Below, in pieces: positions 1-64,000 of a DNA stretch of 64,000 nucleotides; position 1 is the stretch's first letter, and every line of letters begins with the position of its first letter. The DNA lies in contig JAPPAV010000140.1 of the NCBI GenBank assembly GCA_026705345.1, positions 153,077 through 217,076 on the forward strand. The letters are read 5' to 3'. The notes beneath the pieces are model-generated. The model did no database searches, had not been told where the DNA came from, and was given only the letters and a program-made list of their open reading frames with translations. The DNA is from Gammaproteobacteria bacterium. Its GTDB lineage: Bacteria; Pseudomonadota; Gammaproteobacteria; Pseudomonadales; Azotimanducaceae. A program made the translations under genes and the position numbers.

Positions 1-1014
1 AGCGCGGACCGTACAGACCAAGACCACCGCGTCGGGACGCAGACCGGATTGCCGACACTTGATGTCGAGAAACTTCTCTGCGCCGAGATCGGCTCCGAAA
101 CCGGCTTCGGTCACGACGACGTCGGAGAGACCGAGCGCCGTGCGCGTGGCCACCACCGAGTTGCAGCCGTGGGCGATGTTCGCGAACGGGCCGCCGTGGA
201 TGAACGCCGGGTTGCCTTCGAGGCTTTGCACCAGGTTCGGGTGCAGCGCATCCGTCAACAGCGCCGCGAGCGCGCCGGCGACACCGAGATCACGCGCCGC
301 AACCGGCTCGCCGTCGCCGTTGCGCGCCACCACGATGTTACCGAGACGGCGCTCGAGATCCTCCCGATCCTGGGCGAGACAGAGTATCGCCATCACTTCC
401 GAGGCCGCGGTAATGTCGAAACCGCCGATGCGCCGCGCACCGCGTCCCAGTTTGAGGTCCACTTCGCGCAGCGCTCGGTCGTTCAAGTCGATGGCGCGGC
501 GCCAGGAAATGGTCGTCGGATCGATGTCGAGCGGATTCTTCCAGTACATGTGGCTGTCGAGCACCGCCGCCAGCAGGTTGTTCGCTGCCGAGATCGCGTG
601 CAGGTCGCCGTTGAAGTGGAGATTGATGTCCGCCATCGGGGCCACCTGCGACCAGCCGCCACCGGTCGCACCACCCTTCATTCCGAAGCATGGACCCAAC
701 GACGGTTCGCGCAGACAGACGGTAGAACGTACGCCCAAGAGGTTCAGGGCGTCGTTCAGTCCGATGCTCGTGGTGGTCTTGCCCTCGCCCGCGGGGGTCG
801 GCGAAATAGCCGTCACGAGGACCAGTTTGCCGTTGCGTGCTGACTCGAACGATTGCGCGTCGAGGTTTAGTTTCGCCTTGTAGTGACCAAAGGGCGTCAG
901 CGTATCGGGTTCGAGGCCAAGGCGATCCTTGGCAAGCGGAACGATGCGATTGAGTGGCACGGAAGCCGCGATCTCGCCATCCGAAGCGTTCGGCGGCAGG
1001 GTGTGTGCCTTCAT
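1..1014 (-). CDS. fhs: Formate-tetrahydrofolate ligase (N-terminal part, runs off window)
   Basis: Formate-THF ligase interconverts formate, THF and ATP with 10-formyl-THF in the cytoplasm. Only the first 338 codons are present; the frame leaves the window at base 1 with no stop, whereas the family is usually about 550 residues. Visible family motifs are the P-loop [11 protein letters not shown] near residues 73-83, [11 protein letters not shown] near 108-118 and [19 protein letters not shown] near 265-285. The ATG at 1014 has a GGAGG 11 nt upstream. It is the last of a minus-strand series with an MTHFR and a GcvT-family demethylase. I infer that here it can run in the ATP-yielding direction, releasing formate from oxidised methyl groups. 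Identity is secure; direction of flux is inference. Confidence 0.95.
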
Positions 1015-1072
1015 GTTCGTTGGATCCTCCAGGGTCGTTGCTTCGAGTTGCGACGACCGCGGGATGGCCGTA

Positions 1073-2005
1073 TCACCGTTCGCCGCGCGTCGTGACGTCG
1101 TGGAAGTCGACCACATGGGAACCCACGCCAGCCATCTCGCGCAGCCAACGTGAAGTTTGCGGCAAGCCGCCGAACGTGAACAAGTGAATCCCGGACAAGG
1201 GCGAGCCCGGCGACTCCACGCGATGTTGAGCCAGCGCTTTCAGCATCGAGTCCGGCGTCCAGTTGTTCAACAGCCGCAGGGCACTCGGCCGCCGGGCCAG
1301 CACTCGCGCCGATGCACCGACGCCGCAGCGGGCCGCGAAGGCAAGTAGCGTCTTGAGTCGCGCGGGTCCCGACATGCCCACGCGGACGGGAAACCCCATG
1401 CCCCTTCCATCCATCGCATCGAGCCACGCGACCACTTTCTCGGGCTGGAACGCGAACTGCGACACTATCCACATCTCGGTAGCGGTGGCGGCAGCGTATT
1501 CGAGCTTGCGGGACAGGGAGGCTTCCAAGGCTGCGGGATCGACCGCCGGATGACCCTCGGGATAGCCCGCGACGCCCACGCGCTTTATGCCATGATCAAC
1601 CAGCGCGCCCGAGTCGAGAATGTCGAGCGTATCCGCGAAGGCGCCGATCGGCCTCTTGCGGTCGCCGGCAACGAGCATGAGTTCCGTCACGCTCGCCTCG
1701 ACGAGAGCGCTCAATCGGCCATTCAGTTCCTCCCGGTGCGCCACCGATCGGGCGTCCAGATGCGGCACCGCCACCATTCCATCTGTGCGAAGGCGTTCAC
1801 AGGCTCGCACCGTGTCTTGCCAAGTGGATCCCGGAATCGACGGCACGTAGACGCGCGTGCCGAGCGGCAGGTGGTTCGACAGATCATCCACGGTCGCGAC
1901 TTGGCGCGGCGTAAGCTCGACGGACGCATCGCGGGCGAGGTCGCGTTCAAGTTCGCGAGCGGCCTGGGCCTCGCCGTCGATCAGCGTGGCGATGTTAGTT
2001 TGCAT
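1073..2005 (-). CDS. Methylenetetrahydrofolate reductase family protein
   Basis: MetF-type flavoprotein that interconverts 5-methyl-THF and 5,10-methylene-THF. The product is about 310 residues, the usual size for bacterial MetF, and shows the family motif [11 protein letters not shown] near residue 155 and [16 protein letters not shown], the strand and helix around the flavin/folate site. I chose the ATG at 2005; an in-frame GTG at 2014 would add three residues, and neither has a convincing Shine-Dalgarno sequence. It lies between the GcvT-family demethylase (stop at 2054) and fhs (58 nt away), so the probable role is oxidation of methyl-THF produced by the demethylase rather than methionine synthesis. 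The assignment to the family is firm; the oxidative role is inferred from neighbours. Confidence 0.88.
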
Positions 2006-2020
2006 TGCAGTCACGATCAG

Positions 2021-2054
2021 TCGACATCCGCGACCTAATCGACATCCGCGACCT
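2021..2054. repeat. Short tandem duplication after the demethylase stop
   Basis: The 16-mer TCGACATCCGCGACCT occurs at 2021-2036 and again at 2039-2054, separated by AA. A degenerate third start (TCGAC) follows at about 2058. The second copy ends on the stop codon of the demethylase gene, so the duplication fills the gap to the MTHFR start. No function is apparent. Confidence 0.8.
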
Positions 2055-3394
2055 CAGTCGACACTGTCGCGGCCTTTGCTGCGCGCCACCTCGCGGGCAT
2101 TCGGATTCACCGACGGTCTGAATGGCACGTCCACGACCTCGGCGGGCGCAGGCTCGCCGGCACGTTCAGCGTACTCGGGCGGTACGTGCACCCGGAGTTT
2201 GGTCCCGACGCCGCGTATCTCCCAAGGCACGTAGGCCAAGGCGATGTTCGTCTCGAGTTCCGGCGAGAACCACGGCGAGGTCACGTAGCCAACGGGGTCG
2301 CCGCCCTCACCCGCCGTGACCAGCCAGAAGTCATTGGCGTAGTCGGTGACCGGGCGACCGCCGAACACAATACCCACCAAGACATTGCGGAATGGCGGCG
2401 TCCCGGCGTCCATCGCTTCGCGCGCGGCTTCGAGCGCCTGCTTGCCGACATAGTCCGCCTGCTTGCGACGTGGCACCTGGTAGCCGAGATTGCACTGGAA
2501 CGGCAACGTTTCCTGGTCCAGATCCTGCCCCCAAGAGAGGATTCCAGCGGCGATCCGGCGATGGTGCGCGGGTGCCGTCACCATGAGTTGATGCCGCTCG
2601 CCCGCCTCGAGTACGCCGTACCAAAGGTCCTCCGCGTAGCGCGTGGCGTCCTTCAAGTAGATCTCGTAGCCCTTCTCGCCGGTGAACCCGGTCTGGGACA
2701 CGACCACGTCCCGCCCGTTGACCTGGCCTTCCATGAGACCGTAGTACGGAATCTCGCGAACCCGCTCGCCGAACAGATCCACCATCAACGCCTCGGACTT
2801 GGGGCCCTGGATCTGCACCGGCGCCACGTCGATCTCGGCGATGGAGACGTCGTAGCGGAGACCTAAGTTGACGCCGCGCAACCACAATTCGAGGTCGCTG
2901 TCGGCGAGCGAGAACCAGAATTCGTCCTCGGCGACGCGTAGCAGCACGGGATCATTCAAGACGCCGCCGGCCTCGTTGCACAGAATCACGTATTTCGCAT
3001 GCATCGGTTTGATGCGCTTGGCGTTGCGGGTGATGACGTAGTTGACGAAGGCCTCCGCGTCCGGCCCCTTCACCTGGATCTGGCGCTCGACCGCGACATT
3101 CCAGAGGGTGACGTGGTTGACGAGCGCGTCGTATTCCACCATCGCGCCGCCATCCTCCGGCCGGACATAGCCGCGCGGGTGGTAGACCCGGTTGTAGACG
3201 GTCGCGCGCCAGCAGCCCGCTTCCATCGACAGGTGCCAATAGGGCGACTTGCGCACACGCGTTGAAATGAGCAAGCCCACGGGCGTGGGGCCGGACTGGC
3301 GAAGGTTGATCGGGACGCGTCGATCGGATTGATCGACGTTCTCGCATTGGCGCAAGTCCGCGTAGGACGGGTGGGTAGTCTTGGCTGGGCTCAT
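2054..3394 (-). CDS. GcvT-family THF-dependent demethylase (DmdA/LigM-like)
   Basis: A 446-residue member of the aminomethyltransferase (GcvT) superfamily, whose members move a methyl or aminomethyl group to THF. Motifs include STRVRKSPYW near the N-terminus, IQIQGPKSEALM-type and SQTGFTGEKGYEIY segments in the folate-binding core, and a C-terminal GYVTSPWFSPELETNIALAYV barrel segment. It is longer than glycine-cleavage T protein or DmdA (about 370) and close in length to LigM-type O-demethylases. The ATG at 3394 was chosen because the upstream 32 codons lack family similarity; a purine-rich GAGAGTGAGA precedes it. It is followed by MTHFR and fhs, a trio also known around ligM and in methyl-group oxidation loci. 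The substrate (glycine betaine or a demethylated derivative, DMSP, or a methoxyaromatic) cannot be told from sequence alone. Confidence 0.78.
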   Translation of the reverse strand: MSPAKTTHPSYADLRQCENVDQSDRRVPINLRQSGPTPVGLLISTRVRKSPYWHLSMEAGCWRATVYNRVYHPRGYVRPEDGGAMVEYDALVNHVTLWNVAVERQIQVKGPDAEAFVNYVITRNAKRIKPMHAKYVILCNEAGGVLNDPVLLRVAEDEFWFSLADSDLELWLRGVNLGLRYDVSIAEIDVAPVQIQGPKSEALMVDLFGERVREIPYYGLMEGQVNGRDVVVSQTGFTGEKGYEIYLKDATRYAEDLWYGVLEAGERHQLMVTAPAHHRRIAAGILSWGQDLDQETLPFQCNLGYQVPRRKQADYVGKQALEAAREAMDAGTPPFRNVLVGIVFGGRPVTDYANDFWLVTAGEGGDPVGYVTSPWFSPELETNIALAYVPWEIRGVGTKLRVHVPPEYAERAGEPAPAEVVDVPFRPSVNPNAREVARSKGRDSVD

Positions 3395-3553
3395 CGCGTT
3401 CTCACTCTCGCCACTCGAAGCTCGACCGACGTCCGCAATGCACGGCGTTGCCGACGCGCGCACCTTGCGCCTGAACGCGTCTTGGAGCACACGAAAAAGG
3501 CGACGCCAAATGGTCGCAACGCGACATGCCCAAACCGGAGTCCGGTCGTGCTC

Positions 3554-4534
3554 CTACGACTCCCCGCGACGCTCGTCGCTCGGTCGCTTGCCGTACTTCT
3601 CCAAGTAGGATTTGCCAAATCGTGCGGCGGTGGAAAACCCGCAGCGTGCCGCGACGTCCGCGACCTTCATGCCGGTCTGGAGCAGCAGCAACCTGCCTCG
3701 ATGCAACCGCAGATCGAGGTAGTAGCGCGACGGCGTGCAATGCAGGTGGTCGTGGAACAGCCGCTCCAACTGCCGTCGCGACACCCCCACGTACTCGGCG
3801 ATCTCGCCCAGCCCCAGCGGCTCCTCGATGTTGGCCTCCATGAGCGCCACGGCCTCCACCAGCGTGTCGTGGTTCCCGGCACCGACGAGGTAGTGGAGGG
3901 GTGTGCGCTGGGCGTCGTCCTCGGTGCGGATTCGTTCGACGATGAATTGCTCGGAAATGTCCCGGGCCAACTCGCGACCGTGTGCACCGGCGACCAGGTG
4001 GAGCATCAGATCGATCGAACTGATGCCGCCGGAGCATGTATAGCGGTCACGGTCGACAACGAAAAGCCTAGAAGAAACCTGAACTTTGGGGAACTGCTCG
4101 CGGAGCCCCGGTAGATTTTCCCAATGGATCGCGCAACGGTAGCCATCCAGCAAACCCGCTGCGGCCAGCAAATGCGACCCCGTGCAAAGCGCCCCGAGAT
4201 GGACCCCTCGATTCGACAATCCGTTCAAGGCTGCAAGCAGCGGTTTCGTTGCGCGCCGCTCCGGATGGTAGCCGCCGCACACGAAAACGATATGCACCTG
4301 TCCAAGGCAACTCATGTCGCCGTCCGGAATCAGACGCAACCCCGCGCTCGAGACAACGGGCGCGCCGTCCAGGGTCACACACGACCAGCGATAGAGCTCG
4401 CGTTCGCTCGACCGGTTGGCCATCCGGAGCACGGCGATGGCGCTCGTCAACGTAACCATCGTGTAGTCCGGCACCATCAGGAATCCGAAATGGGCCGGCG
4501 GGTCGTCGAGTGGAGGCGGCGCGATGTCGGGCAT
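3554..4534 (-). CDS. GlxA-family AraC-type transcriptional regulator (GbdR-like)
   Basis: A two-domain regulator of about 326 residues. The N-terminal two thirds are a DJ-1/PfpI amidotransferase-like sensor domain, with the characteristic ALCTGSHLLAAAGLLDG nucleophile-elbow region and CSGGISSIDLMLHLV segment. The C-terminal 100 residues are a double helix-turn-helix AraC DNA-binding domain (LGEIAEYVGVSRRQLERLF ... VADVAARCGFSTAARFGKSY). The family includes GbdR and CdhR, which sense betaine and carnitine catabolites. I used the ATG at 4534; a GTG at 4561 is possible. It lies upstream of the demethylase on the same strand and divergent from a TonB receptor, so it probably controls one or both. 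A direct repeat in the divergent gap could be its operator. Confidence 0.88.
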   Translation of the reverse strand: MPDIAPPPLDDPPAHFGFLMVPDYTMVTLTSAIAVLRMANRSSERELYRWSCVTLDGAPVVSSAGLRLIPDGDMSCLGQVHIVFVCGGYHPERRATKPLLAALNGLSNRGVHLGALCTGSHLLAAAGLLDGYRCAIHWENLPGLREQFPKVQVSSRLFVVDRDRYTCSGGISSIDLMLHLVAGAHGRELARDISEQFIVERIRTEDDAQRTPLHYLVGAGNHDTLVEAVALMEANIEEPLGLGEIAEYVGVSRRQLERLFHDHLHCTPSRYYLDLRLHRGRLLLLQTGMKVADVAARCGFSTAARFGKSYLEKYGKRPSDERRGES

Positions 4535-4858
4535 TGGCTCAAGAACCGGGTTGACCCACACGCGAGTGTCACACTTGACGCATGCGCCAACAACCGAATC
4601 ACCTCACTAACGCAGAACGGACTTCGACGCCGTCCGACTCTCCACCGTGCAAAAAGCGGTAGGGCGGGCGTTGCATTGGTGTTACGGGGGTGTTACAACC
4701 GATTTGCTTGTCAATCTACGCGGCGCAATGAACAAAGAACGACGCGTTCGGACAACGCCGGGGGAAAGACGTATGCGGTGTCAACGGACACGCAGCCAGC
4801 GTGGCTCCACCCTCGTCCAACAACAATCACAGAATGAACTAGCCTAGGAGGCATCGCG
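4535..4858. other. Divergent intergenic region between regulator and TonB receptor
   Basis: About 320 bases with no convincing gene. It must contain the promoters for both the minus-strand regulator and the plus-strand receptor. The notable element is a perfect 8-bp direct repeat GGTGTTAC one helical turn apart at 4678-4696, and the receptor's AGGAGG ribosome-binding site lies at about 4846-4851. Confidence 0.6.
4678..4696. promoter_or_regulatory. Candidate operator: GGTGTTAC direct repeat
   Basis: GGTGTTAC at 4678-4685 is repeated exactly at 4689-4696, start-to-start spacing 11 bp, so both copies face the same side of the helix. AraC-family proteins bind direct repeats, and an AraC-type regulator starts about 145 bp away, which makes it the natural candidate ligand. 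No experimental or comparative support is available here. Confidence 0.4.
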
Positions 4859-7717
4859 ATGGGCAGGCGACGCATGATCAACGCGAACAACACACTCAAC
4901 GCAACTACCGGACCCGGCACTTGGAAGAAAAAGCCGTTGGCAGCCGCCATCTCCGCTGCCGTCGCCACGACCGGCGGCGCCAGTGCCGCTGAAATCGAGA
5001 CGGTCATCGTCACCGCGACCAAGCGCGAGGAGAGCGCCCAGGACGTGACGATCTCCGTGCAGGCGGTGACGGGCGACACGGTTCGGGAGTTGGGAATCGA
5101 GACGTTCGACGAGTACGCGGAGTATCTGCCGAACGTCGTCAGCGGCGGCAACGGCCCCGGTAAGCGCGAGCTCTATATTCGCGGCAGCGCCACCGAACAG
5201 TCCGGCGTCACCATTACCGCCGCCCAGGGTTCGGCACCCGGCGTCGCGCTCTACGTCGACGAGCAGCCGGTCTCCTTCGGCGGACGCAACCTGGACGTCT
5301 TCGCGGCGGACCTAGAGCGAATCGAGGTCTTGTCCGGCCCCCAGGGCACCCTGTTCGGCGCCAGTTCCCAGTCCGGCAACCTGCGTCTCATCACCCGCAA
5401 ACCCGAGCCCAACAAGTTCGACGCCGGGTTCAACACCAGACTCGCAACCACCGCGGACGGCGCTACCAGCGCTGGCGCGGACGGCTTCGTCAACCTGCCC
5501 CTGTCGGACGCACTCGCCGTCCGGGTGGTCGTCTATAGCGATAGCCAAGGCGGCTGGGTGGACAACATTCCCGCGACCTTCACGCCGAGCGGCGAGGTCG
5601 TGGACCGGAACAACGTAGCGGGTTTCGGCCCGCCGTTGACCGGCGCCGACAACGTCGAGAGCGCCCGCAACGACGCCATCATCCAGGACGACTGGAACGA
5701 AGCCACCTACCGGGGCGGGCGCGTCGGCGTGGCCTACAACATCAACGACGACTGGGACGCCCTCGTCCAGCACACCAGCCAGACTCTCGAAGGAGAGGGT
5801 TCGTTCGTGGTCGATACGAGCCTCGGCCAGGACCATGCCTCGGCGCGATTCTCCCCGGAATACAACCGGGACAGCTTCGGGCTGACGACATGGACGTTGA
5901 CGGGGCGCATCGCCAACCTGGATCTGATCTACACCGGCGGCAGCCTGAACCGGGACGTCGACGGAATCATCGACTACACCCACTACAACAACGGCGGCGG
6001 CTACATCACCTACTACCTGTGCAGCGGCAACGTCTACGACGCGTCCGACGTCAACAACTGCTACGACCCCACCAAGCAGTACACCGAGGACACCGCGAAC
6101 TCGCGCTTCACCAACGAGCTCCGGGTAACTACGGACGCCTCGAAGCGCTTCCGGCTGCTCGGCGGGATCTACACTAACTCGTTCGAGACCAACCACCTCG
6201 GCGATTTCCAATACGCGTCCGTGGCCGCCGCCTTCGGCGAGCACGTCTCTAGCTACTACAACGACAACTCGGGAGACGGCTTCCTGCTCGGAAACATCAC
6301 CATTCCCACCGAGGGCACGAACGCGGGACCGGAACCCCGCACGCCGTTCACGGTGTTCTTCAACGACTACACGCGGACCGAGGACGAGGTCGCGTTCTTC
6401 GGTGAAGTCGCCGTCGACCTGAACGATCAGTGGACCGTGTCATTCAGCGCGCGCTACTACGACCTGACGACGCAACTGCAGGGCGCTTCGAACTTCTCCT
6501 TCGGTTGCCGATACGGAATCGAGCCGCAAGGGTTCGGCAACTCCGAGAGAACCGCCGACGGGCGCTGCAACAGTCACGCGTTCAGCAACGACGTGACTGC
6601 CCGGCTGCAGACCCTGGCCGACTACGTCTCGACCGGCGACGACAACGTGATCTTGAGCGCCCCCAGTCCGAACGGAGCCCGGGACATGTTCCGGGGCGGC
6701 GGCAGCAACGCCGCGACGCTTGCCGCGATCAAGAACGGGCACCTGATTCTCGCAGGTCTGCAGTCCGACGGCTCGATCAACGAGACCGACACGATCATCA
6801 AGGCATCCATCGGGTGGACGCCGAACGACAGCATGCTTCTGTTCGCGACCTACGCCGAGGGGTACCGACCGGCGGCCCAGAACCGGAACGCCGGTCAGCT
6901 CGCGACCAACCAGACCGGCGTCTACGAGAACTACGTCGTGCCGGCCACCGCGCTGACCGACGAGATCTCCAGTTTCGAGGTCGGCATGAAGGGCGACTTC
7001 CTCGACAACTCGCTGCGCTTGAACGCCACATACTTTCGGACAGCGATCGACGAGTTGCAGGTCTCGCGCTTCGACCCCTCGAACGTCGCCTTCCTGTTCT
7101 TCCTCGAAAACATCGGCGACGCGGAGAGCAGCGGTCTCGATGTGGACCTGCAATGGGCGGCCACCGAGAACCTTACCGTAGCCGGCGCCGGGAGCTTCCT
7201 CAGCACCGAACTGACCCGTTTGAATCCCCAGTTGCGCGGGATCGCGGTGCCAGTCGGGAGCGAACTACCGTTCGCGCCCGCGTTCTCCGGCAACCTCCGC
7301 GTGCGCTACGACTTCACCCTGGACGCCCTGCAGGCGAACGCCTACTTCCGCGGCGGCATTGTCTACCGCGGCGAGAACGTCTCCGGGATCGTGGGCAGCG
7401 CCGAGTTCATGGACGACACGCTGTTCCGCCAGTCCGGAAGCTACTCGGGACTTGAGCTACAGGAAGAGGGCGGCAACTACGGGACCATCCAGATCCCCCG
7501 TGGGCTACCGAAAAACACTCGCTTCGTAAACCCGGCGGCGACCACCATGAACGTCGCCTTCGGCGTCGAGAAGGAGGGGTGGGCCGCCGAGTTCTACATC
7601 GACAACCTCAACGACGAGGCTGCCCAAATCATGCAGATCGCCGGTCACTACACTCCCGTCGTTTCCGAGCAACGACCGCGCACCATGGGCTTGAGGTTCT
7701 CGTACCAACTTGAATGA
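4859..7717 (+). CDS. TonB-dependent outer-membrane receptor
   Basis: A 952-residue outer-membrane active-transport protein. It has an N-terminal signal region (KKPLAAAISAAVATTGGASAAE), a TonB-box-like IETVIVTATKR near residue 45, a plug domain with the RIEVLSGPQGTLFGASSQSGNLRLITRKP signature split over residues 155-185, and a long C-terminal beta-barrel. The end, GLRFSYQLE, differs from the usual terminal aromatic residue. The ATG at 4859 has AGGAGG 7 nt upstream. A strong intrinsic terminator follows 25 nt after the stop, so the gene is probably monocistronic. It is divergent from a GlxA-type regulator and is followed by a TPR-sulfotransferase, a neighbour often seen beside such receptors in marine gammaproteobacteria. 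The substrate is unknown. Confidence 0.92.
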   Translation: MGRRRMINANNTLNATTGPGTWKKKPLAAAISAAVATTGGASAAEIETVIVTATKREESAQDVTISVQAVTGDTVRELGIETFDEYAEYLPNVVSGGNGPGKRELYIRGSATEQSGVTITAAQGSAPGVALYVDEQPVSFGGRNLDVFAADLERIEVLSGPQGTLFGASSQSGNLRLITRKPEPNKFDAGFNTRLATTADGATSAGADGFVNLPLSDALAVRVVVYSDSQGGWVDNIPATFTPSGEVVDRNNVAGFGPPLTGADNVESARNDAIIQDDWNEATYRGGRVGVAYNINDDWDALVQHTSQTLEGEGSFVVDTSLGQDHASARFSPEYNRDSFGLTTWTLTGRIANLDLIYTGGSLNRDVDGIIDYTHYNNGGGYITYYLCSGNVYDASDVNNCYDPTKQYTEDTANSRFTNELRVTTDASKRFRLLGGIYTNSFETNHLGDFQYASVAAAFGEHVSSYYNDNSGDGFLLGNITIPTEGTNAGPEPRTPFTVFFNDYTRTEDEVAFFGEVAVDLNDQWTVSFSARYYDLTTQLQGASNFSFGCRYGIEPQGFGNSERTADGRCNSHAFSNDVTARLQTLADYVSTGDDNVILSAPSPNGARDMFRGGGSNAATLAAIKNGHLILAGLQSDGSINETDTIIKASIGWTPNDSMLLFATYAEGYRPAAQNRNAGQLATNQTGVYENYVVPATALTDEISSFEVGMKGDFLDNSLRLNATYFRTAIDELQVSRFDPSNVAFLFFLENIGDAESSGLDVDLQWAATENLTVAGAGSFLSTELTRLNPQLRGIAVPVGSELPFAPAFSGNLRVRYDFTLDALQANAYFRGGIVYRGENVSGIVGSAEFMDDTLFRQSGSYSGLELQEEGGNYGTIQIPRGLPKNTRFVNPAATTMNVAFGVEKEGWAAEFYIDNLNDEAAQIMQIAGHYTPVVSEQRPRTMGLRFSYQLE

Positions 7718-7741
7718 CCTTGCCGTAAGAAGTAGGGATTG

Positions 7742-7770
7742 AGGGCGAACCTTGGTTCGCCCTTTTTCTT
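7742..7770 (+). terminator. Rho-independent terminator of TonB receptor gene
   Basis: A perfect 10-bp stem AGGGCGAACC (7742-7751) and GGTTCGCCCT (7754-7763), tight TT loop, followed by a T-rich run TTTTCTTTC. It lies 25 nt after the receptor stop codon. Because any start of the next gene before 7770 would place its N-terminus inside this hairpin, it also argues for the GTG start at 7811 for that gene. Confidence 0.9.
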
Positions 7771-7810
7771 TCGGTGTAGGCTTAAACCAGCGCCACCAAC
7801 ACCCACTTCA

Positions 7811-9805
7811 GTGTCCGATAGCCAAGAGCGCGTACGCCAAGCGCAATACCTCCTGAGCCAGGGCGCACCCGCCCGGGCCGCCCAGTTGATGGGCGACGTG
7901 CTGACCGACGAACCGGACAACATCGAGGCCGCCTACGCGCTGGCGGTCGCCCAGCGACATCAACACGCGTGGACCGACGCACTCGACACGCTCACCGGGG
8001 TTCTCCGTCGCAAGCCGAACTTCGGACGCGCCCACCAGGAGGTCGGCTACAACCACATCGCCATGCAGAACTTTCCTCGCGCCGGCGCGGCATTCGAGCG
8101 CGCGGTCAACAACGACCCCTCGCTTGTAAACAGCTGGAAATGCCTCGCCAAGCTGTACCAGGACAGCGGCAACGCGAAACGATTCGCCACTGTCTCCGAT
8201 CAGCTTGTATTCCTCGAGTCTCTGCCCGCCGAACTGCTGACCGTCATCAGCTACCTGTCCGACGACCGCCTGGGCGACGCCGAGCGGGCGTGTAAGCACT
8301 TCCTACGGGAAAACAAGACCCACGCCGAGGGCATGCGGCTACTCGCCGAGATCGCGACACGGAACAAGACCTACGACGAGGCCGAGTTCCTGCTCGAGAG
8401 CTGCGTCGAATTCCATCCGGCGCACAAGAACGCGCGCATCCAGTACGTCAACATCCTCATGCGGGTGCAGAAGTTCGCCAAGGCGTTTGATGAAGCCCAA
8501 CGGCTTCTCGACGACCATCCCGAAGACACCGAGCACATCCGCGCGCTCTACGCCTCCGCCAGCGCCGGGATCGGGAGAAACAGTCAGGCTGTCGACAGCT
8601 ACGAACTGCTGATGCGCGAGCACCCCGACAACCACATCTTTCCGGTGTCACTGGCCCATGTATTGAAGGCCGACGGCGAATTCGACAGGGCGGTTGAGCA
8701 CTATCGCAAGGCGTATCGGATCAAGCCCGATCATGGGGATGCGTACTGGAGCCTCGCGAACACCAAATCCTACGAGTTCACGGGCGACGAACTGTCCCGC
8801 ATGGAGTCCCTGGCGGCAGACCCGGACACCGACGAGTCCGATCGAATCCAGGTCTGCTTCGCCCTGGGCGACGCGTACGAACGTCGGGGCGACCACGAGC
8901 CCTCGTTCCGCTACTACAGCCAAGGCAATGCGCTCAAACAGCCCCACACCTATCACAGCGCCAAGCATCTACAACTACGGATCGACAGCCAGATCGAAGT
9001 CTGTACCCGGGAACTCTTCGAATCCAAGCCGGGCGTCGGCTGCCCCGCCCCCGACCCGATCTTCATAGTCGGCCTGCCCCGTGCCGGTTCGACGCTCCTC
9101 GAACAGATCCTGTCATCCCACTCCCAGGTGGACGGCACGATGGAATTGCACAACATCCTGAACCTCGCCAAGCGTCTTCGCGGGCGCGACGAGCCGGGCG
9201 GGAAACCCCGCTATCCGGCGATACTCGCCGAGTTGGAGGACGGCTTCTTCCACCGCTTCGGGGAGCAGTTCATCGACGACACCCGGGCGTACCGGGGCGA
9301 CTCGGCGTTCTTCATCGACAAGATGCCGAACAATTTCTTCCACATCGGCCTCATCCGCCTGATCCTGCCCAACGCCAAGGTCATCGACGCCCGCCGGCAT
9401 CCCATGGCGTGCTGCTTCAGCGGCTACAAGCAGCTGTTCGGCGAAGGCCAGGAGTTCTCCTACGGCCTAGAGGAGATCGGCAACTACTACCGGCAGTACG
9501 TGAAGCTCATGGACCACTGGGACGAGGCACTGCCGAGGTTCGTGCTGCGCGTCCAGCACGAGGACGTCGTCGACGACCTCGAAGGCCAGGTTCGACGGAT
9601 TCTCGAGTTCTGCAGTCTGCCCTTCGAACAGGCGTGTATCGACTACCACCAAACCGAGCGCAGTATCCGCACGCCGAGTTCCGAACAGGTACGCCAGCCG
9701 ATCTTCCGCACGAGCCTCGAGCAGTGGCGAAACTACGAGCCTTGGCTGGGTCCCTTGAAGGACGCCTTGGGCCCCGAAATCCGAGAACGCTACGGAGTCG
9801 CGTAG
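7811..9805 (+). CDS. TPR-repeat sulfotransferase
   Basis: A protein of about 664 residues with roughly ten N-terminal tetratricopeptide repeats (for example AHQEVGYNHIAMQNFPRAGAAFERAVNNDP and AYWSLANTKSYEF) and a C-terminal sulfotransferase domain from about residue 415. The PAPS-binding 5' loop is FIVGLPRAGSTLLEQIL, and the 3'-phosphate site is around VIDARRHPMACCFS. Such enzymes transfer sulfate from PAPS, with the TPR part presumably holding the acceptor. I chose the GTG at 7811 because the frame's earlier start at 7739 overlaps the terminator of the preceding gene. The TAG stop (9803-9805) lies inside a dispersed repeat beginning CGTAGGGG. The acceptor is unknown; a surface or secreted molecule is plausible from the neighbouring TonB receptor. 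Confidence 0.9.
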   Translation: MSDSQERVRQAQYLLSQGAPARAAQLMGDVLTDEPDNIEAAYALAVAQRHQHAWTDALDTLTGVLRRKPNFGRAHQEVGYNHIAMQNFPRAGAAFERAVNNDPSLVNSWKCLAKLYQDSGNAKRFATVSDQLVFLESLPAELLTVISYLSDDRLGDAERACKHFLRENKTHAEGMRLLAEIATRNKTYDEAEFLLESCVEFHPAHKNARIQYVNILMRVQKFAKAFDEAQRLLDDHPEDTEHIRALYASASAGIGRNSQAVDSYELLMREHPDNHIFPVSLAHVLKADGEFDRAVEHYRKAYRIKPDHGDAYWSLANTKSYEFTGDELSRMESLAADPDTDESDRIQVCFALGDAYERRGDHEPSFRYYSQGNALKQPHTYHSAKHLQLRIDSQIEVCTRELFESKPGVGCPAPDPIFIVGLPRAGSTLLEQILSSHSQVDGTMELHNILNLAKRLRGRDEPGGKPRYPAILAELEDGFFHRFGEQFIDDTRAYRGDSAFFIDKMPNNFFHIGLIRLILPNAKVIDARRHPMACCFSGYKQLFGEGQEFSYGLEEIGNYYRQYVKLMDHWDEALPRFVLRVQHEDVVDDLEGQVRRILEFCSLPFEQACIDYHQTERSIRTPSSEQVRQPIFRTSLEQWRNYEPWLGPLKDALGPEIRERYGVA

Positions 9806-9906
9806 GGGCGACGCTATCGCGCCCCTAGGGCGCGCCGTCGCCCGCACTCCGGTTGCACACGCCTTCGGTCAAATGGGAACGGGACGCCACAAGGGCGTCC
9901 CCTACG
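9801..9906. repeat. CGTAGGGG-bounded intergenic palindromic repeat, copy 1
   Basis: A 106-bp element with inverted ends CGTAGGGG (9801-9808) and CCCCTACG (9899-9906). It holds two hairpins: one around 9806-9836, and one at 9881-9904 formed by GGGACGCC and GGCGTCCC arms around ACAAG. The 26-base right end is identical to 15667-15692. It sits between the convergent TPR-sulfotransferase and cytochrome c genes and provides the former's TAG stop. Confidence 0.8.
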
Positions 9907-9933
9907 AGCGTGGGCCAATAAAGGCTTCCGGGG

Positions 9934-10275
9934 TCAAGGACAAGGCGATAGCGACGCGTAGTACGCGGCTAGGTCCGCGGCATCCTGGTCCGTCAGGTTC
10001 GCGACGAACGGCTGCATCGTCGCTTCGACCCGCACGCCGTCCCGAAACTCCTTGATCTGCTTGGCGAGATACGCTTCCTGCTGTCCTGCAAGGCTTGGCC
10101 AGAGCGGGTTGACGCTGATGCCCTTGGGACCGTGGCATGCAGCGCATACGGCGGCCTTCGTCGCACCGTCAGCCTTGTTCCCGACCGGCTCCGCGCCAAT
10201 GGCAATAGCCGCGACGACAACGAGCAGCGAGGCGATCGCTCCGGATGTCGAAAGCACGGACAGGCGATTTCCCAT
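9934..10275 (-). CDS. Small class I cytochrome c
   Basis: A 113-residue exported monohaem cytochrome c. It has an N-terminal signal segment (LSVLSTSGAIASLLVVVAAIAIGAEP), a CAACH haem-binding site near residue 42, the PLWPSLAGQQEAYLAKQIKEFRDG helix typical of c4/c553-type cytochromes, and a probable Met axial ligand in TMQPFVANL. The ATG at 10275 has GAGGAGG about 5 nt upstream; an earlier in-frame start at 10329 has no such site. The gene follows norB by 28 nt on the same strand, so it is probably cotranscribed with norCB and may deliver electrons to the nitric oxide reductase. That role is inferred from position; other periplasmic oxidoreductases could be its partner. Confidence 0.88.
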   Translation of the reverse strand: MGNRLSVLSTSGAIASLLVVVAAIAIGAEPVGNKADGATKAAVCAACHGPKGISVNPLWPSLAGQQEAYLAKQIKEFRDGVRVEATMQPFVANLTDQDAADLAAYYASLSPCP

Positions 10276-10303
10276 GACAGCCTCCTCAAACGACGGCGCG
10301 ATG

Positions 10304-11803
10304 CTAACCGACGTGGGGCCCTGGTGCATGGACTTCCTTCGCGGGACGCGTCTCGCCGCGGCCGATGGTCAGGAAATCCCAAAGCAGCAGCACCAGCCCC
10401 ACCGTCATCACGACGCCGAAGATCATCCGCCACTGCATGCCCTGGACGAACCACGGCTGGGTCTGGCCTTCGAAATAGGCGGCCCACGTCGAACCGCCGA
10501 TGGCGCGTTCGATGAACGACTGCTCGTAGCCGGCGATGAGCAGCGCAATGGTCATGCCGAGCATCCCGACGTTGAGAAGGGCGAGCGACCACTTCCACTT
10601 CCAGCCGCGATCAGCCAGGTCGCCCGACATCCAGACGTCGCCCCGCCAGCGTTGCAGCGCGATGTAGATGAAGGCGATGACGATCGTTGCGTAGGCACCG
10701 AAGAAGGCGAGATGACCGTGGGACGTCGTCCACTGCGTTCCGTGCGTGTAGAGGTTGATCTGCGGCAGGGTGTGGATGAATCCCCAGACGCCGGCGCCCA
10801 GGAAGTTGCCGAAGGCGTGCGCAATCAGCCAGGCGAGTGCCGGGTGGTTCCTGCTCTGGAAGCTGTGCCGGCCGGCGTCGTAGACCGCATGCACGACCAT
10901 GGCGACCAGCGGGATCGGTTCAAGGGCGGAGAAGAAGCCGCCGATGCCGAGCCAGTACTCCGGCGTGCCGATCCAGAAGTAGTGGTGCCCGAGGCCGAGG
11001 ATGCCGGCCCCGAACATCATCGCGACCTCGATGTAGAGCCAGGTGGTGACGATCTCCCGGCGCGCGCCCAGGGTCTTCATGAGGCCCCAGGCCATGATGC
11101 AACCGACCAGCACCTCCCAGGTCGCCTCGACCCAGAGGTGCACGACCCACCACCACCAGTACTGATCCACGGACAGGTTCGTGGTGTAGAACATGCCGGC
11201 GAGATAGAGCCCGGCCAACGCGATGAGATCGAGCACCAGGGTGCCCGATATGCCGCTCCAGCGACCCTTCATGAAGGTGCCGGCCACGGTGTAGAAGAAC
11301 ACGCCCATGCACACCACGATGCCGATGTCCGCCCAGCGCGGCGCCTCGATGTACTCGCGGCCCTCGTTGATGAACCAGATGCTCATCTTGTTGCCCGGCC
11401 CGACCTGGACGACCAGGTAGACGACGACCACCACGGCGACCGCCGAGGTCAGCACCCAGAAGTTGATGTTCGCGAGCTTCGCGCCCACCAGTTCGACCCC
11501 CGCCTCGTCCTCCACCAGCCAGTAGATCGAGCCGATGAAGCCGTAAAGCATCCACACGATCATGGCGTTGATGTGCACCATGCGGTTGACGTTGAAGTCG
11601 AGGACGCCGTAGAGGAACTCCGGGTAAAGGAACTGCAATCCGGCCAGCAGGCCGAAGAGCATCTGCGCGACGAACAGCACCATCGCGACGAGGAAGTACT
11701 TGAGCGCCAGGCGTTGCCCGGCGGAAAGCGATGACGTCTTGTCGCCTGCTCCAACAGCGTCCAGGGCAGGGCGGACGGGGCTAGCAATCGCAGCTTCGGC
11801 CAT
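10304..11803 (-). CDS. norB: Nitric oxide reductase large subunit NorB (cNOR)
   Basis: Catalytic subunit of cytochrome-c-type nitric oxide reductase, reducing 2 NO to N2O and water in the inner membrane. The 499-residue protein has about 12 transmembrane helices. Haem and FeB ligand motifs are present: NRMVHINAMI (His77), VHLWVEATWE with the conserved glutamate, GLGHHYFW, SALEPIPLV with a second glutamate, and TTSHGHLAFFGAY with two histidines. These glutamates distinguish NOR from haem-copper oxidases. The ATG at 11803 has GGGAGG upstream and starts 2 nt after the norC stop, indicating cotranscription. The usual norQ and norD maturation genes do not follow; a small cytochrome c gene does. 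No nitrite reductase lies in the window, so detoxification of NO is as likely as full denitrification. Confidence 0.96.
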   Translation of the reverse strand: MAEAAIASPVRPALDAVGAGDKTSSLSAGQRLALKYFLVAMVLFVAQMLFGLLAGLQFLYPEFLYGVLDFNVNRMVHINAMIVWMLYGFIGSIYWLVEDEAGVELVGAKLANINFWVLTSAVAVVVVVYLVVQVGPGNKMSIWFINEGREYIEAPRWADIGIVVCMGVFFYTVAGTFMKGRWSGISGTLVLDLIALAGLYLAGMFYTTNLSVDQYWWWWVVHLWVEATWEVLVGCIMAWGLMKTLGARREIVTTWLYIEVAMMFGAGILGLGHHYFWIGTPEYWLGIGGFFSALEPIPLVAMVVHAVYDAGRHSFQSRNHPALAWLIAHAFGNFLGAGVWGFIHTLPQINLYTHGTQWTTSHGHLAFFGAYATIVIAFIYIALQRWRGDVWMSGDLADRGWKWKWSLALLNVGMLGMTIALLIAGYEQSFIERAIGGSTWAAYFEGQTQPWFVQGMQWRMIFGVVMTVGLVLLLWDFLTIGRGETRPAKEVHAPGPHVG

Positions 11804-11805
11804 GA

Positions 11806-12405
11806 CTAGGATCCTCCCTGCGGCAGCGGCTCGAAGCCCTGCGGGAAGCCGTTGGTGTCGACCGCCGACATCCACTTCAGAAACGCGATGACGCCGCGCA
11901 CCTCTTCATCCGTGACACCGAGATCGGGCATGCGCCGGTTCGTGCCGTAGGTCCGCGCATTGGTCTTTGGATCCTTCAGGAACATGGTCATCAGCAGTTC
12001 CCGGGCCTGTTCGTTGCCCCAGCCCGGATCGAGCCAGGCCTTGGTGAGGTCCGGTGCGTAGTAGGCGCCGTTGCCGAGCAGGGTGTGGCAGTTCATGCAG
12101 TTCTTCGCCTGCACAGTGAGTTTGCCGAGATCGACCAGCGCCTTCGCCTCCTCCTCGGTCAGGACCTCGCCGAACAGGGGTGCTTCCTCGCCGATCACCG
12201 GCACCCTCATGTTCCGCTCCTCGTCGAAGACGTAGTCGATGCGGTGGTTGATCACCGAGTAGGCCGGCACGCGGTCCTGTCCCGCCGTGATCGCCGCCAG
12301 CGAATGGAACGTCAGGAGAATCAGCACGAGGAACATGCCCGCAGTCACGAAGATCGCGCACTTGCGCCAGAAGTCCTGGCTCGCCCACCACTCCACGTCA
12401 CTCAT
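11806..12405 (-). CDS. norC: Nitric oxide reductase cytochrome c subunit NorC
   Basis: Membrane-anchored monohaem cytochrome subunit that passes electrons to NorB. The 199-residue protein has one N-terminal transmembrane helix (CAIFVTAGMFLVLILLTFHSL), the haem site NCMNCHTLLGNGAYYAPDL, and the conserved C-terminal IAFLKWMSAVDTNGFP that matches the FLKW-TSKIDTN-W region of known NorC. The segment between helix and haem site is longer than in Pseudomonas NorC (about 150 residues). The ATG at 12405 is preceded by GGGAGG; the upstream 30 codons of the open frame are unlikely to be translated. Its start overlaps the end of a small membrane protein gene by 8 bp, and norB begins 2 nt after its stop. 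Confidence 0.95.
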   Translation of the reverse strand: MSDVEWWASQDFWRKCAIFVTAGMFLVLILLTFHSLAAITAGQDRVPAYSVINHRIDYVFDEERNMRVPVIGEEAPLFGEVLTEEEAKALVDLGKLTVQAKNCMNCHTLLGNGAYYAPDLTKAWLDPGWGNEQARELLMTMFLKDPKTNARTYGTNRRMPDLGVTDEEVRGVIAFLKWMSAVDTNGFPQGFEPLPQGGS

Positions 12406-12730
12406 TTTCGCCTCCCGTTCCAGTGTCGGATTCCGATGATTCGTGGGTCGCCACCGACAACCGCCAGATGGCACGTGGCGCCACGAAGTAGCCAATTAGC
12501 AATACGACGGTGAGAATCGCCCAGGTACCCGTCAGATTCATCGCCCAGGCAAACAGCACCGTAACCGCCACCAAGGCGAGATAGGCGAGATAGGAAAGCG
12601 GACGCAGGATCGCGAGCCCCTTGAGGCGTCCCAGTGCCAGGCAGATCGCGTAGGCCGCGCCGAACAAGACGATGCCTCCCGCCGACAGGGCGGCCACGGC
12701 GATTCTCTGCAGTTCAACGGGGTCGATCAT
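12398..12730 (-). CDS. Small membrane protein preceding norC
   Basis: A 110-residue protein with three hydrophobic segments (around IAVAALSAGGIVLFGAAYAICLA, YLAYLALVAVTVLFAW and ILTVVLLIGYFVAP) and a polar, acidic C-terminal tail. I do not recognise the family. Its last codons overlap the norC start by 8 bp, so it is almost certainly translationally coupled to norC and may help assemble or anchor the reductase, in the way small NorF/NorE-type proteins are thought to. The ATG at 12730 is preferred to a TTG at 12748. It opens the minus-strand nor operon and is divergent from the sulfatase gene with 151 nt between the two starts. Confidence 0.72.
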   Translation of the reverse strand: MIDPVELQRIAVAALSAGGIVLFGAAYAICLALGRLKGLAILRPLSYLAYLALVAVTVLFAWAMNLTGTWAILTVVLLIGYFVAPRAIWRLSVATHESSESDTGTGGENE

Positions 12731-12881
12731 CGAGGTGGCACTCCACAAACCGCACCTTGCCTAGGCCATGGCGACCGTACTCAATTTAGGAAATCGTCCG
12801 GCCGTCGCCCATCCGTAAAGCCCGAAACCGTCGTCAGCGACCACCACTATACTCACCGCAAAATCGGTGAAGAGATGAAAA

Positions 12882-14414
12882 ATGCGCATCCAACGCCTGT
12901 TTCCGCTTCCGATCGTCCTGGCGCTCGCATCGGCGACGGCGCTAGCCGCCGAAAGGCCCAATGTCGTCGTGCTGTTCGTCGACGACCTAGGCTATCGGGA
13001 CATCGGCGTCTACGGCGGACCGGTGGAGACTCCGACACTGGACGCCCTCGCCGCCAACGGCGCCCGGTTCACCGACTTCCATTCCGGCAGCGGTGTCTGC
13101 TCGCCGTCCCGGGCGGTTGTCATGACCGGCAGGCATCACGTTCGGACAGGCGTCTACCATGTGATCAACGACCGCTCCCACGACATGCATCTGCTCGAGC
13201 GCGAAGTCACGCTGGCCGAGTTGCTCAAACCGCATGGCTACGCCACCGCCCACATCGGCAAGTGGCACCTCGGCACGCCGTTCCACGGCCGCGACAAGCC
13301 GACGCCGCACGAACATGGCTTCGACTACTACTTCGCCACCGACAACAACGCCTGGCCGAGTCACAGGAATCCCGTGAACTTCGTGCGCAACGGCACGCGA
13401 GTCGGCCAGATCGAAGGCTATTCCGCCCACATCGCTGTCGACGACGCGATCTCGTGGCTCGACAGCGTCCGGGAGTCGGGACAGCCGTTCTTCCTCAACG
13501 TCTGGTTCCACGAACCCCACGCACCCATCGCCGCCCCGGACGAAATCGTCTCGAAGTACGGCGATCTCGACGATCCCGCGGCGATCTACTCCGGAACGGT
13601 CGACAACACCGACCGCGCCATTGCCCGCCTGGTCGCGAAACTCAAGGAGACCGGCCAGCTCGACAACACGCTGATCGTCTACGCCTCGGACAACGGCAGC
13701 TATCGACAGGATCGGGTCGGCAATCTGCGCGGCAAGAAGGGCTCGAACTTCGAGGGCGGACACCGCGTTCCGGGGATCTTCCATTGGCCGGGCACGATCA
13801 CGTCCGGACTGGTCGAACACGAACCCGCCGGCACGGTGGATCTCCTACCCACCGTCGCCGGCCTGCTCGGCATCGATCCACCCGCCGACGTCCATCTCGA
13901 CGGCACCGACCTGACGCCGTTGCTGACCGGCCGGAAGGAAGCCTTCAGCCGTACCCAGCCGCTGTTCTGGTTCTCGCCGGACGCCGGCGCCGCAGTGCGG
14001 GACGGCAAGTATTCCCTTGTCGCCTACCCCGGCTACCAGTTGCCGAAGGACCGCGAAGGCATGCAAGACCTCTTCGAGCAGGTGAAGGCGGTACTCGAGG
14101 AGACCAACGATCCGGCGCTCACCCACGGCGACCTGTGGACGCAGATGTTCAACGGCTTCGACAACAAGGAGGCCGAACGCATACGCATCCAGTTCATCCG
14201 TTTGAACGAGTTCCGCGAAAGTTGGATACCGACTCTCAAGGCGGGTAGTTTCCGGCAGTTCCAGTTGTTCGACTTGGACCAGGACCTCACGCAGCGGACC
14301 GATGTTTCCCGGGAACGCCCCGAGGTGTTCGAGAAGCTGAAGCAAGCACTGCTTGAGATTCACGCCAGCGTCATGCTCGACGGTCCCGATTGGGGTGCAG
14401 TGGCTGCCGATTAG
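12882..14414 (+). CDS. Periplasmic type I sulfatase (arylsulfatase family)
   Basis: A 510-residue sulfatase that hydrolyses a sulfate ester. It has a cleavable signal peptide (LFPLPIVLALASATALAAE), the calcium-binding VDDLGYRD near residue 33 and the maturation motif C73-S-P-S-R77, in which the cysteine is converted to formylglycine. GKWHLG near residue 126, FHEPHAPI and ASDNGSY complete the active site. No formylglycine-generating enzyme is in this window, so maturation must use one encoded elsewhere. Its stop is inside the ribosome-binding region of the enolase-superfamily gene, 15 nt before that start, so the two form an operon. Probable role: removing sulfate from a sulfated sugar or related compound taken up from outside. 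Confidence 0.93.
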   Translation: MRIQRLFPLPIVLALASATALAAERPNVVVLFVDDLGYRDIGVYGGPVETPTLDALAANGARFTDFHSGSGVCSPSRAVVMTGRHHVRTGVYHVINDRSHDMHLLEREVTLAELLKPHGYATAHIGKWHLGTPFHGRDKPTPHEHGFDYYFATDNNAWPSHRNPVNFVRNGTRVGQIEGYSAHIAVDDAISWLDSVRESGQPFFLNVWFHEPHAPIAAPDEIVSKYGDLDDPAAIYSGTVDNTDRAIARLVAKLKETGQLDNTLIVYASDNGSYRQDRVGNLRGKKGSNFEGGHRVPGIFHWPGTITSGLVEHEPAGTVDLLPTVAGLLGIDPPADVHLDGTDLTPLLTGRKEAFSRTQPLFWFSPDAGAAVRDGKYSLVAYPGYQLPKDREGMQDLFEQVKAVLEETNDPALTHGDLWTQMFNGFDNKEAERIRIQFIRLNEFRESWIPTLKAGSFRQFQLFDLDQDLTQRTDVSRERPEVFEKLKQALLEIHASVMLDGPDWGAVAAD

Positions 14415-14429
14415 GAGAACGCGATCACC

Positions 14430-15563
14430 ATGAGCAGAATCGACCGGATTACCGTTCAGACCTACCGTTACACGCTCGACAACTTGCCGGGTGCCAAGAT
14501 GGAACGGTTCATCGTCACCATCGATACGGACGACGGTCTCTCCGGCAGCTACGCGCCGCATTTCGGCGCCACCGCGCACGCCAAGGCACAGGTCCAGGAG
14601 ATGGCACGGGGTCTCATCGGTATGGACCCGGAACAACGGGAACGTGTTTTCGAGCGGCTGAAGCTCAGTCACCGCCACTACGACAAGTCCGGTATCGCTG
14701 CCATCGACACCGCATTGTGGGATCTCGCCGGCAAGAAATACGGTGTCTCGATCTCACGGCTGCTGGGCGGGTTCCGCGAACGGCTACCCGTCTATGCGAG
14801 CACCACATCGGGACAGCGTGCAGCGGGTGGGCTGGACAGCGTGCAGCGCTACGCCGACTTCGCCGAGTCCTGCCAAGCGGCGGGGATTCCCGCGTTCAAG
14901 ATCCACAGTTTCTTCGACGGCAATCCGAAGACCGAGATCGCCATCATGTCGGCGGTGCGCGAGCGGGTCGGTCAGGACATGAAGCTCATGAACGATCCCG
15001 CATCCTCCTTGAAGTCGTTCATGGATGCCGTGGAGGTCGGCAGGGCCTGCGACGACCTGGGTTTCTTCTGGTACGAGGATCCCTACCGGGATGCTTCGTC
15101 AAGCGCCGTCGCCCACAAGCGGCTGCGAGGTTTCATTCGCACCCCTTTGTTGATCGCGGAACACATTCGAGGGTTCGAGCAGAAGGCCGACTTCGCGCTC
15201 GCAGGCGGCACGGACATCATGCATATCGATCCGGAACTGGATGGCGGCATCACCGGCACCATGAAACTCGCCCACTTCTGCGACGCGATCGGCATGGAGG
15301 TCCAACTGCACACCGCGGGACCCATGCACCGCCACTGCATGGCCGCGATTGCCAACACGCATTTCTATGAACTCGGACTCGTCCGCCCGGACAATCCCGC
15401 CAACCCGCTGCAGCCACCGATCTATGCCGACGACTACGGCGACGAGGTCGGCAACGTCGGGGAGGACGGATGCGTCCCCGTGCCCGCCGGTCCTGGCCTG
15501 GGCGTAACCTACGATGTTGACCGCATCAATAGCGGGGAAGTCGACAGGGTCGAGATTCGCTAG
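14430..15563 (+). CDS. Enolase-superfamily enzyme (mandelate racemase/sugar-acid dehydratase type)
   Basis: A 377-residue enzyme of the mandelate racemase/muconate-lactonising group. It has an N-terminal capping domain and a TIM barrel carrying the metal ligands MLMNDP-type KLMNDPA (Asp), FFWYEDPY (Glu) and LIAEHIRG (Glu), with FKIHSF and a late QLHTAGPMHRH segment around the general bases. These enzymes abstract a proton alpha to a carboxylate, commonly dehydrating sugar acids. The ATG at 14430 has AGGAGA upstream, at the sulfatase stop. Pairing with a sulfatase suggests catabolism of a sugar acid freed from a sulfated glycan or glycoside. The exact substrate cannot be assigned. Confidence 0.85.
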   Translation: MSRIDRITVQTYRYTLDNLPGAKMERFIVTIDTDDGLSGSYAPHFGATAHAKAQVQEMARGLIGMDPEQRERVFERLKLSHRHYDKSGIAAIDTALWDLAGKKYGVSISRLLGGFRERLPVYASTTSGQRAAGGLDSVQRYADFAESCQAAGIPAFKIHSFFDGNPKTEIAIMSAVRERVGQDMKLMNDPASSLKSFMDAVEVGRACDDLGFFWYEDPYRDASSSAVAHKRLRGFIRTPLLIAEHIRGFEQKADFALAGGTDIMHIDPELDGGITGTMKLAHFCDAIGMEVQLHTAGPMHRHCMAAIANTHFYELGLVRPDNPANPLQPPIYADDYGDEVGNVGEDGCVPVPAGPGLGVTYDVDRINSGEVDRVEIR

Positions 15564-15605
15564 CGTTCTTGAACGGTCACAGTCGAGAAAAGTTCCGGGC
15601 GAGTC

Positions 15606-15692
15606 CGTAGGGACGAGGCTTATCCTCGCCCGTGCCGGGTTCCCGTGGCCTCGGTTCGATCGGCGCGGGACGCCACAAGGGCGTCCCCTACG
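15606..15692. repeat. CGTAGGGG-type intergenic palindromic repeat, copy 2
   Basis: An 87-bp element running from CGTAGGGACG to CGTCCCCTACG between two convergent genes. The left hairpin is imperfect (GACGAGGCTTATCCTCGCCC). The right end, 15667-15692, is identical over 26 bases to 9881-9906. The complement of its right border supplies the TAG stop of the PhyH-family gene ending at 15688. Confidence 0.8.
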
Positions 15693-16617
15693 GATCTCGA
15701 CGAGCCTTGGGGACCGGCAGCGCCTGCGACTGGTAGGGCAGCCCGAAACCCGCCAACTGCTTGAAGGTCTCCGGGTTGTCGCAGTCGTCGGCGAGTTCCC
15801 TGGGAAAGTGGTTCGGGATGTCGTCCTGGGGTTGAATCACCGCGTGCCGGTAGAAGTTCGAGATGGTGACCCTTAGTCCCGGGGCGGTGCGCGGATAGGC
15901 GCCGTGCCATAGCTGGCCGTGAAACGCGATCAACGAGCCGCGCGGGCACTCGACCGGGACGGCCTCCCGAGCGGCGGCAGGCTGCACCGGGTGGCTGGCA
16001 CGCAGATGGGATCCCGGGACGCAAGCCAACGGGCCGCTGTCCGGCGAGTACTCGGTCAGGCACCAGTTGCAGTTGGCGTTGAGCGCGACGCGGCCCCAGG
16101 GCTGGGGGACGCCGCCCTGGTCGCAATGCAGGCCCAGCGAGTCGCCGTAGCCGTCGCCCGCCCACTTGATGAAGCAGTTGTGGGAACTGAAACGCGTCGT
16201 ATGGCGGCCGATCATGTGCCGCATCAGCGCCACCGCCGCCGGGTTCACCGCCAGGTCGCGGAAGGCCCGGTCGAAGGTACACAACTGCATCAGTTGAAAC
16301 TGGCTCGGCTCGACTCCGGACATGCGTTCGATGATGCCCTTGTAGTCGCCGTAGTCGAGTTCGCACGCCGGGCCGTCCTCCACCGTGAACTTGCAGCCCA
16401 CCAGTTCCTCCGACTTGTCGAGCAGCAGCTGGGTCAGCCGGTCGATCTGCTCGTCGGTCACGCCGGTAACCGACGGCGGCACGACCGCATAGCCGTTCAG
16501 TTCGAGTTCCAGGACGTACGGTTCAAGGCCGAGTTCTGCGATCGCGGCGTTGCGATCCGGTCGGCTAGGTCCCGCTTTGGCCACCGTTTGCTGCCCTCCT
16601 CGATCTTCAGCCGCCAT
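15688..16617 (-). CDS. Phytanoyl-CoA dioxygenase (PhyH) family oxygenase
   Basis: A 309-residue Fe(II)/2-oxoglutarate-dependent oxygenase of the PhyH group, which typically hydroxylates unactivated carbons in small molecules. The iron triad is visible as H164 and D166 in GLHCDQGG and H238 in FHGQLWHGAY, and R249 in GLRVTI fits the 2-oxoglutarate clamp. The ATG at 16617 gives a complete domain; the open frame extends upstream but that part is antisense to the next gene. The gene lies 32 nt after an Asp/Asn-hydroxylase-family gene on the same strand. The TAG stop belongs to an intergenic repeat. The substrate is unknown; its operon-mates raise the possibility of protein or peptide hydroxylation. 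Confidence 0.85.
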   Translation of the reverse strand: MAAEDRGGQQTVAKAGPSRPDRNAAIAELGLEPYVLELELNGYAVVPPSVTGVTDEQIDRLTQLLLDKSEELVGCKFTVEDGPACELDYGDYKGIIERMSGVEPSQFQLMQLCTFDRAFRDLAVNPAAVALMRHMIGRHTTRFSSHNCFIKWAGDGYGDSLGLHCDQGGVPQPWGRVALNANCNWCLTEYSPDSGPLACVPGSHLRASHPVQPAAAREAVPVECPRGSLIAFHGQLWHGAYPRTAPGLRVTISNFYRHAVIQPQDDIPNHFPRELADDCDNPETFKQLAGFGLPYQSQALPVPKARRDP

Positions 16618-16649
16618 TGTTACACGGGTTCGAAGCTCGTCCGCGGCCG

Positions 16650-17612
16650 TCAATCCACGGTCGCATCCGGCGCCAAGGCCGCGTTCAACACCCGCTGCGC
16701 GAAGATCGCGTTGACGCCGATGCCGTTGCTGCTTGCGGTCAGGGCGCGCCGGTTCGGATGCAGCCGACCGCGCGTCGTCTCGATCAGCGCCCGGTAGTGC
16801 GCAAGACCTTCCGAGCGGTGCCCGTAGAGAAGCCAGGCCTCCCGCCAGTCGGCGGAGAAGTCCCGCATCAGCGACGCGTAGGCCGCCACCAGGCCGGGAT
16901 CGTTTCCGGTGTTGGCCGAGAAGTCGGCGATGAGGTCCTCGACCAGCGCGGTGCACTCGCCCGGTGCCATCACCGGCAGGCTGGCGAATCGTTCGGTGCG
17001 GATGTCCACGGCTTTGCCCGGCTCGAACGCCACGAACCGCGCCTGCTCCCCGGTCTGCAACGCCTCGTCGTTCTCGACGCGTCGAACGAGACCCCAGAAC
17101 CGCGATGAACCGGCCATGTCGACGACCAGGTGAATCCGGTCCTGGGTGCTTGGGTTGACGACGCGGTGCCGACGCCAAGAGTCGAAGATCCAGCACTCCC
17201 CCGCGCGCATGTGCAGTTGCTCGGGACCGCAATGGAAGATCACGCTCTCATTGGTGATGATCGGGATGTGAGCGCGCACCCGGCTGAACCAGTGGTAGTT
17301 GAAGTCCACGTGCAGGCTCACCTCGGCCCCGGCATCGAGCTTCATCAGGCGGGAGCGGGACAGCACCTCGCCGAAGCTCGCCATCACCTGGCGCAGGTAT
17401 TCGCAGCCGTCGAGATGCGGGGTGGGCTTCTTTTCGCCTTCGAAGGAATCGTTGTCGCCGCCACCGGTGGAGACCAACGCCACGGCCGAGTTTCCCGGCA
17501 AGCTGCTGGGGTGAGCCATCCAGGTCGCGGCCGGCAGCCGGCCGACCTCACGGGCCAGTTGCTCGGCATCGAACAACAATGGCAGGCGAATAAACGGTTT
17601 ACTCAGACGCAA
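16650..17612 (-). CDS. Aspartyl/asparaginyl beta-hydroxylase family protein
   Basis: A protein of about 320 residues with an N-terminal aspartyl/asparaginyl beta-hydroxylase-like jelly-roll domain. The conserved core runs from H101-V-D103 through RVRAHIPIITNESVIFHCG, HMRAGECWIFDSWRRHRVVN (distal His149) to RIHLVVDM, all family hallmarks for Fe(II) and 2-oxoglutarate binding. The C-terminal 150 residues are not recognised. The start is uncertain: I chose a TTG at 17612 preceded by GGAG, because the region before it has no family similarity; a GTG at 17726 is also open. It sits between a secreted repeat protein and a PhyH oxygenase. Relatives hydroxylate Asp or Asn residues in proteins or small peptides, so the repeat protein is a conceivable substrate. 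Confidence 0.8.
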   Translation of the reverse strand: MRLSKPFIRLPLLFDAEQLAREVGRLPAATWMAHPSSLPGNSAVALVSTGGGDNDSFEGEKKPTPHLDGCEYLRQVMASFGEVLSRSRLMKLDAGAEVSLHVDFNYHWFSRVRAHIPIITNESVIFHCGPEQLHMRAGECWIFDSWRRHRVVNPSTQDRIHLVVDMAGSSRFWGLVRRVENDEALQTGEQARFVAFEPGKAVDIRTERFASLPVMAPGECTALVEDLIADFSANTGNDPGLVAAYASLMRDFSADWREAWLLYGHRSEGLAHYRALIETTRGRLHPNRRALTASSNGIGVNAIFAQRVLNAALAPDATVD

Positions 17613-17738
17613 CGTCGCATCTCCGTCCCGATCGCGGCCGCGTCGCGAACACCGACCGCCGCCAACGTCCCTCCTCGGGCACGTACGTCTCGATGATAAC
17701 GCCACCCGGAGCGAGGCGGTTGCCACGCTCGCCGTTTG

Positions 17739-19844
17739 TCACATCGGCGCGAAAGAGACCGAGACCCGGGTGAGATAGACCTCCGTCAAACTCTCGAAGC
17801 CGGAGTCGACACCGAACAACAACCAGATCCGGCCGCTCGGAGAGGCAGACACGGGTTCCGGTATGGATTGGCGCGGGAAGGTCTTTCGTTCCCATCGACG
17901 CCGCTGCTCGCAGCTTCGGGAGTTGGCCATGTTGCCGAGCACCACGGCCTGGTCGCCGCCGTTGGACTGATTTCCGATGTCGATGTTCATCCGCAGGTAG
18001 GAGCCTTCGCCGACCGGCTCGACTTCGGAAGCACCGGCCTTGATCCAGACGCTCTCGCCCGGCGCGCCGCCGACGCCCGCGCAGCGGGCCGGCACGTCGG
18101 TGGCGATTTCCGCGGTTGCAGTAACGACATAGCGCACGCCGGGCACGAGGCCGCCAACATGGCCCTTGTAGAACATGAAGAGGTCGGCGCTGCGGTTGAC
18201 CCCGGATAGGAACAGGGCCGACTTCGACTCCAGCGGTGGCGGGAGCTGCCGGTGGTCGGACGTCAATTCGTAGGGATCCGGGTCGTGCGCCGGGTAGTCG
18301 GCGAAGTCGGCGACGAACCCTTGTGTTCCGCGGTGGAAGTCGGCGGTGAAGGACACGGCATCCGTCGGCTCGCTCGACAGGTTCGTGATCTGGCCGTTGG
18401 GGCTTGCAAGCAGGTTGAGCACCGTGATCGGTTGGTCCGATTCCACCGAGAGCTGCCACCTTCCGGCACCATCGCCGAGCGCCCCTTCGAACCCGTCGCC
18501 ACCCACCTCTAGCTCCTGCGACGTGAGTGTCCGCGACGCACCGGGGACAACAGCCAGGGCCACCTCGCCCGTTGACATCGCGCCGAGGTCGTCAATGCCC
18601 GTGATCGCCACCTGCGCGGTCGCTTCGCCCGGGTTGACGAGCCGCAGGCGACTCGCCTGCTCAACTTCGGTGTCGGGATTGAAAATGGCGATGCGGTAAA
18701 CGCCGCCTTCGCGCGGCACCGTATCGTGCATCGCCGTCAGCAGACCGCCGGTCGTCCGGAGGTAGACGAGCACTTCGATGGCGAGGTCGCTCGTCAACTC
18801 CAGCCGCCAGTCGCCGTCGCCCACACCCGTGCTCCCGGTCAGGCCTTTCCCGGGGTTGCCCAATTCCAGGTCGTCCGAATTGAAGTGATTTGTCTCGTTC
18901 GCGCCGAGGGACATCGCCAGCGGCTCGTAACCGCGACCCGTGTCGTCGAACGCCGTGATCGATACCTCCCCGGCCACGGCCGAGTGGTTGATCACGCGCA
19001 CGAAACCCTGACGGCCAAGCGGATCGGAAGCGCGTGGAAAAAACGGCACGCCGTGGACTCCGTCGGTCTCGTTGCCCGGGGTCGTCGACAGGTTCGTCAG
19101 GAGACCATCCGGGCTCGACAGCAGGCCGAGCGCAGCGACCGCCTGTTCCGATCGCACGGCAAGCTGCCATTTGCCCGCGCCGTCGCCCAGCGATCCGTCC
19201 TGTCCGGCGCCGTTCCCAGACTCCAGCTCAGACGCGCTATATGTCCTCGCCGCCTGGCTTGGCACATCCACTGTCACCGTATCGGTGCTTCCCGTCCCGT
19301 CGGTACCGGTGATGTCCACCGTTGCGTCAGCCTCGCCAATGTTGACCAGCCGCAACAGGCTCTCCTGGTTCCGGTTGGACCCCGGATTGAAAGTCGCTAG
19401 CCGGTGGCCGCCGTCTTCCCACGGCGCGGTGTCTCGTATCGAGGTGAGAAAGCCGTCGCTCGTGCGGATGTAGGCCAAGACATCGATATCGAGCCCGGTG
19501 GCTAGTACGAGGCGCCAGTCCCCTTCACCCGCACCCGTCGCGCCGGTCAGACCCTCGGCCGGGTTGCCGTTCTCCAGGTCGTCGGAGTTGAAGTGCGCCG
19601 TTTCGTTCGCGCCGAGCGACAACGTCAACGGACCGTAGGACTGCCCGTGGTCGTCGAATGCCTCGATCGACACCGTCCCGGAATCGGGCGAACGGTTGAT
19701 CACCCGTACCAAGCCCGACCTGCCCCGCGGGTCCGAGGCCGCCGGGAGGAACGGGATCGCCTGAGGAGACTCCGATGCCGACGCCGCGCCGGCGACGCCG
19801 ACGGTCGCCTGGGCGAATAGGAGGGCCACGCCCCGTACCCGCAT
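17739..19844 (-). CDS. Secreted protein with four tandem about 117-residue modules
   Basis: A protein of about 701 residues that I cannot name. From the ATG at 19844 it has a signal peptide ([23 protein letters not shown]). Four related modules of about 117 residues follow in an A-B-A-B order. A modules open with FxPxASDPxGRxGxVRVIN and include [17 protein letters not shown] and GEGDWRL or GDGDWRL; B modules open with ATFNPGSN or AIFNPDTE followed by RLVN-GEA and contain ELE-G, LGDGAGxWQL and TNLS. A distinct C-terminal domain of about 190 residues contains [20 protein letters not shown] and may be a beta-sandwich. Such modules are known to me from surface proteins of marine gammaproteobacteria. 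It heads a likely operon with two hydroxylase-type genes and is divergent from the carnitine operon. Confidence 0.82.
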
Positions 19845-20031
19845 CCGGAACGCAACCCCACTCCCAGTCTGCCGAGCTGCCGCCAACGATCACAATCCCG
19901 TGTTCAGGACCGCCTGTAGTGTACGCGTAGCCCCTGCAAGCTTCGGACCTCGACGGAGGCCGCGTCCCGTACCCAAGACATCGATGGGCGGTGTACAGTC
20001 CGATGCGCAAGCGCTTGAGGAGGGCGACGAT

Positions 20032-20919
20032 ATGAACTCCGAAGTCGTGATCACCTGCGCGGTGACCGGGGCCGGCGACACCCTCGGCAAGCACCCCGAC
20101 ATTCCCGTGACGCCAGCCGAGATCGCCGCTTCCGCCCTCGACGCCGCCAAGGCCGGCGCGGCGATCGTGCATTGCCATGTCCGCGATCCGGCCACTGGCA
20201 AGGGCTGCCGGGACGTCGCCCTCTACCGGGAGGTGGTGGCGCGGATCCGCGAAAGCGAGACCGACGTCGTCATCAACCTCACCGCCGGAATGGGCGGCGA
20301 CCTGGTGATCGGTCCCGACGACACCCCCACCGCGTTCGGCGAGGACACGGATCTCGTCGGCGCGGTCGAGCGGCTCCCGCACGTCGAGGAACTGCTGCCC
20401 GAGATCTGCTCATTGGACTGCGGCTCGTACAACTTCGGGGAAGGCAGTCTCGTCTATGTTTCGACGCCAGACATGCTCCGCCGGGGCGCGCTCCGGATTC
20501 GCGAACTCGGCGTCAAGCCGGAACTGGAGATCTTCGACACCGGCCACCTGAGCTTCACCCTGCAGATGCTCGGCGAGGATCTGCTCGACGAACCGCCGCT
20601 CTTCCAGCTCTGTTTCGGCATCCCCTGGGCAGCGCCGGCAGATGTCGGTGTATTCAAGGCCTGCGTCGATATGCTGCCACCCGGCGCCAACTGGACGGCT
20701 TTCGCCATCAGCCGCAACCAAATGCCCTTCGCCGCGCAATCCGTGTTGCTTGGCGGCCATGTCAGAGTGGGCCTTGAGGACAACCTGTACCTGTCGCGCG
20801 GCGTGTTCGCCAGCAACGCGCAGTTGGTCGAGCGGGCTCGGAACATCGTGGAGATGCTCGGCGCCCGGGTCCTGGGTCCCGACGAAGCCCGGGCCAAGTT
20901 CGGCCTCCGCCAGCGCTGA
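20032..20919 (+). CDS. Beta-keto acid cleavage enzyme (BKACE, DUF849), probable dehydrocarnitine cleavage
   Basis: A 295-residue BKACE-family TIM-barrel enzyme, which condenses a beta-keto acid with acetyl-CoA and cleaves it to acetoacetate and a new acyl-CoA. Zinc ligands H47 and H49 sit in [14 protein letters not shown], and the C-terminal [17 protein letters not shown] is a strong family signature. The ATG at 20032 has GAGGAGG 8 nt upstream. The next gene, 15 nt on, encodes an L-carnitine dehydrogenase-like protein. That pairing matches the known cdhC-cdhA arrangement of Pseudomonas, where 3-dehydrocarnitine plus acetyl-CoA gives betainyl-CoA and acetoacetate. Specificity for dehydrocarnitine is therefore inferred from context as well as family. 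Confidence 0.88.
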
Positions 20920-20934
20920 CAGGTCGAGGTCGTT

Positions 20935-21918
20935 TTGACCGAGCGCGTCGAGACCTTGGCCGTCATCGGCGCCGGCGTGATCGGCGCCGGTTGGACCGCC
21001 CGGGCCCTGGCCCAGGGACTCGATGTGGTTGCATGGGACATTTCGCCGCGTTGGGAGAGCCGGCTCCGCTCTGCCGTGGACAACGCTTGGCCCGCCCTCG
21101 AAAGGCTGGGCCTTCATCCCGACGCCAGCACGGCCCGGCTGCGTTGTGCCGAGACCCTGGCGGATGCCTGCCGAAACGCCGAGTTCGTGCAAGAGAGTGC
21201 GCCGGAGCGTCTCGACCTAAAGCGCGGTTTGATGGCGCGGATCGACGGCGCCACGGACCCCGACGTACCGATCGCCTCAAGTACATCCGGCCTATTGCCG
21301 ACCGCTCTGCAGGCCGATTGCCAACACCCGGAGCGGGTCGTGGTCGGCCATCCGTTCAATCCCGTCTACCTGCTGCCCCTCGTGGAAGTCCTTGGCGGCA
21401 AGCAAACGGCCCCGGAATGCATCGACCAGGCGACGGCTTTCTACACCGGCCTCGGCATGCACCCCTTGAAGGTGCGCAACGAAATCGACGGCTTCCTGTC
21501 CGACCGCCTGCAGGAGGCCCTGTGGCGGGAAGCGTTGCACCTCGTCGACGACGACATCGCGACCACCGAGGAACTCGATGCCGCGATCACGTTCGGGCCG
21601 GGTTTGCGGTGGGCGGTCATGGGCACGTGTCTCGCCTACCACATGGCCGGCGGCGATGGCGGCATGCGCCATTTCATGCGCCAGTTCGGTCCGACGTTGG
21701 AAGCACCTTGGACACGACTCGAAGCTCCCGAACTGACCGACGATCTAATCCATAAGGTCGCGTCCGGCACACAACGGCAAGCCGCGGGACGCACCGTGAA
21801 GGAACTCGAGCGGTTGCGGGACGACTGCCTCGTTTCCATCATGGAAGCACTGCGCAAACATGGCGTTGGTGCCGGCAGGACGCTCGCCGACCACCAAGCG
21901 CGCCTAGACACCGAGTAG
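20935..21918 (+). CDS. lcdH: L-carnitine 3-dehydrogenase (3-hydroxyacyl-CoA dehydrogenase superfamily)
   Basis: A 327-residue NAD-dependent dehydrogenase that oxidises L-carnitine to 3-dehydrocarnitine. The Rossmann motif [24 protein letters not shown] begins at about residue 10. The catalytic histidine is in [20 protein letters not shown], and the C-terminal [21 protein letters not shown] is typical of carnitine dehydrogenases rather than fatty-acid enzymes. The only sensible start is TTG at 20935, preceded by a weak GAGG. It follows the BKACE gene by 15 nt and precedes an acyl-CoA dehydrogenase by 10 nt. A betainyl-CoA thioesterase, present beside this pair in Pseudomonas (CdhB), is not seen here. 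Confidence 0.88.
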
Positions 21919-21928
21919 GAGGCGCGGC

Positions 21929-23089
21929 ATGGACTTCGGACTCACAAGCGAACAGCAGCTGGTCGTCGACACCGTACGCGACTTCGTCGAGCGTGAACTC
22001 TACCCCCACGAGGAGGCGGTGGAGCGGACCGGTCGCGTGCCCCCGGAGCTTGGCGAGTCGATTAGGCGCAAGGTCATCGAACTCGGCTTCTATGCGCCGA
22101 ATCTGCCGGTCGAGGCGGGTGGCGGCGGGCTCGACCAGGTGACCTTCACGCTGCTCGAACGGGAACTCGGCCGCGCATCCATGGCGCTGACCGTGTTCTG
22201 GGGCCGACCGTCCGGGATCCTCTTGGCCTGCAACGCCGAGCAGCGCGAACGCTACCTCCTTCCCAGTGCCCGGGGCGAGCGACTCGATGCGCTGGCGATG
22301 ACGGAACCCGGTGCCGGTTCGGACGTGCGCGGCATGCAGTGCTCAGCGCGTCCCGACGGCGACGACTGGATCTTGAACGGCACCAAGCACTTCATCTCCC
22401 ATGCCGACGTCGCGGACTTCGTCATCGTGTTCGTGGCCACCGGCGAGGAGGACACGGCGCGCGGTCCAGCGAAGCTCATCACCTGTTTCCTGGTGGATCG
22501 GGGCACGCCCGGCTTCGACATCCGCCCCGGCTACGACTCGGTCTCGCACCGCGGCTACCACAACGCGGTTCTCGCATTCGAGGATTGCCGACTGCCTTGT
22601 GCGCAGATTCTCGGCGAACCGCACCGGGGATTCGACCTGGCCAACGACTGGCTCTTCGGTACCCGGCTGACCGTCGCCGCCATGTGCGTCGGCCGGGCCC
22701 GGCGCGCCTTCGACCTAGCCCTTGCCTACGCCGCCGAACGCGAACAGTTCGGGCAGCCGATCGGCAAGTTCCAGGGCGTTTCGTTCAAGCTCGCCGACAT
22801 GGTCACCGAGATCGATGCGGCGGACTGGATGACGCTCGCCGCCGCCTGGCGCCTGGACCGCGGCCTGCCGGCGAACCGGGAGATTGCCTCCGCCAAGCTC
22901 TACGCTTCCGAGATGCTGGCCCGGGTCACCGACGAGGCGGTGCAGATCCACGGCGGCATGGGCCTGATGAGCGACCTCCCGCTGGCAAGGTTCTGGCGGG
23001 ACGCCCGGGTCGAACGAATCTGGGACGGCACGTCCGAGATTCAACGTCATATCATCGGGCGCGAGTTGCTGCGCCCGTTGGGTGCCTAG
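21929..23089 (+). CDS. Acyl-CoA dehydrogenase (CaiA-like; probable butyrobetainyl-CoA dehydrogenase)
   Basis: A 386-residue FAD-dependent acyl-CoA dehydrogenase. Family motifs are LAMTEPGAGSDVRGMQ around residue 130, the NGTKHFISHAD segment, the arginine-containing AYAAEREQFGQPIGKFQGV and the C-terminal QIHGGMGLMSDLPLARFWRDARVERIWDGTSEIQRHIIGREL. The ATG at 21929 follows TAGGAGG, overlapping the preceding stop. In this operon, beside a CaiD-like hydratase and a CoA ligase, the natural substrate is gamma-butyrobetainyl-CoA, which it would oxidise to crotonobetainyl-CoA. CaiA of enterobacteria catalyses the reverse reduction. The specificity is inferred from neighbours only. Confidence 0.87.
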   Translation: MDFGLTSEQQLVVDTVRDFVERELYPHEEAVERTGRVPPELGESIRRKVIELGFYAPNLPVEAGGGGLDQVTFTLLERELGRASMALTVFWGRPSGILLACNAEQRERYLLPSARGERLDALAMTEPGAGSDVRGMQCSARPDGDDWILNGTKHFISHADVADFVIVFVATGEEDTARGPAKLITCFLVDRGTPGFDIRPGYDSVSHRGYHNAVLAFEDCRLPCAQILGEPHRGFDLANDWLFGTRLTVAAMCVGRARRAFDLALAYAAEREQFGQPIGKFQGVSFKLADMVTEIDAADWMTLAAAWRLDRGLPANREIASAKLYASEMLARVTDEAVQIHGGMGLMSDLPLARFWRDARVERIWDGTSEIQRHIIGRELLRPLGA

Positions 23090-23091
23090 CG

Positions 23092-25161
23092 ATGGGCCGG
23101 CCAGCGAGGCGACTCGCGCGGTTGCTGTCGCCGCGCACCATCGCCGTGATCGGCGGAACGCCTGCCGCACGCGTCGTCGAGCAATGCAACCGGATGGGCT
23201 TCGGGGGCCCGGTCTGGCCGGTACATCCGAGCCGAGACGAGGTGGCGGGTAGACCGGTTTTCCGGTCGGTCGCGGACCTCCCCGAAGCCCCGGATGCCGC
23301 CTTCGTCGGCGTGAACCGCCATGCCACGGTGGATGCCGTGGCGGACCTCGCGGCATGCGGGGCCGGCGGCGCGGTCTGCTACGCCGCCGGCTTCCTCGAG
23401 GCCAAGGACGGCGCAAAGCTGCAGCAAGAGCTCGTCGAGGCAGCCTCGGGGATGCCGATCATCGGGCCGAACTGCTATGGCGCAATCAACTTCCTCGACG
23501 GTGCGCCGCTGTGGCCGGACCAGCACGGCGGCCTGCGGCTTGGCCCGTCTGCCCGCGGTGTCGCGATCGTCACCCAATCCTCCAACATCGCCATCAGCAT
23601 CACCATGCAGCGACGCGGATTGCCGGTCGCCTACGTGGTCACCGCCGGCAACCAGGCCCAGCTTGGCGTGGCCGAACTGGCGGGGGCTCTCCTCGACGAC
23701 GATCGCGTCAGTGCGATCGGACTGCACATCGAAGGGTTCGAATCGGTTCCCGCCTACGAGGATCTGGCTCGCAGCGCGCGGCAGCGCCGGGTGCCGGTCG
23801 CGGTCGTGAAGGTCGGTCGGTCGACGCGGGGGAGCGCGGCAGCGCTGACCCACACGGCATCCATCGCGGGCTCCGATGCCGGTGCCGACGCTTTCCTGCG
23901 ACGCTTAGGATTCGCCCGCGCGAACGGCATCCCCGAGCTCTTGGAAACGTTGAAGCTACTGCATGTCCACGGCCCGTTGGATGGGCCCCGGTTGGGCGCG
24001 ATGTGCTGTTCCGGCGGGGAAGCGAGCATCGTCGCGGACGCTGCGGAAGAGGCCGGTGTCGTGCTTCCCGAATTGACGACCCGACATGCCGATGACGTCG
24101 CCGAAACGGTGCATCCGCTGGTCACGGTGGCGAATCCTTTCGACTACCACACGTTCAGTTGGGGCGATTCGGATGCGCTTACCAAGACCTTCACCACTTT
24201 CGCCCGGGACACCTACGACGCGACGCTCCTGATGCTGGACTTCCCGCGACCGGACCGCTGTGCCGACGACGATTGGGATGTGACGCTTCAAGCCTTTGAA
24301 CGTGCAATGCACGACACCGGGCGCAAGGGCATCGTCGCCGCGACGCTCGCCGAGAACCTCCCCGAGCACCGTGCCCGGGCGTTGATCGATCGTGGCCTCG
24401 CGCCGCTCGGCGGCATCCGCGAAGCCCTTGGCGCCGTGAAGGGCGCGGCAATGATCGCCGCCGCATGGAGCGAGGGCGAATACCACCCACTCCTACCCGT
24501 CTCGTGCACGTCCGGCGATGCGGTCGCGTTGGACGAGGCGACATCGAAGCGGCTGCTTTCCGAGTACAGCGTGGCGGTTCCCGAAGGGTCCGTCGTCCAA
24601 GATGCCGAGACCGCCGTTGACTTCGCCGGGTCGCTCGGCGGCAGCGTCGCAGTCAAGGCCCTCGGCGTCGCACACAAGACCGAGTGCGGCGCGGTTCGCA
24701 CGGGCCTGTCCGACCCCGACGACATTCGGGTGGCGGCCCGGGATCTGCTCGCCCTCGGAAACGGGATCCTCGTCGAACGTTTCGAGGCGGGCGCCGTTGT
24801 CGAGTTGATCGTCGGCATCACCCGGGACACCCAACTCGGGCTCATGCTCACGATCGGATCGGGGGGCGTGCTCGTCGAGCTGCTCGCCGATACCGCTACC
24901 CTGCTCCTGCCCGTGGGCGAATCGGACGTGCGAAGAGCCCTGGCCGATCTTCGCTGCGCGCCGTTGTTGCAGGGTCATCGGGGTCGCGAGGCAGCGGACG
25001 TGGACGCCGCCGTGGACGCAGTTCTCGGTATTGCCCGGTTCGCCGTGGACCACCAGGCCTCGCTGGAGGAGTTGGACGTCAACCCACTGGCCGTCGCTCC
25101 CGAAGGTCGCGGGGCTCGGGCGCTCGACGCCCTGGTGCGCCTACGGAGCAGCGCAGCGTGA
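23092..25161 (+). CDS. ADP-forming acyl-CoA synthetase (acetate-CoA ligase family)
   Basis: A 689-residue fused two-subunit acyl-CoA synthetase (NDP-forming). The N-terminal CoA-binding Rossmann domain includes RTIAVIGGTPAARVVEQC and PIIGPNCYGAINFLDG. The central succinyl-CoA-ligase-like domain carries the probable phosphohistidine in ALTHTASIAGSDAG near residue 262. The C-terminal ATP-grasp part includes VAVKALGVAHKTECGAV and ASLEELDVNPLAVAPEG. The ATG at 23092 is 2 nt after the preceding stop, and the gene ends in a GTGA overlap with the caiD-like gene. It probably activates gamma-butyrobetaine, carnitine or crotonobetaine as a CoA thioester, replacing the AMP-forming CaiC of enterobacteria; this is inference. 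Confidence 0.88.
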   Translation: MGRPARRLARLLSPRTIAVIGGTPAARVVEQCNRMGFGGPVWPVHPSRDEVAGRPVFRSVADLPEAPDAAFVGVNRHATVDAVADLAACGAGGAVCYAAGFLEAKDGAKLQQELVEAASGMPIIGPNCYGAINFLDGAPLWPDQHGGLRLGPSARGVAIVTQSSNIAISITMQRRGLPVAYVVTAGNQAQLGVAELAGALLDDDRVSAIGLHIEGFESVPAYEDLARSARQRRVPVAVVKVGRSTRGSAAALTHTASIAGSDAGADAFLRRLGFARANGIPELLETLKLLHVHGPLDGPRLGAMCCSGGEASIVADAAEEAGVVLPELTTRHADDVAETVHPLVTVANPFDYHTFSWGDSDALTKTFTTFARDTYDATLLMLDFPRPDRCADDDWDVTLQAFERAMHDTGRKGIVAATLAENLPEHRARALIDRGLAPLGGIREALGAVKGAAMIAAAWSEGEYHPLLPVSCTSGDAVALDEATSKRLLSEYSVAVPEGSVVQDAETAVDFAGSLGGSVAVKALGVAHKTECGAVRTGLSDPDDIRVAARDLLALGNGILVERFEAGAVVELIVGITRDTQLGLMLTIGSGGVLVELLADTATLLLPVGESDVRRALADLRCAPLLQGHRGREAADVDAAVDAVLGIARFAVDHQASLEELDVNPLAVAPEGRGARALDALVRLRSSAA

Positions 25162-25940
25162 GCGCCCCTTTGAAAACCCGCACCGAGGGCGGCGTCCTCG
25201 AAGTCGTCCTTGACCGGCCCAAGGCGAATGCCATCGATCTCGCCACCAGCCGACTCATGGGCGAGATCTTCGAGCGATTCCGCGACGACGCGGCGTTGCG
25301 TGTCGCCATCGTCACCGGCGCCGGCGAAAGGTTCTTCAGCGCGGGTTGGGACCTCAAGGCGGCAGCCGACGGCGATCCCGTGGATGGCGACTACGGACCC
25401 GGCGGGTTCGGCGGCATGCAGGAATTGCCCGACCTGAACAAGCCCCTCATCGCCGCCGTCAACGGCATGGCGGTCGGCGGCGGCTGGGAACTCGCGCTGT
25501 CCTGCGACCTGATCATCGCGTCCAAGACGGCAACCTTCGCCCTGCCCGAAATCCGTGCCGGCACCCTCGCGGATGCGGCGTCCATCAAGCTGCCCAAGCG
25601 AATTCCCTACCACGTGGCCATGGACCTCCTGCTCACCGGCCGTTCGATGGATGCCGACGAAGCCCACCGTTGGGGCGTGGTCAACGAGGTCGTCGAACCC
25701 GAGGCAATGCTCGAACGCGCCTGGGGAATCGCGCGCCAACTCGCGGACGGTCCGCCCCTGGTCTTCGCCGCCATCAAGGAGTTGGTACGCGAAGCCGAAA
25801 GCCTGCGCGCCCAGGAAGCGCTGCGCCGGGTGGGCAAGCGTGAATTCCCCACCGTGGATCGGCTCTACGACAGCGAAGACCAGCTCGAAGGGGCGCGCGC
25901 GTTCGCGGAGAAACGCAACCCCAAGTGGAAGGGACATTGA
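25158..25940 (+). CDS. caiD: CaiD-like carnitinyl-CoA dehydratase/crotonobetainyl-CoA hydratase
   Basis: A 260-residue crotonase-fold protein, one residue shorter than E. coli CaiD and similar to it along the whole length: LEVVLDRPKANAID, VAIVTGAGERFFSAGWDLKA, YGPGGFGG, LIAAVNGMAVGGGWELALSCD, RWGVVNEVVEP and the end GARAFAEKRNPKWKGH. Both catalytic glutamates (in GGGWELAL and FALPEI) are present, although the following GTLADAAS differs from the usual G-PD-GG. It would interconvert crotonobetainyl-CoA and L-carnitinyl-CoA. The GTG start at 25158 overlaps the stop of the CoA synthetase gene by 4 bp, so translation is coupled. It is the last gene of the carnitine operon and is followed by an intergenic repeat. 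Confidence 0.9.
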   Translation: MSAPLKTRTEGGVLEVVLDRPKANAIDLATSRLMGEIFERFRDDAALRVAIVTGAGERFFSAGWDLKAAADGDPVDGDYGPGGFGGMQELPDLNKPLIAAVNGMAVGGGWELALSCDLIIASKTATFALPEIRAGTLADAASIKLPKRIPYHVAMDLLLTGRSMDADEAHRWGVVNEVVEPEAMLERAWGIARQLADGPPLVFAAIKELVREAESLRAQEALRRVGKREFPTVDRLYDSEDQLEGARAFAEKRNPKWKGH

Positions 25941-25974
25941 ACGGATCCGTTGGACGAATCTGCGACCAAAACAC

Positions 25975-26018
25975 GGGCGACCGCGCGCCCTAGCGGGCGC
26001 GATAGGGTCGCCCCTACG
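25975..26018. repeat. CGTAGGGG-type intergenic palindromic repeat, copy 3 (half element)
   Basis: A single hairpin half of the repeat family, from GGGCGACC to GGTCGCCCCTACG, with an inner GCGCGCCC-TA-GCGGGCGCG stem. The complement of its right part closely matches the left hairpin of copy 1 (9801-9836). The left CGTAGGGG border is missing. It separates the convergent caiD-like and sulfotransferase genes, and its right border provides the TAG stop of the sulfotransferase. Confidence 0.75.
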
Positions 26019-26640
26019 TTGTCTCGTAGCCGAAAACCTCGAAATCCCGGCGGTAGAACGCGGTCACGGCGGCCACTAGTTCGTCGTCGTAGTAGCTCCC
26101 GAACGCATCGTGGTCGGTGGTGTTGCTTCGCTCTAGGCCGCGCTCGGCAATGCCGATCTGCCCGCAGATCGCGGCGAAGGATTCGTCCAACGTTTCGTAG
26201 CGACCGACGCAGTCCATGCCGAGCCTCCCGGCCTCGTCCAGAAGCATGTCGACCTGGGGTCGGACCAGTACGCGTTGCCGGAACCGGGGGACCGTCAGCG
26301 CGCGTTTCATGAATGCCGTCTCACCACCGCGATAGCCGGGGTTGCGCTTGTTGAGCATGGCGCAAACGGACACGAAGCGATCGTACGGGTTTCGAACGAA
26401 GGCGAACTTGAAGTAGTCGCGCCAGACCGTGGACGGCAAACTCGCTTGCACCTGTCTCAACGTGAGGTGGCCGTGATTGAACCGGGCTAGCGCCGCCACC
26501 GGCATCCGCACCTCGGCGGTTAGCGACTGCTGCTGCCAGTCGTCGTCGCCAAGCACGGGGCCGAGCGCCGTCCGGATGGCATGCGTACCCGTTCTCGGCA
26601 CCGCGAAGAAGATGAACCGGTGCCGGTGCGAGACGATCAC
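26014..26640 (-). CDS. Small sulfotransferase-family protein
   Basis: A 208-residue cytosolic-type sulfotransferase. The 5'-phosphosulfate loop is FIFFAVPRTGTHAIRTAL near the N-terminus, and the 3'-phosphate site is FKFAFVRNPYDRFVSVCAML around residue 80. It ends in the common FYRRDFEVFGYE helix. It presumably transfers sulfate from PAPS to a hydroxyl group. Its ATG at 26640 overlaps the stop of a PhyH-family oxygenase gene by 4 bp, so the two are translated together and may act in sequence: hydroxylation, then sulfation of the new hydroxyl. The stop codon lies in an intergenic repeat. The acceptor is unknown. Confidence 0.85.
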   Translation of the reverse strand: MIVSHRHRFIFFAVPRTGTHAIRTALGPVLGDDDWQQQSLTAEVRMPVAALARFNHGHLTLRQVQASLPSTVWRDYFKFAFVRNPYDRFVSVCAMLNKRNPGYRGGETAFMKRALTVPRFRQRVLVRPQVDMLLDEAGRLGMDCVGRYETLDESFAAICGQIGIAERGLERSNTTDHDAFGSYYDDELVAAVTAFYRRDFEVFGYETT

Positions 26641-27452
26641 GGACCGGCGAGCCCCATTGTCTGTCGAACCTGGCGATCCAGTTCCTGCTGTCGAGCCACG
26701 GTCGCGGGTTCGAGATCGACGGTTGCCGGCGTGTCCTCTCCGAAGTGTCCGTGGGTGTCGACGCCGCTCACGAGAATTGCGGTGTCGCGATCATGCCGGG
26801 TCTGGCGCATGTGCGTCGCTAAGTACTGAGCATTGAAGCCGATGCGCCGGTCGCTGCTCTCGTTGGGAAGGGAGGCGTGCAAGGTCCAGCCGTGGTGGAA
26901 GGATGCCTCGCCTGGCAATAGCTCGCAGAAGACGGCATTGCTCTCGTCGACCCCCTCGACGGTCTGGCCTTGGTAGAGCACGTTCGAGTCGTCTGGCGCT
27001 AAGGAGTGGCTGCGGCGTCCGAACCGGTGGCTACCGGGAACCATCCGCATCCCGCCACTCGATTCGTTGGCAGCCGACAAGGCAACCCACATCGACACCT
27101 GGTCCTCGCCGTCGAGGCCCCAATAGGCGAGATCCTGGTGCCAGCTAACGTGAGACGACGAATGCGGCTCCTTGACGATGTAGGTGCCGTTCCAAAGAAG
27201 GACATCGGGGCCGATCAACGCATTCACGACGGCGAGCACGCGCGGATGCGTGGCAAGTTCCATGGGCGAGCGGAGGATAGTGTAGACCTTGCCCTGGTAG
27301 TGAAGATCGCCAAAGGATCGCTCCGCCCGCTCCATCCGCCGACGGTGCGCAAGCGTTTGTGTTTCGTCGAGGATGCGCACCGGCGACAGGAAACCGTCCC
27401 GCGCGAACCGTTCCCGCCAATCGTCGGCGGCGTTGGATTCCGACTGCTTCAT
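26637..27452 (-). CDS. PhyH-family Fe(II)/2-oxoglutarate oxygenase
   Basis: A 271-residue PhyH-type oxygenase similar in layout to ectoine hydroxylase. The iron ligands are H105 and D107 in SWHQDLAYWGL and H192 in HHGWTLHAS; R203 in DRRIGFNAQY fits 2-oxoglutarate binding. GGMRMVPGSHRFG is a family signature. It is coupled by a 4-bp overlap to the downstream sulfotransferase and is divergent from a CaiB-family gene with a 176-nt gap. The carnitine operon lies on the other side of the sulfotransferase, so a quaternary amine substrate is conceivable but unproven. Confidence 0.86.
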   Translation of the reverse strand: MKQSESNAADDWRERFARDGFLSPVRILDETQTLAHRRRMERAERSFGDLHYQGKVYTILRSPMELATHPRVLAVVNALIGPDVLLWNGTYIVKEPHSSSHVSWHQDLAYWGLDGEDQVSMWVALSAANESSGGMRMVPGSHRFGRRSHSLAPDDSNVLYQGQTVEGVDESNAVFCELLPGEASFHHGWTLHASLPNESSDRRIGFNAQYLATHMRQTRHDRDTAILVSGVDTHGHFGEDTPATVDLEPATVARQQELDRQVRQTMGLAGP

Positions 27453-27628
27453 GGTGACTCACCGGTCGACGCCAACACCGCGATGATCGCGCCATGGACA
27501 TTGGACACGCAAGACGCGACCGCTTCGCGGTGATCCCGAGAGTTCGCAAAGCGAATTCTCCCGGCACCGGTTGTCTTTGCCGCAAGATACTATTAGCGCT
27601 TTCGTTCCTAGGGGATGCAACCCTGACC

Positions 27629-28807
27629 ATGGCCGGCACCCTGGATGGCATCCGCGTTCTCGACCTGACCACCATCTACTCCGGCCCCATCGCCGCTTCG
27701 ATCCTCGGCGACCAGGGGGCGGACGTCGTCAAGGTCGAGTCCCCCGACGGTGACTTCATGCGCCATGGGGGCGCGTCCGAACACAACGGCGTCGGCGGCG
27801 CATTCGCCATGATGAACCGCAACAAGCGTTCCATCGTCATCGACCTTAGCCTCGACGAAGGCCGGGGCGTGTTCGAGGTGCTCGTCGAATCCGCCGACGT
27901 GGTGATGGAGAACTACCGACCGGGCGTGATGGAGCGTTTGAAGATCGGGTACGAATCACTCAAACGCATCAATCCGCGACTCGTCTTCGCGTCCATCAAC
28001 GGCGTCGGCCACACCGGGCCCTATGCCAAGCGGCGGGTCTACGACGCCATCGTCCAGTCGATCTCCGGCATCGGGTCGCTGCAGGCTGACCCGGCGACCG
28101 AGCGACCTCTCCTCGTCAATTCGCTGATCTGCGACAAGATCACCTCGATGACCGCGGCACAGGCCATCGCATCCGCGCTAGTCGCCCGGGAGCGCACCGG
28201 CATCGGCCAGCGGGTGGACATCGCCATGCTGGACTCGGCGCTGTTCTTCCTGTGGCCGGACAACATGCTGAACTACACCTTCGCCGGCGACGAAAAACCG
28301 CACCAGGGCGGCCGCTCGCACGAGCGCATGGTTCACGAAACCCGTGACGGGTACATCTGCACGATGCCCGTACAGCGCCGGGAATGGGAAGGCGTGTTCA
28401 AGGCCCTGGATCTTCCCAACCTGTTCGAGGACGAGCGTTTCCGCACCCAGGCCGCCCTCGACTCGGGCCTCTTCCGGCGCACGTTGGACGAAGGCTACGC
28501 CAGCTTCGACACCGACGATCTCGCCCAGCGCCTGGAGCGCCACGAGGTGCCGTTTGCCATCATCAATCCCCGGGATGCCGTGATCGACGACCCCCAGGTC
28601 AAGGCCATGGATGCGCTGCTCGAGTTCGAACATCCCGTCGCCGGCCCCATGCGCCAGGCGAGGCCGCCCGCCCGGTTCGGCGACACCCCTTCGGAGATTT
28701 TCCGTTGTTCCCCGGAACTCGGCGAGCACACCCGCGAAGTGCTCCGGGAAGCGGGCCTCTCGGACGACGCGATTACCGACCTCCGGGCGCGGAAGATCGT
28801 GCGCTGA
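27629..28807 (+). CDS. CaiB/BaiF-family (family III) CoA-transferase
   Basis: A 392-residue family III CoA-transferase, moving CoA between carboxylic acids in the cytoplasm. The N-terminal GIRVLDLTTIYSGPIAASILGDQGADVVKVE and NRNKRSIVIDL are hallmark motifs, and D169 in LLVNSLICDKIT matches the catalytic aspartate position of formyl-CoA transferase. The ATG at 27629 starts the family domain; earlier codons of the frame lack similarity, and only a weak AGGGGA lies upstream. It is near, but not in, the carnitine operon, so it may exchange CoA among carnitine, butyrobetaine and crotonobetaine as CaiB does. Many other acids are possible for this family. Confidence 0.88.
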   Translation: MAGTLDGIRVLDLTTIYSGPIAASILGDQGADVVKVESPDGDFMRHGGASEHNGVGGAFAMMNRNKRSIVIDLSLDEGRGVFEVLVESADVVMENYRPGVMERLKIGYESLKRINPRLVFASINGVGHTGPYAKRRVYDAIVQSISGIGSLQADPATERPLLVNSLICDKITSMTAAQAIASALVARERTGIGQRVDIAMLDSALFFLWPDNMLNYTFAGDEKPHQGGRSHERMVHETRDGYICTMPVQRREWEGVFKALDLPNLFEDERFRTQAALDSGLFRRTLDEGYASFDTDDLAQRLERHEVPFAIINPRDAVIDDPQVKAMDALLEFEHPVAGPMRQARPPARFGDTPSEIFRCSPELGEHTREVLREAGLSDDAITDLRARKIVR

Positions 28808-28816
28808 AGGTTTCGG

Positions 28817-29146
28817 TCACGCCGCTGGCGTCTTCGAGAAACCCTGCAAGACGACGACGCCAGCGATGATCAAGACCATGCCGACCACGGCCGGCAGATC
28901 CGGGATTTCCTTGTAGTGGACCGCGCCAATCACCGCGATCAGAAAGATCCCCATTCCGGCCCAGATCGCGTAGGTGATCCCGACGGGCAGACTGCGCAAA
29001 ACCAGGGTCAGCAAGTAGAAGGAGATGGCGTAGCCGACCACGACAATGACGCTCGGCACCGGCTTGGTGAATTCCGCCGACGCCTTCAGGGCGGTGGTGG
29101 CGACCACCTCCGATACGATCGCGAAAGCAAGAAACACATAGGGCAT
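28817..29146 (-). CDS. SMR-family small multidrug/quaternary-ammonium transporter
   Basis: A 109-residue, four-helix inner-membrane transporter of the small multidrug resistance family. The essential acidic residue is E13 in FAIVSEVVATTALKAS, and PVGITYAIWAGMGIFLIAVIG in helix 3 is characteristic of EmrE/QacE rather than SugE-like subfamilies. Members exchange protons for quaternary ammonium cations or, in some cases, betaine and choline. It converges on the CaiB-family gene (10 nt between the stops). Proximity to genes for quaternary amine metabolism makes betaine-like substrates worth considering. Confidence 0.9.
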   Translation of the reverse strand: MPYVFLAFAIVSEVVATTALKASAEFTKPVPSVIVVVGYAISFYLLTLVLRSLPVGITYAIWAGMGIFLIAVIGAVHYKEIPDLPAVVGMVLIIAGVVVLQGFSKTPAA

Positions 29147-29185
29147 GGTCGTCCTCCGGGCATGCGAGTTAGACAGGTGTCCGGA

Positions 29186-30052
29186 TCATGGGGAATCCGG
29201 GTCAAGGTCCTTCAACATCGCGAGGAGCACGGCGACAAACAGGGGCGTCGTGAGGGTGGCCCCGGCGGCGTTGATCAGAACCACAGTCACACGTACGCCG
29301 AACCCGCCGTCCGTGGCCGCGATGAGCATCATGCCGGCAGCCCCCGCCAAGGACGCTACCGCGAAAACAATGAAACCCGCCACCGAAAGGACAACGACCA
29401 CTCGCCACCAATTGCCCCGAACCAAACGCCAACTCCTTGTCAGGGCCGGCACGGCATCGAGATCCTCGATGGCTACCAGCGGCAGCGCGAGGCACCAGTA
29501 GACGAACAGGACGACCAGCGGAATGGCGGCGACGAGCATGAATGCCATGCCGACTAGGCCGGCGATCAGGCTGACGAGGCCAGGCTCCACAGCGACGAGA
29601 AACAGATAGACAACCGCCCCGGCCAGCAGCAACGCGGTCCCGACAATCAACGCGAACGTTGCAGCGTAGGCCAGCAGGCAGCCAACCAGCGGCAAAACCC
29701 GGTGCCGAGCCCGAGCGAGCGCAGTCTGCCAACGCAGCGTCTTGGCTTTCGCGACGGCATCCATCTGCATCATCACGCCGAGACACAGGAACATGCCGAT
29801 CGGCCACGTGACGGCAAACCGGACGGCCAGATCGCCGAGCGCCCCCAACGTCCTGCCCCGCTCGGCAACCGTGTTCGTCAAGACGCCGCTCGATAGCAGA
29901 ACCTCCACCAAGTTGGGGTAGAAGTACGGGAGGCTCCGCACCAAGGCCGAGGCGAACGAGAGCAGGACAACCGAACCGAACGCTGCCTTGAAGAGCGTGA
30001 TCCCCTGGTCGAGGACGACGCCAACCTCGTGACCGGCATTCTGCGGGACCAT
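29186..30052 (-). CDS. Multi-pass membrane protein of unknown function
   Basis: A 288-residue inner-membrane protein with about six hydrophobic helices, including WPIGMFLCLGVMMQMDAVA, GCLLAYAATFALIVGTALLLAG and LIAGLVGMAFMLVAAIPLVVLFV. A soluble loop IEDLDAVPALTRSWRLVRGNWWRVVVVL resembles the conserved segment of YciC/BPSS1780-like and glycerophosphodiesterase-membrane-domain proteins, where a helix carrying SW-LV-GN-WR leads into a membrane span. No catalytic residues can be assigned. It lies between the SMR transporter and the Lrp-family regulator on the same strand, with no sign of a shared pathway. Confidence 0.75.
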   Translation of the reverse strand: MVPQNAGHEVGVVLDQGITLFKAAFGSVVLLSFASALVRSLPYFYPNLVEVLLSSGVLTNTVAERGRTLGALGDLAVRFAVTWPIGMFLCLGVMMQMDAVAKAKTLRWQTALARARHRVLPLVGCLLAYAATFALIVGTALLLAGAVVYLFLVAVEPGLVSLIAGLVGMAFMLVAAIPLVVLFVYWCLALPLVAIEDLDAVPALTRSWRLVRGNWWRVVVVLSVAGFIVFAVASLAGAAGMMLIAATDGGFGVRVTVVLINAAGATLTTPLFVAVLLAMLKDLDPDSP

Positions 30053-30118
30053 CAGCGGATCTCCTTTGCAGGCCGCGAGTGTACGCGGGTTGCCATGGCG
30101 GGGAGACTCGTCCCCTCT

Positions 30119-30577
30119 TCACATGGGCAACGCCCGAGAATGCTTGATCTCCCCCAGGCTGAAGCTCGACTCGACGTGCCGGACGCCGGGGTAGGTGAGG
30201 ATTTCCTGCATCACCAGTTCGGAGAAGTGATCGATGTCCCGGGCGAGCACCTTCATGATGTAGTCGTGCCCGCCACTCATGGCGTGACACTCGACGACGT
30301 GGGGCTCCGCCGCAACCCGGGCGTGGAAGTCGTCCGCACGGTCGGCCGGTTGCTTGTCCATGTCGACCAGCACGAAGGCCGTGACCGTGAATCCGAGCGT
30401 TCGCCGGTCGACCTCCGCCGAATATCGGGTGATGACCCCGTCGCGCTCGAGTTTCTTCACCCGTCGAAAGCACGGCGATTCCGACAACCCGACCCGCTCC
30501 GCCAATTCGACGTTCGACATGCGGCCGTTATCCTGGAGCAGCGCCAGGATCCGCCGCTCGATTCGATCCAATGCCAT
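30119..30577 (-). CDS. Lrp/AsnC-family transcriptional regulator
   Basis: A 152-residue Lrp-type regulator. It has the N-terminal winged helix (LDRIERRILALLQDNGRMSNVELAERVGLSESPCFRRVKKLERDGVI) and the C-terminal RAM ligand-binding domain (FVLVDMDKQ ... VVECHAMSGGHDYIMKVLARD). The ATG at 30577 begins exactly at the conserved start of the family; 26 earlier codons are open but unlikely. It is divergent from the 4-hydroxyphenylpyruvate dioxygenase gene. An inverted repeat CCCTAAT-N8-ATTAGGG lies 13 nt before its start. It probably responds to an aromatic amino acid and controls tyrosine breakdown, as related regulators do. Confidence 0.92.
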   Translation of the reverse strand: MALDRIERRILALLQDNGRMSNVELAERVGLSESPCFRRVKKLERDGVITRYSAEVDRRTLGFTVTAFVLVDMDKQPADRADDFHARVAAEPHVVECHAMSGGHDYIMKVLARDIDHFSELVMQEILTYPGVRHVESSFSLGEIKHSRALPM

Positions 30578-30589
30578 AAGCAGAAGCCG

Positions 30590-30611
30590 CCCTAATTCGT
30601 ATCGATTAGGG
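30590..30611. promoter_or_regulatory. Candidate Lrp-family operator (7-bp inverted repeat)
   Basis: Perfect arms CCCTAAT (30590-30596) and ATTAGGG (30605-30611) with an 8-base spacer, followed by A+T-rich GAATATTATG. It lies between the divergent Lrp-family and hppD genes, 13 nt from the regulator's start, a suitable position for autorepression and control of hppD. TATTAT at 30614-30619 could be a -10 element for the plus strand. Confidence 0.5.
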
Positions 30612-30713
30612 AATATTATGCTCACTCTGTGACAACGAGGGGCGAAAAAGGTCAAATCTTTCCGTCACTGCGGCATAGACTCGGAACCGATCTGCCCAGT
30701 TTAAGGAGTACGC

Positions 30714-31787
30714 ATGGCGCCCAACGACAACCCCATGGGGCTCGACGGCTTCGAGTTCGTCGAGTTCGCCGCCACCAAGCGTGGGGTCCTGGAGCCCGTC
30801 TTCCAGACCCTCGGGTTTCAGCACGTCGCCGACCACCGCTCGAAGGCGGTCCAACTGTGGCGCCAGAACGACGTCAACTTCGTCATCAACTACGAACCCA
30901 AGAGCTACGCGTGGTACCTTGCCGAGGAGCACGGCCCGTGCGCGACGGGCCTCGCGTTCCGCGTGACCGACGCCCACCAGGCGTACGGTCGTGCGCTCGC
31001 GCTCGGTGCCGAGCCGGTCGACATCCCCACGGGCCCGATGGAACTGCGCCTGCCGGCGATCCGCGGCATCGGCGGGGCACCGCTCTACCTCATCGACCGC
31101 TACCAGGAAGGCAGCAGCATCTACGACATCGACTTCGAGTTCGTCGACGGCATCGATCCTCGACCGGCGGGCCACGGCCTCAAGGTCATTGACCATCTGA
31201 CGCACAACGTCTATCGCGGACGGCTCGGCCATTGGGCGGGCTACTACGAGCGGTTGTTCAATTTCCGGGAGATCCGCTACTTCGACATCAAGGGCAAGCA
31301 CAGCGGGCTCATCTCACGCGCCTTGACTGCACCCGACGACAAGATCCGCATCCCGTTGAACGAGGAGCCGCCCGGCGGCAGCGGGCAGATCGAGGCGTAT
31401 CTCATGGAGTACAACGGCGAGGGCATCCAGCACATCGCGTTCTCCTGCGACGATCTCATGGCTACCTGCGACAGCCTGGTCGCGGCCGGTATGCGGTTCA
31501 CGGAGCCGCCGCCTCCCACCTACTACGACATGCTCGAAGAACGCCTCCCGAGTCACGGCGAACCCGTCGACGAACTGGCGAGACGCGGCATCCTGGTCGA
31601 CGGCGACACGTCCGGCGATGAACCAAGCCTGCTGCTACAGATCTTCTCCGAGGAATTGATCGGCCCCATATTCTTCGAGTTCATCGAGCGCAAGCGCAAC
31701 GATGGCTTCGGCGAGGGCAACTTCCAGGCGCTCTTCGAGTCGATGGAACGCGAGGCGACACTGAAAGCCGCCGGGAACGCCGCGTGA
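30714..31787 (+). CDS. hppD: 4-hydroxyphenylpyruvate dioxygenase
   Basis: A 357-residue non-haem iron dioxygenase that converts 4-hydroxyphenylpyruvate to homogentisate in tyrosine catabolism. The iron triad is H161 ([12 protein letters not shown]), H240 ([12 protein letters not shown]) and E322 ([10 protein letters not shown]), followed by the conserved C-terminal [17 protein letters not shown] that closes the active site. The ATG at 30714 has AAGGAG 5 nt upstream. The gene is divergent from an Lrp-family regulator and overlaps the downstream VOC-family gene by 4 bp (GTGA). Homogentisate dioxygenase and later pathway genes are not present nearby. Confidence 0.96.
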
Positions 31788-32314
31788 ACATACGTCGCAT
31801 CCACCACGTCGCCTATCGCTGCAACGACGCGATGGAAACCGTCGACTTCTACCGTGACATGCTCGGGATGAAGTTCCAGCTTGCCTTCGCCGAGAACGAG
31901 GTCCCGTCGACCGGCGCACCGGACCCCTACATGCATGTCTTCCTCGACGCGGGCATGGGCAACGTATTGGCGTTCTTCGAACTGCCGAACTCGCCGCCGA
32001 TGGGCAAGGACCCGAATACCCCCGCCTGGGTGCAGCACATCGCCTTCGAGGTCGACAGCCGGGATGAACTCCTCGCCGCCAAGGGCCGGCTCGAAGCGTC
32101 GGGTCTTGAGGTATTGGGTCCCGTCGACCACGGCATCTTCGACTCCATCTACTTCCTGGACCCCAACGGCCACCGCCTGGAACTGGCCTGCAACAAAGGC
32201 GGCCAGGAAGCACGGGACCGCGCCCACGCCGTCGCCGAGGAAATGCTCGACGAGTGGACCCGCACCAAACGCGCACCTCGACACGCCGCCTGGTTGCACG
32301 AGGACAATCCGTAG
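31784..32314 (+). CDS. VOC (glyoxalase/bleomycin-resistance) family protein
   Basis: A 176-residue vicinal-oxygen-chelate fold protein. Two beta-alpha-beta-beta-beta halves are seen, beginning [26 protein letters not shown] and [27 protein letters not shown]. Metal-ligand candidates are H8, H85-type QHIAFEV and the glutamate in NGHRLELAC. It starts with GTG overlapping the hppD stop by 4 bp, so it is translationally coupled and probably takes part in aromatic or tyrosine-derived metabolism. The reaction is unknown. The TAG stop (32312-32314) is part of an intergenic CGTAGGGG repeat. Confidence 0.85.
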
Positions 32315-32383
32315 GGGACGGGCGTGTCCCGCCCGGGTTGGCGAACCGACCCAGTGCGGGCGACCACAAGGGTCGCCCCTACG
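32310..32383. repeat. CGTAGGGG-type intergenic palindromic repeat, copy 4
   Basis: A complete 74-bp element from CGTAGGGGACGGGCGTGTCC to GGGTCGCCCCTACG. Left hairpin: GGGACGGGCGTGTCCC; right hairpin: GGGCGACC-ACAAG-GGTCGCCC at 32358-32378. Its left border gives the stop codon of the VOC-family gene. It is the best-preserved example of the two-hairpin layout. Confidence 0.82.
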
Positions 32384-32407
32384 ATGCAGGCCGGCGCCGG
32401 GGCAGCC

Positions 32408-32469
32408 CGTAGGGGACGGGCTTGTCCCGTCTTGGCGCGCCCGAACGGGCGCGATCGCGTCGCCCCACG
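32408..32469. repeat. CGTAGGGG-type intergenic palindromic repeat, copy 5
   Basis: A second 62-bp element only 24 bp after copy 4. It starts CGTAGGGGACGGGCTTGTCC and ends GCGTCGCCCCACG, with one base altered in the right border. Its inner part (GCGCGCCCGAACGGGCGCG) resembles the inner stem of copy 3. Two elements in tandem suggest repeated insertion or local duplication. Confidence 0.75.
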
Positions 32470-32546
32470 AGTTCCCGCCGGTTCATGGCCCCGTTTCGTC
32501 ATGTATGATGGAAGGTTGCGGCAATTCGAAGAGGGGATACGAATCC

Positions 32547-34241
32547 ATGGCGCACTCACTGATCATTTCCGGAGGCACCGTCATCGACGGCAGCGGCGCA
32601 GAAGCGCAACGAGCCGACGTCGCTGTCGACGACGGCCGCATCAGCCGAATCGGCGACCTCGACGGCGTCGAAGCCGGACGAACCATCGATGCCTCCGGCA
32701 AGCTCGTCACGCCGGGTTTCGTGGATCTGCACACCCACTTGGACGCCCAGATCGGCTGGGACCCGGAAATGCGCCCGAGTTCCTACCACGGCGTGACCAC
32801 GGCGCTCATTGGCAACTGCGGAGTGACCTTCGCGCCGTGCAGCGAGGACAACCAACGCTATCTCGCCGAACTGATGGAGGCCGTGGAGGACATCGCGGCG
32901 AACGCCATCATCGACGGCCTGCCCTGGAACTGGACCACCTTCGGCGAGTACCTCGACTGCGTTCAGTCCTTGAGACCCGCGCTCAACGTCGTCGGGATGT
33001 GCGGCCACTCCGCCATCCGCTTCGAGGCCATGGGCGACAAGAGCTGCGACGAAGGCGTGCAGGCGGACGATCGCGAATTGCAGCGCATCGTCGATCTCGT
33101 CAAGGAGTCTGTCGAAGGCGGCGCAGCGGGATTCTCGACCTCGCGCTTCCTAGGCCACCGGGTTCCCGATGGCCGTTTGACTCCCGGAACGTGGGCCGAC
33201 CCGAGGGAGACCCGGGCCATCCAGGAGGCTGTCGTCGAAGCCGGCGGCCGCGGCGGCATGTTCCAGGTCGCTCCCGACATGCGGACACGTTACGAAGTCG
33301 AGAAACAGATGTTCGAGACGGGTGCCGAACTCGGCTGCCAAGTGCTGTTTTCCGGCGGCACGGGACCCGAAGGCGACGGCGGCGTAGCGCGTTGGCAAGA
33401 GTTCCTCGGCCGCAACAACGAGAACGGACGACGCATCACGTCCATCTGCCACACCCGTCCAAGCGGCTCGTTCTTCGGTCTCGCCCAGCAGGCGTTCCTG
33501 CGCACGCCGGCGTGGCGCGAACTGATGAAGCTGCCGACGATCGAGGACCGGGTCGCCGCCCTCAAGGATCCCGCGACCCGCGAGAAGCTGTCGACCCAAG
33601 CCAAGGAGGCCGGCGGCTTCGGCCCGGTTGCCCGCAGGTTGCACCCCATGGGGATGGGCGAGTTCCCGGATTTCGACCTCGACGACAACAACAGTCTGCA
33701 GAAGCTCGCCGACGACGCCGGCAAGGATCCGGTGGACGTCTACGTCGAACGCCTGATCGCCTCCGAGGGTCGGGAACTATGGAACCTCTGGGCCTTCGGC
33801 GGCGCGCTTCAGAACCAGTGGAACTACATGCGCCTGCCTCACGTCGTGCCGATGCTCGGCGACGCCGGCGCCCACGTCGGCCAGTTCACCGACGCCGACT
33901 CGCCGACATTCCTGTTGGGCGAATTGACCCGCGACCGCGGCGTCTACACGCTGCCGGAAGCCGTGCACCGAATCTCCGGCAAGTCCGCCGAGGTGCTGGG
34001 CCTCAAGGAACGCGGCGAGCTACGCGAAGGCTGGCACGCCGACATCAACGTCATCGACTACGAGAACCTGTGCTCCCGCCATCCGGAATACGTCCGGGAC
34101 TTTCCGCACAACGGCGGACGCCTAGTGGTGAGGAGCCGGGGTTACGACGCGACGTTGGTCGCCGGCCAAGTCGTGATCGAGGACGGCGAGTACACGGGCA
34201 ACCGCCCGGGGACCGTGATCCGGGAATTCATCCGGGGATAG
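32547..34241 (+). CDS. N-acyl-D-amino-acid deacylase-like amidohydrolase
   Basis: A 564-residue amidohydrolase-superfamily enzyme resembling D-aminoacylases. The metal motif H62-T-H64 is in TPGFVDLHTHLDAQIGWDP, and NCGVTFAPC near residues 92-100 contains the metal-bridging cysteine expected for D-aminoacylase. MLGDAGAHVGQFTDA supplies the catalytic aspartate, and the C-terminal LREGWHADINVID is typical of the family. Such enzymes cleave N-acyl groups from D-amino acids or related amides. The ATG at 32547 has GAGGGG upstream; earlier codons in the frame overlap the VOC gene and the repeats. A perfect hairpin lies 40 nt after the stop. No operon partner is evident. Confidence 0.9.
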   Translation: MAHSLIISGGTVIDGSGAEAQRADVAVDDGRISRIGDLDGVEAGRTIDASGKLVTPGFVDLHTHLDAQIGWDPEMRPSSYHGVTTALIGNCGVTFAPCSEDNQRYLAELMEAVEDIAANAIIDGLPWNWTTFGEYLDCVQSLRPALNVVGMCGHSAIRFEAMGDKSCDEGVQADDRELQRIVDLVKESVEGGAAGFSTSRFLGHRVPDGRLTPGTWADPRETRAIQEAVVEAGGRGGMFQVAPDMRTRYEVEKQMFETGAELGCQVLFSGGTGPEGDGGVARWQEFLGRNNENGRRITSICHTRPSGSFFGLAQQAFLRTPAWRELMKLPTIEDRVAALKDPATREKLSTQAKEAGGFGPVARRLHPMGMGEFPDFDLDDNNSLQKLADDAGKDPVDVYVERLIASEGRELWNLWAFGGALQNQWNYMRLPHVVPMLGDAGAHVGQFTDADSPTFLLGELTRDRGVYTLPEAVHRISGKSAEVLGLKERGELREGWHADINVIDYENLCSRHPEYVRDFPHNGGRLVVRSRGYDATLVAGQVVIEDGEYTGNRPGTVIREFIRG

Positions 34242-34280
34242 CACACCCGACCGCCGACCCGGCGGTCCAGACACTGGGTG

Positions 34281-34305
34281 GCGCAACGAACTTCGTTCGT
34301 TGCGC
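34281..34305 (+). terminator. Hairpin after amidohydrolase gene
   Basis: Perfect 11-bp stem GCGCAACGAAC (34281-34291) and GTTCGTTGCGC (34295-34305) with a TTC loop, 40 nt downstream of the stop. There is no T-run, so it may act as a Rho-assisted terminator, an mRNA-stabilising hairpin or a dispersed repeat. Confidence 0.45.
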
Positions 34306-34370
34306 ACTCGTGCGCCTGTAGCAGCATTCTTCGACCGAACTCGGAGACATCGCAAGAAAACCTCCCATTT

Positions 34371-34386
34371 TCCCTAATCTTGGGGA
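34371..34386. promoter_or_regulatory. Candidate operator upstream of the S8 protease gene
   Basis: TCCCTAATCTTGGGGA, a near-palindrome 63 bp before the protease start. It differs at only two of sixteen positions from the perfect palindrome at 41392-41407 upstream of the facing LuxR-family regulator gene. The shared sequence suggests one regulator binds both. Confidence 0.5.
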
Positions 34387-34449
34387 CGCGCGGGACTGGT
34401 GCGATTGGCCAAATAGGCCTCGTCAGCATTCGACGGGGAGGAATCGCCC

Positions 34450-37400
34450 ATGTCTTTTCTAGCTCGCGCGGCCGCGATCGGCGTTTTGCTGGTGTTCGGC
34501 CTCTGGCTCGCAGTCCAACTGGTACCGCGGACACCCGTGGAGGAGGAGCAGTCGGTCGAGAAAGACCGCTTGGCGGTCGAGGAGGCGCTCGCCCAGATTG
34601 AGAATGAGAGCAGGAACATCGACGCTCGGGAGCAACCCTCGCACCGGGCACCGACGCAATTGGCCAAGGCCCCTCCCGGTTTCGAACCCGCACCGTTGAC
34701 GGATCATCCGGCGACGCCGCCCGAAGGGTACCGCTTCGTGACGCATCACGACGTCAGGCGCGGTCCGATGACGGAGGCAGATGTCGACCGGAGTCGAGCT
34801 GATCCGACGCCGGGTTGGATGTCCTCGTCCCCACTGGCGAAGGTCACCGGCCGGAATTGGACGTTCGGTTGGATCAAGCTTGCCGACGGGAGCACTCTGG
34901 AGGAACTTGAGGCGGCATTGACCGCGCAGGGCGGAGCCGTCCTGGGGCGGTCCGGCAATCTCCTGCGGGCGCGGCTCCCCAGCGACGCCTCGCGTCTGCG
35001 CGAACTTGCAGACTCCACCGCCGTCGTTGGAATCGGCGCCGTGCCCGTCGACGCGAAGATGCCCGTTTCACTCAGCGAGCGGGCGCTCTCCGGCAGCCAC
35101 GACAAGATTCCGGTGTGGATCACCCTGATGGACGACGATCCCGAAGGACGCTGGCGGGCCGCGCTCACCGGCCTGGGTGCGGTGGTCGGTTATTTCGACC
35201 CGACAATCCGCACCTACGCGGCGAACTTGCCGCTGGATGCGCTTTTCTCCGTCGCGTCGGCCGACTACGTCCTGGCGGTGGAGGCCATCGGCCGGGTGGT
35301 GCCGACCCTGGAAATGGCATCCGCGGCGATGGGCGCCGACGCGTTGCGCAGCTACGACGCTTCCACCGGGCTTTTCGCGGGAATCGGGGGAGCATCGGTG
35401 CCGGTGGGCGTGATGGACTCCGGGCTGAACGTGGACCACCGCGACATCGGTTCCAATCGGCGCAGCATCTGCGGCGCGAACTTCACCAATCTCATCTTCA
35501 GCCGCGAGGAGGACCAGGACCTCTGGTTCGATTACAGCGGGCACGGCACCCACGTCGCGGGCATCGCGTTCGGCAACGGCGCCGTGGAATCGAACCGCGC
35601 GGGGATGGCCCCGCTCGTGCAGGACATCCGCATGGCGAAGGTGCTCAGCACCTGGGGCGGTGCGTCGGCGTTGGGGTGGGGTCGCGCGATGGATTGGTTT
35701 GCGACGCCCACCGCGTGTGCCGATGGCGTGCCGCGCAAAGCCCTGGTGATCAACTCGAGCGTGGGCGTCACCCACGACGCCTGGGAGGGCCGCTCCGTCG
35801 TGGAGCGCAAGATCGACGCGGCGGTCTGGGGAGCAAGGCAGCTGTTCGTGACCGCGGCGGGCAACGCGGTCGAGCAAGGGACTTCCAGCATGGCGGGCGC
35901 GAAGAACGCGCTGTCGGTCGGCGCGACGGGCAACAGCGGTGACATCGCCGAATTCAGCAGTCTGGGACCCACGTACGACGGTCGCTTGCTGCCGAAGGTG
36001 GTTGCCACCGGCGTGCAAGTCGCCGCCCCGGACGGAGAGGGCAGCCGCTCGGGGTATGCGGTCCTATCCGGCACGAGCATGGCGTCGCCGTCGGTCGTCG
36101 GCGTGGCGGCCTTGGCCATGGACGCCGTGCCGGGACTGAAGGAGGAGCCGGCGGCGTTGCGTGCACACCTGATGGCGAGCGCAATCAAACCGGACGCTTT
36201 CCTGGCCGACCCGCACGCCTTCCCGCCGAACAACACGACCGGGCCGGGCACGCTGCAGAACGCCTACGGTCTCGGCAAGGTGTCGGCGCACACGGCGGTG
36301 CTCCGCCGGGACATGGAGGACGGCTGGACCGGGGGCACGGCGGCGTTCGACATGGACGCGGACAGCCACGCCTATCACGACATCGTCGTGCCGGCGGGGG
36401 CGAGCCGGCTGGACGTGGTCATGACCTGGGACGAGCCGCCGGCGGAGACGATCACGGATCCCGTGCTGCACGATCTCGACCTTTGGCTGGACCGCCATGC
36501 ATCGTGCGGCACGGTCGCGGCGTGCGGACAGCACCAGTCCCGGTCGCGGATCGACAATGTCGAGTGGGTGATCGTGCCCAATCCGGCGCCCGGCATCTAC
36601 CGTCTCAAGGTGCTGCCGAACCGGATCCACGGGCCGTCGCCGCGCGCGGGTCTGGCCTGGACGGTCATCCGGGGCGAGTCGACACCGACGCTGGATGTCG
36701 CAGTGGATCGGGATGCTGTCTCGGTCGCGCCGGAAGTGGAGTTCGACCTGACGATCGCCGTTACGTCGGACAGCTACGTGGCGGCGGGCGCGAACCTCCG
36801 CGTGGACTGCCGCGCCGAAACGGGTTCGGACGCCTGCCGCGAGGTGTCCTACGTCGTCAGGGACGAGAGCAACGTCGTGCGGGACGACGGCACCGAACGG
36901 TCGCTCGCGCGCGACGAGGGCGACACGATGGTGCTGGGCGAGATCGGCCCCGATGAACGCCAGACGGTCACGGTTCGGGTCAGTGGCCGGCAGGAAGGGA
37001 GCTTCCGCCTCCATTTTGCCGCGAGCGCGTGGAACGCGACCGCAGCCGAAGCGTCGGTCCCGGTTGTGGTCGGCTCGCCGGGCTCGGCCGCGCCGGATGC
37101 CGTCGGTGCCCCGCAAAACGACGATTTCGCTGCCGCGATACGGCTGGACGGCGCCGAGGGCGAGGCTGCTTTCGACCTGCTGCATGCGACGCGCGAACCG
37201 GGGGAGCCGCTGGTGCGGGATACGCCGGTATCTCCGCTGCTGAGCCCGCGGTCCATATGGTACGAGTGGCAGGCGCTTGAAGACGGACCCGTCAGGTTCT
37301 CCGTCGTACCCGGCGTGCGGGGCGACTACGCGGACAACGTGGTCGTAGGCGTCTACCGAGGCGACACGGTGGCCGGATTGACGCCCGTGGGAACCCCGCG

Positions 37401-39903
37401 GTTCGGCGGCGGGAGCACCTTTTTCGCCGAAGCCGGCACGACCTACCGGTTGCGCTTGGCCATCCACGACCTCAGCTTGCTCAAGACCGCGCCCGACCCG
37501 ATCGGTTTCGGCACCGTTGCCGAACGGCGGTCCACACCCGTCCTGACGCTGCGCTGGGCACCGGGCGACCGACCGGCCAACGACGACTTTGCGCTGGCGG
37601 CCGGTCTCGAAGGCGAAACCGGCCTTGCGCTCGGCAACAACCAGGCCGCGACAACGGAACCGGGAGAACTCATGGGCTTCACCACCCCGTGGTCGCCGGC
37701 GGTATTGGGGCCCGGCAAGGCATCGAGCGTCTGGTACCGGTGGACGGCCCCGGCATCCGGAGACTGGCGGTTCGCCCTCGACCGGGAGAACCTAGTGGTG
37801 GCGGTATATTCCGGCGAGCTTGTCGGCGAGTCGCGGCTGGTCTCGGGCGTGCCGGCATCCGAAGCCGTGTTCCCGGCGTCGGCGGGTGCCGAATACCGGA
37901 TCTCGGTTGCGTCGGTCCACGCCTACGTGTCGGGCGCGGAGTTCGAACTCGCCTGGGGGCCGGGCGGGCGCAGGGATCCCGCCATGGACGACGTAGCGGA
38001 GCCCGCTCGCGCGTTTGGCAACTTCGCGTTCGTGTCCGTGGACATGGATGCACTGACGGTCGAGCCCGGCGAACCGGCGGAGTCCGGATCGCGCACGGCT
38101 TGGATTGCGTGGCAGCCGCCCGCGGATGGTCGCTTCACGTGGCGAATACAGCGAGCGGGGTTCTTCAGCACGGTCGGCGAAGCGCCGCTGCAGCAATCGG
38201 TGTTCGAGGGCGATACGTTGGACGCCCTGGAACTCGTGGCCCACGACGAAGGCGACGAGACGATGGACCAGGTGATGGCGTTCGACGTCCGCGCGGACGC
38301 AACGTACCGGCTCGCCTTGGGACTGCCCCGGGATGCCGCCGAGGTGCCGTTGGGCGCCCAGACCTTCATATTCGAGTGGGGCGAGACGCCCTCGAACGAC
38401 GACGTCGCGAACGCCATGATGCTGGCGAGTTCCGGCGGAACCTACGCCGGCTCGAACGCCTTCGCGACCACCGAGAAGGGCGAAATGACCGGCACGCTGG
38501 GGGACTCGTCCCTCTGGTGGGCGCTAGAGACCGATGAGACCGGATGGATGCGCTTCGCAGCCAACGGTCTCGATGGGCTCAAGCTGGCGGTCTATCGGCA
38601 CGGAGAGGATGGCACGCTGCAGCTAGTCCGGGCCGGCCGCACGCTCGGGGAGACCGGTAGCGTGTCTTTCCTCGCCGAGGCCGGCGTTCGCTATCTCGTG
38701 CGCCTGGGTGCCTACTACTGGGATCAGGACGGCTACGGAGGAGACAGGCTGGGCGACTTCGAACTGTCCTGGTCACCGGCCGACCCGCCGGCCAGTTTGC
38801 GATATGTCGGATCCGTCGCCAGCGGCGACCTTGCGGAGGACGGCACGGTAGTGGAACTGGGCGAACTTGGCGCCCAGGCGTTCAACGCGGACGGCACCGA
38901 GCTCTACGTGGTATCGCGACTGGGCATCGTGGTGTTCGCCCGAGATGGGCAGACGGGCGAACTGACCCTGAGGCAGACCCTGCCGGACTACGCGGTATTC
39001 GATGACGACGCACGTCTACTATGGGACGCCCAAGGCGACGCGCTGCTGGTGGCCACGTGCGATGCGTGGTGGAAGTTCACGCCCCGGGAAGACGGCGGTA
39101 TCGAGTTCGCCGGCGAGGTCGGGGGTGCCCCGTGTCCCAGCGCGCGTCTCCTGCTGCGCGACGGGTTCGTACACAACGTCATGGACCCCTGGATGATCGA
39201 AACCTACGAGTTCGACGAGACGCACGAGTTGTTGAGCCTGGTGTCGCGACAGTCGGTCGCCGGCGTCGTGACCGCGGAGATGACGGCCGACGGCTCCAAC
39301 GTGTACGCGCTACGACGCAGCGGCGATGCCGACACGCTGCTCGCCATGGAACGCGACGCCGAGACGGGTTCGCTTAGCATTGTGGCGATCATCGCGGAGG
39401 GGGCCGAGACCCCGGACGGCGCAACGGTTGAAGGACTTGCCAACATTCGAGGAATGGCGGTGCATGGATCGCACCTGTACCTGTCGGCGGAATACGGAGA
39501 CACGGTGGTGTTCGATCTCGCCAACCGGACCAGTCCCGCGTTCCTCGGCAAGGTGGAAACGATCCTTCCGATTCCGCCCAACTTCGCTCGCTGCTGGTAT
39601 CCGGTCGCGCGGGGCACGGTGCCCGCCGTCGATATCGCCTGCGGGTTCCACGGCGACCTCTATACCATCCAGGTGGGCCGCGACGGCATGCCATTCGCGT
39701 CGGACCATGTGCGGGCCGACGGGTTCAACAACGACTCGTTCGGGAACCCGGTTCCGTTCTACATCCGCTTGGGTTCGATCGCGCGCAGTCCCGATGATCG
39801 CCACCTATACCTGGCAAGCTTCTGGGCACGGTTCACATTTCCACCCGGAATCTACGAAGAGGGCCACCGCATGCTCGTGTTCGAAAGCGTCAACGGCTAC
39901 TGA
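34450..39903 (+). CDS. Giant secreted subtilisin-like (S8) serine protease with repeat modules and C-terminal propeller
   Basis: A 1817-residue exported protein. After an N-terminal hydrophobic signal/anchor (AAAIGVLLVFGLWLAVQLV) and a long propeptide-like region comes a subtilisin domain with the full catalytic set: D323 (GVMDSGLNVDH), H365 (YSGHGTHVAG), N472 (TAAGNAV) and S543 (LSGTSMASPSVVG). A jelly-roll P-like region follows. Then come four related modules at about 890, 1044, 1176 and 1314, each opening near NDD-A-A and containing T-EPGE or T-EKGE. The last 370 residues resemble a lactonase-type beta-propeller (AFNADGTELYVVSRLGIVVFARD). The ATG has GGGAGG 7 nt upstream. It faces a LuxR-family gene. 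Probable role: degrading extracellular protein, with the modules binding surface or substrate. Confidence 0.93.
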   Translation: MSFLARAAAIGVLLVFGLWLAVQLVPRTPVEEEQSVEKDRLAVEEALAQIENESRNIDAREQPSHRAPTQLAKAPPGFEPAPLTDHPATPPEGYRFVTHHDVRRGPMTEADVDRSRADPTPGWMSSSPLAKVTGRNWTFGWIKLADGSTLEELEAALTAQGGAVLGRSGNLLRARLPSDASRLRELADSTAVVGIGAVPVDAKMPVSLSERALSGSHDKIPVWITLMDDDPEGRWRAALTGLGAVVGYFDPTIRTYAANLPLDALFSVASADYVLAVEAIGRVVPTLEMASAAMGADALRSYDASTGLFAGIGGASVPVGVMDSGLNVDHRDIGSNRRSICGANFTNLIFSREEDQDLWFDYSGHGTHVAGIAFGNGAVESNRAGMAPLVQDIRMAKVLSTWGGASALGWGRAMDWFATPTACADGVPRKALVINSSVGVTHDAWEGRSVVERKIDAAVWGARQLFVTAAGNAVEQGTSSMAGAKNALSVGATGNSGDIAEFSSLGPTYDGRLLPKVVATGVQVAAPDGEGSRSGYAVLSGTSMASPSVVGVAALAMDAVPGLKEEPAALRAHLMASAIKPDAFLADPHAFPPNNTTGPGTLQNAYGLGKVSAHTAVLRRDMEDGWTGGTAAFDMDADSHAYHDIVVPAGASRLDVVMTWDEPPAETITDPVLHDLDLWLDRHASCGTVAACGQHQSRSRIDNVEWVIVPNPAPGIYRLKVLPNRIHGPSPRAGLAWTVIRGESTPTLDVAVDRDAVSVAPEVEFDLTIAVTSDSYVAAGANLRVDCRAETGSDACREVSYVVRDESNVVRDDGTERSLARDEGDTMVLGEIGPDERQTVTVRVSGRQEGSFRLHFAASAWNATAAEASVPVVVGSPGSAAPDAVGAPQNDDFAAAIRLDGAEGEAAFDLLHATREPGEPLVRDTPVSPLLSPRSIWYEWQALEDGPVRFSVVPGVRGDYADNVVVGVYRGDTVAGLTPVGTPRFGGGSTFFAEAGTTYRLRLAIHDLSLLKTAPDPIGFGTVAERRSTPVLTLRWAPGDRPANDDFALAAGLEGETGLALGNNQAATTEPGELMGFTTPWSPAVLGPGKASSVWYRWTAPASGDWRFALDRENLVVAVYSGELVGESRLVSGVPASEAVFPASAGAEYRISVASVHAYVSGAEFELAWGPGGRRDPAMDDVAEPARAFGNFAFVSVDMDALTVEPGEPAESGSRTAWIAWQPPADGRFTWRIQRAGFFSTVGEAPLQQSVFEGDTLDALELVAHDEGDETMDQVMAFDVRADATYRLALGLPRDAAEVPLGAQTFIFEWGETPSNDDVANAMMLASSGGTYAGSNAFATTEKGEMTGTLGDSSLWWALETDETGWMRFAANGLDGLKLAVYRHGEDGTLQLVRAGRTLGETGSVSFLAEAGVRYLVRLGAYYWDQDGYGGDRLGDFELSWSPADPPASLRYVGSVASGDLAEDGTVVELGELGAQAFNADGTELYVVSRLGIVVFARDGQTGELTLRQTLPDYAVFDDDARLLWDAQGDALLVATCDAWWKFTPREDGGIEFAGEVGGAPCPSARLLLRDGFVHNVMDPWMIETYEFDETHELLSLVSRQSVAGVVTAEMTADGSNVYALRRSGDADTLLAMERDAETGSLSIVAIIAEGAETPDGATVEGLANIRGMAVHGSHLYLSAEYGDTVVFDLANRTSPAFLGKVETILPIPPNFARCWYPVARGTVPAVDIACGFHGDLYTIQVGRDGMPFASDHVRADGFNNDSFGNPVPFYIRLGSIARSPDDRHLYLASFWARFTFPPGIYEEGHRMLVFESVNGY

Positions 39904-39923
39904 GGAACCGGAAAGACCGGCGA

Positions 39924-41099
39924 CTAAGTCTCGGGCGTGCCCCCCGTGCGAAGTCCGGTGGCATCGACGCCAGCCAGCGACCTCACAAGCCGCACGAGGT
40001 CCGCCTGCCGCGTAAGCCCGTGCTTCGTGAACATGTGCTTGACGTGGGAGCGTATGGTGCTTTCACGGCGCGCCATCGCCGCGGCGACCTCCCGCACGGT
40101 CATGCCCTGGGCGAGGAGGACGGCCACCTCACTCTCGGCACGCGTGAAGCGCAAGGCGAGGGCGGCGGTGCCCGGGGCGACGGAACAACCACCGGCGGCA
40201 TCGGGGATTAGCACCAGCGCGGCAACCGGCCAGGCGCCAGCATCCGTCTCCGCACCGCCCACCGGGATCACATGGAGAACGAGCGGCGGGGGGCCGCACG
40301 CACGCCTCACGACCATCGAGCCTCCGGCGCCCTGGGTTCCGTAAGGCGGCAACGCACGGCCAAGCAGTTTCTGCAGCTCCGCATTGTCCGGTGACATCCG
40401 GGCGAGCAGGCAACCGCCCTTGTCGAACAACATGTCGCCAGTCCGCAGCAGGTTCCGTGCCAGGTCGTTCGTCGCAGCGATCCGCCCCCGCCGGTCGAGC
40501 TGAATGACGCCCAGGCTGGCGGCGTCGAGCAGGCGGTCCAGCGTCCCGCCGAGGACGCCGGCCCGACCGACCGCCACTTGAACCCGCACGGTCTGACGGA
40601 TGTGCGGCAGGAGACGACGGACAGCGTCGAGCCGTGCCGACGACCAGCCGTCCTGGTCGACCGGATCGTGCACGTTCCAAACGATGCGCGAGCCTCCCGG
40701 TCCGTCCAGGCGAACGGCGACGGCGTTCCCGCAGTCAGCGACCGTTCGGAACGCGTGGTATGCCGCGGAAGTCTTCAGCTCCCGCGCGGTGAAGAGTTCC
40801 ATGTTGTGGAACAGCTCACTGTCGGGGGCTCGTCGTAGGCGCGGCACCCGTTCGTCCAGATGATAGTAGGTACCGTAGTACAGCCGTTCCAAGTCCCGGC
40901 GCCGCTCGCCCCGGGTGTAAATCCAGGCGAAACCGATCCGGACCTCCTCGTCGATTCCTCCGTCGCCGAAAATCATGCTGCTGCCATGGACGCCGAGGAA
41001 CTCGTCGGCCAGTGCCGAGAAGCCCGACCAGCGCGCGGGATCGAACGACGCCTCGTGCAACGAGGCGAGAACCCGTCCGAAGGTCTCCTCGTCCCTCAT
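39924..41099 (-). CDS. LuxR-family transcriptional regulator
   Basis: A regulator of about 391 residues. The C-terminal 65 residues are a LuxR-type helix-turn-helix (LRFTRAESEVAVLLAQGMTVREVAAAMARRESTIRSHVKHMFTKHGLTRQADLVRLV). The middle carries a PAS-like segment (LLDAASLGVIQLDRRGRIAATNDLARNLLRTGD), a layout seen in many orphan LuxR proteins of high-G+C proteobacteria. No receiver or autoinducer-binding domain is recognised. I chose the ATG at 41099 because the open frame beyond it is of low likelihood; no clear ribosome-binding site helps. It converges on the S8 protease gene with 20 bases between, and a matching palindrome lies upstream of both genes, so it may control the protease and itself. 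Confidence 0.85.
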   Translation of the reverse strand: MRDEETFGRVLASLHEASFDPARWSGFSALADEFLGVHGSSMIFGDGGIDEEVRIGFAWIYTRGERRRDLERLYYGTYYHLDERVPRLRRAPDSELFHNMELFTARELKTSAAYHAFRTVADCGNAVAVRLDGPGGSRIVWNVHDPVDQDGWSSARLDAVRRLLPHIRQTVRVQVAVGRAGVLGGTLDRLLDAASLGVIQLDRRGRIAATNDLARNLLRTGDMLFDKGGCLLARMSPDNAELQKLLGRALPPYGTQGAGGSMVVRRACGPPPLVLHVIPVGGAETDAGAWPVAALVLIPDAAGGCSVAPGTAALALRFTRAESEVAVLLAQGMTVREVAAAMARRESTIRSHVKHMFTKHGLTRQADLVRLVRSLAGVDATGLRTGGTPET

Positions 41100-41415
41100 C
41101 GCAACGCAATCGTACGCGCAGGCGCCGTCGACACGGCGCAAATTGCTCGAGTGGCGGTTGTCGCGGAAAAGGATATGCGCTTCGACCGCACGGCGACCGC
41201 AACGCACGCCAACTCGGCAACGTCGATAACCATCGCTAGCGTCGAATTCGTCGTCACGGGATCCCCCCATGGCCGCCGCGATTCGTGCAGGCCGTCCCCC
41301 CCTTTGGCCCACGTGCCCGAAAGAACAAACCAGGTGTCCGCCTGGCTCACCCCTACCTGGGGAGAATAAGCACGGTCAGCTGTTCCGTACATCCCCAATA
41401 TTGGGGAGGCCCGCG
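41100..41415. other. Intergenic region upstream of the LuxR-family gene
   Basis: About 316 bases with no convincing gene; the LuxR open frame extends 71 codons into it without start support. It contains the perfect palindrome TCCCCAATATTGGGGA at 41392-41407 and a second GGGG/CCCC-type imperfect palindrome, CCCCTACCTGGGG, at about 41350-41362. Both are plausible regulator sites. Confidence 0.55.
41392..41407. promoter_or_regulatory. Perfect 16-bp palindrome, candidate operator
   Basis: TCCCCAATATTGGGGA is a perfect inverted repeat located between the esterase stop and the LuxR-family gene. The nearly identical TCCCTAATCTTGGGGA lies before the S8 protease start. Palindromes of this size suit dimeric helix-turn-helix regulators; the LuxR protein encoded between the two sites is the obvious candidate. 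Confidence 0.55.
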
Positions 41416-42408
41416 CTAGCCAAGGCACTCCAGAAAGAACCGGCAGATCAGGTCATAGGCTTCGCCCGACTCCGGCAACTCAGGATCCGCGAAGAACGCG
41501 TGCCATAGGCCATCGAACAGAAAAAGCCGCGAGTCGCAATCAACGCTGGCGAGTCTCCGGTGGCCGAGGGTAAGCGAGCTTGCCGCGAAGTCTCGCCCGC
41601 CGGCGATCATCAGCGTCGGCGGAAAGCGCCGTGCCCAATCGTCGGACACGAGCGGAAACACCCGGTAATCGTCGGCAGCTGCGCCGCCAAAGTACGGCAA
41701 TGCGCCAAGCCGGACCTCGCCCTTCGGGAACTTCGAACTCCGCGTGGTCAGTGCGGCAAGATGCGGACTGTCGCCCCCGAACTCCAATCCGGTTCCGCAG
41801 AACGTCCCCAGCGCACCCGGCATCGGGAGCCCCATGTGTGTGAACTCGACAATCGCCTGGGCCGTGAGGACGCCGCCAGCTGAACAGCCGTAGATGCCGA
41901 TCGACTTCGCAGTGTAGCTGTCGAGCAATTCGGCATAGACGGCCGCGACGTCTTCCGATGCCGCCGGATGGACGTGTTCCGGCGCCTGCCGGTAGTCCAC
42001 CGCCACGACGGTGAACCCGCCGAGGGCGGCAATCGGTATGGACTCGACCAAACCTCCGTATTCGCCGCCCCACATGAATGCACCGCCGTGGAGGTTAATC
42101 AGGACGCGCCCCGCATTCGCGGACGACACTCCCTCCCTCGGCGTGACGATCTTGACCGGCACGCCGCCGGTGCTGCCGACCTCGATGTCGACAGGAAACC
42201 GTCGCCTCATTTCTTCCGCCCGCCGACGGTCCAACACACCGTAGTAGGCACGCAACTCCCCAACGCTGCTCTCCAACGAGGGCGCATCGATCCTCTTCAT
42301 GGCAGCAAAAAGACGGGCAGCCGCAGGGCTCGCCATCCCGGAGAGAGGAATCGCGTCGATCATGGCAATCGGTGCGGCTGCGGGTACCTTAGCGGTCGAT
42401 TCGACCAT
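41416..42408 (-). CDS. Alpha/beta hydrolase, HSL-type esterase
   Basis: A 330-residue esterase of the hormone-sensitive-lipase group. The oxyanion motif LINLHGGAFMWGG, nucleophile elbow IYGCSAGGVL (serine), acid MIAGGRDFAA and histidine DGLWHAFFADPE form the catalytic set. No signal peptide is evident, so it is probably cytoplasmic. The ATG at 42408 is preferred to an earlier start at 42468. It follows a TonB receptor gene on the same strand after 174 nt, suggesting it cleaves an ester taken up by that receptor. Confidence 0.88.
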   Translation of the reverse strand: MVESTAKVPAAAPIAMIDAIPLSGMASPAAARLFAAMKRIDAPSLESSVGELRAYYGVLDRRRAEEMRRRFPVDIEVGSTGGVPVKIVTPREGVSSANAGRVLINLHGGAFMWGGEYGGLVESIPIAALGGFTVVAVDYRQAPEHVHPAASEDVAAVYAELLDSYTAKSIGIYGCSAGGVLTAQAIVEFTHMGLPMPGALGTFCGTGLEFGGDSPHLAALTTRSSKFPKGEVRLGALPYFGGAAADDYRVFPLVSDDWARRFPPTLMIAGGRDFAASSLTLGHRRLASVDCDSRLFLFDGLWHAFFADPELPESGEAYDLICRFFLECLG

Positions 42409-42582
42409 CACCCATCGTGGACGATCGGGCCCACACCCCAAGGCCGCAAACCCCGGACAGCTCCACAACCAATCGATCCGTCACGACATTGGTCGCAAGC
42501 AACTGCTCCTCGCGCGCGTGGGGCACGACGACCGGACATTGCTACAAACGCGGGTGTGGGCACCGACCGATCACTCGTCGGA

Positions 42583-44910
42583 CTAGAAGTCGAACCTGAT
42601 CGACGCGCCCCAGGACTTGGGTTCGCCGTACTGGGTGATGGCGAACCCCAGGGATTCGTAGTGAGGATTGTTCGCGATCCGGTATTCCTCGTCGGAGGCG
42701 TTGTTGACGAAGAGCGCTAGATCCGCACCGCTACCGAACAATCCGTTCCACTCGACCCGCATATTCGTCAATCCATACGCCGGAATGGTGACCCCGGGTA
42801 CATCCGGGGTTGTGAATCCCGCGAACATCTCGTCCTGCCATGAATGGTGGGCGAACACGGTTAGCGTTCCCGCGTCGTCGGGCAAGACGAAGTCGAGCGC
42901 CACTCCCAGGTTGTAGGTGCGTCTCGGCGTGTAGAGGAACGGCAAGCCGCTCAGGTCCTCCCCGGCAGGGGTAATGTAGGTGACGTAGTCGGCGTTCGTG
43001 TGGGCGTACCCGTAGGTCAGGCCAACGTGTTCCAACGGGCGGATTTCGCCTTCGATTTCGAAACCCGCAATCGTGGCCTCGGCCGCGTTCTGCGTTGCCG
43101 TCGTTGCCGCTACGCCGATGACCACGTTGTTGAGTACCTGGACTTCGTTGTACCAGCTCTTGTAGACCGCCACATTCGTGCGTCCGGACAGGTTTGCGTG
43201 CGACCAGTTCGACTTGATGCCCAGTTCAATGGCGTCGACTTCCTCCGGGCCGAATGCGTATTCGCTCACGTCCTTGCCGAAGAAGACCCCGATGGCGGGA
43301 TTGAAACCACCGCTCTTGTAGCCGCGGCGATAGCTGGCGTAGACGAGCAGATCCTCGGCTGGCCGATAGTCGACACCGAGGTTCCACGACCTGCCGCTGT
43401 CGCTGCCATCGACCTCAACGAAGCAGTTCGGATAGACCGCGCCGGTGAAACAGAAGTCGCCGGGCATCGGCGGCGGGATCTCGTCGACCTGCAAGAGCTG
43501 GCCGGGGTATACGAGCAAGTCGAAGCCAATGGAGTTCGCATCGCGCGTGTAGCGATATCCCGCCGAGAGATCGAAATCCTCCAGTGAATCGGAAACGGAA
43601 CCCAACTCCACATTGACATGGCCGAACACGGCCTCGGAGTCCACCGATTGGGGCGCATCGAGTTGGTGGGTGGTTTGGCCGAGAAACAACCGCTGGGAGA
43701 ACGTCTGTGCTCCCTCGGTCCGCAACCGTTCCATGTAGCCGCCAATGCGCCAATCCAAGCGCCCATCCAGCGCGTTCCCGCTAACCTGGAGTTCCTCGGT
43801 CAGGATCGAGTGATCCGGATTGGCACCATCGCCATGGCCGGTTACCCCCAGGGAGTCGGAGATGGCGAGAACCGTACCGTCGAGGTCCCCGGACCGATTT
43901 CCCCTTTCCCGGGTATAGGAAACGATGTTCGTCAACGTCGCATCGCCGATGTCGATCTCCGTACGATTCAGGACGATGTCGGTGTCCCGTGTTTCCAGCC
44001 CGTCGACACCCAGTGCGACCCTTCGGCTACCGCGTGAGCGTTGCGCGTCGAAGTGCGCGGCCATGAACGGAAAAAGCGGACCGGCCGGATTCAATGCAAA
44101 GAGGACCGAAGCAGGACCGTTTTCTTCGAATTCGACCGACTGGAACACGAAGTAGTTGGAGAACCGCTCGCCCGGATTGAACTGCACACCCAGGCGGATC
44201 GTCTCGTTGTCGCGGTTGTTGTATTCGGTGCCGGTATTGACGTCCACGGCCAGTCCGTCGCGTTCCTGCCTCTGGCCGGCGAACCGCACCGCAAGCAACC
44301 CATCGATGAGAGGTGCGTTGAGCACGCCTTCGACGTCCCGGCGACCGAAGCTTCCCCCGGTAGCCTGGACATAGCCCGATAACACGTTCAGCGGACGGTT
44401 GGGCTCGTAGAGCACCGCGCCGCCCGTGGTGTTGCGCCCGAACAACGTGCCCTGGGGACCCTTGAGGACCTGGACGCTGGCCATGTCCAAATACAGACCG
44501 GGTCCTGTCGTTGCACTGGGAACCTCGGCGAAGTAGCTAACAACCGCCGGCCCCGCACCCGCGCCGATGAATTCGCCGGTTGCCCTCTGTCCACGCAACG
44601 TCAACGATTCCTCGTTCTGACCCAGCCTGCCCGTTGCCGTCAGAGACGGAACGATGCGCTGGAGATCGGTGACGCTGCGAATGTCGAGTTGACGCACGTC
44701 ACTGTTGCCGACTGCGGTGATCGCGATCGGCACCGCCTGGAGATTCTCGACCACGCGCCGCGCCGTGACGACGACCTCCTCGATAGCCGGGGTTTCCGGT
44801 GCCGCGGTTTCCTCCTCGGCCGCCAACACCTTCGGGGCAAGAGCCAGTCCGAACGTTGCGCACAGGAGCGGGATCAATAGACCGTCGTTCGGCCAGAGAG
44901 GATCGCGCAT
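42583..44910 (-). CDS. TonB-dependent outer-membrane receptor
   Basis: A 775-residue receptor with a signal peptide (LLIPLLCATFGLALAPKVLAAEE), a TonB-box-like IEEVVVTARR near residue 44 and a plug domain with SVQVLKGPQGTLFGRNTTGGAVLYEP. The C-terminal barrel includes the late YASYRRGYKSGGFNP strand pair and ends ASIRFDF, the typical aromatic terminus. The ATG at 44910 has AAGGAGG 6 nt upstream. It is divergent from a LacI-family regulator across a 458-bp gap and is followed by an esterase gene. With the SSS symporter beyond the regulator, this looks like an uptake locus. The substrate is unknown, possibly a carbohydrate or ester conjugate because LacI-type proteins usually sense sugars or nucleosides. 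Confidence 0.93.
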   Translation of the reverse strand: MRDPLWPNDGLLIPLLCATFGLALAPKVLAAEEETAAPETPAIEEVVVTARRVVENLQAVPIAITAVGNSDVRQLDIRSVTDLQRIVPSLTATGRLGQNEESLTLRGQRATGEFIGAGAGPAVVSYFAEVPSATTGPGLYLDMASVQVLKGPQGTLFGRNTTGGAVLYEPNRPLNVLSGYVQATGGSFGRRDVEGVLNAPLIDGLLAVRFAGQRQERDGLAVDVNTGTEYNNRDNETIRLGVQFNPGERFSNYFVFQSVEFEENGPASVLFALNPAGPLFPFMAAHFDAQRSRGSRRVALGVDGLETRDTDIVLNRTEIDIGDATLTNIVSYTRERGNRSGDLDGTVLAISDSLGVTGHGDGANPDHSILTEELQVSGNALDGRLDWRIGGYMERLRTEGAQTFSQRLFLGQTTHQLDAPQSVDSEAVFGHVNVELGSVSDSLEDFDLSAGYRYTRDANSIGFDLLVYPGQLLQVDEIPPPMPGDFCFTGAVYPNCFVEVDGSDSGRSWNLGVDYRPAEDLLVYASYRRGYKSGGFNPAIGVFFGKDVSEYAFGPEEVDAIELGIKSNWSHANLSGRTNVAVYKSWYNEVQVLNNVVIGVAATTATQNAAEATIAGFEIEGEIRPLEHVGLTYGYAHTNADYVTYITPAGEDLSGLPFLYTPRRTYNLGVALDFVLPDDAGTLTVFAHHSWQDEMFAGFTTPDVPGVTIPAYGLTNMRVEWNGLFGSGADLALFVNNASDEEYRIANNPHYESLGFAITQYGEPKSWGASIRFDF

Positions 44911-45001
44911 GACGACCTCCTTGATGGCAGTTCCGGTTGGACGTCCAATCCAGCGCGGACAACTACGCTTGATGGACTTCTCCGGGATCCATCACCACAG
45001 G

Positions 45002-45019
45002 GCATGTCTTCGAACATGC
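45002..45019. promoter_or_regulatory. Inverted repeat GCATGT-N6-ACATGC
   Basis: Perfect 6-bp arms flanking CTTCGA, about 92 bp before the TonB receptor start, in the divergent regulatory region. It could be a regulator site or an mRNA leader hairpin. Nothing else supports a specific role. Confidence 0.35.
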
Positions 45020-45038
45020 AGGCACATCATACGAAAAA

Positions 45039-45052
45039 TGGTATCGATGTCA
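45039..45052. promoter_or_regulatory. Candidate LacI-family operator
   Basis: TGGTATCGATGTCA has the TG...CA ends and central palindromic ATCGAT, with the core CG expected for LacI-family sites. TGGTATCG recurs at 45202-45209 (as TGGTATCGTGTATCA), 163 bp away. The LacI-type regulator encoded from 45369 is the likely binder, and looping between the two would cover both divergent promoters. Confidence 0.45.
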
Positions 45053-45368
45053 ACAACGGTGTTAGATGAGTCGGGTAGTTGGTCAATTCGTCAATATATT
45101 TCATTATTATCAATGCTTTATTGAAACCAATGTTCTCCCATAGCCTAAATAACTGCCTGCCCGTCGACCTCGGGTCACCGGAGAATGTTCGCCGAAATTG
45201 TTGGTATCGTGTATCATCCCTCCACGTTCGGCGCGGATACGCGTTTGGCCTACGACGGCCACTGCCTAGAGTCGCCGGGCGTTGTGAACAGGGGTAGACG
45301 CAATTTCCACTGAGCGAGACTCGGACATACCGGAGCCGGAAAGCCCTACGGCGCACACGGCCCGGACC

Positions 45369-46346
45369 ATGGCGGACATCGCACGACTGGCGAATGTCTC
45401 CAAGATCACCGTCTCGCGTGCCTTGAACGACAGTCCCCTCGTGCGGGCGGACACCAAGGAAGCCATCCGCAACGTCGCCCGCGAACACGGCTACCGCTTC
45501 AACAAGGCCGCCCGCAATCTTCGGCTTCGCAGGCACCACACGATTGCCGTGGCCTTCGACTCAAACGCTCACCATCCGCTCACCGAACCGTTTCCCATCG
45601 CGGTCATCGCCCGGATCGCCGAGTCGCTCACCAACAATGGCTACGACCTTCTGGTCTGCGCGGAGACCGGGACGTCTGCGGATTGGGGTGCGGCGATCGC
45701 CGCGAAACCGGTGGACGGCGTGATCGTCATCGGCAGCGACAAGGATGGCGCGATGGTCGACGGAATTCGCCGGGCGCAACTGCCGGCCATTCTGTGCGGG
45801 TCGGACCACGTCGACGATGCCTACCCCACCCTCAGCGGCGACAACGTCCATGGCGGCGAACTGGCCGCATCGCGCCTCTATGCGGTCGGTCGCCGCGACT
45901 TGCTGTTTCTCGGGGACATCGACAACTCGGAAGAACGACAGCGCTGGGAAGGATTCGATGAAACGGCGCGACGTTTGGCGGTCCGATCGCTGCGGCAACT
46001 GCCCGCCGGAATTGGCCATGGCGATGGCTACGAGGCCATGGGTCGTCTGCTCGAGGGCGAGGGACGGTGCTTCGACGGGTTGTTCGCAAGAAACGACATG
46101 GTGGCCATGGGTGCCGTGCGCGCTCTCGAGCGCGCGGGCTTAAGCGTTCCCGGCGACGTCTCGGTGATTGGCTACGACGACATCCCAATGGCAGCGGGTT
46201 TCTCGCCACCGCTCACCACCATCGCCCAGGACAGTCGACGCACCGGCGAGGAAATCGTCGCGAGAGTACTCGCCTTGGTTGACGGCGAAACGGTGGACTC
46301 GGTGAAACTGCCGACGACGCTCGTGGTTCGCAGGTCCTGCGCGTGA
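45369..46346 (+). CDS. LacI-family transcriptional regulator
   Basis: A 325-residue repressor-type regulator. It begins directly with the LacI helix-turn-helix (MADIARLANVSKITVSRALNDSPLVRADTKEAI) and hinge helix, followed by a periplasmic-binding-protein-like sensor domain with GVIVIGSDKDG, DNVHGGELAA and the late SVIGYDDIPMAAGFSPPLTTI. No earlier ATG, GTG or TTG is available in frame. It is divergent from a TonB receptor and convergent with an SSS symporter gene (20-bp gap). It probably represses this uptake locus until a sugar-like inducer is present. Confidence 0.92.
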   Translation: MADIARLANVSKITVSRALNDSPLVRADTKEAIRNVAREHGYRFNKAARNLRLRRHHTIAVAFDSNAHHPLTEPFPIAVIARIAESLTNNGYDLLVCAETGTSADWGAAIAAKPVDGVIVIGSDKDGAMVDGIRRAQLPAILCGSDHVDDAYPTLSGDNVHGGELAASRLYAVGRRDLLFLGDIDNSEERQRWEGFDETARRLAVRSLRQLPAGIGHGDGYEAMGRLLEGEGRCFDGLFARNDMVAMGAVRALERAGLSVPGDVSVIGYDDIPMAAGFSPPLTTIAQDSRRTGEEIVARVLALVDGETVDSVKLPTTLVVRRSCA

Positions 46347-46366
46347 CACCGCAACGGGCCAACCGT

Positions 46367-48256
46367 TCAGCTTGTCCCTTCGTCGCCCGATTGCTCCGTC
46401 AGCCGTCTCCACCATAGCGGCGAAAGCACTACTGCGCCCGCCACAAATAGCACCGGCGCGAACCAAGTCTCGTCGGGATGGCGCAGGATGAGCTTCGAGA
46501 CACCGACCACGGCGAGTAGCAGCGATGCGCCGCACCCGAAGGTTGCCAGCAGCTTTTGACCGAGCGCCCGGCGGACCGACCTTGGATCGCCACCGCCAAG
46601 CGCGACCGTCCTTCCCCAGAAACCGACTGGACGCACGGACCGGTAAAACGCCAGGAGAACATCGGGGTCGGTCGGTCGGGTGAGGAGGGCCGCGAGGATC
46701 GTGGCTCCGGTGGACACGACCACCATCGTAGCGAGGCGTATCCACTCCATGTCGTCGGCGGGGAAAGCCCAGAGCAGGATCGGGCCCGCGACGACCGCGA
46801 CGGCCATGGCCGCGAACTCCGATTGGACGTTGATGCGCTCCCAGATCCAGCGCAGCATCAATACGGCACCAATGCCCGCGCCGAACAGCAGGGAGACCTT
46901 CCAGCCCTGCTGGATTGAGTCGAGATTCGCGGCGACCACGCATCCAGCCAGCAGGACGATCACGGACGTAGCGCGCCCGATGGCGACCAGCTCCCTGCTT
47001 GCGGGTTCGCGTTTCAACCAAGACTGGCAGAGGAACCGCTTGTAGACGTCGTTGGTCAGGTAGCTCGATCCCCAGTTCAAATGCGTATCGATCGTTGACG
47101 CCAGCGCCGCCACCAAGGCGGTGATCATCAATCCCCGTGCGCCAAGGGGCATCCAATCCGCGATACCGACAAGAAAGGTGCGCTCGCGCGACGCGGCGAA
47201 ACCCGGCTCCAAGGTATCGGCCGGACTGAACGGGTAGAACACCAGCAATGCAACGCCGATGACGAGCCAGACAACGCTGCGCCCGAGGATCTGTATCCAG
47301 GCGAACACGAACGCCGCGATCCGGGCTTCGCGATCCGTGGAACAGGCCATGCAGCGCTGCGCCAGATAGCCCGTGCCGTCGCTGTTCATCTGGAACAGCC
47401 ACTGCAATCCCATGATCACGAGGAACGGCATCAACGCCCCCTCGATCGACGGCGAGAACGCCAACATGCCCGACGCCCGCTCGGTGCCGTAGAGCGCAAA
47501 GACGCGATCCATCAACCCCGCGGGCCCACCGCTCTCCCAAAGCAGGATGCCCGCAAAGACGATCGACCCGCCCATGGCCAACGCAAACTGGAACATGTCC
47601 GTGGCGATGACGCCTCGTAGCCCGCCCGTCGTCGAATACAGGCCAACGAAGACCACCAGCAGCACGATGCTGATCAGGTTGTTGGTCGACGCAATCACGG
47701 TGTCGTACGGCGACGCGCCGGTGGATAGATCGATGCCCAGCCATCCCGTGGCGGCGAGCAACCCTTCATAGACCGCCTGCGGCAACCAGGCGTGCCACGG
47801 CAGGAAGAGTTCGACGATCTGGAACGTAGCCAAGAGAACGAATCCCAAGACGACCGAATTGATCAGCAGGCCGAAGTAGACGGCCTTGATCAGCCGCAAC
47901 GGCAGCCGCCACCTTCCGCTGTAGCGGATCTCCACCAATTCCGCGTCGGTCAGAATCCCCGCCCGTCGCCAGAGCGCGGCGAACAGGAAGCCCATGAGCA
48001 GGAACGCGAGGCCGTATACCCATATCCGCCACAACGCGAAGATGCCCGCAACGGCAATCAACCCCGAGAACAGCAATGGCGTATCCGCGGCAAACTGCGT
48101 CGCCGCCATGCTGACTCCCGCCCGCCAGCCTTTGACCTCGCGCCCGGCAAGGTAGTACTCCTCGATGTTCTTCGAGGCGCGCCTCCTCGCCCGCAGTCCC
48201 GCCGTGACCGAGAAGATCACGAAGACCAGCAGAATGAAAACGTCTACGCCGGCCAC
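46367..48256 (-). CDS. Sodium:solute symporter (SSS family)
   Basis: A transporter of about 629 residues with roughly 13-14 transmembrane helices. The family signatures are KNIEEYYLAGREVKGWRAGVSMAATQFAADTPL near the N-terminus and GLMITALVAALASTIDTHLNWGSSYLTNDVYKRF around the sodium-binding region. I chose the GTG at 48256 because GGAGGG lies 6 nt upstream and the first helix follows at once; starts at 48289 and 48367 are open but have poor sites and would add unneeded residues. It converges with the LacI-family gene. A likely role is inner-membrane import of the compound brought in by the neighbouring TonB receptor. Confidence 0.9.
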   Translation of the reverse strand: MAGVDVFILLVFVIFSVTAGLRARRRASKNIEEYYLAGREVKGWRAGVSMAATQFAADTPLLFSGLIAVAGIFALWRIWVYGLAFLLMGFLFAALWRRAGILTDAELVEIRYSGRWRLPLRLIKAVYFGLLINSVVLGFVLLATFQIVELFLPWHAWLPQAVYEGLLAATGWLGIDLSTGASPYDTVIASTNNLISIVLLVVFVGLYSTTGGLRGVIATDMFQFALAMGGSIVFAGILLWESGGPAGLMDRVFALYGTERASGMLAFSPSIEGALMPFLVIMGLQWLFQMNSDGTGYLAQRCMACSTDREARIAAFVFAWIQILGRSVVWLVIGVALLVFYPFSPADTLEPGFAASRERTFLVGIADWMPLGARGLMITALVAALASTIDTHLNWGSSYLTNDVYKRFLCQSWLKREPASRELVAIGRATSVIVLLAGCVVAANLDSIQQGWKVSLLFGAGIGAVLMLRWIWERINVQSEFAAMAVAVVAGPILLWAFPADDMEWIRLATMVVVSTGATILAALLTRPTDPDVLLAFYRSVRPVGFWGRTVALGGGDPRSVRRALGQKLLATFGCGASLLLAVVGVSKLILRHPDETWFAPVLFVAGAVVLSPLWWRRLTEQSGDEGTS

Positions 48257-48426
48257 GGGGAACCCTCCAGACAGAACCTGGCAGACCATCCCGCCAACCC
48301 GCGATGAGCGTTCCGCATCCCGTAGTGCCGCTCCCTTCTTGACTTGGGCCAAGCCGGCCTCGAACATGGATCGGCGGGTATCGGCGTGTCACGCCCTGTG
48401 GTTGTAAGCAGTAGGGGGGATTGCCT

Positions 48427-49941
48427 GTGAAGCGACTGGTGGTGTGTTGCGATGGCACTTGGAACACGCCGGAAATGGAGAGCCCGACCAACGTCGTCCG
48501 ACTCGCCCGGGCCGTAAGGCCGCGGGATACAAACCGCCGGCTGCAGGTCGTCTACTACGACGAAGGGGTCGGCACGCATGGCCCGATCGACAAGATTGTC
48601 GGCGGTGCGATGGGCGCGGGACTCGACTTCAACGTCCGGCAAGCCTACCGATTCCTGGCCAGCAACTACGAGGAAGACGACGAGATCTATCTCTTCGGCT
48701 TCAGCCGCGGAGCGTACACGGTTCGAAGCCTCGCCGGATTGATCGGCTTCGCGGGAATGCTGGGCCGGCATCAATTGACCTCGGTCCACGATGCCTACGA
48801 AATGTACCGGGAGGAGAAAGATCCCGGCGGGCCTGGTGCCACGACATTCCGGGAGTGCCACGGCACAACGGTGCCACGCATCACCCTCCTGGGCTGTTGG
48901 GACACCGTGGGCGCGATGGGCATCCCCGACAAGCTACCCGGCATCGGCCTCGACAAACTCTTCAACAAGCGCTATCGCTGGGTGAACCGGAAACTCGGCG
49001 CACATGTCGACCACGCTCTCCACGCGATGTCCATCGACGAGCGGCGCACCGAGTTCGAGCCAACACCGATGGAAAGCGTGACCGAGGGTCAGACGCTTGA
49101 GCAGGTTTGGTTCCCAGGAGACCACGGGTCGGTGGGCGGCGGCGAGCATCACAAGGAACCGCTCGCTCGGGCGGCTCTCGAATGGATGGTGGAGTCCATC
49201 GCGAACGTTGGCCTCGGCCTCGCCGTCGACGCTCGCTTCGAGAGCATGCTGGCCTGCGACCACACCGCGTATTCCAGTGCCAGCAGGAGTCCCATCTACG
49301 GTCGCGAGCCCCGCGACCTCGGCACGGCGCCACAATTCCACGACTCGGCGCTGCGACGCTTCGTGGACCTGCCGCACTATGCCGACGCGCTGCCCCCCGC
49401 GCAGCGCGAGGCGCTCAATGCGGCGGTGCAGAGACGCAACGTGCAACCCACGTTGCGACGCCCAGCGAACGGTACCGTCCTCGAGGTCGACCAAGAGGCG
49501 GACGTGATCGTCTTGGCCGAGCAGCAGAGGAACGACACGCTCATCCTGATGGAGGCCGATGGACAATACGTGCTGTCGGTTGCCGAGACCCAGCATTGGC
49601 GCGACGGCGATCTGCCCCCCTGCGATCCCTGTGGCTGGCACGAGGACGACGAAAAGCTCGCGCCGTTCTTTGACGGACTGGACCGCATGAAGCTGCCATT
49701 GATCCGCCTGGCTAGCGATCGGCGCGTCGAGCCGAAAGCGAATTGGTTCGAGCTCATCGGGATCCTGTGCCATCAGGACGGCGAAGACCGCATCCGAATC
49801 TCTCGGAACACCACCTACACCGCCCCTTCCGACGGTCGCTTTGTCGCCCTGGCCAACGACGTCGCGTCCCGCATCGATCTGTTCGACACCTACGACAACA
49901 ACGAGGGTTGGCTAGTACTCAACGTGCGGCGGATAGCTTGA
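48427..49941 (+). CDS. DUF2235 alpha/beta hydrolase with C-terminal lectin-like domain
   Basis: A 504-residue protein. The N-terminal 300 residues are a DUF2235 hydrolase: LVVCCDGTWNTPE at the start, nucleophile elbow LFGFSRGAYTVRSLAGLI near residue 97, and VWFPGDHGSVGGG with the acid and histidine. DUF2235 proteins include type VI secretion phospholipase effectors and uncharacterised lipases. The last 65 residues (NWFELIGILCHQDGEDRIRI ... TYTAPSDGRFVALANDV ... NNEGWLVLNVRR) resemble the PA-IL/LecA-type galactose-binding fold. I chose the GTG at 48427 because AGGGGGG lies about 9 nt upstream; TTG at 48421 would be too close. No secretion genes are near. Function is unknown, possibly a carbohydrate- or glycolipid-targeted esterase. 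Confidence 0.82.
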   Translation: MKRLVVCCDGTWNTPEMESPTNVVRLARAVRPRDTNRRLQVVYYDEGVGTHGPIDKIVGGAMGAGLDFNVRQAYRFLASNYEEDDEIYLFGFSRGAYTVRSLAGLIGFAGMLGRHQLTSVHDAYEMYREEKDPGGPGATTFRECHGTTVPRITLLGCWDTVGAMGIPDKLPGIGLDKLFNKRYRWVNRKLGAHVDHALHAMSIDERRTEFEPTPMESVTEGQTLEQVWFPGDHGSVGGGEHHKEPLARAALEWMVESIANVGLGLAVDARFESMLACDHTAYSSASRSPIYGREPRDLGTAPQFHDSALRRFVDLPHYADALPPAQREALNAAVQRRNVQPTLRRPANGTVLEVDQEADVIVLAEQQRNDTLILMEADGQYVLSVAETQHWRDGDLPPCDPCGWHEDDEKLAPFFDGLDRMKLPLIRLASDRRVEPKANWFELIGILCHQDGEDRIRISRNTTYTAPSDGRFVALANDVASRIDLFDTYDNNEGWLVLNVRRIA

Positions 49942-50035
49942 ATCCGCTCGACCGTTCGCATCGGGTCGCGACCAGGTAGGCAGTTCGCGCCCCTCGGGGT
50001 CGAGCCGTTTGCGGGCCGGCTCCGGGATTGGCAAC

Positions 50036-51217
50036 ATGGCCTCGATTCTGGCCACCGCACAAAACGGCGTGAGAACACTCAATTTGGCACTCGCTACTAC
50101 GGTGGCCATCGGCTTAGCCACCGGGGTCGGCCTCGAAGCGGATGTCGCGCCCACGGCGCACTACGACGGGGACGAAGTCCGAACTTGGCAAGGGTGCCAG
50201 CCCGAGAACACCAGCATCGGCGGGCACTTCTCCGCGCTGGAGTACGCCAAGATGATCGAACCGGAACTCGGTGTGCCGCCGGTGGTCGACTGCGGCGCCG
50301 GTGTAGAGCAGCCCATCTACGTCAACGGCGAGAAGTCCATTGGCGACCCGGGCCTCCACCAGTGCGACAACCCCAGTCTGCAGATCGGCGACTGCATGTC
50401 GGGATCGAGCGTTCAGCGCTATGTCGGAACGAATGCCGACGGTTCCCCCCGTCACGACGTCGTGTGGGCGAGTTTCTGCCGCCACGATGGTCGCGACGAC
50501 GTGTTCGGATTCGACATCGGCGACTCCGTCCAGATGATCGGCTACAACAAGCTGACGGGGGCGACGGCGTTCTTCGAGAGCGGAGACAACCGGGAGTGGA
50601 CCTATGTCGACCCCGAAACCAACCGCCTGATGGGAAAGCTGCCTGGAATCGACGACCCCGAAGCCTTCGACAGGGCCTATGTGAGAGCGGAAACCCAGTG
50701 CGTGGCGTGCCATCAAGCCGACCCGTTCGTCCACAACCCGTTCATCGATGGCGCGAAGCAACCCCACGCGCCGAATCAGCCGGTCGTTCCTCGAATCGGC
50801 GGTCGAAAGAGCAAGAGCAACACGCCCTACTACGTGATCGGCGGTGCCGACTGGGACATGCGGACGATCCATATCGAGGGGAACGAGTGCCTGGGTTGCC
50901 ACCGCATCGGCATGAAGACGGTCGAGGAGTTCATGGGCGATCACTGGCATCCCGCCCATCACATGCCGCCCCGCGATCCCGGCAGCCTGACCGAACATTT
51001 CGAGGAATTGCTGGCATGCTGGAAAAACGGGCCCGAAAACACGCCTGGGTGCGACTGGATCATTCCGCCGGCCGGAGACTGTCCGAGCCAGGTCGTGGGC
51101 GACGACTATCCCTACAAGTCGAGATTCAACCAGCCCAATCGGAAGGAACTCGAGTGGACCGAGCGACCCCCGTTCTCAATCCACAACCCTGAGGAGCGAC
51201 GCTCGACAGGTGGCTAG
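50036..51217 (+). CDS. Exported dihaem cytochrome c-like protein
   Basis: A protein of about 393 residues with a probable signal peptide (LNLALATTVAIGLATGVGLEADV) and two CXXCH haem sites: C222-VAC-H226 in ETQCVACHQADPF and C285-LGC-H289 in GNECLGCHRIGM. The long stretch before the haems contains several extra cysteines (for example CDNPSLQIGDC) that may form disulfides in the periplasm. I do not recognise a named family. The ATG at 50036 begins the signal sequence. Its stop overlaps the start of a PhyH-type oxygenase gene by 8 bp. The pairing of a periplasmic cytochrome with a cytoplasmic oxygenase gene is unusual and unexplained. Confidence 0.75.
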   Translation: MASILATAQNGVRTLNLALATTVAIGLATGVGLEADVAPTAHYDGDEVRTWQGCQPENTSIGGHFSALEYAKMIEPELGVPPVVDCGAGVEQPIYVNGEKSIGDPGLHQCDNPSLQIGDCMSGSSVQRYVGTNADGSPRHDVVWASFCRHDGRDDVFGFDIGDSVQMIGYNKLTGATAFFESGDNREWTYVDPETNRLMGKLPGIDDPEAFDRAYVRAETQCVACHQADPFVHNPFIDGAKQPHAPNQPVVPRIGGRKSKSNTPYYVIGGADWDMRTIHIEGNECLGCHRIGMKTVEEFMGDHWHPAHHMPPRDPGSLTEHFEELLACWKNGPENTPGCDWIIPPAGDCPSQVVGDDYPYKSRFNQPNRKELEWTERPPFSIHNPEERRSTGG

Positions 51218-52286
51218 CGAGCGCGTTGACGAAGAGGTCGCCCGGTATTTTCCGGCGGCCCAGATAAGTGCAATACCTGGCGATCTTTCGAAGCCGCGTC
51301 ACTTTCTTAGTGTTGCTTCCCCGGAGCAGCGGCGGGCGCAGCAGAAGCAGTGCGCCATCATGACGGAGATATGGAACGCCGCGGATTCAGACGCCGGGCG
51401 ACGTAGGGTGCTTGAGGATCGCATAAAACGCGCCGAGGTCGAGCAGCGTGCCATCAGGCTTTTGGAAATGTTCCTCGGAGAACCGCTCAATCGACTACCG
51501 CTCACCGAAATAGAATTTGCGATGGATCAGCTCGGCCTCACCGATGAGAACAATGACGTTCTTTCTGATGCAGAGAAAGAATCGCTAGACCGAGATGGCT
51601 ACGTGAATCTTGGTCCGCTCCTCAATGAAGGCCAGCTGCAAAAGATGCGTGATCGCTACGATGCGGCAATAGTGGAAGAAGGTACCAGCGCTGCCGAAAA
51701 AACGGGAATTGGTCGAATCATGGACACCGTGGTCAAACCCATGAATCGCGATGGACTCCTAGACCCCATCTTCATGCACACAAGGTTGCTTGCTGCCGTC
51801 CGACATTTGCTTGGTGTACACCTCAAGTACATCGGCTCCAACTACCACTGTGCGATGCCGGGTTACGGCCACCAGGGTATCCACGCGGATTTCGTTTGGG
51901 GTGTGAAGAGGGAACCTCAGGTCGTCAATGCCGTGTGGCTGATCGATGAGTTCACGGAAGAAAATGGCGCCACGCGTGTCGTGCCAGGCACGCATCGTTT
52001 GGGCATTCATCCAAGCGGTGACCTGGTGAACGGTGCGCCCCGCGACCTCAACGCACCCGTTGAAGGTGAGGTCAAGGTGACGGGTCCTGCCGGCTCCTGC
52101 CTCGTCTACAACGCGCACCTATGGCATAGCGGCACGCAGAACTTCACGAAAAAGCTAAGACGCGCACAACACGCATTCTTTAGTCGATCAACCCGACCAT
52201 CGTCGACCGATGTGCCCGCAGCAATCGACAAACAAGTGTTCGAACGCCTTGGTCGAGTGGCGCGAGCGATTCTCGATATTGGGTGA
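51210..52286 (+). CDS. PhyH-family oxygenase with N-terminal extension; low-G+C gene
   Basis: A 358-residue protein whose C-terminal 230 residues are a PhyH-type Fe(II)/2-oxoglutarate oxygenase: H225 and D227 in GIHADFVWG, H306 in HLWHSGTQN and arginines at 317-318 for the co-substrate; NGATRVVPGTHRLG is a family signature. The first 120 residues are an unrecognised, charged helical extension. The GTG start at 51210 overlaps the preceding gene by 8 bp; an internal ATG at 51360 would remove part of the extension. The first half is clearly poorer in G+C than neighbouring genes (28 of 60 bases at 51541-51600), which hints at transfer from another genome. The substrate is unknown. Confidence 0.82.
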   Translation: MASERVDEEVARYFPAAQISAIPGDLSKPRHFLSVASPEQRRAQQKQCAIMTEIWNAADSDAGRRRVLEDRIKRAEVEQRAIRLLEMFLGEPLNRLPLTEIEFAMDQLGLTDENNDVLSDAEKESLDRDGYVNLGPLLNEGQLQKMRDRYDAAIVEEGTSAAEKTGIGRIMDTVVKPMNRDGLLDPIFMHTRLLAAVRHLLGVHLKYIGSNYHCAMPGYGHQGIHADFVWGVKREPQVVNAVWLIDEFTEENGATRVVPGTHRLGIHPSGDLVNGAPRDLNAPVEGEVKVTGPAGSCLVYNAHLWHSGTQNFTKKLRRAQHAFFSRSTRPSSTDVPAAIDKQVFERLGRVARAILDIG

Positions 52287-52350
52287 TCGTTCGTCCGCGT
52301 TAGTCGCTGACACCACCTTGCAGTGCCAAGGCAATCGATTCGCCGGCCGA

Positions 52351-53808
52351 TCACGCCGGGTCGAGATAGACAGCGTACAGCCGGACGTCCTCCGGGCGCA
52401 CGCCGCAGAAATCCACCCTCACCCGGATCGGGCCGGTCACGCCGTCGATGACGTCGTGGCCCTGCCAGGCAATCGGCTGAACCAGGCCCGGTCCAACGGG
52501 GCCGTGGCTGGCGCCGCGATCGTAGCCCGGAACCGGCCGAAACGCATGGTCCTGGATCTCGGCGGTGATCGAGCTGTGCTCGTTGATGCCTTCCACGTTC
52601 ACCGCCAGTCGCGCCGCACTGCCCTCGAGGTCGATGGGCGCGGAGACGAAGTGCGGGTCCGATCCGCCCCCAAGCGCCCAGATGCCGTTCTCAAAGGGTG
52701 AGAAGTAGCCCAGCCGATCACGCGGCCAACTGGCAACGCGCACGCCATCGCTCGCCTCCTCCGGCCACGGCGCATACCAGAACAGGGTCTCGTCATCCAC
52801 GTTCTCGAAGCCTTGGCCCTGGACGAGGGCGGGGAAGTTGAGCACGAGCGACTCTCGGCGCTTCAACCCCCAGCTGTCTTCGGCGGCTGAGACGATGGGG
52901 AAGTCGGGTATCGGCTCGCGGTAGTGGAGCGCGTCGTTGCTGACCGCGAAGCCCAGATCCATCGTCACCATGCGCCGGTCGTTGGACGGGTGACCATTCC
53001 ACTTCCCGAAGAAGCCAATGACGACGTTGCCGCGGTTCCATAACGCTGCGCCCAAGTGCACCTGCTCGCCGGTGTTCTTGCCCGCCACCGATGGCTGGGG
53101 AGAAACGTTGCTACGTCGCAGGCCGAAGCAGGTTGCATCGGCCCAGTGCTCAAAATCGTAGGAGGCGCAGGTGACCAGCTGGCGCGCTCCCACGGCATGT
53201 TTCCCTCCCTGGCCGGCCAGGTAGTAGCAACCGTCCACCTTGGTACCGCCCGCCATCTCGAGCCGGCCTCCCACCGGATTGTTGGGCGACTCCCGCCACG
53301 TCACCCCGTCGGCGCTGTAGGCGGCACAGACACGCCCGGAATGCTTGCGCGGCTGGAAGGCCATCTTGAAGCGCTTGTTGGGGTCTGGATCACCGGGCTC
53401 GTGGAAGATCACGCACGCCTGGACATGCATGTCCTCCCCCATGTCGACCAAGTTGTTGTGGTTGCTGCCGCGATACTCGACCAGCCCGAGATCGGGTTTT
53501 TCCCAGGTACGACCGTCCATGCTCTTGGCCAGGCACACGCGCTGGTGCCAATGCTCGTCCGGCCCTTGGCCCAGGTACCACATCCACAGCTCGCCCTCGA
53601 CTTCAAGGACTGTGCCGTAGTAAGCGATCCACTCGCTGTCGTGGGCACCCGGCTCGCCTAACGGCACGACCGGCTTGTTGCCGTGACCACTCTGCTTGCC
53701 CTCAAGGCGCAACTTCACGCCGTGTTGGAACGGGATGCTGTGGTCATCGAACGGAAAGAGAACGATGGAATCCATGCTGGCCGCGGGGCCGCCATTGTTG
53801 ATGCGCAT
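52351..53808 (-). CDS. Glycosidase-like five-bladed beta-propeller protein
   Basis: A 485-residue protein resembling GH32/GH43-type five-bladed propellers. Repeated blades include EWIAYYGTVLEVEGELWMWYLG, VCLAKSMDGRTWEKPDLGLVEY, VCAAYSADGVTWRESPNNPVGG and DLGFAVSNDALHYREPIPDF, the usual S-DG-TW pattern. A C-terminal beta-sandwich of about 100 residues follows. There is no signal peptide, so it may be cytoplasmic. Many such proteins have lost or altered catalytic acids, and I cannot identify the catalytic set with certainty. The ATG at 53808 has AAGGGA upstream. It lies 10 nt beyond the end of the RND permease gene on the same strand, probably without functional link. Confidence 0.75.
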   Translation of the reverse strand: MRINNGGPAASMDSIVLFPFDDHSIPFQHGVKLRLEGKQSGHGNKPVVPLGEPGAHDSEWIAYYGTVLEVEGELWMWYLGQGPDEHWHQRVCLAKSMDGRTWEKPDLGLVEYRGSNHNNLVDMGEDMHVQACVIFHEPGDPDPNKRFKMAFQPRKHSGRVCAAYSADGVTWRESPNNPVGGRLEMAGGTKVDGCYYLAGQGGKHAVGARQLVTCASYDFEHWADATCFGLRRSNVSPQPSVAGKNTGEQVHLGAALWNRGNVVIGFFGKWNGHPSNDRRMVTMDLGFAVSNDALHYREPIPDFPIVSAAEDSWGLKRRESLVLNFPALVQGQGFENVDDETLFWYAPWPEEASDGVRVASWPRDRLGYFSPFENGIWALGGGSDPHFVSAPIDLEGSAARLAVNVEGINEHSSITAEIQDHAFRPVPGYDRGASHGPVGPGLVQPIAWQGHDVIDGVTGPIRVRVDFCGVRPEDVRLYAVYLDPA

Positions 53809-53818
53809 GCGGTTCCCT

Positions 53819-56800
53819 TTAGTCCTGGCCTCCTGCCGCTAGCCGCTCCTGGATGCCCTCGACCACCGCGAGCAACGCTGGCACGAAAAACAGGAGAATG
53901 GCGCTCGCAAACAGGAGTCCGAAAACTAGGCTCACGATCACCGGGACGAGCAACAGCACGATCGGATCGGTCGAATAGAGCGTCGGCAGGAGCGCGAGGA
54001 GTGTGGTCACCGTCGTGAGCAGGATCGCCCGGAAACGGTGCCGGACCGCGGCGGCGATCACGGCCACGTCCGCTCGCACCGCGAGTTCGCCGCGGATACT
54101 GTTGTAGCGGTCGAGCAACACCAACGCGTCGTTTACGACCACCCCGCCGATAGCCACCATCCCGAACACGGAATTGAAAGTGAGGTCGTAGCCGAGCACG
54201 AGGTGTCCGACCACGGCCCCTGCCGAGGCGAATGGAACGGCCGCCAACACGATTAACGGTTGCCAGTAGCTCTTCAGCTGGACGGCGAGGAGGGCGTAGA
54301 TCGCGATCAGCGCCAGCGGGATCAATAAACCGAGAACGCCCATCAGCCTGTCCTGGAGATCCAACTGGCCCGCTCGGGCCACAATCAGGCCTGGATAGCG
54401 GGCTTCCAATGCGGGCAATACCTCGGTCTCGAAACGCGCGACTATCGCGTTCGGGGTGGCGAGTGCCGGGTCGACCCAGGCGGCGACGGACGCGGCGTGC
54501 GTTCCGTCGACGTGATCGATCGCCGCGAGTCCCTGCATCTCCAGAACGTCTGCAATGATCCCTAGCGGAACGGTCGCCGTGCCTTCTGCACCGCCGATGG
54601 TGGCCACCGGCGGTTCCGCCCTTAGTGCGATTCGCTCGTCGAGCAGGTCCGCCATATCGAGACGTTCTTCGATTGGGTACCGCACGACCACCCGGGCCTC
54701 GTCACGGCCGCGCTGGTCTCGCTGCACTTCTGCCCCATAGAACCTTGACCTGAGCTGCCGCGCGACGTCTCTTGCCGAAAGTCCCGCCGACACGCCAACC
54801 TCATTGAGTCGGATGTCAATCTGTCGCTTGCCCTGGGCGAGCGAGTTGCGCGTTCCGTAGATCGCGGGCTCACGCTCGTAGGCCTCCTGCAAATCCGCGG
54901 CGGCGTGCGGCAGCACCTCGGCGTCGGCATGCATCAGTTCGTAGGCGATGTCCGGCAATATTTCAATCGAGCTGTACGAGTAAGTGACCCGCTCGGCGCC
55001 TTGGATCTCGCCGATTCGCCCCCGCCACATGCGCACGAGTTCGCCCACCGATCGAGACCGGCGCGGTTCCTCCTCAAGCAACGCGACCACAGACCCGACA
55101 TTGCTCCCGTAGACGCCGTCGCGGCTTCCCCCCATATACGACTCGGCGCTTTCGTCGAACTGTCCCCCGACCACCATCGCGATCGAGCGGAACGCCGAAT
55201 CGCCATTCTCCTCGTCGACGAGATAGGCGGCCCCGACGACTTTCTCCACGGCGGCTTGCGTGACCTCGAAAGGCGTGCCGCTCGGAAAGTCGATCTGGAC
55301 GCGCAGCCGGTCCACGTCCGCCGGCGCATCGAGCAGGATGAACCGCACGGCGGATGTCGACACCAGCCCGACAGCGAATACCAGGAAGGCGATGCTCGCC
55401 AGAATAGCCATCCACGGTCGGCGAAGAGCGACAGAAACGGCGGTAACCGCTACGGTATCCCGAACGTTCTCCAGCCAGTTCCGCCCGCTCTCGTGGATGA
55501 GGGCCAATGGCCACCGGCTCCAATTGCCGCCGTGGGCCAGATGCGCAGGCAGGATCATGAACGCCTCGAACAGGGAAACGGCCAGAACGGCGATGACCAC
55601 CAGGGGAATGGGCTCGAGCATCTGGCCGATCGCGCCCGGTGCGAACATCAATGGCGCAAAGGCAACCATGGTTGTCACGACGCCGGTTGTAACGGGTCCA
55701 ACTACCGCCCGGGCACCGTCGATTGCCGCGGCAAGGCCCGGTTTCCCCGCCTCGCGCTGAGCCGCGATGCTCTCGCCGACGACGATGGCGTCGTCGACCA
55801 CGATACCGGTCACCAGCACCAGCGCGAAGAGAGTTGTCGAGTTGATGGTGAGACCCAGCGGTTCGAACAGAAGCACACCGCCCAGGAAGGAAATGGGTAT
55901 CCCGATGGTGATCCATACCGCAAGCCGAAGATCGACCACGAGCGCCAGCAGTACCAGGACGAGTGCAAAGCCCATGACCGCGTTGCCCGCCATCGCATGG
56001 AGGCGGAACTTGGTTGTCTGGCTATGGTCTTCCCATGCGGCGACTTCGATGCCTTCGGGCGTTTGGAACGCTTGTGCCGCCGCAAACACCTCCTCGGCGG
56101 CGGGCACGATCCTCGGATCGCCCGAATCCGACTCCCGGATTCTGAGATACACCGCAGATCGGCCGTCCCACCGGCTCAACAGGTCGATATCCTTGAACCC
56201 GTCGCTGACGCTCGCCACATCCCTAAGCCGTACGATGGTTCCGTCCGGTTGCGTAACGACCGCAATATCACCGAGGTCGTCGGCACGTTTCCGCTTGGCG
56301 TAGGTGCGAATCACCAAGTCGCCGGCGTCGGTGTGAAGTTCACCGGATGCCTCGTTGACCGAAAACGACCTGACGGCGGCAGCCACCTCCTCGATCGTCA
56401 GATCGTTCTCGAGCAATGCCCGCTCGCTGACTTCGATGGAAACTTCGTAGTCGCGTGCGCCGAAGAGTTCCACCGAGGAGACCGTCGGCAATCCCAGAAG
56501 CTTGTCGCGCAGCATTTCCGCAGCCCGCCGGAGGTCGGCTTCCGAAGCCGTCTCCGATGAGACCACCAGCATCGCGACGTTCCGCATGATCTGGGGAAAT
56601 CCCACACGCGGTTTCTCGGCGAACGACGGCGGAAAGTTCTCAAGACCGTCAACGGCGGCCTCGACGGCGCTCAGTACGTTGTCCGCATCTGCGAATTCCT
56701 CGAGTTCGGCAATGACGGTGCCGATCCCTTCCCGCGCCGAGGAACGGACCTTCCGGACCCCGGATATGTCCCGAACGCGCTGCTCGACGCGGCTGGTGAT

Positions 56801-57019
56801 CCCCTCCTCGATCTCGCCGGGCGTTGCGCCAGGAAACGGTACCGTGACGGTGACCGCGCGCGGGTCGAAGTCCTGGAAACTCTGCACGGGCAACAGGTTC
56901 ACCGCCACAATGCCGCCGCCGATGAAGAGCAGCATCAGCATATTGGCGGCGATCGGGTTTCGGGCGAAGAGCGCGATCAAGCCGCGCCGATCGGTGTCCA
57001 GGGTGGATCCGTCCATCAT
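53819..57019 (-). CDS. RND-family efflux transporter permease
   Basis: A 1066-residue inner-membrane proton-driven pump of the AcrB/HAE1 type with the expected 12 helices and two large periplasmic loops. Visible features include IALFARNPIAANMLMLLFIGGGI in helix 1, GATPGEIEEGITSRVEQRVRDISGV in the porter domain, TGIVVDDAIVVGESIAAQ in helix 4 with the proton-relay aspartates, and the second-half FGMVAIGGVVVNDALVLLDRYN. It is 6 nt downstream of the gene for its periplasmic adaptor, forming a two-gene operon. No outer-membrane TolC homologue is present, so a shared one is presumably used. The substrate is unknown. Confidence 0.93.
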   Translation of the reverse strand: MMDGSTLDTDRRGLIALFARNPIAANMLMLLFIGGGIVAVNLLPVQSFQDFDPRAVTVTVPFPGATPGEIEEGITSRVEQRVRDISGVRKVRSSAREGIGTVIAELEEFADADNVLSAVEAAVDGLENFPPSFAEKPRVGFPQIMRNVAMLVVSSETASEADLRRAAEMLRDKLLGLPTVSSVELFGARDYEVSIEVSERALLENDLTIEEVAAAVRSFSVNEASGELHTDAGDLVIRTYAKRKRADDLGDIAVVTQPDGTIVRLRDVASVSDGFKDIDLLSRWDGRSAVYLRIRESDSGDPRIVPAAEEVFAAAQAFQTPEGIEVAAWEDHSQTTKFRLHAMAGNAVMGFALVLVLLALVVDLRLAVWITIGIPISFLGGVLLFEPLGLTINSTTLFALVLVTGIVVDDAIVVGESIAAQREAGKPGLAAAIDGARAVVGPVTTGVVTTMVAFAPLMFAPGAIGQMLEPIPLVVIAVLAVSLFEAFMILPAHLAHGGNWSRWPLALIHESGRNWLENVRDTVAVTAVSVALRRPWMAILASIAFLVFAVGLVSTSAVRFILLDAPADVDRLRVQIDFPSGTPFEVTQAAVEKVVGAAYLVDEENGDSAFRSIAMVVGGQFDESAESYMGGSRDGVYGSNVGSVVALLEEEPRRSRSVGELVRMWRGRIGEIQGAERVTYSYSSIEILPDIAYELMHADAEVLPHAAADLQEAYEREPAIYGTRNSLAQGKRQIDIRLNEVGVSAGLSARDVARQLRSRFYGAEVQRDQRGRDEARVVVRYPIEERLDMADLLDERIALRAEPPVATIGGAEGTATVPLGIIADVLEMQGLAAIDHVDGTHAASVAAWVDPALATPNAIVARFETEVLPALEARYPGLIVARAGQLDLQDRLMGVLGLLIPLALIAIYALLAVQLKSYWQPLIVLAAVPFASAGAVVGHLVLGYDLTFNSVFGMVAIGGVVVNDALVLLDRYNSIRGELAVRADVAVIAAAVRHRFRAILLTTVTTLLALLPTLYSTDPIVLLLVPVIVSLVFGLLFASAILLFFVPALLAVVEGIQERLAAGGQD

Positions 57020-57025
57020 GCAGGG

Positions 57026-58195
57026 CTAGTCAGCCGCAATCGAAACCTGCATCCCGTCGTGGGCGCCAAATACGGAGCCGACCACGACACCATCGCCGGT
57101 GTCGAATGTCCGCACCAGCCAGCCCGGGCTGTCGAGCCATCCGGTAACCGCTTGGCGTAGGGTGGTTGGCGATACCGACATTAAGGTCCCGCGATTGACG
57201 ATCCAGACCCTGCCTCCGGGTTGCTCTGCCGCGTCAGGCAACAGGAACGCGTCATCGAATGCGGGTCCTTCGATGATGACGGTAGCGAATGAACCGGGGA
57301 GCGGAATCGACTCCAAGGGCACGGCGTCTGCGAACTTGAGGAACAACCGCGGCATTCGGCTCTGGACGTCGACCTCGGCGGAGATCCGCACGACCTCGCC
57401 GGGGAATGCCTGATCCTCGGTGATGATGGTGGCGGCTCTTCCCACCGCGGGTTGGAGATAGGCCAAGTCGTCGTACGCAATCTTGGCGCCGACCTCCATC
57501 GAATCCTTGGCATAGGCAGTTCCGAAGGGCGTCCCCGCCGTTAGAACCTGTCCGACGCTCACCTGGGCTCTGGAAATGCGGCCGTCGAACGGCAACGAGA
57601 ACTCGGTCCGGGATAGCGCCAGTTGACGTGTCTCCAGGCGGATGAGCTCTTCGTCGAGTCGGGCCTGTGCCCTGGCGATTTGCGGCAGATGGGCGATCAA
57701 GGGCGGTACTTCCACACCTGGATGGCTGGCTCGGTATTCCGCTCTCGCACTGGCACCTTCGAGTTTCCGCTGCTCGAGTCTCGCCTTGGCCTGGCGTACC
57801 TCCGCCTCGGCATCGGCCACGGCAAGTTCGTAGTCCTTCGACTCGATCTTGAGAAGAACCTCTCCCGCCTTGAACGTTCCGCCGAACCGCATCGCGGGCG
57901 ATATCCAGGTTACGCGTCCACCCGGACGGTTCGACAACATCATCGCCAGCAATCCGTGCGGTCCCACCGTACCGGTCAGACTCACCCTTGCGGCGTGGGA
58001 CGAGGGTACCGGCTGGACCACGGATACGGCGGGGGGCGCCGCGGTCGTGCCAAGTGCATACGAGGGATCGACTGCCAGGCGCTCTGGCGCGCGCGCAAAA
58101 TAGATACCGACGACAACCACGACGGCCAGAGCGGCAACTTGAAAGACACCAATCAGACGATTGCCTCGGTCGTCACTTTCGGCCATGGGATTCAT
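57026..58195 (-). CDS. RND efflux periplasmic adaptor (HlyD/MFP family)
   Basis: A 389-residue membrane-fusion protein linking the RND permease to an outer-membrane channel. It has one N-terminal anchor (LIGVFQVAALAVVVVVGIYFA), a lipoyl-like half (LTGTVGPHGLLAM ... FKAGEVLLKIESKDYE), a helical hairpin (DAEAEVRQAKARLEQRKLEGASA ... ARAQARLDEELIRLETRQLAL) and a beta-barrel half (FSLPFDGRISRAQVSVGQVLTAGTPFG). The ATG at 58195 gives MNPMAESDDR; the second Met at 58186 is an alternative, and neither has a strong ribosome-binding site. It is divergent from a YejA-like binding-protein gene. Confidence 0.9.
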   Translation of the reverse strand: MNPMAESDDRGNRLIGVFQVAALAVVVVVGIYFARAPERLAVDPSYALGTTAAPPAVSVVQPVPSSHAARVSLTGTVGPHGLLAMMLSNRPGGRVTWISPAMRFGGTFKAGEVLLKIESKDYELAVADAEAEVRQAKARLEQRKLEGASARAEYRASHPGVEVPPLIAHLPQIARAQARLDEELIRLETRQLALSRTEFSLPFDGRISRAQVSVGQVLTAGTPFGTAYAKDSMEVGAKIAYDDLAYLQPAVGRAATIITEDQAFPGEVVRISAEVDVQSRMPRLFLKFADAVPLESIPLPGSFATVIIEGPAFDDAFLLPDAAEQPGGRVWIVNRGTLMSVSPTTLRQAVTGWLDSPGWLVRTFDTGDGVVVGSVFGAHDGMQVSIAAD

Positions 58196-58422
58196 CCGCC
58201 GAACACTCTGTCATCGACCATAGTCCTAAACCCCATGACGGACAACCAGCTTCCGGTCGGCGCATCGTTGCCAGAGAGTATGGGATCCCCGCGGTACTGG
58301 GGACCGGCAATGGCACACGACTCGTTGGACATGGACAGCGTCGACGGCGACAGGGGGTTGGTGACCATTCTCGAAGACGCAGTAAGGGAACGCTGACACC
58401 GATTGGCGTAAGGTATGCCTGT

Positions 58423-60273
58423 ATGAGAATGCTGCGTAGAAGTGTAACCGCCTGGAAAAACCGCGCGCCCCAAGCAACCCTCCCCTTGTTGTTCACTCTG
58501 TTGATCTACTCTTTGGCGACCACGGTCGCCAATACGCAGCCGCTCGAGTTCCGTTACGGCGTCTCGCAGATACCCGACTACGAACTGAAATATCCCGTCG
58601 ACTTCCCGCACTTCGACTATCTCAATGTGGACGCCCCGAAGGGCGGTACGCTGGTGCTGCCCTGGCTCAGGCCTTTAAATACCGTGTCGCCGATGTACCG
58701 GCCGGCGGGATTCTTGCGGTCCTACGATCACCTGATCGAGCGCGCAGGTGACGAACCCTCGGGCTATTACGGCAGTCTCGCCGAGTCCATCGCCCTAGGT
58801 GCCGACCGCCGGCGAATCGTCTTCCGATTGCGCCCGGAGGCTCGCTGGCACGACGGCCGGCCAATTACCGCGGCTGATGTCCAATTCTCTTTCGAGACGT
58901 TTCGTGACGCCGACATCCTGGGGCACGGGTGGGCAGGGGCGCTCACATGGGTTACTGACGTTAACATCCTGGACCCTCTGACTGTCGAGATTCGTGCCGA
59001 CTCGGACGCCGCCAAACAACTCTTCCTTCTCAGCTACATACCCATCGTGCCCGCGCATTACTGGCTTGAACGGGATGTGAGCGAACCGACAACGGTGCCA
59101 CCGCTACAGAGCGGCCCCTACCGGCTGACAGGAGTGTCTCAGGGTCGCTACCTCATATACGAGCGCGTGCCGGATTACTGGGGTAGGAATCTTCCGGTGA
59201 ATCGTGGCAAATTCAACTTCGATACCATTCGCTACGAACGTTACCTGGACGCGACGGTGGCGCGCGAAGCCCTGCGCGCAGGAATGCTTGACGTGTGGAC
59301 CGAGACCGACTCACGGCACTGGTTGGCATCCTACGACGTTCCCGCCCGCGGGGCCGGCTGGCTAGTGCTGGGCCGACTCCGGTCTCGCGATCAGAGCGGT
59401 GCCCGGTATCGTCTGGCAATGAATACGGGGCGCCAACCATTCGACGATCTTCGCGTACGCGAGGCACTGTTCCATGCATTGGACTTCGAGTGGCAAATCC
59501 GGGTGTTGCACGGGGGCGAACTGACCCGGGCCAACAGCTTCTTTGCCGGCTCCATGTTCGCTTCTTCGGGATTGCCGAATGAAACGGAAACAGCGTTGCT
59601 CGAACCACATCGTGCGCGGTTGCCCGCCAGGGTATTCACCCACGCCTTTTCCTTTCCCAGTACCAATGGCGTGGGCGTCGATCGTGACGGTTTGTTGAGG
59701 GCGCGGGCACTCCTTGCGAAAGCCGGTTATCGGGTCGTAGACGGCACAATGGTCGACCCTGTAGGCGAACCCTTTGTGATCGAGTTTCTGTCCTTTTCGC
59801 GGGCAGACGAGCGTATTCTCCTTCCCTATATGAGTTCGCTGTCGATACTCGGTATCCAGGCGGAAATCCGCATGATCGATCGCACGAGTTACCAAAGTCG
59901 GATGCGCGACGCTGACTACGACGCTACTCTGGTCGGAGGCGGAATGCAGGTACCGCCCTCCTGGGAGTTACGGCCCTTTTTTCATTCCTCATCAACCCGC
60001 CTCAATGCGTCCAGCCTCAACGACCCGGCGGTCGATGCCCTGGTCGAGGCAGCGCTCAATACAACACATCTCGATCAGTTTGTGAGCGCCTGCCGGGCGC
60101 TTGATCGCGTTCTGCTATGGAACTACTACCAGTTCCCGCTGGATGCCAGGGGGGACACCCGCATCGTTTATTGGGACAAGTTCGGCCGGCCCGACCTGCC
60201 GGAGGAGATGTATATAGCGCCGTTCCCGGACGGCTGGTGGTTCGACGAGGACAAGGCAGCACGAATGAGATGA
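58423..60273 (+). CDS. Family 5 extracellular solute-binding protein (YejA-like)
   Basis: A 616-residue periplasmic binding protein of the oligopeptide/nickel class, closest in layout to YejA, which feeds a peptide ABC importer. It has a signal peptide (TLPLLFTLLIYSLATTVANT), the start FRYGVSQIPDYELKYPVDFPHFDYLNVDAPKGG, the class motif VFRLRPEARWHDGRPITAADVQFSFE and the YejA-typical LAMNTGRQPFDDLRVREALFHALDFEWQIR. The ATG at 58423 has AAGG about 9 nt upstream. No permease or ATPase genes follow, so it is an orphan binding protein here; a TonB receptor gene follows after 300 nt. A peptide-like substrate is likely. Confidence 0.9.
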   Translation: MRMLRRSVTAWKNRAPQATLPLLFTLLIYSLATTVANTQPLEFRYGVSQIPDYELKYPVDFPHFDYLNVDAPKGGTLVLPWLRPLNTVSPMYRPAGFLRSYDHLIERAGDEPSGYYGSLAESIALGADRRRIVFRLRPEARWHDGRPITAADVQFSFETFRDADILGHGWAGALTWVTDVNILDPLTVEIRADSDAAKQLFLLSYIPIVPAHYWLERDVSEPTTVPPLQSGPYRLTGVSQGRYLIYERVPDYWGRNLPVNRGKFNFDTIRYERYLDATVAREALRAGMLDVWTETDSRHWLASYDVPARGAGWLVLGRLRSRDQSGARYRLAMNTGRQPFDDLRVREALFHALDFEWQIRVLHGGELTRANSFFAGSMFASSGLPNETETALLEPHRARLPARVFTHAFSFPSTNGVGVDRDGLLRARALLAKAGYRVVDGTMVDPVGEPFVIEFLSFSRADERILLPYMSSLSILGIQAEIRMIDRTSYQSRMRDADYDATLVGGGMQVPPSWELRPFFHSSSTRLNASSLNDPAVDALVEAALNTTHLDQFVSACRALDRVLLWNYYQFPLDARGDTRIVYWDKFGRPDLPEEMYIAPFPDGWWFDEDKAARMR

Positions 60274-60573
60274 CCGTCTCTTCGATTAGGCCGACATTCT
60301 CTGGAATTTGTCGTGACGAGGAGTCCAACACCACAACCCGAACGACGCATCGCCCGCACCCTGCTCGAGGGCAGCATGGAGCAATTCAGCAACCGTGATA
60401 TAGTCTCTAGCCACCGCAGTTTGACTTCTAGGGGGAGTCAACTGGTGGACTGACTGTGCATGGCACATGGGTCGTCGCCCACTACCCCCCCCAACCAGAC
60501 AAGCTACGGCGTAAACGGAGGAACTCCGGATTGCGTCGGCCCTCCGTCCATAGCATCGGATGAGGGGAATACT
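60274..60573. other. Intergenic region before the third TonB receptor
   Basis: About 300 bases. The frame of the receptor is open from 60460, but the signal peptide begins at 60574, so most of this stretch is probably leader and promoter. A small inverted repeat, TTGACT ... AGTCAA, lies around 60420-60442. Nothing else is supported. Confidence 0.5.
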
Positions 60574-63387
60574 ATGTCCATTAGACTGCTAGTTCGTGTT
60601 GCCGCCGCGGCACTGGCCGCGGCCATATTCGCCACTTCCGGTGGGGCGGCCATCGCGGCCGAGGCAGCAGAAGCCGCAGATGATGAAGCAATCGAAGAAA
60701 TTGTTGTCACCGGTATCCGCGGTAGCTTGCGCCGGGCGATCGACATGAAGCGCAACGCGGACAGCATCATCGATACCTTGGTCGCCGAGGACATCGGCAA
60801 GTTTCCGGACCAGAACCTGGCCGAGTCGATGCAACGCATAACCGGCGTTGCCATCGACCGGATGCGCGGCGAGGGCTCGATGGTCTCGATCCGGGGCTTA
60901 GGTCCGGAGTTTACGCGCGTGCTGATCAACGGCCGGACGGCGCTGTCGGGCGGTAGCGAATCGTGCGCCGGATCCTGCCCAGACGCCCAACGCACCCAGA
61001 CTCGGGTATTCCGGTTCGAGTCCATGCAGGCCGAGCTCGTGCAGGCGGTCGAAGTGCATAAGTCGGCAAAGGCGAATCTGCTCGAGGCCGGTTTGGGTGG
61101 CACCATCAACATCCGTACCCGGCGGCCGTTCGACAACGGCGGGGAACCGATTCTCGCGGCCAACGCGATCGTCACCGACGACGGGCTGGCCGACGACAAC
61201 GGCTATAATTTCGCGGCGGTCTACAGCGACACGTGGAACGACGAGCTCGGCTTTCTCGTCAGCGTCGCGGGCGACGAACGCACATTGCGCGAGGACTGGT
61301 TCCGCATCGGGGGCTATCAGCCGAGGGTGTTCAACAACGCCGTCGATTTGAACGGCGCTCCGTTGCCGAGGTGCACGTTGATCGAAGGCGTAAACACGGC
61401 GTGCGCGTACGCGCCCAGTGGCCTCGCCCAGGGTACGCTCATCGAGGACAACCAACGGCTCAACCTGAGTGCCGCGCTGCAGTGGCGCCCGAACGAGCAA
61501 TGGGACATCACCGTCGACGTTAGCCACTCGGATCTGGATCGCGACTACGAAGACTACCACTCGATGTGGATGTACTTTATTGGGGTCGCCAACGCCGCCT
61601 CGATCGTGCAGACGGACCAGGACAACATGGTGACGTATCTCCGCACGGAGAACTCGCAGGTGTGGAGCTTCTCACGGCCCCGAACGGATACGGTCCAAAA
61701 CCAGACGTTCGCCGTGAACGCGCAGTTCACGCCCTCTGAAGAGTGGACCTTCTCGTTCGATGTGTCTCACTCCATTGGGGACAGGGAGCAGGTTAGACCT
61801 GACACTTACTACTTCCAAACGGGCGTGCCCGGTGTCTACGATGCCCGTGACAGGTACCTGCCTTCAATCAGCCTCGAAACCGACCTCCTAGACCCGGCGC
61901 TCTACCATTTCGCCATTTTTGCGGACGCACTGAACATATCGGGTGACAATGAGAACGCGTACCGCTTCGACGCCACGTATCACTTCGACGATGGTCTGGC
62001 GATCAATGCCGGTATCAGCTTCCGCGACCGAGAGCGTGACTGGCGCCGCTGTTGTGAGTGGGTGGTCGGTCCCCGCGCCCGCCACTTTGGCCCTATCGGC
62101 AGCGAGGGTCTGGGAATGGTCGATATCGAATACACTGCCTTACCGGTCGACGACCTCCTCTCCGGCATTAGCGGCATCGAGTCGCCCAGAAGCTTCTTGA
62201 TGCCGATTGCCGACTCGGTCAGGGATACATATCTCATCGGCCGTGCGGACGAGCTTCCGCCTTCGGTCGCGGCAAGGGCGTCACGCTCGCACGATGAGGA
62301 CTTCGACTTCTGGGAGGAAACCCTGTCCGCCTACTTCATGCTCGATTTGGCCGGCAGCATTGGGGACATACCCTGGTCCGGCAACGTCGGCGTCCGCTGG
62401 GTCTCGATCGACCGCGCCTCGAGCGGCAACGTGCAGCCCGTTACCCGGATCTTCTTGAATGACACCGTGGGTATATGGGAGTTCGAGCTCGGGCCCTCCG
62501 AGTTTCAGGAGCACGGCAACCGGTTCGCCGAGCTCTTGCCGTCGCTGAATCTGAAGTTCGATATAACCGACGACCTTGTCGGTCGTTTCTCCTGGGGCAA
62601 AACGATGACGCAGCCTTCATTCACGCAGCTGAATCCCGGCGGCGAGAAGGACAATAATCCGATGGTTGTCGAAGAGGGCGACCCGAAGCTCAAACCGTAC
62701 ATCGCCGAGCAGCTGGACATCGGGCTCGAGTGGTACCCGATGGACGAAGCGATCTTCGCCGTGCATGCCTTCGGCAAGGAAGTGGATGGGTTCATCATCA
62801 ATGTCTCGGAGCTGAGGGACTGGGTCGACCCGGCCACCGGTGGGACGGTGTGTTGTGAGAACGGCTCGAACGTTACGGTGTTGTTCCAGGGACCGGCTAA
62901 CAGCGACGATGTGTTCATCGGCGGATTCGAGGTCGCAGCACAGTACCTCTTCACGAACCTGCCCGCGCCGTTCGACGGTTTGGGCGTACAGTACAACCAC
63001 ACCTGGGTCACCACCGACGCTGACTTAAGCAACACGCTGAGGACCGCCACGTTCACCGTGCCGGGCCTGTCCGAGAACACCACCAACATGGTGCTCTTCT
63101 ACGAGAAGGACAGGATCAGCACGCGGCTCGCATGGAACAAACGCGAAGGCTTCCTGACGGCAGTCCCCGCCGCCCACCCGCGGTACACGAACGATTACTG
63201 GCAACTCGATGCCGGGTTCAGCTTCGACATTACCGACAACATCTCGTTTCTCCTTGAGGGCATCAACCTCACGGACGAGAGCGTCGACTACTACAACATC
63301 ATCGGCCAAACCTCGACGAAAAAGCACCTCTCCTTCATCAGCAACAGCGGACGACGCCTGCAGGCGGGTGTTCGCGCTCGGTTCTAG
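60574..63387 (+). CDS. TonB-dependent receptor (Caulobacter-type, large)
   Basis: A 937-residue outer-membrane receptor. The chosen ATG at 60574 has GAGGGG 7 nt upstream and begins a clean signal peptide (LLVRVAAAALAAAIFATSGGAAIAAEA); an earlier ATG at 60460 would put 38 polar residues before it. The TonB-box region is IEEIVVTGIRGSLRRAIDMKRNADSIIDTLVAEDIGKFPDQN in outline, followed by the plug motif SMVSIRGLGPEFTRVLINGRTALSG, which defines the Caulobacter-type subfamily often tied to carbohydrates. The barrel ends SNSGRRLQAGVRARF. It follows a YejA-like binding-protein gene on the same strand. Two hairpins follow the stop. Confidence 0.92.
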   Translation: MSIRLLVRVAAAALAAAIFATSGGAAIAAEAAEAADDEAIEEIVVTGIRGSLRRAIDMKRNADSIIDTLVAEDIGKFPDQNLAESMQRITGVAIDRMRGEGSMVSIRGLGPEFTRVLINGRTALSGGSESCAGSCPDAQRTQTRVFRFESMQAELVQAVEVHKSAKANLLEAGLGGTINIRTRRPFDNGGEPILAANAIVTDDGLADDNGYNFAAVYSDTWNDELGFLVSVAGDERTLREDWFRIGGYQPRVFNNAVDLNGAPLPRCTLIEGVNTACAYAPSGLAQGTLIEDNQRLNLSAALQWRPNEQWDITVDVSHSDLDRDYEDYHSMWMYFIGVANAASIVQTDQDNMVTYLRTENSQVWSFSRPRTDTVQNQTFAVNAQFTPSEEWTFSFDVSHSIGDREQVRPDTYYFQTGVPGVYDARDRYLPSISLETDLLDPALYHFAIFADALNISGDNENAYRFDATYHFDDGLAINAGISFRDRERDWRRCCEWVVGPRARHFGPIGSEGLGMVDIEYTALPVDDLLSGISGIESPRSFLMPIADSVRDTYLIGRADELPPSVAARASRSHDEDFDFWEETLSAYFMLDLAGSIGDIPWSGNVGVRWVSIDRASSGNVQPVTRIFLNDTVGIWEFELGPSEFQEHGNRFAELLPSLNLKFDITDDLVGRFSWGKTMTQPSFTQLNPGGEKDNNPMVVEEGDPKLKPYIAEQLDIGLEWYPMDEAIFAVHAFGKEVDGFIINVSELRDWVDPATGGTVCCENGSNVTVLFQGPANSDDVFIGGFEVAAQYLFTNLPAPFDGLGVQYNHTWVTTDADLSNTLRTATFTVPGLSENTTNMVLFYEKDRISTRLAWNKREGFLTAVPAAHPRYTNDYWQLDAGFSFDITDNISFLLEGINLTDESVDYYNIIGQTSTKKHLSFISNSGRRLQAGVRARF

Positions 63388-63398
63388 GGCAGGCTTAG

Positions 63399-63454
63399 GT
63401 TCCGCCGTTTAGGCGGAACGAACAATCTATCCGGGGCGGCCTAGGTCGCCCCGG
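63399..63454 (+). terminator. Two hairpins after the third TonB receptor gene
   Basis: Hairpin one has perfect arms GTTCCGCC (63399-63406) and GGCGGAAC (63412-63419) around GTTTA. Hairpin two is the palindrome CCGGGGCG ... CGCCCCGG (63431-63454), whose centre GCCTAGGT can pair further. Neither has a T-run, so termination may be Rho-dependent or bidirectional, as the tmRNA gene approaches from the other strand. Confidence 0.5.
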
Positions 63455-63668
63455 AATTCGTTGTGATTCACAGGTTTTGGCAATACCTATGCGGGGCTGA
63501 GCCTGGGCAATGTGTGTCTGCATATCAGCTCGAGCGAGATTTCATATGGGTCACCACGGTCCGCATAGTAATGTGCCGGTTTAACCGGAACGTGGTCATT
63601 GCCAAAAGACTCGAATGGGTGAACACGTCACGATGGCGAATCACCAGTTCTCTGTCGTTTGTATATTG
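63455..63668. other. Gap between TonB receptor terminator and tmRNA
   Basis: About 210 bases, less G+C-rich than the surroundings, with no gene I can support. A small palindrome CCGGTTTAACCGG lies near 63570-63583. tmRNA 3' ends are common integration sites, but I see no integrase gene and no duplicated tmRNA end here. Confidence 0.5.
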
Positions 63669-64000
63669 TGGTGGAGGCGGCGGGAGTCGAACCCGCGTCC
63701 GACGGTTCTCCGTCATCGGCTCTACATGCTTAGGCCGTCTATTGATTTAGCCCGTTGGCGACCCGGCGGACAGGGTGCGTGAGGGCGAGCCTCGTTCAAG
63801 TTTCGCGGTCGCCTCCGAGGCGCGGACCCCCGCTATCCCGTGGACCTTTGCCCTCGAATCGCCGTCACGGGCGCCGATTCATCGAGGTAAGCAGCTTACG
63901 CTGCTAGTGCGTAGTTTTCGTCGTTGGCAACTATAAAAAGTTGCATCAACTGCCGTCTGTGTCGAGATAGATGCCGGAGCCGGTGACGGCTTTCTGGTCC
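63669..64000 (-). ncRNA. ssrA: Transfer-messenger RNA (tmRNA), 5' end outside window
   Basis: The minus strand carries the 3' part of tmRNA, which rescues stalled ribosomes. The tRNA-like 3' end, with T-arm GGGTTCGACTC and the GCCGCCTCCACCA acceptor end, finishes with CCA at 63669. The tag reading frame lies at 63896-63928 and encodes ANDENYALAA followed by TAA, a gamma/betaproteobacterial type. Pseudoknot regions occupy the part between. The 5' acceptor strand, expected within the next few dozen bases, is beyond base 64000. Confidence 0.96.

Follow-up and report, generated by a model that had tools for sequence, protein, structure and literature searches.

A candidate five-gene operon for the degradation of gamma-butyrobetaine through carnitine to glycine betaine

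What substrate does a compact run of five genes serve when it places carnitine dehydrogenation beside acyl-CoA chemistry? We addressed this question in a window of 64,000 nucleotides, the whole stretch of gammaproteobacterial DNA that was analysed, starting from an earlier note that read the run as a path from gamma-butyrobetaine through carnitine to glycine betaine. Judging from sequence comparisons, we consider it probable that the run at 20032-25940 degrades gamma-butyrobetaine via carnitine to glycine betaine, where we infer every substrate and the direction of every step. The co-occurrence with L-carnitine dehydrogenase (CDH), the modular layout, the GbdR-like regulators and transporter genes beside relatives and the motif tests all favour the earlier reading, while its substrates stay at the level of prediction. 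The run offers candidate genes for an aerobic, CoA-dependent route that leads from gamma-butyrobetaine to betaine and is used in industry, and one likely operon is predicted to join two routes that are usually described apart. If this reading is true, butyrobetaine use would be predictable from sequence.

Table 1. Genes of the run and a nearby CoA-transferase, with positions in the window
Gene	Positions	Strand	Start	Family evidence
Beta-keto acid cleavage enzyme (BKACE)	20032..20919	+	ATG	PF05853, 318.5 bits, 4.5e-95
L-carnitine dehydrogenase (CDH), 327 aa	20935..21918	+	TTG	NF005471, 457.3 bits
Acyl-CoA dehydrogenase (ACDH)	21929..23089	+	ATG	acyl-CoA dehydrogenase domains; Asp366 at base position
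ADP-forming acyl-CoA ligase (ACD superfamily)	23092..25161	+	ATG	CoA_binding_2, Succ_CoA_lig, ATP-grasp_5
CaiD-like hydratase	25158..25940	+	GTG	best model NF002936; Glu111, Glu131
Class III CoA-transferase	27626-28807

The five open reading frames contain no internal stops and are spaced by 15, 10, 2 and -4 nt in the order listed in Table 1; together with the domain matches, this confirms the earlier description of five tightly packed genes of named families. Between the window and four relatives, dN/dS is 0.04-0.22 across the five genes (0.04-0.12 for BKACE). The run is likely one operon, with co-transcription assumed from this layout, and it is more than a chance arrangement because its order and strand recur across classes. 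A thioesterase and a transporter, both reported as missing, are indeed absent from within the run.

The earlier note did not know of this gene set as a unit. The order itself is not unique: BKACE-CDH-ACDH-ligase-CaiD is annotated gene by gene on the two Rhizobium plasmids examined, preceded by a GlxA/GbdR-like regulator and followed by ABC transporter genes, and the same order occurs in three records of SAR116-type Alphaproteobacteria (L029, L030 and L032), so that the search of other genomes suggested earlier did recover the arrangement. Its unfamiliarity as a described unit held, in that no such description was found in the open literature, a weak absence with subscription papers and patents outside the scope. 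AraC-type regulators similar to GbdR lie beside many relatives of the run, and transporter genes also accompany relatives. All five genes are present at 13 of the 22 loci of a named-contig set, in which several loci are cut by contig ends and which overlaps the genus set (L021/G004:C5, L025/G003:C123, L027/G009:C3 and L041/G002:C635).

In a phylum sample of 398 genomes, the ligase clade was found in 37, all of which carry CDH at E 1e-50 or better, compared with at least 28 of the 361 genomes without a clade ligase, a count that may be low because at most five CDH and two ligase candidates were scored per genome. CDH is present in 7 of the 36 genomes that have only a paralogue ligase. The Fisher value for the co-occurrence of ligase clade and CDH (1e-34) overstates independence, because a single genus (g156, inferred Rhizobiaceae) supplies 8 of the 37 ligase genomes. 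At the 36 loci of this sample besides the window's, ACDH stands beside the ligase in 34, a CaiD-like hydratase in 31, and all five genes are found in 21. CDH is absent from the 10 kb around the ligase in 15 of 37 (one of the 15, G373, has its ligase at a contig end), and nine of these 15 loci still keep ACDH and a close CaiD beside the ligase. The run therefore consists of two modules, BKACE-CDH, leading from carnitine to betaine, and ACDH-ligase-CaiD, a predicted feeder from butyrobetaine, and the gene set can be seen as two movable modules of soil and marine bacteria. Among the most distant members of the ligase clade, L117-L120 have no close CaiD and L121 has no partner nearby.

The feeder is not strictly indivisible, which counts against the pathway: two relatives, G007 and G008, keep BKACE-CDH-CaiD with ACDH and ligase absent, so that CaiD can occur apart from its two feeder partners. 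These loci would suit a feeder acting on crotonobetaine or D-carnitine instead of gamma-butyrobetaine, with the dehydrogenase serving another acyl-CoA, as would the best NCBIfam model of the dehydrogenase, acryloyl-CoA reductase, which it matches below cut-off. We regard this alternative as unlikely, given that ACDH accompanies the ligase at 34 of 36 loci of the phylum sample, some of them in genomes where BKACE-CDH is elsewhere, and that by pathway logic an oxidising step is required only from butyrobetaine.

Starting from gamma-butyrobetaine, the first enzyme of the feeder is predicted to be a gamma-butyrobetaine:CoA ligase. Its CoA-binding, Succ_CoA_lig and ATP-grasp_5 domains and the phosphohistidine HT segment found in 37/37 rows (His segments LTHTASIAG and GVAHKTECG) place it in the ACD superfamily, and CaiC matched no ligase locus. 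The clade is bounded at 41% identity or more, beyond which the next score drops from 495 to 260 bits. It carries the aromatic motif NPFDYHTFSW (Tyr352 in 36/37 rows, Trp357 in 37/37), located in the region of Trp391 of DddX, where this DMSP enzyme binds the sulfonium group. The motif is missing from 11/11 paralogues. The paralogue loci used for neighbourhood comparison carry at most about 1.5 kb of flanking sequence, and the matches listed there cover 40% or more of a query. The superfamily includes acetate and 4-hydroxybutyrate ligases, and the neighbouring dehydrogenase belongs to the short-chain type of acyl-CoA dehydrogenases, as would be expected if the three feeder genes handled common short-chain or branched acids and had no link to the carnitine genes beyond proximity; however, the clade-specific motif, the presence of CDH in 37/37 against at least 28/361 genomes and the 51% identity of the hydratase to E. 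coli CaiD make this very unlikely. In plasmid annotation the clade ligase appears as 'acetate--CoA ligase family protein'; here the clade is singled out by its own motif.

The ATP-dependent DMSP lyase DddX resembles the ligase in its ADP-forming superfamily, its onium substrate (predicted for the ligase), its phosphohistidine segment and the aromatics in the Trp391 region. In contrast, the position of its base Glu432 varies in the present clade (Asp, Glu, Ala, Ser and others), which sets the clade apart from DddX; lyase action is therefore not expected, and a DddX-like role was rejected.

We predict ACDH to be a gamma-butyrobetainyl-CoA dehydrogenase and the hydratase a crotonobetainyl-CoA hydratase. 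The earlier note saw in the last three genes an oxidative use of enterobacterial cai chemistry, which fits the hydratase: it is 51% identical to E. coli K-12 CaiD, and Glu111 and Glu131, which we take to be the paired glutamates of the crotonase site, are both kept in 35/35 rows and in CaiD. The comparison fits the dehydrogenase less well, since it shares 29% identity with CaiA and has an acid at the base position (Asp in 29/37 and Glu in 8/37 rows of the ortholog alignment) where CaiA has glycine. These alignments drew on 41 selected loci with identity thresholds applied. Both proteins score under their NCBIfam cut-offs, the hydratase with 321.8 bits against a curated 500 for the CaiD model NF002936, still the highest-ranking of all models, and ACDH with 185 against 540 for the CaiA model NF002885, and this counts against the pathway. 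In the available part of PMC8364193, BbuA of Emergencia timonensis is an acyl-CoA dehydrogenase-like flavoprotein that acts on the same CoA ester, butyrobetainyl-CoA, as a trimethylamine lyase. It is extremely unlikely that the present protein does so with ester supplied by the ligase, because the product crotonyl-CoA would leave CaiD, CDH and BKACE without a role, and because the base position is Asp or Glu in 37/37 rows of the ortholog alignment, as in oxidising acyl-CoA dehydrogenases.

The BKACE score exceeds the PF05853 gathering cut-off of 24.8, and the gene adjoins CDH in relatives. CDH passes the curated cut-off of NF005471 (414). It lacks the C-terminal thioesterase domain that its counterparts in SAR116 (L030) and Rhizobium (L054) carry (PF13279 at residues 352-471 of the fused proteins). 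Accordingly, it falls outside NF005716, the carnitine 3-dehydrogenase type of about 495 aa with a C-terminal 4HBT_2 domain, at 386 bits versus a cut-off of 592, with 763 for L030 and 936 for L054.

In the pathway favoured here, gamma-butyrobetaine would first be joined to CoA by the ligase. The flavin dehydrogenase would then turn gamma-butyrobetainyl-CoA into crotonobetainyl-CoA, and the hydratase would convert this to L-carnitinyl-CoA. Carnitinyl-CoA would then lose CoA through an enzyme outside the assigned set, after which L-carnitine would be the substrate of CDH, yielding dehydrocarnitine in an NAD-dependent oxidation. Gene neighbourhood predicts that BKACE cleaves dehydrocarnitine in a reaction with acetyl-CoA that gives betainyl-CoA and acetoacetate. 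From betainyl-CoA, glycine betaine would finally be released, in relatives likely through a thioesterase that is either part of the CDH protein or encoded at another site, and in this genus through something else.

The run thus raises the question of how this genus frees betainyl-CoA. The thioesterase family in question was undetected in 10/10 genus genomes with this CDH, the window's whole genome included, and was present in 19/19 other ligase genomes tested, either as a CDH fusion or as a gene at another site; the missing betainyl-CoA thioesterase of the earlier note therefore extends past the window. CoA release from carnitinyl-CoA and betainyl-CoA lacks an assigned enzyme in this genus, which counts against the pathway. 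There is a slightly less than even chance that a general hotdog thioesterase, of which the genome offers three PF03061 matches, or the class III CoA-transferase frees both esters. The CoA-transferase is near the run in G000, G003 and G004, and also in G006, which lacks the ligase, but not in the loci of G009, G011, G013, G007 and G008, and its CaiB score of 143 versus 413 gives no support to a CaiB role, which was rejected. It is rather doubtful that the ligase is a reversible hub, charging gamma-butyrobetaine with ATP and running backwards on carnitinyl-CoA and betainyl-CoA to return ATP. Such a hub would make butyrobetaine activation free, would gain a net ATP for each betaine formed, derived from the acetyl-CoA that BKACE consumes, and would account for the pathway in a genus with no detectable betainyl-CoA thioesterase. 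As a required substitute for the thioesterase, the reverse ligase was rejected, because G006, G007 and G008 keep BKACE-CDH with neither a clade ligase nor such a thioesterase.

The route from butyrobetaine to carnitine is not new, being known in outline from the Rhizobium-like HK4, and a gene patent reportedly exists for an HK4-type strain. As presented in the available part of PMC2131755, the Rhizobium/Agrobacterium-like strains HK4, HK13 and HK1349 convert butyrobetaine to L-carnitine by reactions like fatty acid degradation, followed by carnitine dehydrogenase, although Table 2 of that review, at odds with its text, puts HK4 under 'butyrobetaine hydroxylase'. HK4 resembles the present scheme in this sequence of steps and in a host close to Rhizobium, the group carrying the present gene order. 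The caiTABCDE system of Escherichia coli shares the CaiD-like hydratase and, by prediction, the same CoA esters, but leads from carnitine to butyrobetaine without oxygen, with the diverged CaiA and unmatched CaiC described above.

In Pseudomonas aeruginosa, the cdh gene names presumably correspond to a BKACE and a carnitine dehydrogenase. The caiX-cdhCAB-hocS operon, with a divergent CdhR, contains both enzymes as in the present run, whereas it has a substrate-binding protein and an acylcarnitine hydrolase and, in the available part of the source, no ligase, dehydrogenase or CaiD-like gene (PMC5806209). The GbdR-like AraC-type regulators beside many relatives of the run are a further likeness to P. 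aeruginosa. Proteomes of Ruegeria pomeroyi on N-osmolytes, carnitine among them, show a rise in CdhABC proteins, according to the available part of PMC12478193. An Arctic SAR11 island likewise holds butyrobetaine and carnitine genes including CDH and BKACE, but there, as far as the available text goes, an annotated butyrobetaine dioxygenase (BBOX) replaces the CoA route and an acyl-CoA thioesterase is also present (PMC12421898). For transport, a search for the SAR116-type glycine betaine binding protein OpuAC, run without a positive control, gave 0 matches in eight genomes including the window's, and two BCCT-family transporters are encoded elsewhere in the window's genome.

The run at 20032-25940 consists of five real and intact genes, encoding a beta-keto acid cleavage enzyme (BKACE), an L-carnitine dehydrogenase (CDH), an acyl-CoA dehydrogenase (ACDH), an ADP-forming acyl-CoA ligase and a CaiD-like hydratase. 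Their reading frames contain no internal stops and are spaced by 15, 10, 2 and -4 nt, in keeping with the tight packing described in an earlier note, and all five are under purifying selection (dN/dS 0.04-0.22 against four relatives). The names given in that note were also borne out by domains and family models: CDH exceeds the curated cut-off of the L-carnitine dehydrogenase model, the ligase carries CoA-binding, Succ_CoA_lig and ATP-grasp domains, BKACE and ACDH match in agreement with their names, and the hydratase has crotonobetainyl-CoA hydratase as its best model, with a score below the cut-off.

The gene set is conserved outside the window's genome, as found on following the earlier note's suggestion to look for the arrangement elsewhere. 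Scanning named genome contigs with the ligase yielded 22 loci from Gammaproteobacteria and Alphaproteobacteria, several titled SAR116 and several ending at contig ends; ACDH adjoins the ligase in 19, the hydratase in 19, CDH in 18, BKACE in 16 and all five genes are present in 13. Gene order was re-read in five loci (L029, L030, L032, L054 and L056). Two Rhizobium plasmids that we examined share the five-gene order, annotated there as 3-keto-5-aminohexanoate cleavage protein, carnitine 3-dehydrogenase, acyl-CoA dehydrogenase, acetate--CoA ligase family protein and carnitinyl-CoA dehydratase; upstream there is a GlxA-family regulator, which matches the GbdR model best but under its cut-off, and downstream there are ABC transporter genes. 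The layout differs on a Sinorhizobium numidicum plasmid (L055), where a BKACE of 32% identity is followed by a separate PaaI-family thioesterase, and ligase-CaiD by two other acyl-CoA dehydrogenases. Two loci of another genus, g156 (L086 and L087), encode a protein of about 217 aa between BKACE and CDH, which has HD-like motifs by eye and gave no hit in Pfam or NCBIfam under the thresholds applied.

In a phylum sample of 398 genomes, with up to two ligase and five CDH candidates scored in each, the ligase clade occurs in 37 (at least 495 bits; next match 260), and CDH (E 1e-50 or better) in all 37 of these, compared with at least 28 of 361 others and at least 7 of 36 genomes holding only paralogous ligases. 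Within these limits there was no case of the ligase clade without CDH, while the reverse was seen in at least 28 genomes. Near the ligase in 36 genomes, the window's excluded, we found ACDH in 34, the hydratase in 31, BKACE in 22, CDH in 21, all five in 21, and a gene resembling the Rhizobium regulator in 24. In the remaining 15, CDH lies elsewhere in the assembly, and in the four such loci inspected (L122-L125) it neighbours BKACE and a thioesterase domain. Because nine of these 15 genomes keep both ACDH and the close CaiD beside the ligase, the run is two modules: BKACE-CDH, predicted to lead from carnitine to betaine, and ACDH-ligase-CaiD, a predicted feeder. The other six comprise a locus at a contig end (L104) and distant clade members (L117-L121), of whose role we are less sure. 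At 11 paralogous ligase loci of relatives, the short flanks covered showed no ACDH or CaiD-like match.

Searches of the open literature turned up no description of the five-gene set as one unit; a patent on the butyrobetaine genes of HK4, a Rhizobium-like strain, reportedly exists and may already cover the set. Given that patent, and since the BKACE-CDH step and the outline of the HK4 route are already known, we rate the run as only partly new: the new elements are a CoA-dependent route that uses an ADP-forming ligase and, in the window's genus, its occurrence where the usual family of betainyl-CoA thioesterases goes undetected. The Pseudomonas carnitine-to-betaine step equals the BKACE-CDH half (PMC5806209), as the earlier note had recognized for the first two genes, CdhABC proteins of Ruegeria pomeroyi respond (PMC12478193), and HK4 provides the butyrobetaine route in outline (PMC2131755).

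The HT phosphohistidine segment of the ligase is kept in 37/37 rows. The clade motif NP(L/F)DYHT(F/Y)xW includes Tyr352 in 36/37 rows and Trp357 in 37/37; paralogous ligases have NP(V/I)D without these aromatics (11/11). By our reading of an alignment with DddX, an ATP-dependent DMSP lyase (7cm9), the motif coincides with the region around Trp391, and Trp391 itself is placed on His353, beside Tyr352. In the DddX paper, docking and mutation tie Trp391 and Phe435 to binding of the sulfonium group; the ligase motif may likewise cage a trimethylammonium group. The position aligned with the DddX base Glu432 is not conserved in the ligase clade. ACDH Asp366 (Asp in 29/37 rows, Glu in 8/37) aligns with the Glu base of short-chain acyl-CoA dehydrogenase, whereas E. 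coli CaiA has Gly there. Both crotonase glutamates of the hydratase are kept in 35/35 rows.

CDH carries a fused C-terminal 4HBT_2 domain in SAR116 (L030) and Rhizobium (L054), which may be read as a betainyl-CoA thioesterase by analogy with a reportedly dual-function Sinorhizobium enzyme, known here through its citation in another paper. A profile built from 21 domains of this type detected a member of the family, either fused to CDH or as a separate protein, in 19/19 ligase-holding genomes outside the window's genus, and in 0/6 ligase-holding and 0/4 further genus genomes with window-type CDH; the thioesterase that the earlier note missed in the window is undetected in these 10 genomes. Another genus member (G015) has one family member and a different CDH (44% identity). 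The window's genome gave one PF13279 match under cut-off and three PF03061 matches. A quick ligase tree places an inferred-Rhizobiaceae clade, whose CDH is unfused, together with the gammaproteobacterial one at moderate support (SH-aLRT 86); the inferred-Rhizobiaceae genomes have a separate family member elsewhere.

ADP-forming ligases are reversible and the thioesterase family is undetected in the 10 genus genomes with window-type CDH, so it is tempting to see the ligase as its stand-in. This idea is weakened by three genus genomes (G006-G008) that hold BKACE-CDH without a ligase there and without any detected member of the thioesterase family. ACDH and ligase are absent from the contiguous loci of G007 and G008, where the retention of CaiD leaves the activation of its substrate unexplained by the run. 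The stumps in G006 are either a deletion remnant or an assembly fault. Either something else frees betainyl-CoA in the genus, or these three genomes no longer use the pathway.

About 2.6 kb ahead of the window, on the same contig, is a PF16350 domain, a type known from dimethylglycine and sarcosine dehydrogenases. Given this domain and a GCV_T protein inside the window, betaine could be used further. The two BCCT transporters of the genome are on other contigs. Of the genus loci inspected (L021, L025, L027, L049-L053, L126-L128 and L130), none showed a gene resembling the Rhizobium regulator; one is present in L023, from another lineage. A class III CoA-transferase downstream is 96% identical in the two closest relatives, near the gene run there.

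Coordinates of the features in the window and in related loci
Feature	Sequence	Positions	Remark
Five-gene run	window	20032-25940	+ strand
GCV_T protein	window	2057-3490	
Class III CoA-transferase	window	27626-28807	best model succinate--glutarate CoA-transferase, below cut-off
Two phytanoyl-CoA dioxygenase and two sulfotransferase family proteins	window	15691-16650, 26640-27452, 7739-9802, 26017-26640	
BKACE-CDH-CaiD	G007 (L126)	7743-10406	contiguous
BKACE-CDH-CaiD	G008 (L127)	7599-10303	contiguous
BKACE-CDH, ACDH stump, hydratase stump	G006 (L128)	6295-8509	residues 1-82 and 183-259; stumps adjacent
Protein of about 217 aa	L086	11904-12554	- strand
Second hydratase-CDH-BKACE set	L038	19083-21887	3' of complete run, after gene resembling Rhizobium regulator
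Putative tmRNA (ARAGORN)	window	63247-63762	odd tag peptide
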